This document shows, in pieces, positions 1-61,565 of a DNA stretch of 61,565 nucleotides. The notes under the pieces were generated by a model. The model saw nothing but the letters and a program-made list of their open reading frames with translations, did no database searches and had not been told where the DNA came from. The stretch spans positions 1 to 61,565 of the forward strand of contig JABIZD010000035.1 of the NCBI GenBank assembly GCA_018666555.1, given 5' to 3'. How positions within the stretch are numbered: position 1 is the first letter of the stretch; each line of letters opens with the position of its first letter. Source of the DNA: Gammaproteobacteria bacterium (GTDB taxonomy: Bacteria; Pseudomonadota; Gammaproteobacteria; Pseudomonadales; Azotimanducaceae). Position numbers and translations under genes: made by a program.

Positions 1-1
1 C

Positions 2-1258
2 GCGCAAGGCTTTGCCAACAATACCCTTAGTAATCTCGAGACCATGCTGGAACTGGGTGAACTTGATGGCATGGAGGCGAGTGACGGCCATATCGTTAAT
101 ATTGTAGATTGGTAATTACAATATGCATTTACCCAAAGAGCCAGCGACATCCATATTGAGCCACGTCGGGAAAAAGGTAAGGTTCGATTTAGAATTGATG
201 GTGTCCTGCATACGGTCTATGAGTTACCTAGCCAGATTGTTGCTGCTGTCGTCAGCAGGGTGAAAAGCCTGGGAAGGATGGATGTCGCTGAAAAACGAAG
301 GCCCCAGGATGGTCGCTTGAAGACTCGAACGCCTGAAGGTAATGAAGTTGAATTGAGATTATCAAGTTTGCCGACCGCCAATGGTGAGAAGATGGTGATG
401 CGGGTATTTGACCCGGATATCCTGCTTAAGAGTTTTTCCGATCTTGGCCTTGCAAATGAAGATTATCGTCAGTGGGAAGCACTGGTTAAGAACCCCAATG
501 GAATCGTGTTGGTGACAGGCCCTACCGGCTCAGGCAAGACAACGACGCTTTACAGTAGTCTGAAAAAACTGGCCACCTCAGAAGTTAATGTTTGCTCTAT
601 TGAAGACCCCATTGAGATGGTTGAGTCAGCGTTTAATCAGATGCAGGTTCATCAAAGCATCGGCCTGACCTTTTCCGAAGGTGTTCGGGCCTTGTTAAGG
701 CAGGACCCTGATATCATTATGGTCGGTGAAATCCGAGACTTGGAAACAGCTGAAATGGCCATCCAGGCTGCTTTGACGGGTCACTTGGTCATCTCAACCC
801 TGCATACCAGTGATGCCCCCTCAGCGATTACCCGACTGCTGGAACTGGGAATTGCGCCTTATCTGATTAAGGCGACCTTACTCGGTGTGATGGCGCAACG
901 CCTGGTTCGGACCTTATGCCCGAGTTGCAGTAGAAGCGTAGCGGTTGATGAAGATGCCTGGAAATTGTTGGTATCGCCTTTTAAAGCGAAAGTCCCGAAG
1001 CAGATGCAGGTACCGGTAGGTTGTCTGGAATGCCGGGATACCGGTTATCTGGGTAGGGAAGGTATCTATGAATTGTTGACCATGACAGATGAAGTTAAGA
1101 ATCTGGTCAGTGGCGATATGGACCTTGCGAAGTTGCGCAGAACGGCAATGAAAGGAGGCATGCGTACACTGCGCCTGAGTGGCGCTCTAAAGGTAGCGGC
1201 CGGCGAGACAACAATTAATGAAGTGCTTCGCGTTGCCCCCCTGACTAGTGTCGAGTGA
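2..1258 (+). pseudogene. GspE/PulE/PilB-family secretion ATPase, 5' truncated by window, interrupted by in-frame TAA
   Basis: This is a hexameric ATPase of the type II secretion/type IV pilus family, which powers pilus or pseudopilus assembly at the inner membrane. Its 5' end lies outside the window. The frame reads through residues resembling the N-terminal linker and then meets TAA at 113-115, exactly where relatives have Leu in a W-L-L-Q-Y-A stretch; homology resumes at once with QRASDIHIEP. The Walker A GPTGSGKT is encoded at 518-541, followed by the Asp-box (SIEDPIE), the Walker B region (DPDIIMVGEIRD), the His-box (TLHT) and the CPSC/CLEC zinc tetracysteine (918-1032). After the TAA the first usable start is GTG at 260, which would remove part of the conserved N2 domain. 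No pilC or pilD neighbour is visible. It is a pseudogene, a sequencing error or a readthrough gene; the sequence alone cannot decide. Confidence 0.8.
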
Positions 1259-1270
1259 CATTAGTCAGGG
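1239..1270 (+). terminator. Hairpin at the end of the GspE-type gene
   Basis: CCCTGACTA (1239-1247) pairs perfectly with TAGTCAGGG (1262-1270), a 9-bp stem spanning the stop codon, followed by a moderately T-rich TTGCATTGTTGTT. It lies between convergent genes and may terminate transcription of the ATPase gene. Confidence 0.5.
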
Positions 1271-1301
1271 TTGCATTGTTGTTGCCCTGTCCGGTCTATA
1301 A

Positions 1302-2231
1302 CTAAATATTGGAATAAGGACTTGCCTCTCCAGCGGGTCTGGTTTTGAATCTTCGGTGTAACCACAGATATTGTTCGGGAGCTTTTCTGACAGCGGACTC
1401 GATGAGAAGATTTAAAGCGGCTGCATCAACCTGACTGTCTCCATTGGGATAATCTTTTGGTCCCGGGGTCAGGAATACTTCATAGGATAGATCGTTATCG
1501 ACTCGGAATTGTGACATGAACACAATTTTTGCATCGGTAAGTTCTGCAATTCTACTGGTCACACTGATAGAAGCTGTTTGCAGCCCAAAAAAGGGCGCGA
1601 ATACGGAATGCTTGAGGCCGTAGTCCTGGTCTGGCGCATACCAGACAATGTGACCATTACGCAGGTTCTTTATCACTTTCCTGATATTTCTATGTTCGAT
1701 TGCCTGAGGGAAATTCCGACTGCGGCCTCGGGTCATAACCGTTTCAATTAAAGTATTTTTGTTGGCTTTATACATCACATCGAAGGGTTTGTAGGTAGCA
1801 ACAACGGCTCCTGCAAAATCAAGGGTAGCCTGGTGCATTCCGACCAGGAGTATCCCCTGTTGATGGTTTTTCGACGTCTGCAGATGTTCAAGGCCGTGGA
1901 TTTTTACTTGATGGCGATAGCGATTAGGGTTGGTTAGCCAAACCGTCGCGGTTTCGATCAAGCCAATACCGGTTGAGCGAAAAACCTGTTTGACCCTTTG
2001 TTTTAGTTCGGCTTCATTGAGCTCAGGGAAACAAAGCTGCAGATTAATCCGGGTAATATTACGACGCCTTTTAGCAACCCTGTAACCAATTATGCCTACC
2101 AGGGTGCCGGCACTGAGTCTGCCTCGCTGTGGAAGTTGCGTGGTTAGCCATGCCAGGCCCAGCAATAGCCAAGTTAACCAGTATCTTGGGTGTTTGAGCT
2201 GAGGATCAGACAGGGTGGGTCGATTAGCCAA
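1302..2231 (-). CDS. Lipid A biosynthesis acyltransferase (LpxL/HtrB family)
   Basis: This 309-residue membrane-bound acyltransferase transfers a secondary acyl chain from acyl-ACP to Kdo-lipid A precursors. A hydrophobic anchor lies at residues 18-32. The catalytic HX4D motif is HQATLD (H133, D138), followed by the YAPDQDYG block that is conserved in the family. Length matches LpxL/LpxM proteins (about 300). The start is TTG, with GAGA about 6 bases upstream; no ATG fits the conserved N-terminus better. The divergent neighbour waaA makes the Kdo donor-acceptor step before secondary acylation, which fits the assignment. Which acyl position it serves (LpxL, LpxM or LpxP type) cannot be told from the sequence. 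Confidence 0.88.
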   Translation of the reverse strand: MANRPTLSDPQLKHPRYWLTWLLLGLAWLTTQLPQRGRLSAGTLVGIIGYRVAKRRRNITRINLQLCFPELNEAELKQRVKQVFRSTGIGLIETATVWLTNPNRYRHQVKIHGLEHLQTSKNHQQGILLVGMHQATLDFAGAVVATYKPFDVMYKANKNTLIETVMTRGRSRNFPQAIEHRNIRKVIKNLRNGHIVWYAPDQDYGLKHSVFAPFFGLQTASISVTSRIAELTDAKIVFMSQFRVDNDLSYEVFLTPGPKDYPNGDSQVDAAALNLLIESAVRKAPEQYLWLHRRFKTRPAGEASPYSNI

Positions 2232-2469
2232 GCTGTTCTCTGATTATAAAACGTCTATTGTAAAGTGAAATGCCGGTCGAGTAGAGACCTGATTATGCTA
2301 GTATTCCCGGATTCTTCAGATGAATGATTGGAATGATTCAATCTATAGAGCGCCTTTGGGGTGGCCCAATTGATGATTCTCCCTGCTGCCAATGGCCCGG
2401 ACTTGGGTCTTTTAGGTATTTTCTTGGTGGTTCATTGAAAGGCTTGTTGGTCAAGGGCTGGCTATTTTA

Positions 2470-3738
2470 ATGACTAGAAGCTTATATACCTTCGTTTTTG
2501 CCATCATGATGCCTTTTGTGTTGATTCGGCAATGGATTCGTTCCTTTAGGGAGCGGGCGTATCGACAGCAGTTGCAGCAGAGGTTTGGTTTTGTGCCCCG
2601 GAACGCCAGTAGCAGACAGGTACTGTGGCTACATGCGGTATCTGCGGGTGAAAGCATTGCTGCAGTTCCACTGGTCGAAAAACTGTTAGCTCAGAACTTC
2701 GAGATTGTCATGACTAATATGACGCCTGCAGGAAGGCAGCAGGTGAAGCAGCACCTAGGTAATCGCGTGTTGAATTATTACGCACCCTATGATTTACCAG
2801 GATTCGTAGCTAGATTTCTTGATCGTATACAACCCATTGCATTACTGACCATGGAAACCGAGTTATGGCCGAATACCATACATGTGTGTGCTCAACACGC
2901 AGTTGCCGTGATCCTGATCAACGGCCGTTTGTCGGAGAAGTCCTATAGGGGCTACAGGCGATGGCCTTCTCTGATCTTACCGATGCTGCAGAAGGTCGAC
3001 TGGTTTGCGCTGCAATCACCCTCTCATGAAGCTCGCTTTGCCGATTTGGGTGTTATTCATAGTCGTATGACGGTGACTGGCAGTATTAAATATGATCAGC
3101 ATCTTCCTGAGGATTTAGAAGACCGGAAGGCTCAGCTAAGTGGTTTGTTCCGGGGACGCAGAATATTGATGGCGGCTAGTACTCATCCAGGAGAGGAACA
3201 GCTTTTACTGGATGTTTATCAAGCCCTTAAGCCAGAAATTCCTGAGTTAGTATTGGTGCTTGCCCCCAGGCACATTCAAAGGAGCGCATCAATTGAGAAG
3301 TTAGTGGTCCAGAATAAATTAGGCTTGGCTAGTTTCAGCCGGCAGGATCGGCTGACAACGGACCAGGATGTTTATCTGCTTGATGCCATGGGCGAACTGG
3401 TTTATTTCTATGCTGTCTCAGAGATTGCTTTCGTTGGAGGTAGCATGATCCCCCGTGGAGGCCATAATTTTATGGAGGCAGCACTGGCTGGGACAGCTAT
3501 TGTCTGTGGAGACTCGCTATATAACTTTGAGGCGATAGCCGAACAGTTTCAAGCAGTCGATGCCATGGTGACAGTTGAGAATTCTGACCAGTTGCTCATG
3601 GAGACCCGAGCTTTGCTGCTTGATCCGGACAGGCGCTCGAATATGCAGGCTATTGGTCTTGAAACTGTATTGAAACACCGGGGCGCGCTGGAGCTGGTTG
3701 AGTCCGAATTAAAGAACCGACTTCAGAGTGGCTTCTAA
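2470..3738 (+). CDS. waaA: 3-deoxy-D-manno-octulosonic acid (Kdo) transferase
   Basis: WaaA (KdtA) adds Kdo residues from CMP-Kdo to lipid IVA at the cytoplasmic face of the inner membrane. The 422-residue length is typical. An N-terminal membrane anchor lies at about residues 5-20, then the Glycos_transf_N domain with the HAVSAGES motif holding the candidate catalytic Glu (E61) and the METELWPN signature (around 128-135). The C-terminal GT-B half carries the nucleotide-binding GGSMIPRGGHN stretch with the characteristic EAA. ATG start with an AAGGG-like site upstream. It is divergent from the lipid A acyltransferase across a 238-bp spacer that must carry both promoters. Confidence 0.95.
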   Translation: MTRSLYTFVFAIMMPFVLIRQWIRSFRERAYRQQLQQRFGFVPRNASSRQVLWLHAVSAGESIAAVPLVEKLLAQNFEIVMTNMTPAGRQQVKQHLGNRVLNYYAPYDLPGFVARFLDRIQPIALLTMETELWPNTIHVCAQHAVAVILINGRLSEKSYRGYRRWPSLILPMLQKVDWFALQSPSHEARFADLGVIHSRMTVTGSIKYDQHLPEDLEDRKAQLSGLFRGRRILMAASTHPGEEQLLLDVYQALKPEIPELVLVLAPRHIQRSASIEKLVVQNKLGLASFSRQDRLTTDQDVYLLDAMGELVYFYAVSEIAFVGGSMIPRGGHNFMEAALAGTAIVCGDSLYNFEAIAEQFQAVDAMVTVENSDQLLMETRALLLDPDRRSNMQAIGLETVLKHRGALELVESELKNRLQSGF

Positions 3739-3770
3739 CTCCCGAATAAAGACAGGGTCGGAACTCCCTG

Positions 3771-3787
3771 GCATTAGTTGCTAATGC
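3771..3787. terminator. Small hairpin between convergent waaA and symporter genes
   Basis: GCATTAG-TTG-CTAATGC is a perfect 7-bp inverted repeat with a 3-base loop between two converging genes. There is no clear T-run on either side, so a bidirectional terminator role is only plausible. Confidence 0.35.
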
Positions 3788-3815
3788 TAAACGACAAAAG
3801 GTGCCAGCTTTGCCT

Positions 3816-5258
3816 CTAATTGAGTCTTTTCTGCCAATAGACTTCCAGATCCCGCTTCACGCCGGGACCCAGTACGTAGAGAGCGGCAACATTAGCCAGG
3901 GCCATGGCAAATATCATGGCATCGGAAAAGTCGAGTACAGAACTTAATTGGGTCGTACAACCGATTACGATGAAGGCGCAGAAGATAGAATTGAAAATCA
4001 GCTTTGATGTTCTGCTTGCGCCGAAAATATAAATGAAGCCTTCAAGGCCATAGTATGACCAGGAAATCATAGTCGAATAAGCGAATAGCATAATCACCAC
4101 TGCCAGTATATAGGGGAACCAGGACCAGACGCTGGCGAACGCAGCTGAAGTCAGTTCCACGCCACTGATCTGGCCGTCATTCAGCATGGCAGGATCATAG
4201 ACAGTAACAGTGATGACCAGAGCGGTAATGGTGCAGACAACCACGGTATCGATAAAGGGTTCCAGCATCGCCACAAAACCTTGAGTCAATGGCTCTCTGG
4301 TTTTGACCGCGGCATGAGCAATTGACGATGAACCAACCCCGGCCTCATTTGAAAATGCAGCTCGACGAAAACCAAGTACCAGCACTGCAATCGCACCACC
4401 TGTTACCCCTTCCGGGCTGAATGCATTGGTAAAAATCGAAGCAATTGCGTCTGGAAGTTTGCTGTAGTTGACGCCGATAACAATGAGAGCCGTTGTCACG
4501 TAGAGTAACGCCATAAAGGGAACTAGCCTTGATGTCACTTTTGCAATGCTCTTGATGCCTCCGATGATGACTGCTGCTGTCACCAGGGCCAGAATAAGAC
4601 CAAATAGCCAGCCACGCCCGGCAAAGATGCTGGTGTCTCCGCCGCTGACTGAAACAAATTGTACATAGGCCTGATTGGCCTGAAACATGCAGCCTGCACC
4701 CAGCGAGCCGAGCATGATACATATTGCGTAGTACCACGCCATGGTCTTGCCAATTTTGGGCATATTCAGTTCTGCGAAACCTTTATCCATGTAGAACATG
4801 GGTCCTCCTGAAATTGAACCATCGGCGTTGGTCTGCCGGTACTTAACCCCCAGCGTACATTCCACAAATTTTGAAGCCATGCCGAGGAAGCCCGCTACGA
4901 TCAACCAGAAAGTGGCACCTGGCCCGCCAATTGAAATCGCCACAGCCACATGGACAACATTACCGACACCAACGGTTCCGGAGACGGCTGTGGTAAGGGC
5001 TTGAAAGTGAGAGACTTCCCCTGGAGCCTTGGGTTCGCTGTCTTGCCTGCCGCTGACGATGCTGATGGCATGGGTAAAGCCGCGAATGTTGATAAAGCGG
5101 AAATACCCGGTAAAAAAGGTAGCCCCAATAACAAGCCAGGCAACAATCAGAGGTAACTCTGTGCCGTTAACATCGATTGACACGAAAACAAGATCGACGA
5201 GAGTTTCCGCAATGGGTCTGAAGGCGGCGTCGATCGTCTGGTCAATTCCATCGCTCAT
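3816..5258 (-). CDS. Sodium:alanine symporter family (AGCS) transporter
   Basis: This is a Na+-coupled amino-acid permease of the inner membrane; members import alanine, glycine and related small amino acids, sometimes D-forms. The predicted 480-residue protein has about ten hydrophobic segments and the AGCS signature around VGVGNVVHVAVAI-GGPGATFW, plus the conserved GFRRAAFSNEAGVGSSSIAHA stretch. The chosen ATG (5256-5258) forms an ATGA overlap with the stop of the racemase gene upstream. A longer reading from 5306 adds 16 residues (MPRRRNNKTC...) unlike the family and is probably not used. As the last gene of a minus-strand operon it is likely the importer for the substrate handled by the preceding enzymes; the substrate is not known. 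Confidence 0.9.
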   Translation of the reverse strand: MSDGIDQTIDAAFRPIAETLVDLVFVSIDVNGTELPLIVAWLVIGATFFTGYFRFINIRGFTHAISIVSGRQDSEPKAPGEVSHFQALTTAVSGTVGVGNVVHVAVAISIGGPGATFWLIVAGFLGMASKFVECTLGVKYRQTNADGSISGGPMFYMDKGFAELNMPKIGKTMAWYYAICIMLGSLGAGCMFQANQAYVQFVSVSGGDTSIFAGRGWLFGLILALVTAAVIIGGIKSIAKVTSRLVPFMALLYVTTALIVIGVNYSKLPDAIASIFTNAFSPEGVTGGAIAVLVLGFRRAAFSNEAGVGSSSIAHAAVKTREPLTQGFVAMLEPFIDTVVVCTITALVITVTVYDPAMLNDGQISGVELTSAAFASVWSWFPYILAVVIMLFAYSTMISWSYYGLEGFIYIFGASRTSKLIFNSIFCAFIVIGCTTQLSSVLDFSDAMIFAMALANVAALYVLGPGVKRDLEVYWQKRLN

Positions 5259-5971
5259 AAGGGTTTGCTCCCAAGTGCAAGTTTTATTGTTTCTTCTGCG
5301 AGGCACTGAGATGTATCGATCACAGGTATCTGCGCAGGCATATCAGCATCAAGCGCTGACAGTTCAGTGCAGGCGATTATCAGGCAATCGGCCTGTTGTT
5401 GAAGGAGACTTGTCGCTACCTCTGCGAGGCATTGCCTGTCGGTAAGGTTTTGTTTTCCTGCCTTCATCTGTTTTATCAATGTCATTGTCATTTCCTGGTA
5501 TACCTCTCCAGGTGAAATCACTGATATGCCTTTTGCCTGAAATGCGTCCTCAAACAGTCCGGTTTGAATTACGGCGGTAGAGGCCAGTAAACCTACCCGT
5601 TGCGTAGATGCATTTGAGCTAATGACTGATCGCACTGTGACGTCAACCATATTGATAAAGGGAATAGGGACGGCGGATGAAATTTCAGTTGCATAAAGAT
5701 GCGCTGTATTACAGGGCATAATCAGGAAGTCTGCGCCTTGCGCTGATAAGCCTTGAGCCATCTTGACCAAAACCGGGGCCGGGTTTTCACCTCGTTGATG
5801 TAGGATATAGTCGATACGAGATGGGACTAATGGATTATTATCAACGAGGATGCGGATATGACCGGCATCATCAGCAGCAGGTGTGCCGCGGACAATTCTT
5901 TGTAACAGATCGACCGTTGCCTGAGGGCCCATCCCTCCCAGAACGCCTACGGTTCGCCGTTGATCAACCAT
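5255..5971 (-). CDS. Aspartate/glutamate racemase family protein
   Basis: Cofactor-independent amino-acid racemase of 238 residues. The two catalytic cysteines of the family are present in typical contexts: MPCNTAH (C87) and ACTELS (C201). The N-terminal GVLGGMGPQAT and the VDNNPLVPSRIDYI segment match aspartate-racemase-like members (YgeA type). It overlaps the upstream aminotransferase gene by 8 bases and the downstream symporter by 4, so translation is probably coupled. Relatives accept acidic amino acids; cysteate, a sulfonate analogue of aspartate, is a reasonable candidate substrate given the neighbouring lyase, but that is inference. Confidence 0.87.
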   Translation of the reverse strand: MVDQRRTVGVLGGMGPQATVDLLQRIVRGTPAADDAGHIRILVDNNPLVPSRIDYILHQRGENPAPVLVKMAQGLSAQGADFLIMPCNTAHLYATEISSAVPIPFINMVDVTVRSVISSNASTQRVGLLASTAVIQTGLFEDAFQAKGISVISPGEVYQEMTMTLIKQMKAGKQNLTDRQCLAEVATSLLQQQADCLIIACTELSALDADMPAQIPVIDTSQCLAEETIKLALGSKPL

Positions 5972-7148
5972 GAGCTGTTGCTACCTCAGAGATAATCTCG
6001 GCAATTAGTCGACAGTCATCCAGATTAAAGGTCAGGGATATCCGCATATCAACAAGACAGTTCAGGCGCTGCTGAGTTGCGGGTAATATATAACTTTGAC
6101 CCAGATACTCCCAGCTGTCATAACGACTCGTATAGCCGTGCGGTTCTTCGCTACCGAAGTATTTCAGTTGTATTCCCCTGCTGGCACAGTCTGATACAAA
6201 GGCGGTCATCTGCAACTGAGTCAAACCCGGTAAAAGAAACTGTATTGAACTACCAACAAATCTCTCCTGTTGGTTTCTGTCGGGTAGCTCAATAACCGGT
6301 ACTTTTGCCAATACTTCAGTTATGACGGCGTAGCGCTGGTTCCACCTGGCGCAATTCGTATCTAACTCTGGCAACTGGGCTCTTAGTACCGTAGCCCTCA
6401 GATTGTCCATTCGCCCACTATAGTTCGGTGTGGTCTTCGCAAACCGGGTCATCTCTGATGGGTCAGGTGCTGCCAGATGTCGGTCATATAACATATAAGA
6501 TCCTGACAGGATGATGGCCTTGGCTATCAGTTCCGGATTATCAGTCACCAGTAGGCCTCCTTCGCCTGAATTCAGGTGCTTGTACGATTGTGTACTAAAG
6601 CAGCTCACCTCGCCAAAATTACCACTACGCTGATCACCCCACCAGGCGCCGAGGCTATGGGCACAATCTTCAATCAGGGTAATTTTGTAGCGCTGACAAA
6701 TAGTTGCAATCTGATCCATATCAGCGAGGTGTCCGCGCATATGGGATAGGAGCAGGAAATCCGCTTGATCAGCTTTAGCCTCAAGATCGTACAAGTCGAT
6801 GGTCAGCCCAGAACTTGTTTCAACCAGTAGAGGAATCGCTCCACAGTTATTAATAGCGCCCGGTACGGGTGCAAGAGTGAACGCATTACATAGGACAACA
6901 TCACCAGGCTTAACCCCGGCCGCGAGCATCGCCACATAGAGCGCATAGCCACAGGAAGCACAGGCAAGGCAATAGCTGCTGCCTTGATAGGCTGCAAACT
7001 CGCTTTCGAGTAACGCTGTAGGACCTGGATTATCGGGAGTCGCATCATAGCGATGCAAACGACCCGAGCGCATGATCTCGACAGCCGACTCAATGGCTGC
7101 CTCGGGCAGGGCTTCTTGTTGTAGAAATGATTTCTCGAACTGTCTCAT
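5964..7148 (-). CDS. DegT/DnrJ/EryC1/StrS-family PLP aminotransferase
   Basis: This 394-residue fold-type I PLP enzyme has the Asp that contacts the pyridine nitrogen in EDCAHSLGA (D161) and the Schiff-base Lys in STQSYKHLNSGEGG (K190), both in canonical DegT contexts. Family members usually transaminate keto-sugars in surface polysaccharide or antibiotic pathways, but no sugar nucleotide genes are nearby; instead it sits between a HisD-type dehydrogenase (ATGA overlap) and an amino-acid racemase (8-base overlap). It may act on an amino-acid-derived aldehyde or keto acid in the same route. The actual substrate cannot be read from the sequence. Confidence 0.85.
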   Translation of the reverse strand: MRQFEKSFLQQEALPEAAIESAVEIMRSGRLHRYDATPDNPGPTALLESEFAAYQGSSYCLACASCGYALYVAMLAAGVKPGDVVLCNAFTLAPVPGAINNCGAIPLLVETSSGLTIDLYDLEAKADQADFLLLSHMRGHLADMDQIATICQRYKITLIEDCAHSLGAWWGDQRSGNFGEVSCFSTQSYKHLNSGEGGLLVTDNPELIAKAIILSGSYMLYDRHLAAPDPSEMTRFAKTTPNYSGRMDNLRATVLRAQLPELDTNCARWNQRYAVITEVLAKVPVIELPDRNQQERFVGSSIQFLLPGLTQLQMTAFVSDCASRGIQLKYFGSEEPHGYTSRYDSWEYLGQSYILPATQQRLNCLVDMRISLTFNLDDCRLIAEIISEVATAHG

Positions 7149-8464
7149 TTCTGCTGGTTCTCAAGCTCGTCTGTTGCTCGTACAGTAAAACTCCATTCTT
7201 CATCGGGAAAGTACTTACGTAATCGCCAGTCGCAGGCGCGGGCGTGGCCCTCCATGCCTTCCGCACGGGATATCCTGGAACCTGTTGCACTCATGAGCCG
7301 ATTCGCCTGTTCATCTATTTTCTGCCAGGTCAGCACCTTGATGAATTTCTGAACATTCAGGCCACCGGTATAACGTGCGCCCTTCAGGGTCGGTAGGATG
7401 TGATTGGTTCCGGAGCACTTGTCTCCATGAGTGACGGTACTGCCTTCACCTAAAAATAATGAGCCGTAATTGGCAAGGTTTTCTCGCCACCAATCGAGGT
7501 CAGCTGCGAGAATTTGCAAATGTTCGGGCGCGTAATGATCACTGATTTCAACCATCTCAGAGCGATCACTGCATAAAACGATTTCGGCATGATGTTGCCA
7601 GGCATGATCTATCATTTCGGCATTTGGCATTCCTGAGGCGATGTGTTTCACCAGTTTCATTACTTGATTGCCGAGTTTTCGATCATCGACAATCAACCAC
7701 ACAGGTGAATCAGGACCATGTTCAGCCTGGGAAATCAGGTCAATGGCAATACTGGTTGGATCAGCATTCGAATCAGCAATTATGGCTGATTCTGTCGGGC
7801 CAGCAACGACATCGATACCCACTTCTCCGAATAGCATTTTCTTGGCAAGGGCGACATAGCTGTTGCCTGGGCCTACCAGCATATCGACTGGGGGGTTGCC
7901 AAACAGCCCGAAGGCCATAGAGGCAATTGCTTGCACACCTCCCATCTCGAGAATAACGTTTACACCGGCCAGGTCCATCGCATAGGCAACGGCCGGATGG
8001 ATACTGCTGCCACGCGGCGGCGAACAGGCGATAATCTCAGAGACACCGGCAACTCTGGCAGTAGCAATACTCATGAGTGCAGAGGCTGCGTGTGCATACC
8101 TGCCCCCGGGTACGTAGCAGCCCACTGTTTGTATTGGAACCAGTCTTTGGCCTAGGACTACTCCGGGCTCAGTTTGGATTTCGAATTCTGTGAGGCTGGC
8201 TCGCTGTGCTTCGGCAAATCTATTTATCTGCTTCAGGGAAAACTGTAGATCAGACTTGGTCTGTTCAGGCACCTGATCAATCAGCATTTTTTTCTTGGCA
8301 TCACTGAGGACGAACTCATCCTCCCAGCCATCGAGCTCACGGGCATACCGTTTAATAGCAGGTTCACCTTCATGTCGAATGGTTCTCAGCATTTCTTGAA
8401 CGCGACTGGCTATTTGCGGGTCGTCTTCAACACGGGTGGAAGACGATCGCTTCAGGTACTCCAC
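7145..8464 (-). CDS. Histidinol dehydrogenase family protein, probably catabolic (HpsN-like)
   Basis: NAD-dependent, zinc-dependent dehydrogenase of 439 residues. HisD-family enzymes oxidise a primary alcohol to a carboxylate in two steps. The metal ligands and catalytic pair can be placed: Q246 and H249 (SQAEHGP), E314-H315 (APEHLQ), D348 (HGDKCSGTNH) and H407 (EGMEGH). No other his biosynthesis gene is near except the distant hisZ, and the gene sits in a catabolic-looking operon. Together with the CSGTNHILPT variant this suggests a paralogue such as sulfopropanediol 3-dehydrogenase (HpsN) rather than histidine synthesis. The GTG start shares one base with the TAG stop of the lyase gene; the stop overlaps the aminotransferase ATG. 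Family is certain, substrate is inference. Confidence 0.85.
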   Translation of the reverse strand: MEYLKRSSSTRVEDDPQIASRVQEMLRTIRHEGEPAIKRYARELDGWEDEFVLSDAKKKMLIDQVPEQTKSDLQFSLKQINRFAEAQRASLTEFEIQTEPGVVLGQRLVPIQTVGCYVPGGRYAHAASALMSIATARVAGVSEIIACSPPRGSSIHPAVAYAMDLAGVNVILEMGGVQAIASMAFGLFGNPPVDMLVGPGNSYVALAKKMLFGEVGIDVVAGPTESAIIADSNADPTSIAIDLISQAEHGPDSPVWLIVDDRKLGNQVMKLVKHIASGMPNAEMIDHAWQHHAEIVLCSDRSEMVEISDHYAPEHLQILAADLDWWRENLANYGSLFLGEGSTVTHGDKCSGTNHILPTLKGARYTGGLNVQKFIKVLTWQKIDEQANRLMSATGSRISRAEGMEGHARACDWRLRKYFPDEEWSFTVRATDELENQQK

Positions 8465-9474
8465 TAATCAGTCTCCCGCTTACCAAATAGACTAGGGTAC
8501 CCGAACAGGGCCTGGGAGCCGCCTGTGTGGATGAAGACTACATTTTCACCTGCTTTAAATTCTCCCTGCCTGACAAGGTCAATGAGTCCGGCCATGGCTT
8601 TGCCTGAATAGACCGGGTCGAGCAAAATGGATTCATGGCGGGCGGTCAGCTCCACGGCTTCAATCATGCCGTCGGTGGGTAGACCGTAACCTGCGCCAAC
8701 ATAGTCGCTGTTTGCAACAATGTCATGCCGTGACAGTGCACTCGCGGAACCAATGTAAGCAGCTGTTTCCTGAGCCAGGCGATAGACATTTTCCTCCTGT
8801 GCCTGCTTGGGAGCACGAACGCTTATACCTAACACGCCTATGCCACTGTGTATTGCTGTCAGACCAGCAATAAGTCCTGCCTGGGTCCCGGTACTGCCGG
8901 TGCCATGTACAATCCTGTCAACTTTTAAGCCAAGATCATTGCACTGTCCATTGAGTTCATAGGCTGCGTTTGCGTAACCAAGTGCGCCAATTCGATTGGA
9001 ACCACCGCCTGGAATGATATAGGGCTTGCGGCCTTGGTCTTCGAGGCTATCTGCCAGGGTCTGCATTTCGGCATTCATGTCGGTACCCGCTGGGAAGTCA
9101 TGCAGGCTCGCACCAAATATTTCATCCAATAGTACATTGCCATTAGACAGGAAATCAGGGTCCTCGGAGCCAGTTCGGTTTTCCAATAACAGGTGGCAGT
9201 CATATCCCATGCGGGCCGAAATTGCCGCAGTTTGTCTGGCGTGGTTGGATTGCACGGCACCCTGGGTAATGATGGTGTCGGCACCCTTGGCCTGGGCGTC
9301 AGCTATCAGGAACTCGAGCTTACGAGTCTTGTTTCCTCCTCCAGCTAATCCTGTGCAATCATCTCGTTTCACCCAGAGGTTGGGGCCACCCAGCAGACGC
9401 GACAGATTCTCCATAGGTTCCAGTGGAGTGGGTAGGTGAGCGAACCGCAAACGCGGGAATCTGGCCAGGTGCAT
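8464..9474 (-). CDS. D-cysteine desulfhydrase / L-cysteate sulfo-lyase (CuyA)-like PLP enzyme
   Basis: Fold-type II PLP lyase of the ACC deaminase/D-cysteine desulfhydrase family, 336 residues. The Schiff-base Lys is K49 in [10 protein letters not shown], and [10 protein letters not shown] (residues 75-84) supplies the Ser-Asn-His pocket. IPGGGSN and [11 protein letters not shown] bind the PLP phosphate. The start MHLARFPR, the KRDDCTGL segment and [13 protein letters not shown] resemble, from memory, the cysteate sulfo-lyase CuyA of marine alphaproteobacteria more than enteric DcyD. CuyA converts L-cysteate to pyruvate, ammonia and sulfite; DcyD releases sulfide from D-cysteine. Its neighbour is a HisD-type dehydrogenase. 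Family is certain; choice between the two activities needs phylogeny. Confidence 0.85.
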
Positions 9475-9520
9475 AACTTCTCCTTTAATTTGTCTTCTGC
9501 TTTTGCAGTATTACCTAGTA

Positions 9521-10357
9521 TTAGGGAATGGGCCACAAACGCGGGAAAAACTCGCTGTCTAGTGGGTCTCCATCTTGGTGTCCCGCCAGCTCAAATTCTC
9601 TTCTTTCTGGCTTGGTCCAGTCGCCGCGATAGCGAATACAGCCGTCTTCTGCGGCCATTCTCACAGTGAATCGCCGCTGCCGTGTTTCAGGCAGGTGGTC
9701 GGGAGATGTTCCATGCAGCAGTCTGATATCAAAACAAAGGCAATCACCGGGTTCAACCCCGAAGGATATAAGGTCGTACTGGTCGCGGTTCTGGTCTATG
9801 TCTGGCGGAGGTTGGTAGAACCTGCCGTTTATCCATCCAGGTTCTGATGCCAATTGATGGCCATCAAAATAGACCCTCATGAAGCGTTTTTCCCATAGGT
9901 GAGAACCGCGTACAAATTCAATGCCCTGACCGGCGCGACAAGCTTCCAGTGGAATCCAGAAGGCACACATTCTCCCCTCAAAATCGAAATAGGACACATC
10001 ATGATGCCAGGGTGCTCTGGCGTGACTACCCGCTTCGCGCACGAACCAGTTGTCCATTACCAGATTAATACGACTGGCATTAAGCAGCCGGGCCGCATAA
10101 CCCGCGGCTGGAGACTCTCGCAGGAACGCCTCGAACTGAGGAATACTTGACCAGACCCAGTAATCTTCCTGGTAACTGGAAAAGTCGTCCTTGACTCGTC
10201 GTACGGAATGCCGTGGACTCGGATGCTGCATAGCCTCATCAAGTCCTTGAGCCAGCCTGTTGATCCAGGATGGTGAAAATGCGTTACGTAAGTGAACAAC
10301 CCCGTCAGTTCGAAACGCATCGATCTGGGCAGCCGACAGATACCCTGATTTAGTCAT
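9521..10357 (-). CDS. Phytanoyl-CoA dioxygenase (PhyH) family oxygenase
   Basis: Probable Fe(II)/2-oxoglutarate-dependent hydroxylase, 278 residues. The double-stranded beta-helix iron ligands are visible as H118 and D120 in WHHDVSYF and the distal H215 in LLHGTSPDH, with R229 in QRRFTVR a candidate for 2-oxoglutarate binding. FVRGSHLW is the usual PhyH signature. It overlaps the upstream amidohydrolase gene by 8 bases and precedes the CuyA-like gene by 46 bp, so it belongs to the operon. PhyH enzymes hydroxylate many small molecules (ectoine, acyl-CoAs, alkyl amines); here it could hydroxylate or open the pathway substrate, which is unknown. Confidence 0.85.
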   Translation of the reverse strand: MTKSGYLSAAQIDAFRTDGVVHLRNAFSPSWINRLAQGLDEAMQHPSPRHSVRRVKDDFSSYQEDYWVWSSIPQFEAFLRESPAAGYAARLLNASRINLVMDNWFVREAGSHARAPWHHDVSYFDFEGRMCAFWIPLEACRAGQGIEFVRGSHLWEKRFMRVYFDGHQLASEPGWINGRFYQPPPDIDQNRDQYDLISFGVEPGDCLCFDIRLLHGTSPDHLPETRQRRFTVRMAAEDGCIRYRGDWTKPERREFELAGHQDGDPLDSEFFPRLWPIP

Positions 10358-11855
10358 GAGTGCTCAGGCGCTTGCCTGGAAACGCGTCTTCGATCAGCTC
10401 TGCATTCCTTACAACGAAGCTACCGTTAACGATGACGTGGTGTATTCCTTTAGAAGGTTGATAGGGATTTTTATAGGTTGCACGATCAATGATGGTCAAG
10501 GGGTCAAAAATTGTCAGGTCAGCATCAGCACCTTCCTGCAGGCGACCTTTTTTCCTAAACGCGGGAGCAAATTTTTCAAGCCTCTGTGCCTGTAGCAGCG
10601 TTATTTTTTTAATAGCTGTGTTCAAATCAAGCAAGCCTTCCTGGCGATAGTAGCGCCCCAGTGTTTTGGCAAAAGTGCCGTTATGGGGCGCAACTTTATT
10701 TTCTTCTGTGAACATTGGCAGAAGATCGCTAACCACCATTAAGCCAGGTTCAATGACTGCGCGACGATTCCAGGATTCACTCAGGTAATGATGTACTACC
10801 TGGCCACCGGGATAACGCTGGCGGTAGTCTTCCCACTTCTCTTTGGTAAATCGTTCCCCTGTTGCCGCCCATTCCACATCACCATAGTCGATGTTAAAAA
10901 TCGTGCGCCAGTCTCGCCCGAATACCGCTGCCCCGATTGAGGTTGAACCGGCGGTATAGGGTAAAAGTTCCGTTGTTACGTCCAGTCCCTCCGACTGGGC
11001 CTTGCGGATTTCTGCAAGGAATAATTCCAGATTTACCATTGCATTGTGGGTGATGTGGCAGATATGCAGAGACGCGCCGGTTTCGCGTGTCAACGCCAGT
11101 ACTTCAAATAAGCCCGTCGGGTCTCCGTTCACACCTCGACGAATGTGCACAAATATCGGGACCGAACGTTCGGAGGCAACGGTAAAAATAGTCCGTAGCT
11201 CGTCATGATCGATTCCCTCGCTATAGTAGTCCAGGGGTAGGCCAATACCGAGGCCGCCCTGATCAAGCCCTTCATGGATCAATGCTCTTAGCCTGTTTCG
11301 TTCATCGTCTTCGGCGACTTTTGTATTGGCAGTTGTGACTTGTCCAAATCGGGACTTGATTGACCACCACCAGCCCATCGGCCCGAGCAGCTGCGGAGGG
11401 TCTGTCAAATGCGGCTGACGAACGCCGTGCATGACTTCGTTGCGCATATTGCCGTAGGCGGCAGAGGCTCCGTAGTTAAGTCTTGAGCCAGCCTGTAGGT
11501 GGTAGCCATATTGATCCACCGGGAATGCACCTGCTTCGAGTTCCAGTGCCGTGGTTACACCGTCCAGAACCTGATATTTCTGGCCAAGCGGCGTTGGAGT
11601 GTGACTATGGATATCAATGAAACCTGGCGATACGACTAGAGATGATACATCGATGGTTTCGATACCCTGCAGTGGTGCATCGCTTATCTTGCTAATAACG
11701 CCATCTTTCACCCCGATGTTACGAATAGCGTCAAGACCGGTTTCCGGGTCAATTACCCTACCTCCCGCAAGCACATAGGTGTAATTAACCTCTGCCATGG
11801 CAGGATCTGTCAGCATAAGGCACAACAACAGAGTCCGTAGATAGTTTCCCCACAT
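10350..11855 (-). CDS. Exported amidohydrolase, N-acyl-D-amino-acid deacylase-like
   Basis: Metal-dependent amidohydrolase of the D-aminoacylase/Amidohydrolase_3 group, about 501 residues from the chosen ATG. That start gives a clear signal peptide (MWGNYLRTLLLCLML...) ending AMA-EV near residue 21, with GAGA upstream; a longer frame to 11963 adds 36 unlike residues. The HxH metal motif is DIHSHTPTP (H83, H85), a further His lies in HICHITHN, and the C-terminal GADADLTIFDP strand is typical. The position that is Cys in characterised D-aminoacylases appears as Glu here (TTALELEAG). It would act in the periplasm, freeing an amino compound from an N-acyl or cyclic amide precursor. It overlaps the PhyH gene by 8 bases. 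Confidence 0.8.
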   Translation of the reverse strand: MWGNYLRTLLLCLMLTDPAMAEVNYTYVLAGGRVIDPETGLDAIRNIGVKDGVISKISDAPLQGIETIDVSSLVVSPGFIDIHSHTPTPLGQKYQVLDGVTTALELEAGAFPVDQYGYHLQAGSRLNYGASAAYGNMRNEVMHGVRQPHLTDPPQLLGPMGWWWSIKSRFGQVTTANTKVAEDDERNRLRALIHEGLDQGGLGIGLPLDYYSEGIDHDELRTIFTVASERSVPIFVHIRRGVNGDPTGLFEVLALTRETGASLHICHITHNAMVNLELFLAEIRKAQSEGLDVTTELLPYTAGSTSIGAAVFGRDWRTIFNIDYGDVEWAATGERFTKEKWEDYRQRYPGGQVVHHYLSESWNRRAVIEPGLMVVSDLLPMFTEENKVAPHNGTFAKTLGRYYRQEGLLDLNTAIKKITLLQAQRLEKFAPAFRKKGRLQEGADADLTIFDPLTIIDRATYKNPYQPSKGIHHVIVNGSFVVRNAELIEDAFPGKRLSTHD

Positions 11856-12212
11856 AGCATTATTCTCTTGGTTAGTTGCAGGCTTTTGGAGATTATCATT
11901 TATCAGATTGAGTTTCGAATAGCTTTGCCTGCCGATAAGTAACCGGTAATTACGCAATGGCACCTTCTACAGGTTGATTTTAGTACGGATCGCCCTTAAC
12001 GGTATGTCAGCAGGTGTCAGTGCTCAGGTGCAGATTATTGTCGAGTTCACCGATATTGAAGGTGGCCTGTGGACGTAGGACTTAGAGGCTTGCATCGTGC
12101 CGCAGACATAGCCGGGGCTTCAATAGATGATTCATAGCCCTAAACCCAAGCAGTTTTAATGAGTATTGCTGCTCTGAGCGCCTTGTAAGGGTTTTCTGGT
12201 GTTGTAAAGAAG
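11856..12212. other. Intergenic region between the two amidohydrolase genes
   Basis: These 357 bases separate two minus-strand amidohydrolase genes and probably carry the promoter of the downstream six- or seven-gene operon. No convincing ORF, RNA, strong hairpin or sigma-70 promoter could be picked out by eye. Confidence 0.5.
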
Positions 12213-13931
12213 TCACTGGATCGGGTAGATGTCACCTTCAAATACGGTACCAAATATGGGAATCTTGTGCAGATTTTCAATTGCAACTGCATAAGGGTCC
12301 TGGTTCAGGATCGTGAAGTCTGCCTTCTTACCGGGGGTAATGCTGCCGATCTGATCTTCCATCTGAATGGCTCGAGCAGCCTCAATGGTGACGGCCCTTA
12401 AGGCCTGGTCACGACTCAGTTTGAGCTCAGGAGCGAGCACTTTTCCTGATGCGGTCAGCCGATTCGCTGCCACCCAGGCCAGTTTGAGTGGTTCTGCCGG
12501 CGCCATAGTAAAGTCGGAATGAAGCGATATTGGCACACCGGCATCGAGAAGTTCCCGGCCCAGGAATATCTTCTCAGCGCGGTCTGGGCCCAGACCAATC
12601 TCCGAGTACTTTTCTCCCAGTGTATAAAGATAATAGGGTTGCGCCGAAACATAAGCATTGAGTTCGCCCAGTCTTTTTGCCTGGGCAGCCGTGGCGTAAC
12701 CTAGATGATGCAGGGTGAACCTGTGGTCTTGCCTTGGAGTCTCTCGCAGTAATGTCTCCAATACGTCAATGACGACATCGGTTCCCTTGTCACCATTAGT
12801 ATGGACGTGTATCTGGTAGCCTGCCCGCCAGAATCGTCTTGCTTGCTGCAGCAGATCTTCCGGCTCCATAAGCCACTCACCCTCATGGCCATCGAGATAA
12901 CCAGGCGGATTCATTTGCATTAGTTGCGAGTAAAATGCGCCGTCGGCAAATAGTTTGACCTGTTTGACCCACCGTATCTTCGAGTTTTCCAGGGCTTGTA
13001 ATCTAGCCATCCGTTTCAGGCTTTCCGCACCACCGGCCGGGCTGCCAAAGCTTCGGCTGTCGGCAATCATCAATGTGCGAAACGGAGCAGCACCAAAAAC
13101 CTCCGAAACGATAGGCCAGGTTTCTTCAAAGTTAAATCCGCCTGCTGCCATATCCGCAATCGTTGTGATACCGCCGTTGTGAACTATTTTTCTGGTGAGT
13201 TCCAGACCCTGCCTGAATTTTTCAGGAGCAAGTACGATGGGTGCGAGTTTAGCCATTGCGACGCGAAGGCCTGTTTCGTAGAAATGCCCCCGATTGAAGT
13301 CGACGTGATGGTGGCCTGCAACATGGTCGGATTCTATGGCCATGATCCTGAGTGCTGCTGTATTGGCAAAAAGCTCGTGAAAACTTCGATGCCAGACGAT
13401 GATGGGCTGATCGATAGAGATACTATCCAGGAAACTACGTGACATATCACCATGAAAGTATTGGTGATAACCCCAGGTCAGAAACCAGGAGTCTTTATTG
13501 CTTTTTGCGACCCCATCTTTCAATGCCTGCCGGTAAGGCTTTTCTCCCTGAACGGCAGCGACTTCTCTGTCTGGAAAGCGCCAGTCAAAGGGTGTGATGA
13601 ATTTCATCGGTAAAATTAATGCAGCCATAGCAGGATGCAAGTGGTTATCAATCAGGCCGGGCATGATGATTTTGTCTTTGAAGACTTCATCAACGGTAAA
13701 CGCTTGGTTCCCTAGGCTGGCTTTGACATCTTCAAGGTTGCCAACGGATATAATGAATTTGTCTCGAACAGCAACCGCTGTTGCTGCTTCCGGAGAAGCC
13801 ATAGTGATGATCTTCTTGGCAACGTAAATGGTTGCGTCGGAGGTGGCCGGGCTGGTGGCAGCCGACAGCATGGATCCCAACAGGATCAGCATACTGCCAA
13901 TAAGGACTCGCTGAAAAGATAGACTGATCAT
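12213..13931 (-). CDS. Exported YtcJ-like amidohydrolase (Amidohydrolase_3 family)
   Basis: Predicted 572-residue periplasmic hydrolase. The N-terminus (MISLSFQRVLIGSMLILLGS) is a signal peptide with cleavage near LSA-AT (residue 24). The metal-binding DNHLHP motif is at residues 95-100, HVHTNGDKG carries a further His in the central barrel, and SLHSDFTMAPAEPL plus the C-terminal GKKADFTILNQDP are hallmark YtcJ segments. The family is related to amide and hydantoin hydrolases, but the natural substrates are mostly undetermined. It is first in the run of minus-strand genes, 357 bp ahead of the second amidohydrolase, and may be a separate transcription unit for the same substrate class. Confidence 0.82.
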   Translation of the reverse strand: MISLSFQRVLIGSMLILLGSMLSAATSPATSDATIYVAKKIITMASPEAATAVAVRDKFIISVGNLEDVKASLGNQAFTVDEVFKDKIIMPGLIDNHLHPAMAALILPMKFITPFDWRFPDREVAAVQGEKPYRQALKDGVAKSNKDSWFLTWGYHQYFHGDMSRSFLDSISIDQPIIVWHRSFHELFANTAALRIMAIESDHVAGHHHVDFNRGHFYETGLRVAMAKLAPIVLAPEKFRQGLELTRKIVHNGGITTIADMAAGGFNFEETWPIVSEVFGAAPFRTLMIADSRSFGSPAGGAESLKRMARLQALENSKIRWVKQVKLFADGAFYSQLMQMNPPGYLDGHEGEWLMEPEDLLQQARRFWRAGYQIHVHTNGDKGTDVVIDVLETLLRETPRQDHRFTLHHLGYATAAQAKRLGELNAYVSAQPYYLYTLGEKYSEIGLGPDRAEKIFLGRELLDAGVPISLHSDFTMAPAEPLKLAWVAANRLTASGKVLAPELKLSRDQALRAVTIEAARAIQMEDQIGSITPGKKADFTILNQDPYAVAIENLHKIPIFGTVFEGDIYPIQ

Positions 13932-14022
13932 TTTTTCACCTTTGTCTTAATCAATGAAGGTTTCATTCTCTAGGCCAGAGCAACTTGCATCGACTCAGCT
14001 AGGTATTTTTTGACTGCAGTTG

Positions 14023-14787
14023 CTAGTGGTTCCACCAGGCAAGATCCGTAAACGAACGCATGTCGAGTTCGTGGGTCCAAACTGATCGATGCTGTTGGGC
14101 AATGTGAAAGTAGGTTTCCGCCATTTTTGCAGGCAGCATTAGCCCATCGTGTTCCATGCCTTTGGATTCCCTGAGTTTCTGGAACTGTTCTTTGCCCAGC
14201 ATTTTCCCAAGGGTGTCGGGCGCGTCTACAGCACCGTCAACGATAATGTGGGCGATATGAATGCCTTTGGCAGCAAATTGTGCATTCAGCGATTGGCATA
14301 ACATGCGGCGGCCACCCATGGCAGCCGCGTGGGAGTGTTGCCCGGCATTACCGCGTACAGCAGATGTGGCTGAGGTGACTAAAATAGTACCTTTGCCGCG
14401 TTCTTCCATTAATGGACAGACACTGGCTGCGGTTCGAAAAAGCCCAAAAGTAGCCATTTTCCAGCCCATCTCAAATGCTTTATAGCTGGTGTCTGCCAGG
14501 GTGCGATTGCCGATCTGTGCACCGAGGTTATAGATCACTACTTCAATCGGTCCGATGTCTGCTTCAATAGCACTGATACGTTCTTCAAGCGCGCCATCTT
14601 CAATGGCATTGAGGATAAAACCCGTAGCGCTGCCGCCGTTCGCCTCGATTTCCGTGACCAGTGTATTCAACCCGTTCTGATCACTGCGCCGACATAGCAC
14701 CGAGTGATAACCTGCTGCAGCAAATTGTTTTCCTACATGACCGCCAATACCGGCGCCTGCACCAATCACTAAACAAACTGGTTGCAT
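14023..14787 (-). CDS. SDR-family protein with a degenerate active site
   Basis: Short-chain dehydrogenase/reductase fold, 254 residues. The NAD(P)-binding GxxxGxG motif is G9-A-G-A-G-I-G15 and the NNAG-like segment is YNLGAQIG. The catalytic Ser can be placed at TSATS (about S139), but the expected YxxxK about 13 residues later reads H153-A-A-A-M157, so both the Tyr and the Lys are missing. Either catalysis differs or the protein binds nucleotide without the standard reaction. Its first 19 bases overlap the end of the HxlR regulator gene, so the two are translated together and the pair is probably functionally linked. Confidence 0.8.
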   Translation of the reverse strand: MQPVCLVIGAGAGIGGHVGKQFAAAGYHSVLCRRSDQNGLNTLVTEIEANGGSATGFILNAIEDGALEERISAIEADIGPIEVVIYNLGAQIGNRTLADTSYKAFEMGWKMATFGLFRTAASVCPLMEERGKGTILVTSATSAVRGNAGQHSHAAAMGGRRMLCQSLNAQFAAKGIHIAHIIVDGAVDAPDTLGKMLGKEQFQKLRESKGMEHDGLMLPAKMAETYFHIAQQHRSVWTHELDMRSFTDLAWWNH

Positions 14788-15284
14788 AGTTTTCTCCTCA
14801 TGATTTCAGTCCCTGGGTTATTGGTTCCTGTCCCAGGCCGTAAAGCAGGGCCGGGCACAGCCCTAATATCACGGCATAATAATGTTCGGCCATCCTGGCT
14901 GATGGCGGCCATTTGTCGGATGGGTAGTTCGGTATCGCGCTCAACGAAGGTCAATCGCGCACCTTTCGGATTGGCTTTATACTGATCTCCCCAGTGTGTC
15001 ATAGATAACAGCACGGGTTGTAAAGCCAACCCTTTATCAGTTAATCGATATTCGGCATGGGCTCCCTCTGTTATTGCTGCCTTTTTCAGAATGTCCTCTG
15101 CAACTAAACGTTTCAGCCTTGAAGAGAGGATGTTACGAGCGATATCGAGATTCTCTTGAAATTGGCTATACCTACGTGCACCTAAGAAAGCGTTTCGTAG
15201 AATCAGCAGGGTCCAGCGTTCACCTATGATGTCTAGTGTTTGTGCCAGGGAGCAGTTCATTTGATCGAACTTTTTGTATTTCAT
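14769..15284 (-). CDS. HxlR-family winged-helix transcriptional regulator
   Basis: 171-residue regulator. The HxlR domain occupies residues 10-100: CSLAQTLDIIGERWTLLILR, then the recognition region around RNILSSRLKRL and the wing AEYRLTDKG. The conserved N-terminal Cys of the family is C11; in related regulators such as YodB and HypR this residue senses quinones, aldehydes or oxidants. The C-terminal 60 residues form an extra tail of unclear role. It lies 56 bp downstream of a GST gene and overlaps the SDR gene, so it probably controls this small cluster. Confidence 0.87.
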   Translation of the reverse strand: MKYKKFDQMNCSLAQTLDIIGERWTLLILRNAFLGARRYSQFQENLDIARNILSSRLKRLVAEDILKKAAITEGAHAEYRLTDKGLALQPVLLSMTHWGDQYKANPKGARLTFVERDTELPIRQMAAISQDGRTLLCRDIRAVPGPALRPGTGTNNPGTEIMRRKLCNQFV

Positions 15285-15340
15285 ATTTGGATGCCGATAA
15301 GTTGTTGGCTCATTTGCCAGGGAAAATTAAAGGAATCTGA

Positions 15341-15961
15341 TCAGGCGGTTTTTTCTGTTTCGACGCGCTGAACACTAGGGTGCTGGGCCATCAGCGCCTG
15401 GACTCCCCGTATCGTTGCATATTCCGCGAGTAAATCTTCACCGTAGATCGCTCTTACCATGCCGGAAGCCATGCCGAGACTATAGAAGGTGTAGAAGTCA
15501 GCCAGGGTCACCTGCTCACCGGCGGCATAAGGTGTGCCGACAAAAAGGCGGTCAACAGCTTTCATACCCTTGGCCAGGTCGGTTTTGACGGCTGCTTTGG
15601 TTTCTTCGCTGACCGGCTGTTTGAACAGGGCCTCGGGTAACAAGCGTCTGGCCACCAGTTCCACATCCAGCTTGAGATGACATACCAGTTCCATTACTTT
15701 GGCTGCTTGCATGGTGTTTGCAGGAAGTAATGCGGGTTTGGGTTGCAGACTTTCCAGATAGGTTGCAATTGCGATTGATTCAGACAGGTAAACGCCTTCG
15801 GCTTCTATGGCTGGCATTTTACCCATAGGCGAGAGCATGAGGAAGTCTTCCTTCTGGCTAGGAGGTCTCTTTACCTCCTCAAAATCTACGCCCTTTTCAA
15901 TCAGTAGAGCTTTGGTGAGGCTGTAGTAGTTGCTCATGCGAAGACCGTAAAGCTTTATCAT
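15341..15961 (-). CDS. Glutathione S-transferase family protein
   Basis: 206-residue cytosolic GST with an N-terminal thioredoxin-like domain (MIKLYGLRMSNYYSLT..., residues 1-77) and an all-helical C-terminal domain. The G-site shows SPMGKMPAIE (cis-Pro loop) and LSESIAIATYLE (the Glu-Ser that holds the gamma-glutamyl group). It would conjugate or reduce small electrophiles with glutathione. It is the first gene of the GST-HxlR-SDR set; the HxlR regulator with its N-terminal Cys suggests induction by reactive electrophiles. The specific substrate is not evident. Confidence 0.85.
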   Translation of the reverse strand: MIKLYGLRMSNYYSLTKALLIEKGVDFEEVKRPPSQKEDFLMLSPMGKMPAIEAEGVYLSESIAIATYLESLQPKPALLPANTMQAAKVMELVCHLKLDVELVARRLLPEALFKQPVSEETKAAVKTDLAKGMKAVDRLFVGTPYAAGEQVTLADFYTFYSLGMASGMVRAIYGEDLLAEYATIRGVQALMAQHPSVQRVETEKTA

Positions 15962-16704
15962 GTTCCCTTATCCCGTCAATTTTTTAGTTGCTTCCCAGGT
16001 GGGAAAGATGAATTTAGTTTCATGATAAAACCATATTCAAATTCATCAAGCAAGGCCTGTAGCGTTAAGCCTTAAACAGGCGCTAGCCAAGGTTTTTAGG
16101 GGCTGAGATTCAGGTGTATCCTGGTGGACTACGAAACGGTGTCAGGATATTGCCATTGATCCATTGATCCATTGATCCATTGATCAGTATCTTGCCTGGG
16201 CAGGATGAAGCTGGGTTCACCTTTGCAACTGACGCACTACATTAAGCGGACATCTTTTAGAGACAGGCCCTGGCATCTAAATCATCTGCCCGATGCTTGT
16301 CCATTGGCTTTTGTTAGCTAGCACTGTTCGAATATGAGCCTAGGCTGCAGGATTTTCTAGCGTGTTGATTTAGGGTTGCCGCAATCGACTTTGATATGAG
16401 CCTTTTGTCATCTGAAAACGAGACCATCTCAGCATCGGCATTATTGTCCTTAGTACCATTAGACAGCGCCTTACCTCCCAGGGTTCGATGTGCGAGGCAA
16501 GCCTGGGTTGATCGGTTGGTACCTGGACAACTGATCCAGGCATTTTTTTCTGCTGTGCGCTTCCAATAGCATCGAGCATTTCCCTGTTTGCCTTCATGAC
16601 TAGCGCCAGGTTAGGTTAGATACGCAGGGTAGTGATGGGTAAAATTCGATGATTAAGGCTGGCTTTAAACGTGATAGGCTTATCCAGTATTCAGGGTTGA
16701 ATTT
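15962..16704. other. Long intergenic region between the accessory block and yqiB
   Basis: These 743 bases carry no credible gene. They hold the probable promoter of the GST gene, potential stem-forming segments near 16050-16105 (GCCTGT/ACAGGC and TAGCG/CGCTA, overlapping), a four-copy CCATTGAT repeat and the palindrome AGCCTAGGCT. It marks the border between accessory genes and the conserved yqiB-parE-parC block. Confidence 0.5.
16153..16184. repeat. 8-bp tandem repeat CCATTGAT x4
   Basis: Four exact head-to-tail copies of CCATTGAT, followed by CAGTATC. The array is noncoding and lies about 520 bp before yqiB. It is a simple-sequence repeat prone to slippage; no regulatory role can be shown. 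Confidence 0.95.
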
Positions 16705-17181
16705 ATGAGTAACACAGGAATCAAGAAAAACCGTCGCTACGTTCCCGATTTAGTCAGGGATATTGCTACCTGTGATGCTAATTTTATTAAATTGCAGCAA
16801 CTTTTCCCTGCTATGGATAAACAGGATGAGCTTGAATTCGGGTTGGCTGGACCCTCCGAAGAAATCGCTTTAGTGAAGCTTTCCGTTATTGAGCGATGTC
16901 CTTACACGACTTGTTTGCAAGTTGAGATAAGCGGAGATAGATTGCTGCCGGAATGGATGCGGTTACCGAGCCTGGAAGTAAGAATTTATCATGATTTGGC
17001 GACTGCGGAAGTGATACGTTTTGATCATCATCGATCGATTCGGCAGCGCTACGAACAGCCTAATCCAGACATGCATTTACCTGATGAGAAGTCTCAGATA
17101 AATTGTTTCCTGGGAGAGTTACTGGCGCAGTGCCTGAGTAGTGGCCTGGCAATAAACCCACTGCCAATTTGCGCTTCCTGA
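16705..17181 (+). CDS. yqiB: DUF1249 family protein YqiB
   Basis: 158-residue cytoplasmic protein of unknown function. Typical DUF1249 stretches are visible: KKNRRYVPDL at the start, CDANFIKLQQLFP, and LEVRIYHDLATAEVI followed by PNPDMHLPDEKSQINCFLGELL. In many gammaproteobacteria this gene sits in the nudF-yqiB-cpdA-parE neighbourhood; here parE follows directly (195-bp gap) while nudF and cpdA are absent. ATG start, preceded by a weak ribosome-binding site. Confidence 0.88.
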   Translation: MSNTGIKKNRRYVPDLVRDIATCDANFIKLQQLFPAMDKQDELEFGLAGPSEEIALVKLSVIERCPYTTCLQVEISGDRLLPEWMRLPSLEVRIYHDLATAEVIRFDHHRSIRQRYEQPNPDMHLPDEKSQINCFLGELLAQCLSSGLAINPLPICAS

Positions 17182-17376
17182 TATCCCTTAGTTTCGTTTA
17201 ACGTTATACTCTAACGCCATCGAGTTTTAGTAAACAAGGTGGGTGATCCTACTTGATGATAGTCAGTCGAATCATCTGTACAGGCAAAGTTTGCGGTTCC
17301 GTTTTAGTACTTCGGCATCGAAGTATTTGTCTCTGTCCAAATATTTTCTAGTCAATAAGAGTGGTTTAATTTAGCT

Positions 17377-19275
17377 ATGGCAGGTTCCTATCAAGCAGAT
17401 TCAATAGAAGTTTTAGAAGGTCTTGAACCGGTTCGGAAAAGACCCGGTATGTATACAGATACAAGCAGGCCTAACCATCTGGCTCAGGAAGTCATTGACA
17501 ATTGTGTGGATGAAGCCTTGGAAGGCTATGCCTCCGAGATTCGAGTTACGCTCCGGGCTGATGGTTCGATGTCAGTCAGCGACAATGGTCGAGGTATGCC
17601 AGTCGATACACATAAAACAGAAAAGGTTTCAGGGGTTGAACTGATTTTAACGCGGCTACACTCCGGTGCGAAATTTAATAACGACAATTATAAATTTTCA
17701 GGAGGACTTCATGGGGTTGGGGTATCAGTGGTCAATGCACTCTCAGAAAGCTTCGAAGTTTTTATTAAGCGAGATGGCAAATTGCACCATATGGCTTTTC
17801 AGGGAGGAGAAAAAAAATCCGAGTTAACGGTTAAGGACAGTATCAATAAACGTAATACCGGTACCCTTATTAACTTTCGGCCTAATCCTTTATATTTCGA
17901 TTCACCCAGGTTTTCTGTCACCCGGCTGAAACACCTGCTACGGGCCAAAGCAGTGCTCTGCCCAGGACTAAGAGTTTTTTTTACAGATGATTCGGCGGAT
18001 GAAACCGAGCGACAATTTGAATGGCATTATGAATCTGGTCTTGAAGACTATCTTCTTGCTGAGCTTCGTGGATATGAGTTGTTACCTTTGCTGCCTTTTA
18101 CTGGTTCAATGGAAGGTAAGGAAGAAGCTGTTGATTGGGCTGTCCAGTGGTTACCGGAAGGTGGCACGATTATTACCGAAAGCTATGTCAATCTGATTCC
18201 CACCGGGCAAGGCGGCACTCACGTAAATGGCCTCAGGTCAGGCTTGCTTGAGGCACTGCGCGAATTCTGTGAATTCCGTAATCTCGTGCCACGTGGCTTA
18301 AAAATTTCCGGAGAAGATATCTGGGAACGCTGCTGCTATGTGCTTTCTGCCAAGATGCTTGATCCACAATTTTCCGGGCAGACGAAAGAACGACTCAATA
18401 GCCGGCAGATAGTCGCGTTCATCTCTAATGCTGTCAAAGATAGTTTCAGTCTGTGGCTTAACCACCATGTTGAAGATGGAGAGAAACTAGCTGAGATGGC
18501 TATTTTAAATGCTCAGAGCCGTTTGAGGGCAGGCAAGAAAATAGCGAGGAAAAAGGTCACCACCGGTCCGGCTCTTCCCGGGAAACTGACCGATTGTTCC
18601 TGTCAGGACGCCATGCAAGGAGAACTGTTTCTTGTTGAAGGTGACTCAGCTGGCGGGTCGGCTAAACAGGCCAGAGACCGTGAAACCCAGGCAATCATGC
18701 CCCTCAAAGGTAAAATTCTGAATACCTGGGAGGTAGATTCCGCAGATATCCTAGCTTCTCAGGAAGTTCATGATATCTCGGTTGCTTTGGGTATTGACCC
18801 TGGTTCAAGGGATTTGACGGGTCTGCGCTATGGCAAGGTATGTATTCTAGCCGATGCCGACTCGGATGGCCTGCATATCTCCAGTTTGCTGATTGCCTTG
18901 TTTGTAAGGCATTTCCCCGCTTTAGTGTCAGAGGGTCATGTATATGTTGCCATGCCACCTCTTTATCGTGTGGATGTTGGCAAAGAAGTGTTTTACGCCC
19001 TGGATGAAAGCGAACGACAATCTATTCTCGATCGTATCGAGAGCCAGAAAATGAAAGGCAAAGTTGCAGTGCAGCGATTCAAAGGATTGGGAGAAATGAA
19101 TGCGCTGCAACTAAGGGAGACTGCTATGGCAGTTGATACAAGGCGCCTTGTGCGGTTGAAAATCGATGATGAAGACCTGGCCAATGAACTGCTTGATATG
19201 CTGTTGTCGAAAAAGCGCGCCTCGGACAGAAAATCCTGGCTTGAAAGCAAGGGCGATCGAGCCGAGATAATTTAA
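17377..19275 (+). CDS. parE: DNA topoisomerase IV subunit B
   Basis: ATPase subunit of topoisomerase IV, which decatenates daughter chromosomes; acts as ParC2ParE2. The 632-residue length fits. The GHKL ATP site shows [11 protein letters not shown] (N42), SDNGRGMP (D69) and GGLHGVG (109-115). The TOPRIM domain has EGDSAGG (E421) and DADSDG (D493) for metal binding. It is followed after 17 bp by parC, so both subunits are made from one message. The ParE-type length without the extra GyrB insert separates it from gyrB. Confidence 0.96.
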
Positions 19276-19292
19276 ATCATCAGGAACAACTT

Positions 19293-21545
19293 ATGAGTGA
19301 TCTTATTGGGCCCGACTCTACTGAATCCCAGTCGTTAGCGGAATTTACTGAAAGCGCCTACTTAAACTATGCAATGTACGTTATCAATGATCGTGCTTTG
19401 CCTCATATTGGCGATGGTTTGAAACCCGTTCAGAGAAGAATTATTTACGCTATGTCAGAACTTCGCTTGAACGCGGATGCCAAATATATGAAGTCTGCAA
19501 GGACCATTGGCGATGTGATTGGCAAATATCATCCGCATGGTGACTCGGCCAGTTATGAAGCAATGGTGCTCATGGCGCAGCGATTCACTTATCGATACCC
19601 GTTGGTTGACGGGCAGGGTAACTGGGGATCTCCGGATGATCCAAAATCCTATGCTGCGATGCGCTATACAGAATCAAAATTGACTCGATACGCTGAAGTT
19701 TTACTGACGGAATTAGGTCAAGGTACGGTCGATTGGGCGACTAATTTCGATGGCACCATGGAAGAGCCATTGTCGTTGCCTGCAAGATTGCCGAACCTGC
19801 TACTGAATGGCGGGACTGGAATTGCTGTTGGGATGGCGACTGATATTCTGCCTCATAACTTAAATGAAGTAGTTAGTGCCTGTTTGAGACTTCTGGATCA
19901 ACCCAGTGCGACAACGGCCGAGCTGATGGAACATGTTCAGGGCCCTGATTTCCCCAGTGGTGCCGAAATTGTTTCCTCGGTCGAGGAAATCAGACAAGCC
20001 TATGAAACGGGTCGAGGCTCGGTGCGGGCAAGGGCGATCTATGAAGTTGAAGAAAATGACATCGTTATTACAGCGCTTCCCTATCAGGTATCCGGAACCA
20101 AAGTACTCGAGCAGATCGCGGCGCAAATGCAGGCAAAGAAGTTACCTATGGTTGCTGACCTTCGAGATGAATCAGACCATGAGAATCCGACTCGAATTGT
20201 TGTTATTCCCAGAAGTAACCGGGTTGATAAGACTCAGTTGATGAGTCATCTTTTTGCCAGTACCGATCTGGAGAGAACCTATCGTGTCAATATGAACGTT
20301 ATTCAGCTCAACGGCCGGCCCGGTGTTTGCTCTTTGAAAAAATTGTTGACGGAATGGCTGGCTTATCGATCTGACACAGTTATCAGGCGTCTTCAGTACC
20401 GTCTCGAAAAAATTCTCGATCGTTTGCATATTCTTGAAGGCTTGCTGGTTGCTTTCCTGAATATTGATGAAGTCATCAATATTATTCGCACTGAGGATAA
20501 GCCCAAGCAGGTCTTGATGGCTCGTTATGACCTGTCTGAGCGGCAGGCCGATGCCATACTCGATATTCGATTGCGACAGTTAGCTAAACTCGAAGAACAG
20601 AAGATACGCGGTGAGCAGGCAGAACTTAGTGCCGAACGGGTTGACCTGGAAAAAACCATCGGTTCAAAGGCCAGGTTGAAGACTCTTGTTAAGAAAGAGT
20701 TGACCGAGGATGCCAAGGTCTATGGTGATAGTCGCCGCTCACTGATTGTTATCAGACAGGAAGCCCAGGCCTTCACTGAGCGAGAATTATTGTCGAGTGA
20801 ACCCGTGACGGTTGTGTTGTCACAGAAAGGCTGGGTGAGGGCTGCCAAGGGTCATGAAATCAAGGGTGAAGAGCTAAGTTACCGTACAGGTGATGAATTT
20901 CTGGTGATGGCACATGGCAAGTCGGATCAGGATGCTGTTTTCTTCGACTCAAAGGGCCGAACCTATGCATTACCTGCACACAATCTAGCCTCGGCTCGAG
21001 GCCAGGGAGAACCGCTCACGGGCAAAGTAAATCCACCGCCAGGAGTCCATTTCATTGGCTTACTGTTGGGGGAACGTGGAGGTCGTTACCTGGTAGCCAG
21101 TGATGCCGGTTATGGGTTTGTCGGCCGGCTCGAAGATATGATCAGTAAGAATAAGGCCGGCAAGGCCTTCTTAAGAACGCCTCAAGACTCCGTTGCTTTG
21201 CAGCCAGTCCCGGTGTTTGATCGAGAAAACGATTTTATAGCCGCCTTTACCAGCCAAGGTAGACTGCTTATTTTCCCGGTGAAAGACCTTCCCGAACTGG
21301 CCAAGGGCAAAGGTAATAAAATTATTAATATTCCCGCAGCGGATGTCCGAAATCGGTTCGAGACCATGTCTTATCTTGTTGCTTTCGGTGAACGCGACAC
21401 GCTGATGGTGTTATCAGGTAAGCGCCATATTAACCTTACCATGAAGGAGTTAGCCCATTATAAAGGTGAAAGGGCTCGACGTGGCTTGAAACTGCCTCGG
21501 GGATTTCAGAAAGTGGATGGTGTCACGCTGATTCGCAAGAGTTGA
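19293..21545 (+). CDS. parC: DNA topoisomerase IV subunit A
   Basis: Breakage-reunion subunit of topoisomerase IV, 750 residues. The catalytic Tyr is Y125 in [10 protein letters not shown], preceded by R124. The quinolone-resistance region reads [12 protein letters not shown], with the usual Ser (S85) and Glu (E89), so no target-site resistance substitution is seen there. The C-terminal half encodes the beta-pinwheel DNA-binding domain with degenerate GyrA-box-like repeats, shorter than in GyrA, as expected for ParC. ATG with AGGAACA upstream, 17 bp after parE. Confidence 0.96.
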
Positions 21546-21567
21546 AACCGTTAGGTTCGTTTAGAGC

Positions 21568-21586
21568 GAAACCATCAGGTTTTTTT
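21568..21586 (+). terminator. Rho-independent terminator after parC
   Basis: GAAACC-ATCA-GGTTTT forms a short stem (with one G-T pair) that runs directly into a T tract, 23 bases after the parC stop. The stem is short but position and T-run support termination of the parEC message. Confidence 0.55.
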
Positions 21587-21605
21587 GTGCCTGTTCGAGT
21601 CGGCG

Positions 21606-22664
21606 TCAGCTGATGTTGTGCTCAGATTCCTGGTCAGACCGCGCTTGCAGGGTAAACAGTTCGATGTCTGAAGCCATGGGAGAGTGGAACGGCTTGATGT
21701 CGTAGTGGCTGAAGATCGAAGCCATGGCGGCCTCAGTGGTTTCACTTGTCTTCTGCGTCAATTCGTCATAAACCGATTTGCTGATTAAAGGCTTGCCGGG
21801 GCTCAGAGAGGCCAGATACCGAACGCGCTTTTTAATGTCTTCATGGTCTTCAAACAGGCCTTGTGACAGAGCCATTTTAGCCTGCAGCCGACCTTCAGAT
21901 GTAGACACCAGTTGCTCAATAAAACGGGTAAACTCAAGGCAGTTGGGGAGGTGTTGGTCTGAGCGGAAATGCACCTCGTATTCACCGCTTGTTAATTCAA
22001 AAAGATTACCTTGCAGTGCCTGGCATTGTTTTACTATTTCCTGGTCAGGGATAAGACGCTGGGGGGTTAATTTCATTGCCAATAAGGAACAGGAAAGGCT
22101 CGCCTGCATTGAAGCATGGATAGTCTTGTTAGTTTCATTTGCAGCTGGTTTAGGACGAGACTGACCTGTGACCCAAAGCATCAGAAAGTCTCCGAAGAAG
22201 TAAGCCAGAGTGCAAACCAAGGTGATGAGGAGGCTGTATACGAAGACTGAACTCCATAAAATGAGAGCCAGAAAGCCGGAATTTGGTGTATCTTCGAACT
22301 CCACCACCAAACGACCTAGAGATTCCGTTTGGGAACTGATCTCTGCCGTCAGGCGGGTTGAACTGGATTGAGCCAGGCCGCTTTGGGCCAGTAATCTGTT
22401 TTGTGGATCATAGATAGCGGCTAAAGAAATATGGGGTTCATGGGACAGATCATCGACCATCACATTCAGAGACAACAGGTCACGCTTGGCCAGGTAATCA
22501 GCAGCAACCCGTGCAATTTGATTGGCAGCACTTTGATGCAGTTTCTTATTTTTGATATCCAGTGTATCGGAAGGAAGTATCAGAATTCCGGCAACTGTTA
22601 TGACAGCGCTGATGATCAGGGGCGTTGTCAGGGCAGCCAGAAGTCTTAATCGAGATTCAAGCAT
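21606..22664 (-). CDS. Smp/YtjB-like membrane protein
   Basis: Inner-membrane protein of unknown function. From the ATG at 22664 it begins MLESRLRLL and has a first membrane segment at about residues 10-30, a periplasmic domain of about 100 residues and a second membrane segment (ILWSSVFVYSLLITLVCTLAYFF), then a soluble C-terminal part. This topology and the divergent position next to serB are those of E. coli Smp (YtjB). The frame is open to a TTG at 22751, which would leave only about 23 bp before serB, so the shorter start is preferred; neither has a good ribosome site. The assignment rests mainly on topology and synteny. Confidence 0.65.
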   Translation of the reverse strand: MLESRLRLLAALTTPLIISAVITVAGILILPSDTLDIKNKKLHQSAANQIARVAADYLAKRDLLSLNVMVDDLSHEPHISLAAIYDPQNRLLAQSGLAQSSSTRLTAEISSQTESLGRLVVEFEDTPNSGFLALILWSSVFVYSLLITLVCTLAYFFGDFLMLWVTGQSRPKPAANETNKTIHASMQASLSCSLLAMKLTPQRLIPDQEIVKQCQALQGNLFELTSGEYEVHFRSDQHLPNCLEFTRFIEQLVSTSEGRLQAKMALSQGLFEDHEDIKKRVRYLASLSPGKPLISKSVYDELTQKTSETTEAAMASIFSHYDIKPFHSPMASDIELFTLQARSDQESEHNIS

Positions 22665-22774
22665 AATAAATAAGGCCAGCATTCCAGGCTCGGAGTATAG
22701 CGCATTCCATCTAGTGACTGTTCGCAGTTGTATTAATAAGGGATAATACAATTCCTGTCACATAGATACGATTC

Positions 22775-23980
22775 ATGAATAATCTAGCACTGATCAATAT
22801 CACCGGGAAAGATAAGCCGGGATTGACGGCTTTAGTGACTGCAATACTAAGTGAGATGGATGTGACCATACTCGATATTGGTCAAGCCGTTATTCATGAT
22901 TATCTGAATTTAGGAATTCTTACAGAACTAACCAAACCAACTGAGGTACTTCTACAGCGTATACAGGCTGATATCGAACAAGCTGGATTGAGTATTAATA
23001 TTAATTCGGTTGATCAGGCCCACTATTCGCAATGGGTCGCACAGCAGGGCCGACGTCGTACTATTCTGACGCTGCTCGCCAGGAAGATCAAAGCCAGTCA
23101 TGTTGCAGCGGTGTCTAAGATGATCGTTCAGCATAATTTGAATATAGATAAGATCACTCGACTCTCAGGCAGAATCCCACTTCAGGATGACCAGAAAACA
23201 ACTCGAGCCTGCGTAGAGTTTTCACTCAGAGGAGAGCCGTCTCTTGATTTTCGTGAGAATTTAATCGCTTTGGCCGGTCGGCTTGATATCGATATAGCAG
23301 TTCAGGAGGATGGTATCTTCAGGAGGCATCGACGGTTGATTGCTTTTGATATGGATTCCACTCTGATAGATACCGAGGTCATCGACGAATTAGCGTTAGC
23401 CGCCGGTGTCGGTCAGCAAGTCTCTGAGATAACAGAGAGAGCCATGAGTGGAGAATTGGATTTTCAGGAAAGTCTGCGCCAGAGAGTCAGCTTTTTGGCT
23501 GGATTACCCGTGCAAACCCTATCTGAAATTGCCCAGCAATTACCGTTGACGGAAGGAGTCGAAGTCCTGTTTCCAGCATTGAAAACCCTGGGTTATAAAA
23601 CTGCCATAATCTCAGGAGGGTTCAGCTATTTTGGTAATTTCCTGAAAGCCAAGTTAGGGGTTGATTATGTATACGCAAATGAGCTTTCCATCATTGATGG
23701 AAAGCTGACTGGTGAAGTTGTCCGGCCAGTGGTTGACGCACAAGCAAAAGCAGACATCCTCTCTGAATTAGCTGGAAAAGAAGGGATTGCCATGGAACAG
23801 ACTATTGCTGTGGGTGATGGCGCTAATGATATCGAAATGCTAGCAGCCGCGGGATTGGGCATTGCCTACCATGCTAAGGCAATCGTTCGTGATAGCAGCG
23901 ATCATGCTATTTCTCAATTGGGTCTTGATAGTATTCTCTTCCTGTTAGGAATCAGCGATAGAGAGCATGATAATCACTAA
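22775..23980 (+). CDS. serB: Phosphoserine phosphatase
   Basis: Last step of L-serine synthesis, hydrolysing O-phospho-L-serine. The 401-residue protein has two N-terminal ACT-like domains (about residues 1-90 and 95-175) and a C-terminal HAD phosphatase. The nucleophile and general acid are D192 and D194 in FDMDSTLID; motif II is IISGGF and motif III/IV is GDGANDIEML. The ACT domains imply feedback by an amino acid, probably serine. It is transcribed away from the Smp-like gene. Confidence 0.94.
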   Translation: MNNLALINITGKDKPGLTALVTAILSEMDVTILDIGQAVIHDYLNLGILTELTKPTEVLLQRIQADIEQAGLSININSVDQAHYSQWVAQQGRRRTILTLLARKIKASHVAAVSKMIVQHNLNIDKITRLSGRIPLQDDQKTTRACVEFSLRGEPSLDFRENLIALAGRLDIDIAVQEDGIFRRHRRLIAFDMDSTLIDTEVIDELALAAGVGQQVSEITERAMSGELDFQESLRQRVSFLAGLPVQTLSEIAQQLPLTEGVEVLFPALKTLGYKTAIISGGFSYFGNFLKAKLGVDYVYANELSIIDGKLTGEVVRPVVDAQAKADILSELAGKEGIAMEQTIAVGDGANDIEMLAAAGLGIAYHAKAIVRDSSDHAISQLGLDSILFLLGISDREHDNH

Positions 23981-24209
23981 TAGGGTGCGACCAGATTGAG
24001 CTGGCTCTAGAACACAGGTTACTAAAGTCAGTGTCATTGAAGGGTGGGTGCTAGCCTGGCGAGTGTCTCAAGTAGTGTTGCCGAAGTGCAGTTGAGAGTC
24101 AGTCTTCGGGGCGGTAGTTGAGGCAGAGGCAGGTTACTGGGGTTGATGCAATGAATTTGAAGGATATTGCCTGTATTATGTGGTGCAGACAAATGAGGAA
24201 CCTGGAATT

Positions 24210-24785
24210 ATGGCTAGTTTTTCTACTAATGAATTTAAATCAGGACTTAAGGTTCTGCTTGAAGGAGAGCCCTGCAGTATTGTTGAAAATGAATTTGTAA
24301 AGCCTGGCAAAGGCCAGGCTTTTAATCGGGTTAAGCTTAAAAACCTGAAAAGCGGAAGAGTCTGGGAACGGACTTTCAAATCTGGTGAATCGCTCGAGGG
24401 AGCTGATGTCATGGAATACGATATGGAATATCTGTATACCGATGGCGAGTATTGGCACTTCATGCGAACCGATGGCAGTTACGAGCAGTTGGCAGCGGAT
24501 AAAGCTGCAGTTAGTGATGCCATGCAATGGCTGAAGGAAACTGAGAAATGTACTGTCACCCTCTGGGATGAAGTACCGATTCTCGTGATTGCGCCAAACT
24601 TTGTTGAACTTGAAGTTGCTGAAACCGATCCCGGGCTTAAGGGCGATACCGCCAGTGGAGGCTCTAAACCAGCAACCTTGACCACCGGCGCAGTCGTTAA
24701 GGTCCCTTTGTTCATCAACATCGGAGAAATCGTTCGGGTCGATACTAGAACCGGAGAATATCAAGGTAGAGGCAAAAGTAGCTGA
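24210..24785 (+). CDS. efp: Translation elongation factor P
   Basis: EF-P relieves ribosome stalling at polyproline stretches. The 191-residue protein starts at ATG 24210 ([10 protein letters not shown]), with GAGGA about 12 bases upstream; a frame beginning further upstream adds residues unlike the family. The modified lysine is K34 in [10 protein letters not shown], the hallmark of the EpmA/beta-lysine subgroup. [19 protein letters not shown] and the [15 protein letters not shown] segment are the domain II/III signatures. The modifying enzyme EpmA is encoded 3 bp downstream, so substrate and enzyme are co-expressed. EpmB is not seen in the window. Confidence 0.96.
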
Positions 24786-24788
24786 ACC

Positions 24789-25757
24789 ATGAAACAGTGG
24801 CGGGCCCAGCCCTCGTGGCAAGCACTTCAAGCACGTGATCGACTCAATCGGGTTATCAGGGCATTTTTTCAGGAAAGAGGCGTGACTGAAATCAGTACGC
24901 CAGTACTTGGCTGGAGAGGTTCGCCCGATTGTCATTTGCAGAGTATGGAAGTCCTCATCGAGGACGATCGACACTTTCTCCAGACCTCGCCTGAATTTGC
25001 TATGAAACGAGTTTTGGCAACCTATGGGCAGGCAATATTCCAAATCTGTCCTGCTTTTCGACAAGCTGATCAGGGCCGATTGCATAATCCTGAGTTTTCT
25101 ATATTGGAGTGGTATCAGCCAGAATTTGAATTAGGCGATTTGATGAAAGAGGTTCTGGCCCTGATTAGAAGCCTGCCCGATGGCAAGACTGACTGGACCC
25201 AAGAACCCAGCCAAGTATCCTACAGGGAATCGTTTTTGACTGAATTTGGCGTCGACCCAAATATCGTCCCGATAGCTGAACTTAAAAGTCTCATTCAAGA
25301 AACTACCCAGCAGGAGGTGAATCATCTTGGGGATTTTGATGATGAAATGGAGCGCTCCGACTGTCTTGATTATCTCTTTTCTGAATGTATTGTAGCCAAA
25401 TTTTCAGGACTGACCTGGGTGGTTGATTTCCCTGTTTGCCAGGCTGCAATGGCAGAGGTCGATGAGGCAGGACAGACGGCCAGGCGATTTGAGTTATATG
25501 TCCAAGGAATTGAACTTGCCAATGGCTACCAGGAACTAACCGATGCAATCGCTATGCAGTCGCGATTTGAGCAGTGGAATCAATATAGAGTTAATCGGGG
25601 CCTGCCTCGTATGGACATTGACCAGCGATTGTTATCAGCGGTTTCCGAGTTACCGAGAACATCTGGTGTTGCAATGGGCCTTGATCGTTTGATGATGGTG
25701 TGGCAGGAAGCAGAAAATATAGCTGAGGTTATGCCCTTTGTTTGGCCGGTAAGCTAG
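24789..25757 (+). CDS. epmA: EF-P-(R)-beta-lysine ligase EpmA
   Basis: Class II lysyl-tRNA-synthetase paralogue (GenX/PoxA/YjeA) that attaches (R)-beta-lysine to Lys34 of EF-P. The 322 residues contain the class II motifs, QTSPEFAMKRVL, FQICPAFRQADQGRLHNPEFSILEW split over motif 2, and the motif 3 GVAMGLDRLMM, but no tRNA anticodon-binding domain, as expected. It follows efp with a 3-bp gap. EpmB (lysine 2,3-aminomutase) must be elsewhere if the pathway is complete. Confidence 0.95.
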   Translation: MKQWRAQPSWQALQARDRLNRVIRAFFQERGVTEISTPVLGWRGSPDCHLQSMEVLIEDDRHFLQTSPEFAMKRVLATYGQAIFQICPAFRQADQGRLHNPEFSILEWYQPEFELGDLMKEVLALIRSLPDGKTDWTQEPSQVSYRESFLTEFGVDPNIVPIAELKSLIQETTQQEVNHLGDFDDEMERSDCLDYLFSECIVAKFSGLTWVVDFPVCQAAMAEVDEAGQTARRFELYVQGIELANGYQELTDAIAMQSRFEQWNQYRVNRGLPRMDIDQRLLSAVSELPRTSGVAMGLDRLMMVWQEAENIAEVMPFVWPVS

Positions 25758-25764
25758 CACTAGG

Positions 25765-26571
25765 TTAAAGCTCAAGATTCTCCCCTACCCTTAATTTATC
25801 ACCCGAGCAGACACGCCAGTCAGTGCGCCAGTTGGTTATCAAAATTACCGTTGACCCTAGTAGGAACCGGCCGGCTTCATGGCCCTGCTCAACCATGTAC
25901 TGGTCGAACGATTCCTGGATTGTGCACCCGGCTTTATAAGGGCTGCTGTTCCATACCGCCTGCATGGCGGCAACAATCATCGCACCCACCATGACCATAA
26001 TCAGCTCGCCCTGGGCAGTGCTGAGTCGGAAAACGAGACGCTCATTACGGGTAAACAGGCCATCAATGTGCTCAGTTGTTGCGGCATTAACAGAGTACAA
26101 GTCCCCCGGTATGTAGTGGCTGGATCGTAACTGGCCGTTACAAGGGAAATGAACCCGGTGATAATCGTGCGGCGCCAAATATACGGTCAGGTAGCTGCCA
26201 TTGCAGAACTGATCAGATATCTGGTCACCCACGAGAGCATCAAGTTTATAATATATGCCTTTAGCCTGGATTAATTGTCCGGCCTCCAAGTGACCTGATG
26301 CTGAGACTAGCCCATCAGCGGGGGAACTGAAGCGCCCGGTGGTGGGTCGGCAGCCGGGTCTGAGCTCTCGCGAGAAGAAGTCGTTAAAGCTGGTGTAGGC
26401 CATTGGGTCAGGTCGCGCTGCTTCCTGCCAGTTAATTTTGTAAAAAGCACAGAAAGTATTAATCAGAATTGTTTTTAACCAAACAGTGTTTGTAGCCGCA
26501 GCGAAGCCTATCAGTCTAGATATCAAGTGTTTGGGCAAGAGTCTCTGACAGTTTGCGAATAGCCAGTTCAT
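25765..26571 (-). CDS. psd: Phosphatidylserine decarboxylase proenzyme
   Basis: Makes phosphatidylethanolamine at the inner membrane. The 268-residue proenzyme carries the LGST self-cleavage site at residues 238-241, where cleavage before S240 creates the pyruvoyl group, and the conserved SPADG (D86) and DYHRVH (H138, H141) residues of the cleavage/decarboxylation triad. The ATG overlaps the stop of the upstream rhodanese gene (ATGA). The 3' end converges with epmA with only 7 bp between the stops. Confidence 0.95.
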   Translation of the reverse strand: MNWLFANCQRLLPKHLISRLIGFAAATNTVWLKTILINTFCAFYKINWQEAARPDPMAYTSFNDFFSRELRPGCRPTTGRFSSPADGLVSASGHLEAGQLIQAKGIYYKLDALVGDQISDQFCNGSYLTVYLAPHDYHRVHFPCNGQLRSSHYIPGDLYSVNAATTEHIDGLFTRNERLVFRLSTAQGELIMVMVGAMIVAAMQAVWNSSPYKAGCTIQESFDQYMVEQGHEAGRFLLGSTVILITNWRTDWRVCSGDKLRVGENLEL

Positions 26572-27368
26572 ATACTTTCCACGGGTGTGGTCGCATCGTT
26601 ACCCCATTCAGACCAGGAGCCATGATAGCCTTGAATTGAGTAGCCCAGGTACTTTCCAGCGAAGTAAGTCAATCCAGAACGGTGATGACTCTGGCAATGC
26701 GTTATAACGTGTTTATCTGCGCTGATACCGTGCAAATGCAGTAGTGAATGGAGATCTTTTCTCAGGCAAAGGTGATTTTCTCGGTCCATTAACATCTGCC
26801 AGTCAAGGTTAATGGCCCCGGGTATATGACCTCCTCGGGCCGCATATTTAGTAACCCCGGCGAACTCTTCGGGTGATCGAGCATCCCAGATAACAGTGTT
26901 ATCCTGCTGCATCTTGTCAAGAATATCAGCGATTTCGGCAATGGGTTCCCGGTGAATCGTTAATTTGACGCTACTGGCTTGAGCAATGGGCTGTTCTGTT
27001 TGCAGTGGTCTGTTCTCCCCTCGCCAGGCAATTAAACCACCGTCTAGTAAAGACGCGCTGCCATGGCCGATGACGTCGAGAGTCCAGATGAACCGGCCAG
27101 CCCAGCCGCCGCCTTCATCGTCATAGACAACCAGGTGTTTTTTATCGGTATAACCTATCCGGGAAAATAATTGTTCCAATTTCTCTAAACTGGGAAGACG
27201 TCCTGCTGCTGGAGGAATACCGGCAACCAATTCGCTTGGAGACACATGGATGGCGCCCGGTATATGACCCTGATTGTAGTTTTCGTCATGACATAAATCG
27301 ACAATCAGCAGATTTTCATCGTTAAGGTGAGATTGCAGAGAGGGGGTATCAATTAATAAGGGTAGCAT
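26568..27368 (-). CDS. Two-domain rhodanese (thiosulfate/3-mercaptopyruvate sulfurtransferase)
   Basis: 266-residue sulfurtransferase with two rhodanese domains. The N-terminal one (about 1-120, DLCHDENYNQGHIPGAI) is structural, the C-terminal one carries the active-site Cys C225 in THCQSHHRSGL. The loop differs from CRxGxR of classical rhodaneses and CGSGVTA of mercaptopyruvate enzymes, so the donor is uncertain. It is co-transcribed with psd through an ATGA overlap, an arrangement also found in Pseudomonas (rhdA-psd). Confidence 0.88.
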   Translation of the reverse strand: MLPLLIDTPSLQSHLNDENLLIVDLCHDENYNQGHIPGAIHVSPSELVAGIPPAAGRLPSLEKLEQLFSRIGYTDKKHLVVYDDEGGGWAGRFIWTLDVIGHGSASLLDGGLIAWRGENRPLQTEQPIAQASSVKLTIHREPIAEIADILDKMQQDNTVIWDARSPEEFAGVTKYAARGGHIPGAINLDWQMLMDRENHLCLRKDLHSLLHLHGISADKHVITHCQSHHRSGLTYFAGKYLGYSIQGYHGSWSEWGNDATTPVESI

Positions 27369-27556
27369 GGTGTTTATTCTTCAAAAGATGCAGTTTACCT
27401 TAAGCTGACAAGAAAGATGAGTATAGTCTGGGTCTACAGGATGCGGTTATGCGAGATCAGTAATGGGATTTGAGTTTGGCCGGGCTATCGTATTTTTGGA
27501 CCAGAAGGGTTTTAATAGGAAAGTGAATTTATTATTTAAAAAGTGGTTTTCAAACT

Positions 27557-28099
27557 ATGGCTGATTATTCAGAAAATTTGGTTTGGATCGACCTGGAAAT
27601 GACCGGTTTGGATCCTGAGCAGGATCGAATCATAGAGATTGCCACCATTATCACCGATTCTGAATTGAACATCCTGGCGGAAGGACCGAGTCTGGTGGTT
27701 CATCAGGTGGCCGAAGTTATGGCGGGTATGGATGAGTGGAATGTTTCGCACCACACTGAATCTGGGTTAGTTGAACGGGTTAGTAATTCGACCCTCTCGG
27801 AGGCTGCTGCGGAAGCCGAAACACTGGCTTTTGTAGAGCAGTATGTTGAACCAGGACAGTCACCTTTGTGTGGAAATACCATTGGCCAGGACAGGCGGTT
27901 TTTATGTCGGTATATGCCTGATTTAGAAGCTTACCTGCATTATCGAAATATTGATGTCAGTACGGTAAAAGAATTAGCCGTGCGCTGGCGACCGGCTGTC
28001 ACGGCTTCTGTTAAAAAGACCGCCAAGCATCGCGCGCTAGATGATATCAGGGAATCCATAGAAGAATTGAAAGTTTACCGGGCGGAATTTTTCAGTTAA
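27557..28099 (+). CDS. orn: Oligoribonuclease
   Basis: 3'-5' exoribonuclease of the DEDDh family that finishes degradation of 2-5 nt RNA (and pGpG from c-di-GMP turnover). The 180 residues show [10 protein letters not shown] (D12, E14), the middle Asp in [11 protein letters not shown] (D112 region) and the HRALDDI end with catalytic His and Asp. Length is exact for the family. It is divergent from the rhodanese-psd operon; rsgA, the usual neighbour, is absent here. Confidence 0.96.
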
Positions 28100-28147
28100 T
28101 TGCTGAGTCACCTGGTAATTCGTTTGGTAGGCTTCCAGGCCCTCGAT

Positions 28148-28202
28148 GGTGACTAGGTGACTAGGTGACTAGGTGACTAGGTGACTAGGTGACTAGGTGA
28201 CT
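28148..28202. repeat. 8-bp tandem repeat GGTGACTA, about 6.9 copies
   Basis: Six exact copies of GGTGACTA (28148-28195) plus seven further bases, between the convergent orn and queG genes. Because 8 is not divisible by 3 and each unit contains TGA and TAG on the plus strand and TAG on the minus strand, the array places stop codons in all six frames. It ends only 16 bases before the queG stop. Confidence 0.97.
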
Positions 28203-28218
28203 TACGGGACAAGCCTGC

Positions 28219-29292
28219 TTAACCCGAAAGTTTATCTGCCTGTTCATGAATGGCCCATTGGATGTGCTCGGCAACCATCTCTGAACAGTCAGGTTGTTTC
28301 GCGATTAAGCTCTTTTGTATGGTGGTAGAACCGGGTGCATTGCCAAGTGCTATGGCAATATTTCTGAGCCAGCCCTCATAACCTGTTCTTCTGATGGCTG
28401 AGCCTTCGGTCTTAGTGGAAAATTCTGATTCGCTCCACTGAAATAGTTCTAATAACGTCGCGTTGTCGAGCTTGTGCCTGGTTTGGAAATCGATTTCCTG
28501 GCTGGCTTGGGCATATCGGTTCCAAGGACAAACCAGTTGGCAGTCATCGCAGCCGAAGATACGGTTGCCGATAGCGCTTCGAAGTGCTTTGGGAATAGTT
28601 CCTCGGTTTTCAATGGTTAGATAGGAAATGCATTTTCTGGCATCGAGAACGTAAGGTGCAACAATCGCCTGAGTGGGACAGACAGACAAGCAAGCAGTGC
28701 AGGAACCGCAGTGATTTGATGGCGATTCCGAGGCTTGAGCTAATGGTAGGTTAGTCAGTAGCTCACCGAGGAAAAACCAGGAACCTGCCGAGCGGTTCAT
28801 TAATAATGTGTTTTTTCCTATCCAACCGAGACCTGACCTCTCAGCGAGGTGTTTTTCCAGTACAGGTGCACTGTCAGTGCATGCTCTAGAGTAGAATGGC
28901 CCCAGGTTCTCACGGGTTATGTGTTCGTTGATTTGATTCGCCAGCCGCTTGAGTTTGGCGCGGATCACTTTATGGTAATCCCGACCAAGGGCATAACGGG
29001 AAATGTAAGCAAGGTGTTTTGATTTTAAACTACTGCGAATACGCTGATGTCCATTTTCAGGCAGATAGTCCATTCGAACGGCGATCGCGCTCATACTGCC
29101 GGTCAGTAGTTCCTGCGGATGGATTCTTAAATCCTGATTACGCGTCATGTAGGTCATGCTGCCGTGGAAGCCGTTACTGAGCCAGGTTCTGAGATAATCT
29201 TCATGGGCGGTAAGGTCCAGGTTGCTGAAGCCGACCTCCTGGAAGCCGAGATCATGAGCCCATTGTCGAATTCTGGTCTTTATTTCTTCCAT
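28219..29292 (-). CDS. queG: Epoxyqueuosine reductase QueG
   Basis: Cobalamin- and iron-sulfur-dependent reductase that makes queuosine from epoxyqueuosine in tRNA. The 357 residues contain the DUF1730 N-terminal domain and two 4Fe-4S clusters, CGSCTACLSVCP and CDDCQLVCPW, each completed by Cys in the partner motif. A HEAT-like C-terminal helix region (EGWLRNIAIALGN) follows. It is divergent from nnr, as in E. coli and Pseudomonas. Confidence 0.95.
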   Translation of the reverse strand: MEEIKTRIRQWAHDLGFQEVGFSNLDLTAHEDYLRTWLSNGFHGSMTYMTRNQDLRIHPQELLTGSMSAIAVRMDYLPENGHQRIRSSLKSKHLAYISRYALGRDYHKVIRAKLKRLANQINEHITRENLGPFYSRACTDSAPVLEKHLAERSGLGWIGKNTLLMNRSAGSWFFLGELLTNLPLAQASESPSNHCGSCTACLSVCPTQAIVAPYVLDARKCISYLTIENRGTIPKALRSAIGNRIFGCDDCQLVCPWNRYAQASQEIDFQTRHKLDNATLLELFQWSESEFSTKTEGSAIRRTGYEGWLRNIAIALGNAPGSTTIQKSLIAKQPDCSEMVAEHIQWAIHEQADKLSG

Positions 29293-29377
29293 TTATCGGG
29301 CGTTCCAGTCTGTATTGCGGCGATGAGTGGCATATACTTGCATTGATCGTAAACTATACTCAATAGGCATAGATATT

Positions 29378-30829
29378 ATGGTACTTTTTACCGCTGCTGA
29401 GATTCGAGTCCTTGATCAGGCGCTGATCAAGGATTATGGCATACCAGGTATCAGTTTGATGAAGCGTGCAGCCAGAGCCTGTATTGATAGCATCGACCAG
29501 TATTTTTCAGATATTACCCGTTTTGTGATTTTTTGCGGATCCGGGAATAATGCCGGAGACGGCTACTTGGTAGCAGCTATGTTGGCAGACAAGGGCCACA
29601 GCGTTGAGGTTGTGGCTTTGGGCGATCAGGATAAATTAACAGCAGATGCTCGCCAGGCGTTAGTTTTTTGCCAACAGAGCAGTGCTCATTTTGGTCATTG
29701 TGAAGTTATTCCAGAGGATTGTCTAATAGTGGATGCCCTGCTCGGTATTGGCGTGACAGGGGAGGTCAGGTCTGAGTATGCAAAGGTCATTGAGCAGATT
29801 AATGAAAGCACAGCAGATGTTTTATCAGTCGATCTTCCATCAGGTCTTTGTGCCGATACCGGGGTTATTTTAGGTACCTGTGTTAAGGCTACAATATCCG
29901 TTACTTTCATCGGTCGTAAGCGAGGCTTGTATTGTAATGATGGTCCCGATGTCACGGGTAAGGTTCGCTTATCTGATCTGGATGCCCCTGCAGAGATCTA
30001 TAAACGAGTAGCAGAACCGGTAAAGATATTACCTCGGCAGTCTTTACCAAAACGGTCTCGGCGGGGTTACAAAAATCAGTATGGGCATGTTCTGTTGGTG
30101 GGGGGCAACGACGGCATGGCCGGCGCGATTATACTCGCTGCGGAGGCCGCGCTGCGCGCTGGTGCCGGTCTGGTCACGGTTGCTACGCGGCCTGAAAACC
30201 TTATCCCCTTGCTGACTCGCTGCCCGGAAGTCATGGCGCATGCAGTAGCAGGAGGCGAGGAGCTGGCCACTTTGCTGGAAAAAGCTGACAGTGTCGTAGT
30301 TGGGCCTGGCCTAGGCCGTAATCAATGGGCGCTAGAATTGTTTGCGGCTGTTTTGAGTTCAGGTAAGCCGATGGTCGTGGATGCCGATGCATTGAACATG
30401 CTGGCCGTCGCACCGCGATACTATGAACATTGGATTCTGACGCCTCATTCCAAAGAAGCAGCGAGATTGTTGGGTGTCGCATCGGTGCAAGATGATCGTT
30501 ACAAGGTCGCTACCGAATTGCGTGGACGCTATGGTGGTGTGGCTGTGCTAAAAGGCCTGGGTAGTCTGGTTCATGGCGGTGAGCAATTCAGTCTGTGTCC
30601 TTTTGGCAACCCGGGAATGGCAACCGCTGGAATGGGAGATGTGCTTGCTGGTGTTATTGGCAGCCTGATAGGACAAACAGGCAGTCTTTATGAGGCTGCC
30701 TGTATGGGAGTTGTTAATCATGCCAGGGCTGCTGAGTATCTGGCCACGCAACTGGGAGAGGTGGGTCTGACTGCATCGGACTTACCGCTGGTAATTGGCC
30801 GACTATTGTCGGGTGAAGAAATATCTTGA
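29378..30829 (+). CDS. nnr: Bifunctional NAD(P)H-hydrate epimerase / ADP-dependent dehydratase
   Basis: Repairs hydrated NAD(P)H. From ATG 29378 (MVLFTAAEIR) the protein has 483 residues; the frame is open back to 29327 but the extra residues (MAYTCIDRK...) are not family-like. N-terminal epimerase (YjeF_N) shows CGSGNNAGDGY and DALLGIGVTGEV; C-terminal dehydratase (carbohydrate-kinase-like) shows HVLLVGGNDGMAGA, VVGPGLGRN, DADALN and the ATP-site NPGMATAGMGDVLAG. It overlaps tsaE at TTGA. Confidence 0.94.
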   Translation: MVLFTAAEIRVLDQALIKDYGIPGISLMKRAARACIDSIDQYFSDITRFVIFCGSGNNAGDGYLVAAMLADKGHSVEVVALGDQDKLTADARQALVFCQQSSAHFGHCEVIPEDCLIVDALLGIGVTGEVRSEYAKVIEQINESTADVLSVDLPSGLCADTGVILGTCVKATISVTFIGRKRGLYCNDGPDVTGKVRLSDLDAPAEIYKRVAEPVKILPRQSLPKRSRRGYKNQYGHVLLVGGNDGMAGAIILAAEAALRAGAGLVTVATRPENLIPLLTRCPEVMAHAVAGGEELATLLEKADSVVVGPGLGRNQWALELFAAVLSSGKPMVVDADALNMLAVAPRYYEHWILTPHSKEAARLLGVASVQDDRYKVATELRGRYGGVAVLKGLGSLVHGGEQFSLCPFGNPGMATAGMGDVLAGVIGSLIGQTGSLYEAACMGVVNHARAAEYLATQLGEVGLTASDLPLVIGRLLSGEEIS

Positions 30830-31308
30830 AAATTAAATTAACTGACTTTCGTAAGACCGAGGCACTCGGTGCTGAGCTGAGTATCCTGCTGGATGGGGGT
30901 GGTTTGGTATTTTTGCAGGGAGATCTCGGAACCGGGAAAACCACCTTGTGCAGAGGTTTACTTCGGGCCTTGGGATATTCAGGTGCTGTCAAAAGTCCGA
31001 CCTTCACACTGATAGAACCTTATCTGATCCAGGATCAGGCCGTTATTCATTTCGACTTGTACAGACTGGGGCATCCAGAAGAGTTACACTATTTGGGGGC
31101 TGAGGAGTACTTTGATACCAGTAATTTATGTGTCATTGAGTGGCCGGAAAAAGGTGATGGGTATTTACCGCAACAGGATTTAGTGGTGACTCTGACTTAT
31201 ACAAATAAGGCTGAACGGAGCGCAGTGATCACTTCTTTTTCTTCAAAAGGGCAGAGGGTACTGCGGCAGCTAGAAGGTTTTCAGGAGCGGATAGATTGCA
31301 GAATTTAG
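30826..31308 (+). CDS. tsaE: tRNA threonylcarbamoyladenosine biosynthesis ATPase TsaE
   Basis: P-loop ATPase of the t6A37 synthesis complex (TsaB-TsaD-TsaE). Walker A is GDLGTGKTTLCRGLL, Walker B-like VIHFDLYRLGHPEEL and the CVIEWPEKGDGYLP segment is typical. 160 residues is the family size. It starts at TTG within the nnr stop (TTGA overlap) and runs into amiB with a 13-base overlap, so the gene trio is translationally linked. Confidence 0.94.
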   Translation: MKIKLTDFRKTEALGAELSILLDGGGLVFLQGDLGTGKTTLCRGLLRALGYSGAVKSPTFTLIEPYLIQDQAVIHFDLYRLGHPEELHYLGAEEYFDTSNLCVIEWPEKGDGYLPQQDLVVTLTYTNKAERSAVITSFSSKGQRVLRQLEGFQERIDCRI

Positions 31309-32654
31309 GTTTCCTGCAACGAGCCGGTATGGCTTTACTGATGCTGCTTGCAACTATGACGGCGCTAGCGCAGCAGTCTGTTGATGGCATAAGAATCCGT
31401 CCCGACCCAGAAAAAACCAGGGTGGTATTTGATCTCAGTGGTCCAGTAGAACATAAATTGTTTATGCTCGAAAATCCGCCAAGACTGGTGATTGATCTCA
31501 ATGATACGGGAATGCACCGCACTGACCTGAAGGCTGAAATAGCCGAACTCGGCATCGAAACAACGCCCATCGCTGCAGTCAGGTTTTCGCCGCCGTCTCA
31601 GGAAAATCTGCGTATCGTTCTTGATTTAAAACAAGAGGTAAAGCCAAGGAGTTTCATTCTAACGCCCATTGCCCAGTACCGGGACCGTCTGGTGATCGAC
31701 TTATTCACTGAAGATCAGCAGATACAAAGTCCCCCTCAGGGTGCTGGTTCAGCAGATTTGAAACCCAGGGAAATAGTCATAGCAATTGATCCCGGGCACG
31801 GCGGTGATGACCCCGGCGCTATTGGTCCAGGCAAGCTATATGAGAAAAAAGTCGTGCTGGCTATTGCCAGAGAACTAAAGGCCGTCGCTGATCGAACCTA
31901 TGGCTATAAAGGAGTGCTGACCCGACAGGGAGATTACTATGTTGCGCATCGTAAAAGAACCGCGATAGCCAGGGAGAACCAATCCGATGTTTTTGTTTCC
32001 ATTCATGCAGATGGCTGGAAGACGAGTTCAGCTAATGGGGCGTCGGTATATGCGATTTCTCAGGATGGCGCTTCCAGTGAATCGGCTAAATGGCTTGCCG
32101 AAAAAGAAAACCGGGCTGATTTAATTGGTGGTGTAGGCAGTGTCAGCCTGGATGATAAGGATGACATGCTCGCTGGTGTACTGTTAGATCTTTCCCAGAC
32201 AGCTAGTTTAAGTGCCAGTCTTGAAATGGGCGAGGCTATCTTGCTGGGGATTAAACCCATTACCAGGTTGCATAAGAAAAATGTTGAACAGGCTGCTTTC
32301 ATCGTTCTTAAATCGCCGGATATTCCATCATTATTGATTGAAACCGGTTTTATCTCGAATCCAGGAGAGGCACGCAACCTGGCATCGAGAAAACATCAGA
32401 AGAAGCTGGCGGCTGGGATCTTCGCTGGTATAAATAAGTACTTCAGTCGAACACCGCCGAACGGTACGCTACTAGCAGTCAGGCAGGAGCCGATATCTCG
32501 GCCGGTGATTACCCATGTGATCAGGCGGGGTGATACGCTTTCAGAGATTGCTTTGAGATATAATGTGAGGTTTGAAGATCTAAAGCGTGAGAATGCGTTA
32601 AATGCGAATACCATTAGGATCGGACAGACGTTGAGGATACCCCACCGCAAATGA
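31296..32654 (+). CDS. amiB: N-acetylmuramoyl-L-alanine amidase (AmiB type)
   Basis: Periplasmic zinc amidase that splits septal peptidoglycan during cell separation. A signal peptide (GMALLMLLATMTALAQ) comes first, then an AMIN domain (about 30-125) for septal targeting, Amidase_3 (about 160-385) with the zinc His H168 in DPGHGGDDPGA, a second His in SIHADG and the catalytic Glu in LIETGFISN, and a C-terminal LysM (HVIRRGDTLSEIALRYN). AmiB-type enzymes are activated by EnvC. TTG start overlaps tsaE by 13 bases; ATG further in would still leave the signal peptide. Confidence 0.94.
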   Translation: MQNLGFLQRAGMALLMLLATMTALAQQSVDGIRIRPDPEKTRVVFDLSGPVEHKLFMLENPPRLVIDLNDTGMHRTDLKAEIAELGIETTPIAAVRFSPPSQENLRIVLDLKQEVKPRSFILTPIAQYRDRLVIDLFTEDQQIQSPPQGAGSADLKPREIVIAIDPGHGGDDPGAIGPGKLYEKKVVLAIARELKAVADRTYGYKGVLTRQGDYYVAHRKRTAIARENQSDVFVSIHADGWKTSSANGASVYAISQDGASSESAKWLAEKENRADLIGGVGSVSLDDKDDMLAGVLLDLSQTASLSASLEMGEAILLGIKPITRLHKKNVEQAAFIVLKSPDIPSLLIETGFISNPGEARNLASRKHQKKLAAGIFAGINKYFSRTPPNGTLLAVRQEPISRPVITHVIRRGDTLSEIALRYNVRFEDLKRENALNANTIRIGQTLRIPHRK

Positions 32655-34459
32655 ACAATCGTATTTATGCGCTGACCAATAGACTGGCTAACCAGATTGC
32701 CGCCGGAGAAGTCGTCGAGAGACCTGCGTCGGTTGTTAAGGAGCTTTTAGAAAATGCCCTGGATGCGCAGGCGCAATCCATTGACATTACGCTGGAAGCC
32801 GGCGGTAGCCAACTGATCCGTATTCGTGATGATGGTTCAGGTATTATCAAGGAAGATCTTGAATTAGCCTTGGCCCGGCATGCTACCTCGAAGATTGTCG
32901 ATCAGGAAGACTTGCAGGGCATTACTACGCTGGGCTTCAGGGGTGAAGCGCTTGCTTCGATAGCATCGGTATCAAGACTGGTGCTGACTTCTAATGCAAC
33001 CGATAGTAAATCCGGCTGGTCCGTGAGGTCTGCGGGTGAAAGTATGCACAGCCTACTTGAACCGGCTGCGCACAGGCGCGGTACCAGTGTTGAGGTCCGT
33101 GATCTGTTTTTTAATACGCCAGCCAGGAAAAAATTCCTTCGCACCGAACGCACTGAATTACAGAGAATTGAAGACATTATTCGCAAGGTGAGTTTGAGTC
33201 ACTCGAACGTCAGTATGACCTTGACGCATAATGGCAGGGTGATTCGCCAGTTCCGCGCCGCCGAAACAGACTTGGATGAAAAGCGTAGGATCGCCATGGT
33301 TTTTGGACAGCCATTTGTTGACCAAGCGCTTTATTTTGAAGAAACCCGGCTTGATATGACCCTGCGGGGCTGGATTTCCCTGCCGACTTATTCAAGAAGT
33401 CAGGCCGACCAGCAGTATTTTTTTGTGAATGCCAGAACCATCAGAGACAAGGTGGCGAGTCATGCCGTGCGGCAAGGATATTCGGACGTGCTTTATCACG
33501 GACGCCATCCGGCCTATGCCATATTCCTTGAGGTAGACCCTGCACGGGTGGACGTTAACGTTCATCCTACCAAGCATGAGGTGCGGTTTAGAGATAGCCG
33601 TGGAGTCCATGATTTTATTTACAGGACCATTAACAGAGTGCTTGCCTCTGTGCGTCCTGATGAGGTCAAGGGGCACATTGTCGACGGTCAGTTTGGGGGT
33701 GGCAGTGCTGGTGAATTTGCTGAGTCATTACCAAGTTTTAATCAGAGGCCTATTAACTTTGGGTCTGCTTCAGGATTCTCGAGTCTGTCACAGACAGCAG
33801 GTGGCCCCAAGTCGTGGATGGCGATGGCAGTACAGGATCCGGGAAGCAATTTGGGGGCTGAGGAAGATCAGGTGATCCCGCCGTTAGGTTTTGCCGTGGC
33901 TCAGCTTCATGGTGTTTATATTATTGCCCAGAATCGGGCCGGTTTGATTGTCGTTGATATGCACGCCGCACACGAAAGAATTACTTACGAACAACTGAAA
34001 CAATCCATTGAAAAGGAGGGGTTGAAAATCCAGCCTTTATTGGTTCCGATCAGCGTGGTTATGAGCGATAAAGAAGTTCAGATTGTTGAGCAGATGAATG
34101 CAGATTTAGCTGGATTAGGTTTGCAGGTGGAACCCGCGTCAGCGGAATCGATCGTCATCAGGGGTGTTCCGGCATTACTGGGTCGATCCAGTGCTGAACA
34201 GCTACTTCGTGATGTTGTCGCGGATATGCTGGAATATGGCAGCAGTGCTAGGATGGAAGAAAATCGTGATGAGGTTCTCTCTACGATGGCGTGTCACGGT
34301 TCAATCAGGGCAAATCGAAAGTTAACGCTGGATGAAATGAATGCGCTATTAAGAGATATGGAAGAGACAGAACGCAGTGGCCAGTGTAATCATGGTCGGC
34401 CTACCTGGTTCCAACTATCTCTGGGTGAACTCGATAGTCTTTTTATGCGAGGCCGATAA
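32651..34459 (+). CDS. mutL: DNA mismatch repair protein MutL
   Basis: Couples MutS mismatch recognition to strand incision. The 602-residue protein has the N-terminal GHKL ATPase (ELLENALDA, DDGSGI, TLGFRGEALASI) and a C-terminal dimerisation domain. Unlike E. coli MutL it keeps the endonuclease motif DMHAAHERITYE (D436 to E447, fitting DQHAX2EX4E) along with the CHGSIR and CNHGRP metal-site segments, so it probably nicks DNA itself; no mutH is in the window. ATGA overlap with amiB and TAATG overlap with miaA. Confidence 0.96.
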   Translation: MNNRIYALTNRLANQIAAGEVVERPASVVKELLENALDAQAQSIDITLEAGGSQLIRIRDDGSGIIKEDLELALARHATSKIVDQEDLQGITTLGFRGEALASIASVSRLVLTSNATDSKSGWSVRSAGESMHSLLEPAAHRRGTSVEVRDLFFNTPARKKFLRTERTELQRIEDIIRKVSLSHSNVSMTLTHNGRVIRQFRAAETDLDEKRRIAMVFGQPFVDQALYFEETRLDMTLRGWISLPTYSRSQADQQYFFVNARTIRDKVASHAVRQGYSDVLYHGRHPAYAIFLEVDPARVDVNVHPTKHEVRFRDSRGVHDFIYRTINRVLASVRPDEVKGHIVDGQFGGGSAGEFAESLPSFNQRPINFGSASGFSSLSQTAGGPKSWMAMAVQDPGSNLGAEEDQVIPPLGFAVAQLHGVYIIAQNRAGLIVVDMHAAHERITYEQLKQSIEKEGLKIQPLLVPISVVMSDKEVQIVEQMNADLAGLGLQVEPASAESIVIRGVPALLGRSSAEQLLRDVVADMLEYGSSARMEENRDEVLSTMACHGSIRANRKLTLDEMNALLRDMEETERSGQCNHGRPTWFQLSLGELDSLFMRGR

Positions 34460-35373
34460 TGATCCAGGCCCTGGTGATAACGGGCCCGACAGCGAGTGGG
34501 AAATCAGGCCTCGCCTATGAATTAGCCAAGCAGGTACCGCTGGAAGTCATCAGTGTTGATTCTGCACAGGTGTACCGGGGCTTTGATATTGGCAGTGCGA
34601 AACCGGACTCGGATCAGCAGTTTGCAGTACCCCATCATCTCATTGATATTCGTGATGCCAGTAATCCTTATTCTGCCGCTGATTTTCGCGAGGATGCGAT
34701 CAGGCTGATAGGTGAGATTCTGGGTCGAGGAAGCTTGCCAGTGCTGGTGGGAGGTACCATGCTTTATATAAAAGCGTTGCGCGATGGTATCGCGCCGCTT
34801 CCTGCAGCTGACCAAAAAGTTCGGTCTGCGTTAACCCAAGAAGCAGCTGAGCATGGCTGGACTGGTCTGCATGACAGACTGAAAAAAATAGACCCCCGCG
34901 CAGCGAGTAGAATCAATGCAGCAGATACACAGCGATTACAACGTGCCCTAGAGGTGTATGAGCTGACCGGAAAGTCAATGAGTCAGTTGATCGAGGCGGG
35001 CAATCAGCCCTGTCCTTTTGATTTGACTGAAATTGCCATTGTGCCAGCAGATAGAAAGTTACTTCATAGCAGGATTGAGCAGAGATTTGATCAGATGCTG
35101 GATCAGGGCCTCATCGATGGGGTCACTAAAATTCGAGACCTGCCTGGAATTGATCCCGGCCTGCCGGCCATGAAATCAGTCGGTTATCGTCAGGTTTGGA
35201 ACTATTTGGAAGGGCGCTGCGATTACGATGAAATGAGACACAAGGCCATTGTTGCCACCCGGCAATTGGCCAAGCGGCAATATACCTGGTTGCGCAGCTG
35301 GCAGAATTTGATTGTTTTAGATCAGCCAATTCTATCCGAGGCATTGAAAATCGTAAGGTTTGGCAGCATATAG
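34459..35373 (+). CDS. miaA: tRNA dimethylallyltransferase
   Basis: Transfers a dimethylallyl group to A37 of tRNAs reading UNN codons, the first step to ms2i6A. The 304-residue protein has Walker A GPTASGKSGL (residues 8-17), SVDSAQVYRGFDIGSAKP (substrate Asp and Thr-like pocket), VGGTMLYIKAL and the C-terminal RHKAIVATRQLAKRQ-W arginine-rich tRNA contact. Directly downstream of mutL (TAATG) and 142 bp upstream of hfq, as in E. coli. Confidence 0.96.
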   Translation: MIQALVITGPTASGKSGLAYELAKQVPLEVISVDSAQVYRGFDIGSAKPDSDQQFAVPHHLIDIRDASNPYSAADFREDAIRLIGEILGRGSLPVLVGGTMLYIKALRDGIAPLPAADQKVRSALTQEAAEHGWTGLHDRLKKIDPRAASRINAADTQRLQRALEVYELTGKSMSQLIEAGNQPCPFDLTEIAIVPADRKLLHSRIEQRFDQMLDQGLIDGVTKIRDLPGIDPGLPAMKSVGYRQVWNYLEGRCDYDEMRHKAIVATRQLAKRQYTWLRSWQNLIVLDQPILSEALKIVRFGSI

Positions 35374-35515
35374 GAACGAGGAGAGGCCGTGCCAGTCATC
35401 ACCAGGTCGGCTAAGATCATCTGGTGGCAACATTGCAAATGGATCGTAGGTATGGGGTAGTTATGTTCAGGTTGCAATGTTTTTTACACATACAAATAAT
35501 AGATTAGGAGCCGCT

Positions 35516-35758
35516 ATGCCTAGGGGGCAATCATTACAGGAACCTTTTTTGAATGTACTCAGAAAGGAAAGAATACCGGTTTCAATATTCTTAGTTAGTG
35601 GTATTAAGTTGCAGGGACAGATCGAATCCTTCGATCAATTCGTCATATTATTGCGCAATAGCGTTAATCAAATGATTTACAAATCAGCCATTTCAACTAT
35701 TGTTCCATCTAAAGCAGTGGTTATTGATTATGCAGAGGAAGAATCGAGTGAAATCTAG
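35516..35758 (+). CDS. hfq: RNA chaperone Hfq with Ser at position 57
   Basis: Sm-like hexameric RNA chaperone that pairs sRNAs with mRNAs. From ATG 35516 (AGGAG 5 bases upstream) it has 80 residues; a longer in-frame start adds 13 unlike residues. Q8, the rim arginines (R16-K17-E18-R19), Q41, F42 and K56 are present, but the nearly invariant His57 of the proximal poly-U pocket is Ser (YKSAIST, codon TCA at 35684-35686). The C-terminal tail is very short and acidic (AEEESSEI). Position between miaA and hflX is the normal one. Confidence 0.96.
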
Positions 35759-35764
35759 TTTTTG

Positions 35765-37111
35765 ATGGTCGCTAAATTGTTCATTGACAGACCTGAAGCA
35801 GGATTACGTGCTTTGCTGGTTTTTTCAAGCAGTGTTGAATCGAACCTAGCCACGCTTGAAGAGCTGGAAGAGTTAGTATTATCTGCTGGATTGGACACGG
35901 TTGCTGTTATAACCAATCCCAGAAAAATACCTCATCCGAAGAGTTTGGTTGGATCAGGAAAGCTTCAGGAAATCTGCTTGGAAGCAGAACAGGCGGACGC
36001 AGGGATCATTGTATTCAGTGAAGACCTGTCTCCGTCTCAGGAAAAGAATATAGAACAGGCCGCCGGTAGAAGAGTCATGGGTAGAACTGGTTTGATCCTG
36101 GAAATTTTTGCTCAACGGGCCCGAACCCACGAAGGCAAGTTACAGGTAGAGCTGGCGCAATTACAACACGCGGCATCTCGGCTGGTGAGAGGTTGGACCC
36201 ATCTTGATAGGCAGCGTGGTGGTTCAGGCAAAGGCCAGGGAGCCAGTGCCGGCCTGTCCGGCGATGGTGAAACCCAGTTAGAAGCTGACCAACGTCAGTT
36301 GAGAGCAAGAACAAAGAAGGTCAATCAGCGATTGGCAAAGGTGCAACGTCAGCGTGGTCAGAATCGAAAGGCCAGACAGCGCTCTCAGACGCCTTCTGTA
36401 GCCCTGGCTGGATACACAAACTCGGGCAAATCGACTTTGTTTAACGCTCTCTCCGACGCCAAGGTACACGCTGCCGACCAGTTGTTTGCGACCCTTGATC
36501 CTACTTTACGGCAGATACCGTTACCGTTAACGGGGAAAATGATACTTTCCGATACGGTTGGTTTTATCCGAGCCTTACCTCATACGCTGATTGAAGCCTT
36601 CAAAGCGACCTTGGAAGAGGTGACACATGCTGCTTTGATTTTACATGTAGTGGATGCGGCTGCCCCGGAGAAGCAGGAAAGAATAGATGCAGTCAATAAC
36701 GTGTTGTCTGAAATTGGTGCGGAGCAGATACCGCAGTTATTGGTATTAAACAAATCCGACCTGGTCACTACGGATATGCCGGTGATTCGTCGGGATAGCA
36801 GTGGTAAACCAGTGAGCGTCTGTGTTTCGGCGCTGCGTGGAGAAGGCTTGGATGCGATGTTGAATTGTATCGATGAATTGCTGGGCAGCGAACTCGTAAA
36901 AGCAACTGTCAGCTTGAAACCAGAACAAGGTATGATTCGAGCCAAGTGTTTTAATATGGGGTGTGTTATCAGGGAAGTTACTCATGATACTGGAGTAATC
37001 GACCTGCATCTGCGCATTGAAAAACATAATCTTGATAAATTGAATTCTGCATTGATGCAGAGTTATACAATGCATAATCAAGAGATTAATGGGAAGATAG
37101 ACAATCGCTAA
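35765..37111 (+). CDS. hflX: Ribosome-associated GTPase HflX
   Basis: GTPase that splits stalled 70S ribosomes under stress. The N-terminal HflX nucleotide-binding domain (PHPKSLVGSGK) is followed by a coiled coil (about 155-205) and the G domain with the P-loop AGYTNSGKS (G216 to S223), SDTVGFIRALPH (switch II, DxxG-type) and LVLNKSDL (NKxD). 448 residues from the ATG; a TTG one codon upstream is also possible. It is 6 bp after hfq. Confidence 0.95.
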   Translation: MVAKLFIDRPEAGLRALLVFSSSVESNLATLEELEELVLSAGLDTVAVITNPRKIPHPKSLVGSGKLQEICLEAEQADAGIIVFSEDLSPSQEKNIEQAAGRRVMGRTGLILEIFAQRARTHEGKLQVELAQLQHAASRLVRGWTHLDRQRGGSGKGQGASAGLSGDGETQLEADQRQLRARTKKVNQRLAKVQRQRGQNRKARQRSQTPSVALAGYTNSGKSTLFNALSDAKVHAADQLFATLDPTLRQIPLPLTGKMILSDTVGFIRALPHTLIEAFKATLEEVTHAALILHVVDAAAPEKQERIDAVNNVLSEIGAEQIPQLLVLNKSDLVTTDMPVIRRDSSGKPVSVCVSALRGEGLDAMLNCIDELLGSELVKATVSLKPEQGMIRAKCFNMGCVIREVTHDTGVIDLHLRIEKHNLDKLNSALMQSYTMHNQEINGKIDNR

Positions 37112-37131
37112 ATTGCGAAATGGAGAATGTT

Positions 37132-38274
37132 ATGGCTTGGAATGAACCCGGCAATGGGAACTCTGGAGACCGAGATCCTTGGGGTAACCGAAACGATCAG
37201 GGACCACCTGATTTAGATGAGGCTTTTAAGAAGTTACAAGACAATCTCAGCAAGATGTTTGGTCGCGGCTCAGGAAGCTCTGGAGGGGGTGCCTCTAAGG
37301 GTAACAGAGCTGGCGGTTCAATGCTGGCCATTGTTGGGGTTGTCCTCGTCGCCGTGTATTTTTTGTTGGGCGTCTATACAGTCGATGAGCAGGAACGTGG
37401 TGTAGTTCTCAGGTTCGGTAAGATCCAGGATGCAGTAGTGCAGCCTGGAATCCACTGGAATCCAAGATTGATAGATAAAGTTCTGATTTATAATAAGACT
37501 CGCGTTCGATCGCACCCGCATGAGTCTGAAATGCTGACCGAAGATGAGAATATTGTAAAGGTTAAGCTCACCGTACAGTATGTTATCGGCGATGTTAAAA
37601 ATTATGCATTGAAGGTAAAGGCCCCTGAAAATAGTCTGTACCAGGCAGCCGAAAGTGCAGTTCGGCATGTGGTTGGTAGCACTGAAATGGATGAAGTGTT
37701 AACTGAGGGACGGGAATTGTTGGGGGCTGAGGTAAAACTCCGGATTCAGGAATATATGGATGCTTACCAGACCGGCATCAGCGTTGAACGAGTTAATATA
37801 GATGAAACGGCACCACCAGATGCAGTACGTGAAGCCTTTGATGAAGTAATTCGTGCCCGCGAGGACGAAGTCAGGGTTCGTAATGAAGCCGATGCCTATG
37901 CAAACCAGGTTATTCCAGAGGCTAGAGGTGAAGCACAGAAATATATTGAAGAGGCCGATGGTTATCAGCAACGAGTCATCGCACAGGCACGAGGTGAGGC
38001 TGAGCGATTCAGGAAGCTCTATACCCAGTATAAATTGGCGCCGGAAGTGACTCGTGAACGGATGTATATCGATACCATGGAATCCGTTATGACAAACTCA
38101 TCCAAGGTCATGATTGATGTCAAGGGGGGTAATAACATGATGTACATTCCTCTAGATAGAATCATGCAACAAGCCGTTCCAAACACGTTTAATATGGGGA
38201 CTGCAGGTTCTAACTCCGCGTCGCAAAGACCTCAAGATAGTGCTGTTGGAAATAGACGACGAGAGCGGCAATAG
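37132..38274 (+). CDS. hflK: FtsH protease modulator HflK
   Basis: SPFH-domain membrane protein that forms, with HflC, a large periplasmic cage around FtsH. The N-terminus is glycine-rich and cytoplasmic (NEPGNGNSGDRDPWGNRN), then a single membrane segment (MLAIVGVVLVAVYFLLGVY, about residues 63-81) and the SPFH domain with RGVVLRFGKI. The coiled-coil C-terminal region is rich in ARGEAERF-type repeats. ATG at 37132, with GGAGA upstream, is preferred to the ATG at 37120. Confidence 0.95.
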   Translation: MAWNEPGNGNSGDRDPWGNRNDQGPPDLDEAFKKLQDNLSKMFGRGSGSSGGGASKGNRAGGSMLAIVGVVLVAVYFLLGVYTVDEQERGVVLRFGKIQDAVVQPGIHWNPRLIDKVLIYNKTRVRSHPHESEMLTEDENIVKVKLTVQYVIGDVKNYALKVKAPENSLYQAAESAVRHVVGSTEMDEVLTEGRELLGAEVKLRIQEYMDAYQTGISVERVNIDETAPPDAVREAFDEVIRAREDEVRVRNEADAYANQVIPEARGEAQKYIEEADGYQQRVIAQARGEAERFRKLYTQYKLAPEVTRERMYIDTMESVMTNSSKVMIDVKGGNNMMYIPLDRIMQQAVPNTFNMGTAGSNSASQRPQDSAVGNRRRERQ

Positions 38275-38321
38275 AAGACCAGAGCGATAATAACGCGACC
38301 TAAGAAATTGAGGGAATGACG

Positions 38322-39206
38322 ATGGCAAATAGAATAATGGTGATTTTGGTAGGGCTGGTTGTAACCGGACTGATATTAGTGAATTCAGTTTATACCATTA
38401 CTGAATTGGAACGAGCAGTATTGCTGCGGTTTGGGGAGGTACGTAATTCTGATATACCCCCGGGATTGCACTTCAAGGTACCGTTTGTTGATAATGTGCG
38501 TATTTTCGACGGTCGGGTGTTGACCGTTGACGCCCCCGCGGAAAGATTTCTGACCTTGGAAAAGAAAGCGTTGATTGTTGATTCATTTGCGAAATTCAAG
38601 GTCCAGAATGTAGCAAAGTATTATACGGCGACCTCGGGCGATCAAAGGCGGGCCGAGGAGTTGCTTAAGGAAAGGGTCAATAACGGGTTAAGAAATGAGA
38701 TCAGTAATAGAACTTTGCATGAAGTAGTGTCTGGGCAAAGAGATGAACTGATGATTGACCTGGTCAACAAATTGAATGTGGAGGCTGATGATAAACTAGG
38801 GATTCATGTTGTTGATGTCAGAGTGAAGCGGATTGACTTGCCCGAGGAAGTGAGCCAGTCCGTTTATAGTCGTATGAGGACTGAACGTGACATCGAGGCC
38901 AAAGAACATCGTGCAAAAGGTCAGGAGATGGCGGTTGGAATAATAGCAGACGCGGATAAACAGAAAGAAGTTATTTTAGCTAATGCTTATGGTGATGCTG
39001 AAGAAACCCGCGGTGAAGGGGATGCCCAGGCTGCTAGTCTCTATGCTGCAGCGTTCAGTCAGGATCCAGAGTTTTATAAGTTTTACCGAAGTATGTCAGC
39101 TTATAGAAGAACCTTTTCTCAGAAAAGTGACATTTTGCTACTCGATCCAGATAGTGATTTTTTCAGTTACCTGAACGAAAGTAAAAGTCAAATAGAACGC
39201 AAATGA
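38322..39206 (+). CDS. hflC: FtsH protease modulator HflC
   Basis: Partner of HflK in the FtsH-regulating SPFH complex. An N-terminal membrane anchor (RIMVILVGLVVTGLILVNSVY) is followed by the SPFH domain with ERAVLLRFGEV and a coiled coil. The second of two close ATGs (38322) is chosen because GAGGG lies 7 bases upstream. 294 residues agrees with the family. Gap to hflK is 47 bp. Confidence 0.94.
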   Translation: MANRIMVILVGLVVTGLILVNSVYTITELERAVLLRFGEVRNSDIPPGLHFKVPFVDNVRIFDGRVLTVDAPAERFLTLEKKALIVDSFAKFKVQNVAKYYTATSGDQRRAEELLKERVNNGLRNEISNRTLHEVVSGQRDELMIDLVNKLNVEADDKLGIHVVDVRVKRIDLPEEVSQSVYSRMRTERDIEAKEHRAKGQEMAVGIIADADKQKEVILANAYGDAEETRGEGDAQAASLYAAAFSQDPEFYKFYRSMSAYRRTFSQKSDILLLDPDSDFFSYLNESKSQIERK

Positions 39207-39254
39207 AGAATCAACCGGTAGTTGTGCCGATAGTATTCAAGTAGGCACAGGAAA

Positions 39255-39443
39255 TTGCAGCTACATGATCTGTGGGTGGCACTCTGCCTAGTCCTTGTGT
39301 TGGAAGGAATGGGACCTTTTATTAGTCCAGGAGGCTGGCGTGGCATGATGGCGCAGTTGAGTCAGGCGGATGACCGGGTTATACGGATACTGGGTCTGGT
39401 ACTGATGTTATTGGGCACTTTTCTTCTCTATGTGATTGCATGA
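39255..39443 (+). CDS. DUF2065 small membrane protein (YjeT-like)
   Basis: 62-residue protein with two membrane segments: LWVALCLVLVLEGMGPFI and ILGLVLMLLGTFLLYVI, separated by a conserved GGWRGMMAQLSQ loop. This is the DUF2065 pattern, and the place between hflC and the hisZ/purA genes is where yjeT lies in E. coli and Pseudomonas. Function unknown. TTG start with AGGA close upstream; no ATG is available before the first membrane segment. Confidence 0.85.
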   Translation: MQLHDLWVALCLVLVLEGMGPFISPGGWRGMMAQLSQADDRVIRILGLVLMLLGTFLLYVIA

Positions 39444-39512
39444 TGCCGTCACTGTCGCGATAGAACTGACTCATCGAGATACTTTGGGTAATAACCTTCA
39501 AGGCGGTACAGG

Positions 39513-41965
<2,453 letters not shown>

Positions 41966-42112
41966 ATACCTGGTTCCCTTTGTTTAAATGGGCACTGGGA
42001 AGACGCTATAGCACTAAAGTAGATGCTGGCGTCAGTAATGGCGGCTGGATGGTTTGTTTTTTTCCTGACATCAGCGAAGTATTTCGTTTTAAATGGCTAG
42101 CGAGGAAAATCC

Positions 42113-43168
42113 ATGCTCATAGATGAAAAGCGTCTCAAGGCATTTGCAACCAAGATTTTTGTGCGACTGAAAGCGCCAGAGGATAAGGCGCAGGAAACAG
42201 CCGAGCATCTGGTTGAGGCCAATTTGAAAGGACACGATTCCCACGGTGTGGGTATGATTCCCTCGTATGTGAGTAGTGCCCAACGGGGCCGTCTGATTGT
42301 CGAATCCGATGCCAAGGTTAAATTGGATAAAGGTGCTGTGCTGTTAGTGGATGGCCAGCTTGGCTTTGGTCAGGTAGTCGGGCGACAGGCAACCGACCTG
42401 GGTATCAAAAAGGCCACTGAGATGGGTATTGCGTGTGTTGGCTCTCGCAATAACCATCATTTGGGTCGCATTGGTACTTATGCAGAACACTGTGCGAAAG
42501 CAGGGTTGGTTTCTATTCACTTCGTCAACGTGGTGGGTCATCCGCCTTTTGTTTCACCCTGGGGTGGCCGGGAAAAACGCATGCAGACCAATCCATTCTG
42601 TTGTGCAGTGCCGACTGAAGGGGAGCCCCTGGTTCTGGATATGGCAACGAGTGCGATCGCTCTGGGCAAAGTTCGAGTCGCCGCTTTAAAACAAGAACCG
42701 GTCCCTGCTGGTAGCTTATTTGATGCGCAAGGATTTCCTACAACCGATCCCAAGGCAATTGCTGAAGGCGGCTCTTTGGGTCCGTTTGGAGAGCATAAAG
42801 GTTATGGATTGGCGCTCATCTGTGAATTACTCGGGGGTGGACTGGCAGGTGAATGGACTATGCAGGATGTAGAGAGGCAACAGGACTCGACAGTTAATCA
42901 TATGTTGATGTTGATTATTGATCCAAATCTTTTTGGTGGTCTTAAAGGTTTTCAAAGAGAAGTCGAAGGGATGCAGGATTGGCTCAGATCTTCTGCTCCA
43001 GCAGAAGGTTTTGACAAGGTCAGGATTCCAGGGGATCCAGAAAGGGAGGCCAAGCAGGCCAGGTTGCAAGAGGGTATTCCTATCGATGATGGATCCTGGC
43101 AAGCGATTTGTACAGCGGCATTAAAGGCCGGGCTTAGTGAAGCGGAAATAGCTCCCTTTCTTGTTTAA
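42113..43168 (+). CDS. Malate/L-lactate dehydrogenase family (Ldh2) oxidoreductase
   Basis: NAD(P)-dependent dehydrogenase of the Ldh_2 superfamily, 351 residues. The typical catalytic His occurs in HDSHGVGM (residues 41-48), with the characteristic CVGSRNNHHLGRIG nucleotide-binding loop and the CCAVPTEGEPLVLDMATSAIALGKV segment. Members oxidise 2-hydroxy acids such as malate, lactate, ureidoglycolate or sulfolactate; the substrate here cannot be told. It is separated from purA by 147 bp and has its own AGGAAAA ribosome site. It occupies the position that nsrR takes in E. coli. Confidence 0.85.
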   Translation: MLIDEKRLKAFATKIFVRLKAPEDKAQETAEHLVEANLKGHDSHGVGMIPSYVSSAQRGRLIVESDAKVKLDKGAVLLVDGQLGFGQVVGRQATDLGIKKATEMGIACVGSRNNHHLGRIGTYAEHCAKAGLVSIHFVNVVGHPPFVSPWGGREKRMQTNPFCCAVPTEGEPLVLDMATSAIALGKVRVAALKQEPVPAGSLFDAQGFPTTDPKAIAEGGSLGPFGEHKGYGLALICELLGGGLAGEWTMQDVERQQDSTVNHMLMLIIDPNLFGGLKGFQREVEGMQDWLRSSAPAEGFDKVRIPGDPEREAKQARLQEGIPIDDGSWQAICTAALKAGLSEAEIAPFLV

Positions 43169-43306
43169 TTCAGGGCTTATCGTAAATCCTCGAGCTCTAG
43201 AGGCTGAGAAGGTGATTTTGCGATAGAAAGGGTATAATTTTTATCCAGCTTTAAACATTTATCCTAGTTTTATAGCTAGTTGTAGGTTGTGCTGGTTTTA
43301 AATAAA

Positions 43307-43393
43307 TGGTGCCGAGGAGAGGACTTGAACCTCCACGGGGTTACCCCCACTAGCACCTGAAGCTAGCGTGTCTACCAATTCCACCACCTCGGC
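43307..43393 (-). tRNA. tRNA-Leu (anticodon CAG)
   Basis: The minus strand folds as a class II tRNA of 87 nt: acceptor stem GCCGAGG/CCTCGGC, D-arm with GGAATTGGTAGAC, anticodon stem CTAGC/GCTAG around loop TTCAGGT (anticodon CAG), a long variable arm and a T-arm with GGTTCAAGTCC. CCA is encoded (TGG at 43307-43309 on the plus strand). It lies between purA/Ldh2 and rnr, where a leucine tRNA is also found in Pseudomonas. Confidence 0.96.
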
Positions 43394-43458
43394 AATGAGG
43401 TTGCGCAGATTACAAGGACAGAGAGAATCTGTCAATGCGTTGAATAAAGGAGCCATCT

Positions 43459-45765
43459 TTGGCCACGGACCCCCACTCTAAACGAGAGGCGAGAAGGTAT
43501 GCTAATCCGATAGCCAGTCGTGAGTATATTCTCGAAACTTTGGTAAAGGAAGGGAGCCCTTTGACGGCCCGGCAGTTGGCAAAGCGACTCGGGCTGGAAG
43601 GGATGGACCAGAAGGCTGCGCTTAAGGCCAGGTTGGCTGCAATGGCTAAATCTCGGCAGGTCAGCCGGGATAAGCGGAACGCTTACTGGATTGCCTCTAA
43701 AGCCGATGTTGCCACTGGTCGTGTTCTCGCCCATCCAGATGGATTTGGTTTCCTGCAGACCTCCTCAGAGGACGATGATGTATTCCTTTCGGAACGGGAA
43801 ATGCGCAGCGTCTTTCATGGTGATGAAGTCAGGGTGGAAATTGCCAGTCAGAGAAGACGAGGCAAACTAGAAGGCCGGATCACAGAAGTAGTTCAGCGGC
43901 GTACACAGCATTTGGCAGGGAGGTTAGTCGTCTCTGCTGGGGCTGCTGTGGTTGAGCCATTGCATAGGCGAATCAAGCATGAAATTGTAGTCGAGCAGGC
44001 TGTTCCTGCCGGCATGCATAGCGGGCAGATTGTTTCCATTGAAATTACCCGTCAACCTGGATGGTCATCGCCCCCTCAAGGTCGAATTATAGAGGTGCTT
44101 GCTGATCAGTTAACGCCATCCACGGAAATAGAAGTAGTCCTCCAGAATCATGCCATACCTTACATTTTTCCTGATTCGGTCAACCAACAGGTGAATAAAA
44201 TTCCTGCGCGGATACCGGCGTCAGAAATACAGTCTAGATTTGATTTGCGAGAGTTGGACTTCGTCACTATTGACGGTGAGGACGCCCGTGATTTTGATGA
44301 TGCTGTGTTTTGTGAGCAAACCGATACAGGCTGGTGCCTTCGCGTTGCTATAGCTGACGTCGCCCATTATGTCAGGCAGGGAACGGCGCTTGATAAAGAG
44401 GCGGTTGTTCGCGGCACTTCGGTCTATTTTCCCCAGCAAGTGGTCCCCATGCTGCCCGAGAAACTCAGCAATGGATTGTGTTCTCTGAAGCCCGATGAGG
44501 ATCGGTTGGTGCTAGTCTGTGAGATGGATATTTCAACTGATGGCAAGCTGCAAGATTATCTATTCTATGAAGCGGTAATTCATTCTAAGGCTAGACTGAC
44601 CTACTCAAAGGTAGCCGATTATATTGCTGGTAATCGTACCGTATTTGCACCGGCATCGCCCTTGCCTGCAGCAATTGATAGTTTGTTTCAGCTCTATCAA
44701 TGCCTTCTTAAAGCTCGGTTAAGCCGAGGTGCATTGGAGATTGATACCAGAGAATTACACATCGCCTGGGATGAGCAGGGCACTTTGTCTAGTTTGCAAC
44801 CCGTTGCCAGGAATGATGCCCACCGTATGATTGAGGAATGCATGTTATGCGCCAATGTGGCTACCGCTGGTTTGATTGAACAGGCAGGATTGCCCGGCTT
44901 ATACAGAGTGCACGAGAAGCCAGACGAGGCAAAGTTAACTTATCTGAGCAATATGTTGGCGCAGTTTGGGGTATCGCTTGATCCAAGCAATCACCAGGTC
45001 TCAGCCAGGGATTACCAGAAAATTTTAGATCAGGTGAGTACCAGGCCTTATGCAAAAGCGCTACAGATGGTTGTCCTCAGGTCTATGAAACAGGCGATTT
45101 ATAGCCAGGAGAATTCTGGCCATTTTGGTCTAAATTATCCTGCTTATGGACACTTTACTTCGCCTATCAGGCGGCTTGCTGACTTGATTAACCATCGTTT
45201 AATCAAGCACCTGATTAGTTCAGATGGTTCGATTCCACATTTGCGACGTCAGCTCGGTTCGGTTAGTCCTGAGCCATATCCTTATGATTCGGAGTCGATG
45301 GAAGTGTTGGCGTTAGCGGCCAGTCAGACGGAACGAAGAGCAGATGGTGCTGTATATGAAGTGCTGGAATGGCTTAAATGCGAATACCTGAAACAGTTTC
45401 TGGGGGAAGATTTTGGCGGCATCATCACTAGTGTGACTAAATTTGGTTTCTTTGTTGAACTAGATCAGCTATTTGTTGAAGGCTTGGTTTCATTGAAAAG
45501 CCTCTCCGGGGGGTATTATCGCTTTGATGCCGAGCATCAGCGTCTTCATTCTGACAGCAGCGGAGTTTCATTTCGTTTAGGTGATGCTGTGACAGTGCAG
45601 ATAGCTGATATTCACAGTGAGCAAGGTCAGGTTGATTTCGAGTTGCTATCACACCAGCCACTTGCCCGTGGCAGCAAGTCGACTCGGAAGACACGCAAGC
45701 GTCACGACACTACCGCTAAGAAAGGGTTCAGGACTAAACACAAAAAACCGAGAAGAAAAGGTTAG
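43459..45765 (+). CDS. rnr: Ribonuclease R
   Basis: 3'-5' processive exoribonuclease able to digest structured RNA; acts in rRNA quality control and trans-translation. 768 residues: N-terminal winged helix (about 20-90), two cold-shock domains, RNB catalytic domain with DGEDARDFDDAV (D275, D278, D280, D281), S1 domain (about 635-720) and a basic C-terminal tail (KSTRKTRKRHDTTAKK). TTG start with AAGGAG 8 bases upstream; no ATG precedes the conserved region. rlmB follows after 6 bp. Confidence 0.95.
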   Translation: MATDPHSKREARRYANPIASREYILETLVKEGSPLTARQLAKRLGLEGMDQKAALKARLAAMAKSRQVSRDKRNAYWIASKADVATGRVLAHPDGFGFLQTSSEDDDVFLSEREMRSVFHGDEVRVEIASQRRRGKLEGRITEVVQRRTQHLAGRLVVSAGAAVVEPLHRRIKHEIVVEQAVPAGMHSGQIVSIEITRQPGWSSPPQGRIIEVLADQLTPSTEIEVVLQNHAIPYIFPDSVNQQVNKIPARIPASEIQSRFDLRELDFVTIDGEDARDFDDAVFCEQTDTGWCLRVAIADVAHYVRQGTALDKEAVVRGTSVYFPQQVVPMLPEKLSNGLCSLKPDEDRLVLVCEMDISTDGKLQDYLFYEAVIHSKARLTYSKVADYIAGNRTVFAPASPLPAAIDSLFQLYQCLLKARLSRGALEIDTRELHIAWDEQGTLSSLQPVARNDAHRMIEECMLCANVATAGLIEQAGLPGLYRVHEKPDEAKLTYLSNMLAQFGVSLDPSNHQVSARDYQKILDQVSTRPYAKALQMVVLRSMKQAIYSQENSGHFGLNYPAYGHFTSPIRRLADLINHRLIKHLISSDGSIPHLRRQLGSVSPEPYPYDSESMEVLALAASQTERRADGAVYEVLEWLKCEYLKQFLGEDFGGIITSVTKFGFFVELDQLFVEGLVSLKSLSGGYYRFDAEHQRLHSDSSGVSFRLGDAVTVQIADIHSEQGQVDFELLSHQPLARGSKSTRKTRKRHDTTAKKGFRTKHKKPRRKG

Positions 45766-45771
45766 AGTGAA

Positions 45772-46506
45772 GTGAAGGCAAATTCAATATTTGGCATTCA
45801 TCCGGTACGGCAGGCATTGCTAGATGGCTCAAGCGGTCGGTTGTTGATGATCACTGGTAAACGTTCCAAACGACTCGATGAACTTAAGCGTCTGGCTGAG
45901 GATCAAAGCATTCCATTAGAGTGGACAGCTAAGCAAAACATGGATGAGATTGCTGGTGAGCAGGCTAACCACCAGGGTGCTGTGTTTCTGGCCGATGAAG
46001 ATCCCGTGGCTAACCATAAAATTGAAGACTTTTTAGATCCGCTGCAGCATCAGAGATGTTTCCTCATTCTCGATGGGGTCACTGACCCCGGCAATCTTGG
46101 AGCTTGCCTGAGAAGTGCAGCTACCGCAGGCGTAGATGCAGTGATCGTGCCTAAGCACGGAACCGCGCCACTTAACAGTATTGCCATGAAACGATCTTCA
46201 GGCGCAGCTAGCCAGATTCCCTATATTGAAGTGGTCAACCTGGCGCGTACCATTCGTCTGCTGAAGGAATCAGGTGTCTGGGTTCTGGGTACGAGAGCCG
46301 ATGAGGAGCAGAACATTGAGGCGATTGATTTCTGTCGTGACATTGCCATTGTGATGGGTTCAGAAGAACGGGGAATTCGTCACAATACCGCTAAACAGTG
46401 TGACCTTTGGGCTAGCATCCCTATGTCTAACCCAAAATTTACCTTTAATGTGAGTGTTGCAACTGGGATTTGTCTCTACGAGATGCAGCGGCAGAGGCAT
46501 AGTTGA
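45772..46506 (+). CDS. rlmB: 23S rRNA (guanosine(2251)-2'-O)-methyltransferase RlmB
   Basis: SpoU/TrmD (SPOUT) methyltransferase that modifies G2251 of 23S rRNA. The 244 residues show the N-terminal substrate-binding domain (FGIHPVRQAL), then motif 1 DGVTDPGNLGACLRSA, motif 2 VMGSEERGIR and motif 3 IPMSNPKFTFNVSVATGICLYE that form the knot. GTG start 6 bp after rnr; rnr-rlmB is a conserved pair. Confidence 0.95.
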   Translation: MKANSIFGIHPVRQALLDGSSGRLLMITGKRSKRLDELKRLAEDQSIPLEWTAKQNMDEIAGEQANHQGAVFLADEDPVANHKIEDFLDPLQHQRCFLILDGVTDPGNLGACLRSAATAGVDAVIVPKHGTAPLNSIAMKRSSGAASQIPYIEVVNLARTIRLLKESGVWVLGTRADEEQNIEAIDFCRDIAIVMGSEERGIRHNTAKQCDLWASIPMSNPKFTFNVSVATGICLYEMQRQRHS

Positions 46507-46561
46507 AAGTCGTTTATCTATTGGTCTGTGATTGTTAGAGAAATCAGTTTGCATATTGGTC

Positions 46562-46591
46562 GGCAATTGCTTACTATTGCGCCCCTTTTTT
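46562..46591 (+). terminator. Rho-independent terminator between rlmB and rpsF
   Basis: GCAAT (46563-46567) pairs with ATTGC (46576-46580) over an 8-base loop, with flanking G/C partly extending the stem, and a run of six T follows at 46586-46591. It separates the rnr-rlmB unit from the ribosomal operon. Confidence 0.55.
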
Positions 46592-46655
46592 ACATTAACT
46601 CCTTGCCGCACCTGACTAATGATCTGGGCGGCAATATACCGAGAGGAGCTCAAGC

Positions 46656-47159
46656 ATGAGACACTATGAAGTGGTTTTTCTGGTGCACCCTGGTCAAAGT
46701 GAACAGGTGCCTGGAATGATCGAACGTTATTCCAATTTAATTACCCAGGCGGGCGGCACTGTGCATCGCACAGAAGATTGGGGTAGAAGACAACTTGCCT
46801 ATCCTATAAACAAAATCTTTAAAGCTCATTACGCACTTTTGAATATCGAATGTGATCTTGAAACACTCGATGAGCTGAGTGCATCTTTTCGTTTCAATGA
46901 TGCTGTTCTGCGGAACTTAATTATGGGTCGTAAGCAGGCGGATGTAGTCGTATCGCCTATTATGAAGATCGAAAATGAAAGCAAGGAACGCAAGGATCGA
47001 GAGGAACGGAGTCGACCACAACCAACTCAGACCGAAGATAAAAAGGTTCCAGAAGCGAGCGTTGAAAGTCAGCAGGAAGATAAGGTGAGTGAGCAGGGCG
47101 AAGCCAGTACTGAAGAGGCTGTCGTTGAGGAAACAGCTGAAAGCGAGCAGGGGGAATAA
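46656..47159 (+). CDS. rpsF: 30S ribosomal protein bS6, with long acidic tail
   Basis: bS6 binds bS18 and the central domain of 16S rRNA. Residues 1-100 are the canonical fold ([21 protein letters not shown], then [10 protein letters not shown]). Residues from about 105 to 167 form a highly charged extension, first mixed ([14 protein letters not shown]) and then strongly acidic ([17 protein letters not shown]). E. coli bS6 has about 135 residues and receives glutamates from RimK; here a similar acidic tail is gene-encoded. ATG with GAGAGGAG upstream. Confidence 0.95.
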
Positions 47160-47161
47160 AT

Positions 47162-47389
47162 ATGTCACGTTTTTTTCGAAGAAGAAAATATTGTCGGTTT
47201 ACAGCTGAGGGAATAAAGGAAGTTGATTATAAAGATATCGATTTGCTTAAAGCTTATGTTACAGAGACAGGTAAAATTGTTCCTAGTCGTATTACCGGAA
47301 CTAAAGCCAAGTACCAGAGACAATTAGCAAAAGCGGTGAAGCGGGCGAGATACTTAGCGTTGCTTCCCTATACGGATGCCCATAAGTAA
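47162..47389 (+). CDS. rpsR: 30S ribosomal protein bS18
   Basis: 75-residue bS18, partner of bS6 on the platform of the 30S subunit. The basic N-terminus ([12 protein letters not shown]), the [18 protein letters not shown] helix and [15 protein letters not shown] are standard. It is 2 bp after the rpsF stop. Confidence 0.96.
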
Positions 47390-47408
47390 AAGCTGAAGGA
47401 GAAAATCG

Positions 47409-48257
47409 GTGCGTGCACTCGCAGAATTTGTAATGCGTGGACGGACGCAGGCAAGCGGGGCTGCATTATTGGGTTCGGCACTTCCGTTGTTCAGTTGGAT
47501 CAGCGCATCGATTGTTTCACTGGTTATTTTGCGTAAGGGTAGCAAGGAGGGCAGTCTAGTATTGCTCTGGGCTATTCTTCCACTGGCAGCCAGTTACTAT
47601 CTGGTCGGCGACTCAAGTGCTCTGATAGCGCTCATCGGTACTGCTATCCTGGCGATGATTTTGAGAAGCAGCATTTCATGGGAGCTGACTCTACTGGCAG
47701 CGGTGTTGCTAGCCAGCATGGGGAGTTGGATTTTTCAGCTCAGTGCAGTCCAGATTGTGACATCGATCATAGATTGGTATCTAGACATGGTGAGTCAGCT
47801 TGAGAGCGACTTGCAGGTGCCTACTCCAGAGCAGGCGAGGCGAGCTTTTTTGGCTTATTTTGCCATGGGTCAGGCTTATCTCATGGTTCTGCTACTTATT
47901 TTGGCGCGTTGGTGGCAAAGCAAATTATTTAATCCTGGTGCCTTTGGCCAGGAATTCCGCCAGTTGCGAATGTCACCTGGAGTGAGTCAGGGATTATTGC
48001 TGGTGAATGCTGGTTGTGTGTTGTTCTCAGATCAGTTTGGAATGTGGTTGGGTCTATTAACATTGCCTTTTGTGATGTCAGCAACTGGTTTTTTATATTG
48101 GTATTTTCAGTGGCGAGGATGGTCAGGCAAATGGTTTACCTACTACTATCTGGCGATGGTGTTTTTTTTCATGCCGATGTGTGTGCTATTGGTAGCATTG
48201 GCATTGGTGGACAGTTTGATGAATTTAAGAAAGCGGATTGAATTAAAAGAGGGTTAG
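47409..48257 (+). CDS. Conserved polytopic membrane protein between rpsR and rplI
   Basis: 282-residue inner-membrane protein with about seven to eight hydrophobic segments, for example LPLFSWISASIVSLVIL, LLAAVLLASMGSWIF and YYLAMVFFFMPMCVLLVALALV. A membrane protein of unknown function sits at the same place in Pseudomonas-type genomes and resembles DUF2232/YybS-like proteins; that family call is from memory and uncertain. GTG start. It lies 19 bp after rpsR and 2 bp before rplI, so it is made with ribosomal proteins. Confidence 0.78.
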   Translation: MRALAEFVMRGRTQASGAALLGSALPLFSWISASIVSLVILRKGSKEGSLVLLWAILPLAASYYLVGDSSALIALIGTAILAMILRSSISWELTLLAAVLLASMGSWIFQLSAVQIVTSIIDWYLDMVSQLESDLQVPTPEQARRAFLAYFAMGQAYLMVLLLILARWWQSKLFNPGAFGQEFRQLRMSPGVSQGLLLVNAGCVLFSDQFGMWLGLLTLPFVMSATGFLYWYFQWRGWSGKWFTYYYLAMVFFFMPMCVLLVALALVDSLMNLRKRIELKEG

Positions 48258-48259
48258 AA

Positions 48260-48724
48260 ATGGAAGTCATTCTTTTAGAGAATATTGCAAATCTGGGCAA
48301 GTTGGGTGATACGGTAAGCGTAAAAGCTGGATATGGGAGAAATTTCCTTGTTCCCCAGGAGAAAGCGGTGACCGCGACTGCTGAGAACCTGAAGGTATTT
48401 GAATCAAGAAAAGCAGAATTGCTCAAAGAGGCAGGTGATCAGTTAAGCCGGGCAGAGCAGCGTAAAACAGAGATCGAAGCGGTTACGGTCAATATTTCCG
48501 CGAATGTTGGCGAAGAAGGCAAGCTTTTTGGTTCAGTTACAGTTCGAGATATAGCAGATAAAGTATCTGAGATGGGTGTTGATGTTGATCGCAGTGAAGT
48601 GCGCCTTCCGGATGGACCTCTACGCCAGGTTGGCGAGTACGAAGTTGAGATCGCTCTGCATATTGGAGTCGAAGCTAGTCTAAAAGTGGTAGTTGAAGCC
48701 GAGGAATCATTTCCATCTGAGTGA
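48260..48724 (+). CDS. rplI: 50S ribosomal protein bL9
   Basis: 154-residue bL9, an elongated protein of the L1-stalk base. The N-terminal domain shows MEVILLENIANLGKLGDTVSV split into MEVILLENI and LGKLGDTV, and GYGRNFLVPQEKA; then the connecting helix and a C-terminal domain with KLFGSVTVRDIADKV. ATG follows the membrane-protein stop by 2 bp. Confidence 0.96.
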   Translation: MEVILLENIANLGKLGDTVSVKAGYGRNFLVPQEKAVTATAENLKVFESRKAELLKEAGDQLSRAEQRKTEIEAVTVNISANVGEEGKLFGSVTVRDIADKVSEMGVDVDRSEVRLPDGPLRQVGEYEVEIALHIGVEASLKVVVEAEESFPSE

Positions 48725-48767
48725 TGATGATTTACTCTAGTACAACATCCTTGTAAAAGAGTTATCT

Positions 48768-50141
48768 TTGGCTATCGCGTTTGATCAAAGTCAGGAGGGA
48801 TTAAAAGTCCCGCCACATTCAATCGAAGCTGAGCGTTCCGTACTGGGCGGTCTGATGCTTGACGCACAGGCGTGGGATACAATTTCTTCAATTCTGTCGG
48901 CTGAGGAATTCTATCGGTCAGAGCATCGTCCAATTTTTCGAGCCATGGAATGGCTTGTAGACCAGAATAAACCACTTGATATCGTGACCCTGGGTGAAAC
49001 CCTGGAACTTCATGGTGAGCTCGACCAAATCGGTGGCATGGAGTATTTGAGTGAACTGGTTAATTCAACGCCGACAGCCTCAAACGTAACAGCCTATGCT
49101 GATATAGTACTTGAACGTGCAACCGTGAGAAGACTAATTGCCGTTGCCCATGAAATTGCCGAGAGTGGTTTCAATCCTCAGGGCAGAGATAGTGCTCGAC
49201 TGGTTGATGAAGCAGAAAGTAAAGTTTTTCAGATAGGCGATGAGCGGCCATCTCGAGGCGGGCCGCAAACTATTCGGCCGCTTTTGACTAGAGCGGTAGA
49301 AAAAATTGATGAATTATATCTGACCAAGGGTGCCCTGACCGGTATCAGCAGTGGTTTTAAAGATATCGATGAAATTACCTCTGGTTTGCAGCCTTCAGAT
49401 TTGATTATTGTTGCTGGCCGCCCTTCCATGGGCAAAACAGCGCTCATGATGAATATGGCTGAGAGTGCCGTTATCAAAGGTGAAAAGCCAGTTCTGGTCT
49501 TTAGCCTTGAGATGCCTTCGCATTCCTTGATACTAAGGATGTTATCGTCTCTGGGACGTATAGATCAGACGAAAATTCGCACTGGGCAGTTAGGAGATGA
49601 TGATTGGCCCAGGCTCACCTCTGCAGTTACATTGCTCAATGATAAACCTCTGTTTGTAGACGATACACCGGCTTTGACACCTAACGAGATCCGTAGCAGA
49701 AGCCGGCGTATTGTTAGGGAGCATGGTTCTCTGGGTATGATTGCTGTCGATTATCTGCAGTTAATGCAGACTTCGGGTACACCAGAGAACCGGGCTGTTG
49801 AGATTTCTGAAATCTCCCGGTCCCTGAAATCCATTGCTAAGGAATTTGACTGTCCGGTTATCGCAGGTTCCCAGTTGAACCGAGGCTTGGAACAACGCAC
49901 GGATAAACGACCCATTATGTCGGACTTGCGGGAATCAGGCGCCATTGAGCAGGATGCTGATTTGATTATGGCGATCTACCGAGATGAAGTTTACAACGAT
50001 GATACTGAGGATAAAGGTATCGCTGAAGTGATCATTCTTAAGCAGCGCAATGGACCAATCGGTCGTAAAAAATTGGCTTTTATAGGGCAATTTACCAAGT
50101 TCGAAGATTTAGCTCGAGACTATGAAGACTATTATCAATGA
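48768..50141 (+). CDS. dnaB: Replicative DNA helicase DnaB
   Basis: Hexameric 5'-3' replicative helicase. 457 residues with the N-terminal DnaG-binding domain (about 15-120, PPHSIEAERSVLGGL) and the RecA-like C-terminal domain: Walker A GRPSMGKT (K223), Walker B LGMIAVDYLQLM and the DRRPI-like DLRESGAIEQDADLI arginine-finger region. No intein is present. TTG start, 43 bp after rplI; it overlaps alr by ATGA. Confidence 0.96.
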   Translation: MAIAFDQSQEGLKVPPHSIEAERSVLGGLMLDAQAWDTISSILSAEEFYRSEHRPIFRAMEWLVDQNKPLDIVTLGETLELHGELDQIGGMEYLSELVNSTPTASNVTAYADIVLERATVRRLIAVAHEIAESGFNPQGRDSARLVDEAESKVFQIGDERPSRGGPQTIRPLLTRAVEKIDELYLTKGALTGISSGFKDIDEITSGLQPSDLIIVAGRPSMGKTALMMNMAESAVIKGEKPVLVFSLEMPSHSLILRMLSSLGRIDQTKIRTGQLGDDDWPRLTSAVTLLNDKPLFVDDTPALTPNEIRSRSRRIVREHGSLGMIAVDYLQLMQTSGTPENRAVEISEISRSLKSIAKEFDCPVIAGSQLNRGLEQRTDKRPIMSDLRESGAIEQDADLIMAIYRDEVYNDDTEDKGIAEVIILKQRNGPIGRKKLAFIGQFTKFEDLARDYEDYYQ

Positions 50142-51196
50142 GCAAGGCGATGGCAACGGCTGAAATCAGTCTCAGTAGTATTGAGTCTAATTTCAATCAG
50201 GCCAGGTTGGCGGCACCTAACAGTCAGGTTATGGCTGTGGTGAAAGCCAATGCTTATGGTCATGGCGCTATTAAGGTGGCTCAACGCTTAACTACAGCAG
50301 ATGCTTTTGCAGTAGCCAGACTTGATGAAGCAGTACAACTCCGAGAAGCAGGCATACAGCAGCCGATTACTTTGTTCGGAGGTATCTGCCAGGCAAGTCA
50401 GGCCGAAGTGGCGACGGACTTTGATATAGACCTGGTCATTCATGACCAAGCTCAACTTGAATTGATCAAGGGCTATTCTCTTCGTATTTGGCTAAAACTT
50501 GATACCGGAATGCACCGACTGGGCATCGAAGCAGCTTCAATACCCTTATTCGTTAATGCAATTGCCGAGTCGAGGTTGCTAGGGCTGATGAGTCATTTTT
50601 CTGATGCTGATCAACCGAGCCACCCTAAGAATGCTCAACAATTAGAAACCCTACTGTCAGTCGGTGAGACGATAGGGGTGCCTCTGAGTATGGCAAATTC
50701 AGCCGGTATATTGTCGTTTCCGGAATCGCATCTGGACTGGGTTCGTCCAGGCATCATGCTTTTTGGTGCAAACCCGTTACTTGATAGAACGGTTGATTTA
50801 AGCGCTGCGATGAGACTCACCGCGCCAGTTATCGCTGTAAAGAATATTCGTCCCGGAGAGACCATCGGCTATGGCAGTACCTGGACAGCATCTTCGCCGG
50901 GTCGTATTGGTGTCATTGGCCTGGGCTATGCAGATGGCTATCCGCGAGAGATAGCTAAGGGTACCAGGGTTTATCTGAACGGCTATGAAGAGGAAATTGT
51001 TGGACGAATCTCAATGGATATGTTGTCCGTTAGCTTCTCATCGGAGCAGACTGCTCAGCTAGGTGATATGGCAGAGCTTTGGGGACAAAGAATTCCCATA
51101 GAAAGTATTGCCGGTCAGGCTGAAACGCTGTCCTATACCTTGATGTGTAATGTCAGTTCCAGAGTGCCCAGGTCGTATACGGAAACCAGTGGATGA
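50138..51196 (+). CDS. alr: Alanine racemase
   Basis: PLP-dependent racemase supplying D-alanine for peptidoglycan. The Schiff-base Lys is K36 in VVKANAYGHG; the second catalytic base Tyr is in the PGETIGYGSTW segment; LDTGMHRLG and GRISMDML are typical. 352 residues. Starts in an ATGA overlap with dnaB and ends with the radA ATG overlapping its stop. dnaB-alr order is common in gammaproteobacteria. Confidence 0.95.
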   Translation: MSKAMATAEISLSSIESNFNQARLAAPNSQVMAVVKANAYGHGAIKVAQRLTTADAFAVARLDEAVQLREAGIQQPITLFGGICQASQAEVATDFDIDLVIHDQAQLELIKGYSLRIWLKLDTGMHRLGIEAASIPLFVNAIAESRLLGLMSHFSDADQPSHPKNAQQLETLLSVGETIGVPLSMANSAGILSFPESHLDWVRPGIMLFGANPLLDRTVDLSAAMRLTAPVIAVKNIRPGETIGYGSTWTASSPGRIGVIGLGYADGYPREIAKGTRVYLNGYEEEIVGRISMDMLSVSFSSEQTAQLGDMAELWGQRIPIESIAGQAETLSYTLMCNVSSRVPRSYTETSG

Positions 51197-52560
51197 AAAA
51201 GTCCAGAATAGCTTTTGTCTGTTCCGATTGTGGTTCTGAATATGCCAAATGGCAGGGCTAGTGCCATGATTGTGGTGTCTGGAACACACTAAAGCAGTTG
51301 AATCTGGGTAGTGCAAAGGCTAGTCACCGGCGTGATGGTTTTACCGGTGTGATCGAAGAAGCCCGGACGCTTGATCAGGTCGATGTATCCAGTACGCTCA
51401 GGATTCCTACTTTGTCTGCTGAGATCAATCGGGTTCTCGGTGGTGGGTTGGTGCCAGGATCGGCCATATTGATCAGTGGTAGTCCCGGCGCAGGTAAAAG
51501 CACTTTGCTGATTCAGGTTTTATGTGAACTGGCGCAAAATTACTCCGCCCTGTATGTGACGGGTGAAGAAAGTTTGTCGCAGATTGCGCTGCGAGCAACT
51601 CGTCTGAAATTGCCTTTGGATAAGGTGAAGGTGATGTCACAGACAGCAGTGGAGGACATCAGCCATACCTGGGACAAGCTAAAACCAACTATTCTGGTGA
51701 TTGATTCGATTCAGGTGATGCAGTCGGACTCGGTCGAATCCGCGCCAGGCAGCGTCACTCAGGTGAGAGAATCAGCAGCGACCCTGATCCAGAAAGCCAA
51801 ACAAACCAATACGGTACTGTTTCTTGTCGGGCATGTAACCAAAGATGGTAGTCTCGCTGGTCCGCGTGTGCTTGAACATATGATTGATACCTTTTTAATG
51901 CTGGAGGGGGAGTCGGATAACCGGTACAGAACGCTTCGATCGGTAAAGAATCGTTTTGGAGCAGTTAATGAACTGGGCATTTTTGCGATGACTGCAACTG
52001 GTCTGAAAGATGTCGCCAACCCCTCTGCGATATTTCTTAATCGGGGATCCCAGGCAACACCCGGCAGTGTGGTGATGGTGGTCTGGGAAGGAACACGGCC
52101 CTTGCTGGTAGAAGCCCAGGCTTTGGTTGACCAGAGTACATTTGCTAATCCAAGACGCGTTGCTGTGGGTTTTGAACAGAACCGACTGGCCATGCTACTC
52201 GCGATCCTGCATCGTCATGGGGGTCTACAGGTGGCTGACCAGGATGTATTTATAAATGCAGTAGGGGGTATCAGGGTTGATGAAACCAGTAGTGATCTGG
52301 CGGTGGTTCTAGCCGTTATATCCAGTTTTCGCAATAAAGTACTCCCGCAGAACCTGGTTTGCTTTGGGGAGATTGGTTTGTCCGGTGAAATCAGACCGGT
52401 ACCCAATGGTCAGGAGCGACTACGTGAAGCCGCCAAGCATGGCTTTGAGGTCGCTATCGTGCCGAAAGCAAACGTATCGAAGCAATCTATACCTAATTTT
52501 CAGATCAGGGGTGTTACCTGCTTGGCAGATGCAATCAACCTTATTGATGAATTAGCTTGA
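51193..52560 (+). pseudogene. radA: DNA repair protein RadA, interrupted by in-frame TAG at codon 23
   Basis: RadA (Sms) promotes branch migration in recombination. The ATG at 51193 overlaps the alr stop and begins MKKSRIAFVCSDCGSEYAKWQG, then TAG at 51259-51261, then CHDCGVWNTL. In relatives the interrupted position is Gln (WQGQC), so one CAG to TAG change explains it. Both halves of the C4 zinc finger are otherwise intact, as are Walker A GSPGAGKST, the KNRFG motif and the C-terminal Lon-like domain; total 456 codons equals the family length. Internal restart is possible only at TTG 51298, which would lose the zinc finger. It may be a sequencing error, a fresh pseudogene or suppressed. Confidence 0.9.
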
Positions 52561-52562
52561 GT

Positions 52563-54236
52563 CTAGCTGGCTAATTTTTTGTATTTGACTCGGGTAGGTG
52601 AATGGCTGTTGTCACTCGAGTTTTTTCTTCTGGCTGCTTCATATTCGCTATAATTTCCCTCGAAGAAAGTCGCTTCGCTTTCGCCTTCGAAAGCCAGTAT
52701 ATGGGTTGCTATCCTATCCAGAAACCAGCGGTCATGTGAAATCACCATCATTGAGCCGGGGTAGGTTTCTATGGCTGTTTCCAGCGCCCTCAAGGTTTCA
52801 ACGTCAAGGTCATTGGTGGGTTCATCCAGCAGCAGGAAGTTAGCACCAATTTTCAGGAGTTTGGCCAGATGAACGCGATTTCGTTCTCCTCCAGATAAGT
52901 CCTTGACCAATTTTTGTTGGTCAGAGCCGCGAAAATTAAATCGACCGACGTAGGCTCTGGAGGAACTCTCATATTTGCCGATACGTATCATTTCACTGCC
53001 TTCAGAGATCTCTTCCCAGACCGTTTTATCATCGCTGAGGCTGTCCCTGCTTTGATCAACGTAGCCTAGTTGCACGGTTTCTCCTAATTCAATGCTACCG
53101 GCATCGGTGGTAATCTGACCGCTGACCATCCTGAATAAAGTCGACTTTCCGGCTCCGTTACCGCCGATTATTCCGACAATGGCGCCCTTGGGTACGGTAA
53201 ACGATAAATCGGATATCAGTAGCCTGTCGGCAAAGGCCTTACGGACATTGTTAAGGGTAAGTACCTGGTCACCCAGTCTAGGGCCCGGCGGAATATAGAG
53301 TTCCTGAGTTTCGTTTCGAGTTTGAAATTGCTGGGAGTTGAGTTCCTCGAAACGGGACATCCGCGCCCGGTTCTTGGCTTGACGTGCTTTGGGCTGTGAG
53401 CGAACCCATTCGAGTTCTGCCTTAATTGCTTTCTGCCTTGATTGTTCCTGTCGCTCTTCTACCCCCAGCCTTTTGGCCTTGGCATCCAGCCAGGCCGAGT
53501 AATTGCCTTCATAGGGCAAGCCACGTCCACGATCGAGCTCGAGAATCCAACCTGCGGCGTTATCCAGGAAGTATCGATCGTGGGTGATTGCAACCACAGT
53601 TCCCGGGAAACTAGTAAGAAATCGCTCCAGCCAGGCGACGCTTTCTGCATCCAGGTGATTAGTAGGTTCGTCCAGGAGTAACATGTCTGGATTCGACAAC
53701 AGCAGTCGACATAGCGCGACTCGACGTTTTTCGCCACCGGAGAGGCTTGCTACTTCACTTTCAAACGGAGGCAGACGTAACGCATCTGCGGCAATCTCTA
53801 GTTTACGTTCCAGATCCCAGCCTTCGGCTGCATCTATTTTTAGCTGCAGTTCACCCTGCTTATCCAGCAGTACTGTCATCTCGTCGTCGCTCATGGGCTC
53901 AGCGAATTGGTCACTGATCTGGTTAAACTGATCGAGCAGGTCTTTGATTGGTCGTACACCATCTTCAACATTACCCCGCACATCTTTGCTTTCATCAAGC
54001 TGGGGTTCCTGAGCCAGGTAACCGATTTTCAGCTCAGGTTGGGGTTTTGCCTCGCCAAGGAAGTCTTTATCGATGCCAGCCATAATGCGAAGTAAGCTCG
54101 ACTTGCCCGATCCGTTCAGGCCGAGGACACCGATCTTTGCTCCCGGGAAAAAGGACAGGGAGATATTTTCTAAGATGGTGCGATTGGGTGGAACAATTTT
54201 ACCAACCTGGGACATGGTAAAAACATACTGTGCCAT
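52563..54236 (-). CDS. ettA: Energy-dependent translational throttle protein EttA
   Basis: ABC-F protein that binds the ribosomal E site and gates the first elongation cycles by ADP/ATP ratio. 557 residues with two ABC domains: Walker A GLNGSGKSS (39-47) and signature LSGGEKRRVAL (165-), then GGNGAGKST and LSGGERNRVHLA in the second half; both Walker B are LLLDEPTN. Between them lies the P-site tRNA-interaction linker (about residues 245-325). The C-terminal extension ends with KYKKLAS. It converges on radA with 2 bp between stops. Confidence 0.95.
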   Translation of the reverse strand: MAQYVFTMSQVGKIVPPNRTILENISLSFFPGAKIGVLGLNGSGKSSLLRIMAGIDKDFLGEAKPQPELKIGYLAQEPQLDESKDVRGNVEDGVRPIKDLLDQFNQISDQFAEPMSDDEMTVLLDKQGELQLKIDAAEGWDLERKLEIAADALRLPPFESEVASLSGGEKRRVALCRLLLSNPDMLLLDEPTNHLDAESVAWLERFLTSFPGTVVAITHDRYFLDNAAGWILELDRGRGLPYEGNYSAWLDAKAKRLGVEERQEQSRQKAIKAELEWVRSQPKARQAKNRARMSRFEELNSQQFQTRNETQELYIPPGPRLGDQVLTLNNVRKAFADRLLISDLSFTVPKGAIVGIIGGNGAGKSTLFRMVSGQITTDAGSIELGETVQLGYVDQSRDSLSDDKTVWEEISEGSEMIRIGKYESSSRAYVGRFNFRGSDQQKLVKDLSGGERNRVHLAKLLKIGANFLLLDEPTNDLDVETLRALETAIETYPGSMMVISHDRWFLDRIATHILAFEGESEATFFEGNYSEYEAARRKNSSDNSHSPTRVKYKKLAS

Positions 54237-54883
54237 ATTATATCTCTTTATGTTTCAATATCTTGTGGAAGCGCTAATAAACGGATCTAACTTTTCTCTA
54301 AGATCGTTATAACGTCGTTGTGGATTTTACACTATCTCAGCCACGAAGAGGCCATGGTGTTGGCGACTTGGTTAACAGATTTAGTTGGCTGCTAAAGTGA
54401 CCGTTTCTAAAGTTGATGGTAAGTATCGACGCGAACCCTCATCAACCCTATTTCCTGTCTATGGCTTAGTGGCAGTATGGCTTAGGACTGAGCTTGAGCA
54501 GAGACCGTTTAGCGGAAGTTAATCATGACCTGTGTTGCTTCCATTGGCTCCTGTAGAATTTCTGCCAATGGGCCGGTTGTCGGGTTTTTTGTTATAGGGG
54601 TTGATCAGTTATGAGGCTAAGGTCTGACGCTTGCGTTTAAGGGAAGCTAATTTAGATTACTTGTTGGCTCTCGTATCCATTATATTGCGTTTGTTTTATT
54701 CAGGCTGAATAGGACAGGAAGGTGGTGCCAGGAATCTCTCAGTTTCCGGTTCTAATTGGTTCTGGCTTAGATAGGAATTATATTCCTGGAATAACTGGAA
54801 TCAGTACATAGGTCTCATGATAGTGTTTGCGAAAGCCGTAAATGATGTGTGATGAATGACGTGGTATTTTGAGGGGATAAGTT
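54237..54883. other. Intergenic region upstream of nrdR, with hairpin
   Basis: About 650 bases without a credible protein gene. On the plus strand CCATTGGC (54541-54548) and GCCAATGG (54564-54571) form a perfect 8-bp stem with a 15-base loop, followed 13 bases later by six T (54585-54590). Two close copies of TATGGCTTAG occur near 54463-54485. It could hold a small RNA or only the ettA and nrdR promoters; nothing more can be shown. Confidence 0.45.
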
Positions 54884-54994
54884 TTGGAAACTGTATTCAG
54901 GAATCAGTTGATCGATCAGGTAGAATCTGTGCTGAGAGAGTCTGTGCTGAGAGAGTCTGTGCTGAGAGAGTCTGTGCTGAGTAAGGAAGCGTAA
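54884..54994 (+). CDS. Possible 36-residue leader peptide with pentapeptide repeats, upstream of nrdR
   Basis: A TTG at 54884 lies 7 bases after a strong GAGGGG ribosome site (54871-54876) and opens a 36-codon frame ending TAA at 54992-54994, three bases before the nrdR ATG. The peptide begins MLETVFRNQLIDQ and then repeats ESVLR three times plus ESVLS, encoded by the 15-bp DNA repeat; because 15 is a multiple of 3 the frame stays open. The AAGGA that should serve nrdR lies inside the last codons, so translation here would affect nrdR initiation. It may also be a chance frame. Confidence 0.35.
   Translation: METVFRNQLIDQVESVLRESVLRESVLRESVLSKEA
54926..54985. repeat. 15-bp tandem repeat, 3 exact copies plus 1 degenerate
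   Basis: TCTGTGCTGAGAGAG repeats exactly at 54926-54940, 54941-54955 and 54956-54970; a fourth copy at 54971-54985 diverges in its last bases (TCTGTGCTGAGTAAG). It lies directly upstream of nrdR, ending 12 bases before the ATG. Confidence 0.96.
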
Positions 54995-54997
54995 TCG

Positions 54998-55495
54998 ATG
55001 TATTGTCCATTTTGTGGTCATAGTGAAACCAAGGTAACGGATAGCCGGTTGGTTGCGGAAGGTAATCAGGTGAGGAGGCGCCGGGAGTGTCTTGCGTGTG
55101 GAGAGCGTTTCACTTCGTATGAGTCTGCTGAATTACTCATGCCGCGGGTGATTAAGAGTAACGGAAATCGAGAACCCTTTAATGAAGAGAAGCTGCGTCT
55201 TGGATTGATGCGGGCATTAGAAAAACGCCCAGTCAGCCTTGAACGGGTTGAATCCGTGCTAACTCGAGTCAAGCGGGCATTGCGTGCCACGGGAGAGCCG
55301 GAGATGAAGAGTCTGGATCTAGGCGAACTAGTGATGTCTGAATTACGTGAACTTGATGAAGTCGCTTATGTCAGGTTTGCCTCGGTTTATCGAAGTTTTC
55401 AGGATATTCACGAATTTCGAAAGGAAATTGATTCACTTGGTGAATCGGACAGACAACTTCCTGATGAGGTTATTTCGGATGTTGATGATGAATGA
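54998..55495 (+). CDS. nrdR: Transcriptional repressor NrdR
   Basis: ATP/dATP-sensing repressor of ribonucleotide reductase genes. 165 residues: N-terminal zinc ribbon with C3, C6, C31 and C34 ([20 protein letters not shown]) and an ATP-cone domain (about 49-139, [18 protein letters not shown]). It overlaps ribD by 11 bases, heading the usual nrdR-ribD-ribH-nusB-thiL-pgpA series. AAGGA lies 10 bases upstream of the ATG. Confidence 0.96.
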
Positions 55496-56573
55496 CCAGA
55501 GTTTTCTAGCAAGGGCTTTTACGTTAGCCCGCCGGGGTATTTATACCACCGACCCGAATCCCAGGGTAGGCTGTGTTATCGCTCGCGACGGCGAGATTCT
55601 GGGTGAGGGTTTTCATCAGTCTGCTGGTGATGATCACGCCGAAGTCATTGCCATTGAAAATGCCAGCGGTGACGTACGTGGTGCAACGCTTTATGTCACC
55701 CTGGAACCCTGTAGTTATTTTGGCCGGACACCGGCTTGCGCTAAAACTCTGGTGGAGAAGGGGATCAAGCGAGTCGTATCAGCTGATTATGACCCGCACC
55801 CTTTAAATGCGGGCCAGGGTTATGCAGTTTTAGAAGCTGCTGGTATAGAAGTTGTGCGTCAGGCAGACCCTGAAAGTGCCTTGCAACTCAATCCGGGACA
55901 TTATAAGACCCACCAGCAGGGCTACCCTTTTGTAAGGCTCAAAATGGCTTGTACGCTGGATGGTCGTACCGCGCTAACTGATGGTAGCAGTCAGTGGATT
56001 ACCTCCCCGAGTGCGCGTCTGGATGTGCAGCGCCTGCGTGCAAGAAGTTCATGTATTGTCACTGGCGTAGAAACTATTCTAAAGGATGACCCTGCTTTGA
56101 CAGTTCGTGAACTGGATACAGATGCTGCCCGTAGTGCCTTGGCCATTGACAGAAAGCGTCCCATCTATATTCTGGATAGCCAATTGCGGACGCCCTTGTC
56201 GGCCAAGGTGTTAGCTCATCCTGATGCGAAAATCGTCTGTGGTCCTGATTTGAATCAAGGTCATGCGAGGGTAATCTCCGCGAACCTGGGTCAGGATGGT
56301 CGTATTTGCCTGAAATCTTTTCTCAAGGAATTATCTGCTGAAGGCGCGCTGGAAGTTCTGTTTGAATGCGGTCCTACACTGGGCGGGGCCCTGATTGAAA
56401 GTGGCTTGTGTGATGAAATGATAATTTATATGGCTCCTAAGCTAATGGGTTCCGGAAGGCCATTACTTCAGTTGCCAGAAATTGCTAACATGGACGCGCT
56501 ACACGCATTTGAATTTGACGATATTCGTTCGATTGGACCAGACTTAAGGCTGGTTATGAAACCAGCAAGTTAA
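55485..56573 (+). CDS. ribD: Bifunctional riboflavin biosynthesis deaminase/reductase
   Basis: Deaminates the pyrimidine derived from GTP and then reduces its ribosyl side chain in riboflavin synthesis. From ATG 55485 it has 362 residues; a frame open further upstream lies inside nrdR and is unlike the family. The deaminase zinc site is DHAEV (H51, E53) and [12 protein letters not shown] (C76, C85); the reductase half has [14 protein letters not shown] and [15 protein letters not shown]. ribE and ribBA are not adjacent, as in E. coli. Confidence 0.94.
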
Positions 56574-56588
56574 TTGACAGGTAAGACT

Positions 56589-57056
56589 ATGAGCAAATGG
56601 ATTGAAGGTGATTTTTCGGCATCCACCGCCAACATTACAATTGTCCTGGCGCGATTTAATGAATTCGTGGTCGATAGTTTATTGAAAGGTGCGTTAGATA
56701 CCCTACAGCGTCATGGAATCTCAGAAAAACAGATTACGGTAGTCAAGGTGCCAGGGGCTTTTGAGCTGCCGCTGGTGGCCCGATTAGCAGCCGAAAAACC
56801 AGATTGTGATGGCGTGATTGCACTCGGTGCTGTGATTCGAGGTGCCACACCTCATTTTGATTATGTCTCCGGGCAATGTGCCGGTGGCATAGCGCAGGTG
56901 GCAATGGACTGTAAAAAACCGGTTATATTCGGCGTGCTGACCACTGACAGCATTGAACAGGCTATCGAACGAGCTGGCACCAAGGCTGGCAATAAGGGCT
57001 CTGATTCCGCGTTGACTGTGATTGAAATGATCAGCCTACTTAGAAAAATGGGATGA
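56589..57056 (+). CDS. ribH: 6,7-dimethyl-8-ribityllumazine synthase
   Basis: Penultimate step of riboflavin synthesis; forms a capsid-like or decameric shell. 155 residues from the ATG at 56589 (MSKWIEGDF); the frame also permits a start 15 bases earlier at the ribD stop. [40 protein letters not shown] (catalytic His) and [16 protein letters not shown] are conserved. Ends in ATGA overlap with nusB. Confidence 0.95.
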
Positions 57057-57493
57057 AATCGACTCCTTCTGCACGACACCGCGCTCGACGTCTCGCACTC
57101 CAGGGACTCTACCAGATGCAGTTCACAGATCAGCCTGCATGGATTGTAAAAGAGCAGTTTCTTGAGGAAAACGACCACAAGCGGGCAGATATTAATTTTT
57201 TCCATGACATCATGGATTCTGTAGGCAGAACCAGGGATGAGCTCTGGTTATTAATCGAGCCCCATTTGGATCGAAAATCTGATCAGATTGATCCGGTTGA
57301 ACGCGCTATATTGCTGATAGGCTGTTTTGAACTGCGCGATCGTATTGAGATACCTTTTAAGATCATCATTTCTGAAGCGGTTGAATTGGCCAAATTATTT
57401 GGCGCCACAGATAGTTATAAATACGTAAATTCGATTCTTGATGAAGTTGCCAAAATAACTCGTGAGAGTGAGCGAGGCAGTGTTGCCAATTAA
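57053..57493 (+). CDS. nusB: Transcription antitermination factor NusB
   Basis: Binds boxA RNA with S10 (NusE) in rRNA antitermination. 146 residues, all helical. Start region [17 protein letters not shown] is typical, as are [15 protein letters not shown] and the [25 protein letters not shown] split over the last helices. It starts in the ribH stop (ATGA) and overlaps thiL by one base (TAATG). Confidence 0.95.
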
Positions 57494-58464
57494 TGGATGA
57501 TTCCGAATTCGATGTAATCGAGCAGTATTTTTTACCGCTGGGCGAGTGGAGTCTTGGTGATACCAGGGTAGGCCCGGGTGATGATTGTGCAGTGGTCCAG
57601 GTGCCTGATTCCAGGCAGTTATGTATTTCAACTGATTCGTTCATAGAGGGTGTTCACTTCCCGACAGGAGCTAACGGTCAGTTGGTTGCCCGACGTAGTA
57701 TGGCCGCTGCAATAAGTGACCTTGCCGCTATGGGAGCAACTCCTTTTGGAATGACCGGCGCGTTAACCCTGGTAGCAGTTTCCGCACCCTGGCTGAAGCA
57801 ATTCTCATCAGTCGTCGCAGATCTCATCAAACGCTGGCAGATACCTTTGCTGGGTGGGAATTTAAGTCGGGGCAGTGAGCTATCGGTTACCTGGACAGTA
57901 ATGGGCCTGGTTGAACCAGGCCGGTATTTGTTACGTTCTGGTGCACAGGCAGATGATGATATTTATATCAGTGGTTATCCCGGTCGTGCCGGTTATGCCC
58001 TGGCTGGTGTATTACAGGGTCGAGAAGTCGCTGCCAACCTGGAGAAGCACTATAGCCACCCCACACCCAGGTTGGAATTAGGCAAGTTGATCAATGGCCT
58101 GGCTAGTGCGGCTATTGATGTCTCCGATGGTCTGCTCGCGGATCTACAGCATCTGCTGACCGCAAGTGGTGTTGGTGCGCGAATTGATCTGGCCAGCTTG
58201 TCAGATGATGTGGAGTTGTTTGCTGCCTGCGGGCAAGCTGATGGCGTCAGGTTGGCGCTGACGGCTGGAGATGATTATGAGGTTTGTTTCACCGCACCTA
58301 TTGAACAACGCAAAGTCTTGAAGCAAATCAGCGAACAGTTACAGTTGCCGTTAACGCGGATAGGTAAAATTATTCAGTCCAAAGTAGTCGAATTTGAAAA
58401 TGTACCCCGGCAGTTTGACCCGACCACTTTAACTGCACAGCCAGGATATAGGCATTTTAAATGA
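57493..58464 (+). CDS. thiL: Thiamine-monophosphate kinase
   Basis: Phosphorylates thiamine phosphate to thiamine diphosphate, using ATP. 323 residues of the PurM/AIR-synthetase-like fold; GPGDDCAVV and STDSFIEGVHF bind the substrate and Mg, SDLAAMGATPFGM and GGNLSRGSELSVTWTVMG follow, and DVSDGLLADLQHL is the second metal motif. ATGA overlap with pgpA. Confidence 0.95.
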   Translation: MDDSEFDVIEQYFLPLGEWSLGDTRVGPGDDCAVVQVPDSRQLCISTDSFIEGVHFPTGANGQLVARRSMAAAISDLAAMGATPFGMTGALTLVAVSAPWLKQFSSVVADLIKRWQIPLLGGNLSRGSELSVTWTVMGLVEPGRYLLRSGAQADDDIYISGYPGRAGYALAGVLQGREVAANLEKHYSHPTPRLELGKLINGLASAAIDVSDGLLADLQHLLTASGVGARIDLASLSDDVELFAACGQADGVRLALTAGDDYEVCFTAPIEQRKVLKQISEQLQLPLTRIGKIIQSKVVEFENVPRQFDPTTLTAQPGYRHFK

Positions 58465-58937
58465 GGCCGTCATGGCGTGAAGTGTTCACCCAGCCCGATT
58501 ATCTGCTTGCATTGGGTTTCGGCTCAGGGCTGGCATCCACCGCGCCGGGTACTGCAGGTAGCCTTGTTGGGGTGCTTTTGTTTGCTGGTTTGTCTTTTTT
58601 ACCGGGTCCTGTTTATATGCTGGTGGTATTGGTTGGGTTGGCTATAGGTATCCCTCTTTGTTCTCGAGTAGCCGCTCGGCTGTCAGTGAAGGATCCGGCT
58701 TGTATTGTCTGGGATGAAATTATCGGTGTCTGGATTGCTCTGATTGCTGTTCCAATGAACCCCTGGTGGATTTTAGCGGGGTTTCTCCTGTTCAGGTTGT
58801 TTGACATCTGGAAACCGTGGCCGGTAAGTTATGTTGATCGGCATTGGCAGGGTGGTGTTGGTATTATGATGGATGACGTCATTGCCGGTCTGATGGCGCT
58901 GGCGGTACTTCAAGGGAGTCTTTGGTTCTGGCCCTGA
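58461..58937 (+). CDS. pgpA: Phosphatidylglycerophosphatase A
   Basis: Inner-membrane phosphatase completing phosphatidylglycerol synthesis. 158 residues with four hydrophobic segments and the family motifs GFGSGLASTAPGTAGSL (start), VWDEIIGVWIAL (catalytic acidic cluster) and FRLFDIWKPWPV. It is the last gene of the nrdR-ribD operon; a 218-bp spacer follows. Confidence 0.94.
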   Translation: MRPSWREVFTQPDYLLALGFGSGLASTAPGTAGSLVGVLLFAGLSFLPGPVYMLVVLVGLAIGIPLCSRVAARLSVKDPACIVWDEIIGVWIALIAVPMNPWWILAGFLLFRLFDIWKPWPVSYVDRHWQGGVGIMMDDVIAGLMALAVLQGSLWFWP

Positions 58938-59155
58938 TATTTTCTTTTGGGATCATCAAAGCCCGATGGCCGGTTGTGTATTTGAGGCCGGATTTGGATT
59001 CAGGTGGACCATAAAAAGTAGACCCCGGCATAATCTACCCATGGTTCTTGTTGCAGAGATGAAGCCAGTTACCGCCTATTGGCCGGAGTAGTCACGATAT
59101 ACTGGCTACTGTGTGATATTTAGTTGTGGAAATATAAATTGGATAAGGTAGAGAT

Positions 59156-60385
59156 ATGAGTGACCTAAATCGTGAATATGACGTGATTGTGTGGGGTGCA
59201 ACTGGTTTTACGGGTCGTTTGGTAGCTGAATATCTTGTAGAAAGCTACGGCGTTGGTCAGGATTTGAAATGGGCGATTGCTGGTCGAAGTGCAGAAAAGC
59301 TCGCGTCCCTGGCGGCTGTGATTTCTCCCTCACAAGAATTGCCGCAACTGCTCGCTGATGTTAATGATCCAGATTCTATTTACCAACTCGCCCAGAGGAC
59401 GCAGGTAATCTGTACTACTGTTGGACCCTATGCTTTATACGGTTCGGTCATGGTGGAGGCGTGTGTGAAATACGGTACCCACTGTTGTGATTTAACCGGT
59501 GAGACCCCTTGGATGCGTAAAATGATTGATCAGTACCAGATCGAGGCCGAAAGGTCAGGCGCGAAAATAGTCCATACCTGCGGGTTCGACAGTATCCCTT
59601 CAGATATGGGCGTGTTTTTCCTACAGCAACGTATGTCGGAACTGTATGCGGTACAGGCCTCCGAGGTGAAGTATCGTGTCGTATCCAGTGCTGGTGGGGT
59701 CAGTGGTGGAACCATCGCCAGTATGATGAACATGATGGAGGAAGCGAAAACGGATAAATCGATTTTTGAAACAATGCAGGATCCTTATGCCCTTAATCCG
59801 CTAAATCAGCCTCGTGGTCTGGATGGCAATGACCAGATGGGTGCCGCTTATGACGCTGATTTTGCACAATGGACAGGGCCTTTCATGATGGCAGGTATCA
59901 ATACCAGGGTAGTCAGACGGAGCAATGCATTGTTGAATTATCCCTACGGTAGAGAATTTCGCTATAGTGAAGCAATTCTTACCGGAACAGGTGCGAGGGG
60001 CTATATAAAGGCCCTAATGGTTGCTTTCGGTACCGCATTAACGGGATTGTTAGCCGCTCTGGGCCCTACTCGTGCTTTGCTGAAAAAGGTGTTGCCGGCC
60101 CCCGGCGAAGGACCATCTGAACAGGCTCGAAAGCAGGGTCATTTTAGTATCGAATTGCTTGGCAAGCATCCATCAGATGCATTGAAGAACCTTCGTGTCA
60201 GCGTTACCGGCGATCAGGACCCGGGCTATGGAGCAACCTCCAAGATGCTCGCAGAAGCCGCTGTTTGCCTCGCTGTTGACAACCTGGTGGCAGGCGGTGG
60301 GTTTTTAACCCCTGCTTCGGCCATGGGGGATGAATTAGTCAGACGTTTGCAGCAGAAGGCAGGAATGGGATTCAAAGTAATATAG
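59156..60385 (+). CDS. Saccharopine dehydrogenase-like NADP-binding reductase
   Basis: 409-residue protein with an N-terminal Rossmann domain: VWGATGFTGRLVAEYL (residues 12-27) binds NAD(P). TVGPYALYGSVMVEACVKYGTHCCDLTGE is the saccharopine-dehydrogenase/trans-acting enoyl-reductase pattern, followed by HTCGFDSIPSDMG. A hydrophobic stretch lies at about 280-300 (ALMVAFGTALTGLLAAL), suggesting membrane association. Related bacterial and human SCCPDH-like proteins have unknown or lipid-related roles; mycobacterial relatives are trans-acting enoyl reductases. ATG with AGGTAGAG upstream; it is a single-gene unit or paired with the next gene. Confidence 0.82.
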   Translation: MSDLNREYDVIVWGATGFTGRLVAEYLVESYGVGQDLKWAIAGRSAEKLASLAAVISPSQELPQLLADVNDPDSIYQLAQRTQVICTTVGPYALYGSVMVEACVKYGTHCCDLTGETPWMRKMIDQYQIEAERSGAKIVHTCGFDSIPSDMGVFFLQQRMSELYAVQASEVKYRVVSSAGGVSGGTIASMMNMMEEAKTDKSIFETMQDPYALNPLNQPRGLDGNDQMGAAYDADFAQWTGPFMMAGINTRVVRRSNALLNYPYGREFRYSEAILTGTGARGYIKALMVAFGTALTGLLAALGPTRALLKKVLPAPGEGPSEQARKQGHFSIELLGKHPSDALKNLRVSVTGDQDPGYGATSKMLAEAAVCLAVDNLVAGGGFLTPASAMGDELVRRLQQKAGMGFKVI

Positions 60386-60398
60386 TTTGGATTACTTT

Positions 60399-60439
60399 CC
60401 AATCGGTTTGCTTTCCGAAGGGCTTTTCAGACTGATTGG
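60399..60439. terminator. 12-bp imperfect hairpin after the reductase gene
   Basis: CCAATCGGTTTG (60399-60410) pairs with CAGACTGATTGG (60428-60439) over the full 12 bases with two G-T pairs, around a 17-base loop. There is no T-run, so it is a stem-loop of uncertain role, perhaps transcript stabilisation or Rho-assisted termination. Confidence 0.4.
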
Positions 60440-60516
60440 CCTACCTTGAAGAATCGTTAGCAGCCACGAAAATTGCACGTTAGCAGAGGTTGTGTGACTA
60501 TGACCATGAAAGCAAA

Positions 60517-61125
60517 ATGACGAAAATACCAGAAATTAACTTCATGCTTGACTGCCACAAACCCCATGCAGAGGTGATTGAATTAACCTCAAAGACTGTC
60601 TGGCAATCCCGATTACCCATGACTGGTGAGATGTTGAAAAATCTTAGTCTACCGTCCGGTTTCATCGTCGTTGGTAGTGGCACCGCTGTAATGGATGGGC
60701 ATTATTTTAGACGTTCGCCCGGCCATGCTGAAGACGGCCCCGTTTCCGAACGTGATATTGCTGGTCATCAATTCGTTCACTGTGCCAACCCGCCAGCGCT
60801 CGGCGCAGAAACACCAATATCCGGTGGTCCGCAACTGCTCAAGGTCGACAAGCATCACTCGCTGATATTCCTGCCGGATCGGAAGGTAGACGTGCTTTGC
60901 TTGCCTGATGGCAAAGAGTACATTCAGGTAATAACAGCAAGCCCAGAAGGTGGCGGCCTATTGCAGAAGGCGTCAGTATCCTCGAACAGGACGTTATTAC
61001 CTGACGGCTGGCGTTTACGAACTGTGAATTTCCGTGCACGGACGACGATTCATTTACCAAACCCTACCGAAGCCTGGTTTTTTGCCAATGGCGTGAGTTT
61101 CAAGGGTCCCGTGGAGATATTGTAA
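60517..61125 (+). CDS. Protein of unknown function, about 202 residues
   Basis: Not recognised. From the ATG at 60517 (MTKIPEINFML) it has 202 residues; a TTG at 60490 would add nine. It has no signal peptide or membrane segment. It contains many His and Gly residues and beta-type segments (GFIVVGSGTAVMDGHYF, HSLIFLPDRKVDVLCLPDG, RARTTIHLPNPTEAWFFANG), which suggests an all-beta domain. The neighbour 131 bp upstream is the saccharopine-dehydrogenase-like reductase on the same strand, with a strong hairpin in between, so joint transcription is uncertain. No function is proposed. Confidence 0.7.
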   Translation: MTKIPEINFMLDCHKPHAEVIELTSKTVWQSRLPMTGEMLKNLSLPSGFIVVGSGTAVMDGHYFRRSPGHAEDGPVSERDIAGHQFVHCANPPALGAETPISGGPQLLKVDKHHSLIFLPDRKVDVLCLPDGKEYIQVITASPEGGGLLQKASVSSNRTLLPDGWRLRTVNFRARTTIHLPNPTEAWFFANGVSFKGPVEIL

Positions 61126-61494
61126 ATATTGCGACTGGGCTTAGCATGCTAATTCACTTTGAACACAGATTGTTAGGGACAGGGTTAGCTTGTCTGGTGC
61201 TGTTATGATCAGAGTCGAGCACAATTTTTAATCGACACACTGGTGATGATGGAATTCAAGGCGGTATTTTTGCAACGTTAGCATTGTTCTAAATCTCTGT
61301 CCTAAATCATTGTTCTGAGTTGTGAATGCAGCTTGTGTCCGTAGCGCTTTTGTTACCCTTTAGTAAACGTCCAGCCCTTGGTTATTGCTAAAAAGGTTTC
61401 TGAGGGCCGTTTTAACCCTGAACTCGAGGTCTTTGTAATCAGTAAAATATCGGTTAGATTAATTGATCTAATCAACCTAAGGCTGGGAGTTGTT
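61126..61494. other. Intergenic region before the last gene
   Basis: 369 bases without a credible gene. The only structure picked out is the inverted repeat at 61454-61471, close to the next start. The promoter of the downstream exported protein should lie here. Confidence 0.45.
61454..61471. promoter_or_regulatory. Inverted repeat upstream of the terminal gene
   Basis: TTAGAT-TAATTG-ATCTAA is a perfect 6-bp inverted repeat with a 6-base spacer, centred about 32 bases before the ATG. Spacing and symmetry resemble an operator for a dimeric regulator, but the AT-rich sequence could arise by chance. Confidence 0.3.
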
Positions 61495-61565
61495 ATGAAG
61501 AATATGTTGCGTTTTATTACCTGCTTTTTCCTTGTTTCGCTATTCGCTGGCACCGTTAATGCCGA
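61495..61565 (+). CDS. Start of an exported protein (partial, cut by window end)
   Basis: ATG at 61495, preceded by GGGAG 5 bases upstream, opens a frame that runs off the window. The 23 visible residues (MKNMLRFITCF...AGTVNA) form a signal peptide: Lys and Arg near the start, a hydrophobic core of about 13 residues and a likely cleavage site VNA. Nothing more can be said about the product. Confidence 0.7.
   Translation, partial: MKNMLRFITCFFLVSLFAGTVNA

Follow-up and report, generated by a model that had tools for sequence, protein, structure and literature searches.

A candidate operon for the catabolism of a C3 aminosulfonate, probably cysteinolate, in a gammaproteobacterium of the Azotimanducaceae

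Which compound, if any single one, is handled by the eight minus-strand genes located between positions 3816 and 13931 of the window, by which we mean the whole 61,565-nucleotide stretch of gammaproteobacterial DNA analysed here? The preliminary description had proposed that these genes form one catabolic unit, and all eight open reading frames lie exactly where it had placed them. The Pfam families encoded are Na_Ala_symp, Asp_Glu_race, DegT, Histidinol_dh, PALP, PhyH and two Amidohydro_3. As had also been proposed, seven of the genes, from 11855 to 3816, constitute one unit, linked by five overlaps and one gap of 46 bp. The stop of amiD (10350) and the start of the PhyH gene (10357) overlap by 8 bp; the 46-bp gap separates the PhyH stop (9521) from the cuyA start (9474); and there are overlaps of 1 bp between cuyA and hpsN (stop and GTG start both at 8464), 4 bp between hpsN (7145) and degT (7148), 8 bp between degT (5964) and cuyB (5971), and 4 bp between cuyB (5255) and the ATG of the AGCS gene (5258), whose longest open reading frame begins at a GTG at 5306. 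The eighth gene, amh3 (12213 to 13931), lies some 250-360 bp away, and hence the seven-gene unit is what can safely be called an operon. Promoter-like and terminator-like sites within 3500-16000 were uninformative, as neither was clearly above shuffled sequences (8 versus a mean of 12.8, and 13 versus 11.7, respectively).

The chemistry of the operon is indicated by two of its products. CuyA, a D-cysteate sulfo-lyase (8464 to 9474), and CuyB, a cysteate racemase (5255 to 5971), score above the cut-offs of the NCBIfam equivalogs NF052482 (539.1 versus 450 bits) and NF052483 (268.7 versus 190 bits). In CuyB, cysteines that we take to be catalytic lie in the motifs MPCNT at 85 and CTE at 201. Because both proteins pass curated equivalog cut-offs, cysteate is the expected intermediate, and since the HisD-family protein is moreover HpsN-like and has a sulfonate motif, the chemistry appears to be that of a C3-sulfonate. 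Thus, cysteinolate and cysteate, which had been among the substrates suggested previously, are retained, whereas the generic N-acyl amino compound is not. The expected products of CuyA from D-cysteate are sulfite, pyruvate and ammonia, the same end reaction as in the CuyA/CuyB cysteate degradation of Ruegeria pomeroyi. The cuyA locus of R. pomeroyi (SPOA0157-0159) is different, however, in that LysR, cuyA and exporter genes adjoin a TRAP transporter, and in that HpsN, DegT and racemase genes are absent from the 13 kb shown. Elsewhere, CuyA clusters from the genus of the window lie beside M81-, M19-dipeptidase- and DadA-like genes (names judged by eye), and in Paracoccus aminophilus CuyA and a racemase adjoin M20/M25/M40 hydrolase and ABC transporter genes.

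A member of the HisD family, the HpsN-like Zn/NAD alcohol dehydrogenase (7145 to 8464), is the proposed enzyme for the conversion of cysteinolate to L-cysteate. Among solved proteins it is closest to sulfopropanediol dehydrogenases (483 bits versus 247 bits for the best histidinol dehydrogenase). It has a GGRYAH motif (G-R-Y-A/S-H type), counterparts of the Zn-ligand residues, and His125 and Lys349, the equivalents of the sulfonate ligands. In CpHpsN numbering, these last two (His126 and Lys353) are kept in all 23 rows of the window clade and in none of four HisD rows. HisD shares with HpsN the family, the Zn-ligand residues and a two-step oxidation of an amino alcohol, but has Tyr in 4/4 rows where HpsN has the sulfonate-ligand His and Lys; the other HisD encoded in this genome is only 30% identical to the window HpsN. 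In the crystal structure of CpHpsN at 1.75 A, L-cysteate is bound like the product R-sulfolactate (PMC11382572, section 2.4). The window HpsN shares its G-R-Y-A/S-H motif with the dehydrogenase of the HpsNOP pathway for the degradation of dihydroxypropanesulfonate (DHPS) in Cupriavidus pinatubonensis and R. pomeroyi; the operon differs in that Pfam and NCBIfam searches recognised neither hpsO nor hpsP among the eight genes. The window HpsN did not group with the characterised DHPS dehydrogenases in a 55-row tree; it belongs to a clade (27 rows, 99/95) whose members are all DegT-linked and which excludes all seven canonical HpsNs and both solved DHPS dehydrogenases. A first tree of 48 rows gave a window clade of 23 rows (99/97). 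It should be noted that ten other DegT-linked HpsNs (eight plasmid rows and the loci L170 and L279) side with the canonical DHPS dehydrogenases, which counts against a cysteinolate substrate.

The DegT-family PLP aminotransferase (5964 to 7148; PF01041, 180.9 bits) represents a subfamily of its own, associated with HpsN, CuyA and CuyB. Its catalytic lysine, Lys190 in YKH, is invariant in alignments of 11 and of 23 sequences, and its AlphaFold model (pLDDT 91.8) resembles sugar and cyclitol aminotransferases, with identities of 18-24% among the best 50 matches listed. Genomic context argues for a sulfonate rather than a nucleotide-sugar or cyclitol ketone as the probable substrate. The preliminary description had presented the block as a set in its own right, but HpsN, DegT, CuyB and CuyA, half of its eight genes, form a recurrent core that occurs in numerous bacteria of sea and soil as well as on plasmids. 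All ten plasmid records with a DegT of at least 46% identity match all four core genes; seven also encode an ABC transporter of the taurine type (TauA match of at least 51%) and six an exporter of the YeiH type. When neighbours were counted within 8.5 kb and at 40% identity or more around 80 genomic DegT loci, HpsN was present in 26 (in 25 directly upstream), CuyA in 15, CuyB in nine and HpsO in one, while HpsP and ComD/ComE were found in none. The FMN dehydrogenase of canonical clusters was likewise found in none at this threshold, and in two at 30-34% identity. Two genomes have a canonical-layout HpsN-SDR-ADH cluster in addition to the DegT locus. The recurrence of the core, together with the co-occurrence of DegT, HpsN and CuyA across genomes, makes the gene set more than a chance assembly, and the notion of one catabolic unit is supported. 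Against cysteinolate catabolism stand the 32 of the 80 loci that adjoin glmS/glmU and lack HpsN, CuyA and CuyB, the eight loci with TRAP transporters, which also serve DHPS, and the nine of 11 class genomes in which DegT adjoins neither HpsN nor CuyA on the stretch fetched. DegT and HpsN do co-occur in nine of these 11 genomes.

Co-occurrence in other genomes, which had been suggested as a check on the whole set, was thus borne out for the four-gene core; it held in part for the two amidohydrolases and the symporter, and failed for PhyH. The AGCS-family sodium:amino-acid symporter, predicted to act in uptake (3816 to 5258; PF01235, 394 bits; TIGR00835, 377.6 versus a cut-off of 272.65), has orthologues at 75-77% identity in four of 194 other relatives, the next best matches being at 60% or less. 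AmiD (10350 to 11855) is a predicted exported amidohydrolase similar to N-acyl-D-amino-acid deacylases (NF006560, 449.8 versus a cut-off of 340 bits); from the ATG at 11855 its N-terminus is signal-like by eye, and its motifs IHSH, HIRR, CHITH and VVSDL contain what are presumably the metal ligands. Its best solved relatives are D-aminoacylase and N-acyl-D-glutamate deacylase (98-113 bits), from which it differs by the signal-like N-terminus and its location in a sulfonate operon. Amh3, an Amidohydro_3 hydrolase (PF07969, 165.7 bits), also has a signal-like N-terminus, and in three other genomes, from two genera, its gene is the neighbour of an AGCS orthologue; although apart from the operon, it is part of a recurrent front end. 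In two other genera of the family, the symporter is again accompanied by the exported amidohydrolases, and in one of these genera HpsN-DegT lies next to them; three genomes have front-end genes without HpsN-DegT on the stretch fetched. Around the 80 DegT loci, Amh3, AGCS and PhyH were found in none, and an AmiD-like gene only in L170, a distant one (22%, 57 bits). At L170, from outside the family of the window, an Amidohydro_3 gene directly precedes DegT and HpsN, which makes it a second case of amidase, DegT and HpsN. PhyH, a putative Fe(II)/2-oxoglutarate oxygenase (9521 to 10357; PF05721, 77 bits), contains an HHD motif at 118 and, further on, a His in RLLHG at 212. No counterpart above 35% identity was found in 194 other relatives, which counts against cysteinolate catabolism. 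Its nearest solved relative, over nearly the full length and with weak similarity, is the Fe/2OG dioxygenase MysH of the mycosporine pathway (102 bits), but no mycosporine gene was recognised among the ten proteins scanned (3816-15284).

From protein families, motifs, gene layout and the recurrence of the core, we infer a substrate, its amide linkage, which way DegT works and what PhyH might do, and hold with moderate confidence that the operon serves the catabolism of a C3 aminosulfonate. The likeliest one is cysteinolate (2-amino-3-hydroxypropanesulfonate), and probably also an amide-linked form of it. Outside the inner membrane, the exported amidohydrolases would free the zwitterion, which the AGCS symporter would then import. 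In the cytoplasm, the HpsN-like dehydrogenase would use two NAD+ to oxidise the primary alcohol to the carboxylate, a reaction like that of HisD on histidinol. The product, L-cysteate, would be inverted by CuyB to D-cysteate, which CuyA would split into pyruvate, ammonia and sulfite. The order suggested earlier, from cleavage outside through uptake, oxidation and racemisation to elimination, is therefore plausible as judged from the genes. DegT would exchange amino and keto groups at C2, with 3-hydroxy-2-oxopropanesulfonate and cysteinolate as the favoured pair, and would also admit a DHPS-derived ketone; PhyH may perform an oxidative N-dealkylation. DegT is not required between cysteinolate and cysteate, and the simplest model leaves its constant presence without explanation; the single Ruegeria plasmid with CuyA-CuyB-HpsN and no DegT beside them has what would be a complete cysteinolate route in this model. 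The lack of a sulfite exporter gene in the window operon also counts against it; the three TauE matches in the genome mean little, because all 14 control genomes have this family.

The main competitor, which we consider rather unlikely, starts from DHPS: HpsN would convert R-DHPS to R-sulfolactate, another dehydrogenase (Ldh_2 in some genomes) would yield sulfopyruvate, and DegT would be the missing sulfopyruvate aminotransferase that feeds CuyB and CuyA. HpsN does belong to the characterised DHPS-3-dehydrogenase family, the ten DegT-linked HpsNs that cluster with canonical ones and the joint presence of DegT and HpsN in nine of 11 class genomes fit this route, and, according to section 2.8 of PMC11382572, the R. 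pomeroyi genes for the sulfopyruvate-to-cysteate aminotransferase and for the racemase are unknown. Among sulfolactate enzymes, the search covered the Ldh_2 family. L170 has an Ldh_2-family dehydrogenase after DegT-HpsN (163 bits against the NCBIfam sulfolactate-dehydrogenase cut-off of 500), in one plasmid record an Ldh_2 gene lies about 6 kb off (136 bits for a cut protein, same cut-off), and an unlinked Ldh_2 gene of the window (42113-43168) scores 233 bits against the L-sulfolactate dehydrogenase cut-off of 500, but 425, above the cut-off of 336, as a malate/lactate/ureidoglycolate dehydrogenase. The family can oxidise hydroxy acids despite such scores, which counts against the cysteinolate reading. 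Yet the operon itself encodes no sulfolactate dehydrogenase, that one Ldh_2 gene is alone among ten plasmid cassettes, and Ldh_2 is found in two of the 80 DegT loci, where HpsO, HpsP, ComDE and the FMN dehydrogenase are as rare or absent. In addition, taurine-type and AGCS transporters would not be expected for an amine-free anion, and DegT resembles sugar, not keto-acid, aminotransferases.

We regard as improbable that the amidohydrolases free cysteate from N-acyl-cysteate or cysteate peptides for CuyB and CuyA, while HpsN, DegT and PhyH handle side inputs. The similarity of AmiD to N-acyl-D-amino-acid deacylases and the genes beside CuyA in the same genus and in P. aminophilus would suit such scavenging, but HpsN and DegT lie inside the same tight operon, HpsN accompanies this DegT in 10/10 plasmid records, and an AGCS carrier would not be expected for an anion such as cysteate. 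Even less probable, in our opinion, is a loose patchwork in which the core acts on cysteinolate or DHPS while AmiD, Amh3, AGCS and PhyH act on an unrelated N-acyl amino acid. The three front ends without HpsN-DegT and the scarcity of these genes at the 80 DegT loci point that way; the five translational overlaps and the same front end beside HpsN-DegT in another genus of the family argue against it.

Cysteinolate catabolism, the reading that we prefer, concerns a compound that one report describes as common across marine algae, with intracellular levels in phytoplankton in the range of DHPS (PMC8703288). Its bacterial biosynthesis is described as not established in PMC8319176. In the CC0/CC BY/CC BY-SA literature, we found no paper on genes for bacterial cysteinolic acid degradation and, among the matches listed, none that describes the core as a pathway. 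It is possible, though doubtful, that the core represents the first genetically defined route of cysteinolate metabolism, in which the DegT subfamily interconverts cysteinolate and 3-hydroxy-2-oxopropanesulfonate and so supplies the core in catabolic bacteria, the roseobacter DegT alone beside glmS/glmU makes the cysteinolate of the cells and of their sulfur-containing aminolipids (reportedly a step of unknown basis), and the amidase front end of the window frees cysteinolate from amide conjugates such as sulfonolipids and cysteinolate-conjugated steroids or bile salts. If correct, the core would also give a lead on one of two things: the aminotransferase still missing from the cysteate branch of DHPS degradation, or where cysteinolate comes from. 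Public annotation usually gives its genes other names, in the plasmid records D-cysteine desulfhydrase, histidinol dehydrogenase, DegT-type aminotransferase and amino acid racemase. If the core reading is true, these genes would be markers with which a flux of the marine sulfur and nitrogen cycle could be counted in metagenomes and tested in cultured strains.

The eight genes at positions 3816-13931 all lie on the minus strand of the window, which is contig C133 of a draft genome of 4.17 Mb in 217 contigs. Seven of them, encoding AmiD, PhyH, CuyA, HpsN, DegT, CuyB and an AGCS symporter, run from 11855 to 3816 with five overlapping junctions and a single gap of 46 bp; the gene for a further amidohydrolase, Amh3 (12213-13931), lies 250-360 bp upstream of this unit. 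In 2-kb bins, the stretch from 4 to 16 kb has a GC content of 0.50-0.52 and a GC skew of about zero, against 0.45-0.51 and a skew above 0.09 for most of the window (52-54 kb is one other bin with near-zero skew). At most, these values would be consistent with an accessory block on the opposite strand, and the flanking genes, judged by eye, look like core genes. The same strand carries, upstream at 14023-15961, genes like those of an SDR, an HxlR-type regulator and a glutathione-S-transferase; the regulator could, but need not, govern the operon.

CuyA, CuyB and HpsN are families already known. The window CuyA scored 539 bits against NCBIfam NF052482 (cut-off 450), and CuyB 269 bits against NF052483 (cut-off 190); D-cysteine desulfhydrase and ACC deaminase were rejected for the former by their model cut-offs. 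The closest solved relatives of the HisD-type protein are DHPS dehydrogenases (446-483 bits), compared with 247 bits for the best histidinol dehydrogenase. The genome encodes another HisD elsewhere, only 30% identical to it, and in view of this second HisD and of the sulfonate motif, a plain role in histidine synthesis was rejected. According to PMC11382572, the HpsN motif is G-R-Y-A/S-H, and the Cupriavidus pinatubonensis enzyme (CpHpsN) contacts the sulfonate through His126 and Lys353 and zinc through Gln248, His251, Asp352 and His411. All equivalents are present in the window protein (His125, Lys349, Gln246, His249, Asp348 and His407). The DegT protein matches PF01041 with 180.9 bits and any solved chain with at most 104.6 bits; sugar, cyclitol and similar aminotransferases were among the 50 matches listed in a fold search, which gave no clue to the substrate.

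As the least expected member of the core, DegT was chosen as the probe for conservation. Across 369 genomes sampled from the class, counting that of the window, DegT matched 16 others at E <= 1e-60 (identity 51-62% in 11 of them and 39-41% in the remaining five), HpsN 20 others at E <= 1e-90 and CuyA 10 others at E <= 1e-95. The 11 closer DegT genomes, one of which is 58% complete, shared HpsN in nine cases (0.6 expected, Fisher p 3e-11) and CuyA in seven (0.3 expected, p 2e-10), and HpsN and CuyA occurred together in 10 genomes (0.5 expected, p 2e-14), all p values being uncorrected for kinship. None of the five genomes with a distant DegT had an HpsN match above 280 bits or CuyA at E <= 1e-60. 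What speaks against the link is that, on the stretches fetched, CuyA or HpsN adjoins DegT in only two of the 11 genomes, as CuyA-DegT in G417 and CuyA-HpsN-DegT in G321; G039 is an additional case of adjacent CuyA and DegT.

Named genomes were then scanned with an alignment of 11 DegT sequences (A1), from which the incompletely recovered homologues of L078 and L081 were omitted, and the best 80 of 579 loci were kept. Within 8.5 kb of DegT and at 40% identity or more, these 80 loci contained HpsN in 26 cases, CuyA in 15, CuyB in nine and HpsO in one, and none contained HpsP, ComD or ComE; the FMN dehydrogenase of canonical clusters was absent at this identity, with two matches at 30-34%. It should be noted that the reference proteins came from four gammaproteobacterial clusters, so diverged neighbours may escape this count. 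In 25 of the 80, HpsN is the gene immediately upstream of DegT and shares its strand, and full operons of the form LysR | cuyA-hpsN-degT-TRAP-cuyB occur in Oceanisphaera psychrotolerans, Enterovibrio calviensis and Grimontia celer.

The core is also carried by plasmids. DegT was found at E <= 1e-60 in 11 of 72,556 plasmid records, all of which were inspected: the ten with DegT at 46% identity or more all match CuyA (59-67%), HpsN (50-64%) and CuyB (31-44%), and the eleventh (36%) lacks the cassette. Four of the plasmid racemases were scanned (L289, L290, L292 and L295), and all exceeded the CuyB cut-off. A TauA-type binding protein (at least 51% identity) accompanies seven of the ten cassettes and a YeiH-type exporter six. 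Among six further CuyA plasmid records inspected, five have neither HpsN nor DegT on the stretch shown; the sixth, a Ruegeria plasmid, carries cuyA, a racemase above the CuyB cut-off and hpsN, with DegT not adjacent. Public annotation names the plasmid CuyA proteins D-cysteine desulfhydrase and the HpsN proteins histidinol dehydrogenase of histidine biosynthesis.

We favour a route for cysteinolate, in which the amidase would act outside the inner membrane and the AGCS symporter would import the zwitterion, after which HpsN would yield L-cysteate, CuyB D-cysteate, and CuyA pyruvate, ammonia and sulfite. By the CIP rules applied by hand, (R)-cysteinolate would give (R)-, that is L-, cysteate, and its arrangement would be the same as that of R-DHPS, the preference of HpsN; assuming this configuration for natural cysteinolic acid, the need for CuyB would be explained. 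L-cysteate is bound in the CpHpsN crystal in the same way as R-sulfolactate and is a weak inhibitor, with an IC50 of 2.4 mM, in the experiments cited from PMC11382572, indicating that the HpsN pocket accepts the product expected from an oxidation of cysteinolate. DegT would interconvert amine and ketone at the C2 position of a small hydroxyketone, in keeping with its sugar-aminotransferase fold; diatoms and coccolithophores that produce DHPS are reported to contain 3-hydroxy-2-oxopropanesulfonate together with cysteinolic acid (PMC11131964). Cysteinolate in amide linkage is described for starfish steroids (PMC4413178) and, in titles cited in PMC11286703, for fish bile salts, and it forms the head group of a roseobacter aminolipid (PMC11631085). 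Within the portions of the literature searched, DegT and cysteate appeared together only in an osmoprotectant database paper, and neither DegT with dihydroxypropanesulfonate nor cysteinolic acid with an aminotransferase was mentioned jointly. One of the papers cites a review from 2022 of the metabolism of cysteinolic acid, so that the core may have been described elsewhere before.

The main alternative is a DHPS route, in which HpsN would convert R-DHPS to R-sulfolactate, a dehydrogenase such as Ldh_2 would form sulfopyruvate, and DegT would aminate this to cysteate. At L170 (4487-12919), genes that look like transporters are followed in one direction by those for an Amidohydro_3 protein, DegT, HpsN and an Ldh_2-family dehydrogenase. 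The last of these favours the DHPS route, with its oxidation of sulfolactate; the amidohydrolase of the same locus speaks for the amide reading beyond the family of the window. Two of the best 80 of 579 DegT loci have an Ldh_2 relative, L170 and, at 28% identity, L226, as does one of the ten plasmid cassettes (L338), and the window has an Ldh_2 gene at 42113-43168; the three Ldh_2 proteins scanned all fell below the sulfolactate-dehydrogenase cut-off. HpsN phylogeny bears on the same question. In a tree of 48 rows, covering 21 of the 26 HpsN-bearing genome loci and seven of the ten plasmid cassettes, the window HpsN falls within a 23-row clade (99/97); after addition of L171, L175, L186, L217, L337, L338 and L330 (55 rows), it falls within a 27-row clade (99/95), every row of which is DegT-linked. 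L161 (split), L295 (two pieces) and the partial L146, L147 and L096 were omitted from both trees. The 27-row clade excludes both solved DHPS dehydrogenases and seven HpsNs of SDR/ADH or ComDE-like clusters (assigned by eye). The canonical side of the 55-row tree holds ten DegT-linked HpsNs (eight plasmid rows, L170 and L279) and the Ruegeria row, so HpsN joined DegT more than once; this split weakens the argument from lineage for a different substrate and fits related substrates. Some residues separate the DegT-linked clade from canonical HpsNs, but none could be assigned to an amino group replacing the hydroxyl. The Ldh_2 genes, the L170 amidohydrolase and the larger tree cut both ways and do not shift the odds of the competing readings.

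In the proposed front end, AmiD scores 450 bits against NF006560 (cut-off 340) and resembles D-aminoacylase and N-acyl-D-glutamate deacylase. Within 8.5 kb of DegT, PhyH, Amh3 and AGCS were found at 40% identity or more in none of the best 80 of 579 loci, nor was AmiD at E <= 1e-20, L170 having a distant one (22%, 57 bits); 24 plasmid records match AmiD, at no more than 37% identity among the 15 matches listed. AGCS orthologues (75-77%) occur in four of 194 other relatives (G430, G434, G457 and G460, in three genera; next best at most 60%), adjoined by Amh3 in G430, G434 and G457 (two genera), by AmiD in G430 and G457, and by HpsN and DegT in G430 only. The G430 stretch carries Amh3, AGCS, AmiD, HpsN, DegT and a threonine-synthase-like gene truncated where the contig stops; CuyA, CuyB and PhyH are absent from it. 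Threonine-synthase-like genes near HpsN-DegT are also found in one alphaproteobacterial and one Desulfosarcinaceae genome, and three lineages show the arrangement (L167, L178 and L279). Their products scored 620 and 652 bits against the threonine synthase model (cut-off 303), one with a weak cysteate synthase match (95 bits, cut-off 325); possibly they act as an L-cysteate lyase in place of CuyA and CuyB.

For PhyH, the nearest solved relative is MysH (102 bits); a mycosporine-linked oxygenase role was dropped, there being no other such gene nearby, and a single-sequence structure model was unusable (pLDDT 42.4). Plasmid records gave 36 matches, all below 60% identity and at most 33% among the 15 listed. 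The window's genome has 35 PhyH-family matches in 4.17 Mb, and one of 14 control genomes has any. Dimethylglycine-dehydrogenase-like and/or MttB-like genes occur in five of the best 80 of 579 DegT loci (L152, L158, L165, L167 and L171), suggesting N-methylated substrates; N-dealkylation may therefore be a common theme, with PhyH as its possible local solution. By annotation, such genes are also present in plasmid records L289, L292 and L294.

DegT has other settings as well. In the relatives G117 and G202 it adjoins transporter genes of apparent taurine type; the adjoining SDR in G202 was dropped as an HpsO for the ketone step, being 31% identical to one HpsO and 33% to another SDR. Among the best 80 of 579 loci, glmS/glmU adjoin DegT in 32 (e.g., L198 and L212; many are roseobacters), none with HpsN, CuyA or CuyB nearby, and 20 of these 32 have an acyl-CoA-dehydrogenase-like gene near DegT; 31 of the remaining 48 have HpsN, CuyA, CuyB or a threonine-synthase-like gene. 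The Desulfofustis locus L203 (7563-11188), the only one of the 80 with HpsO at 40% or more, pairs DegT with an SDR that resembles HpsO at 50-55% identity and with an aminotransferase of class V. Finally, L039 and L041, from the same-genus genomes G001 and G012, encode a CuyA of 63-65% identity in a different cluster, with M81/MlrC-like, M19-dipeptidase-like, SDR, TonB receptor and DadA-like oxidase genes (named by eye), which looks like a second cysteate-releasing pathway.
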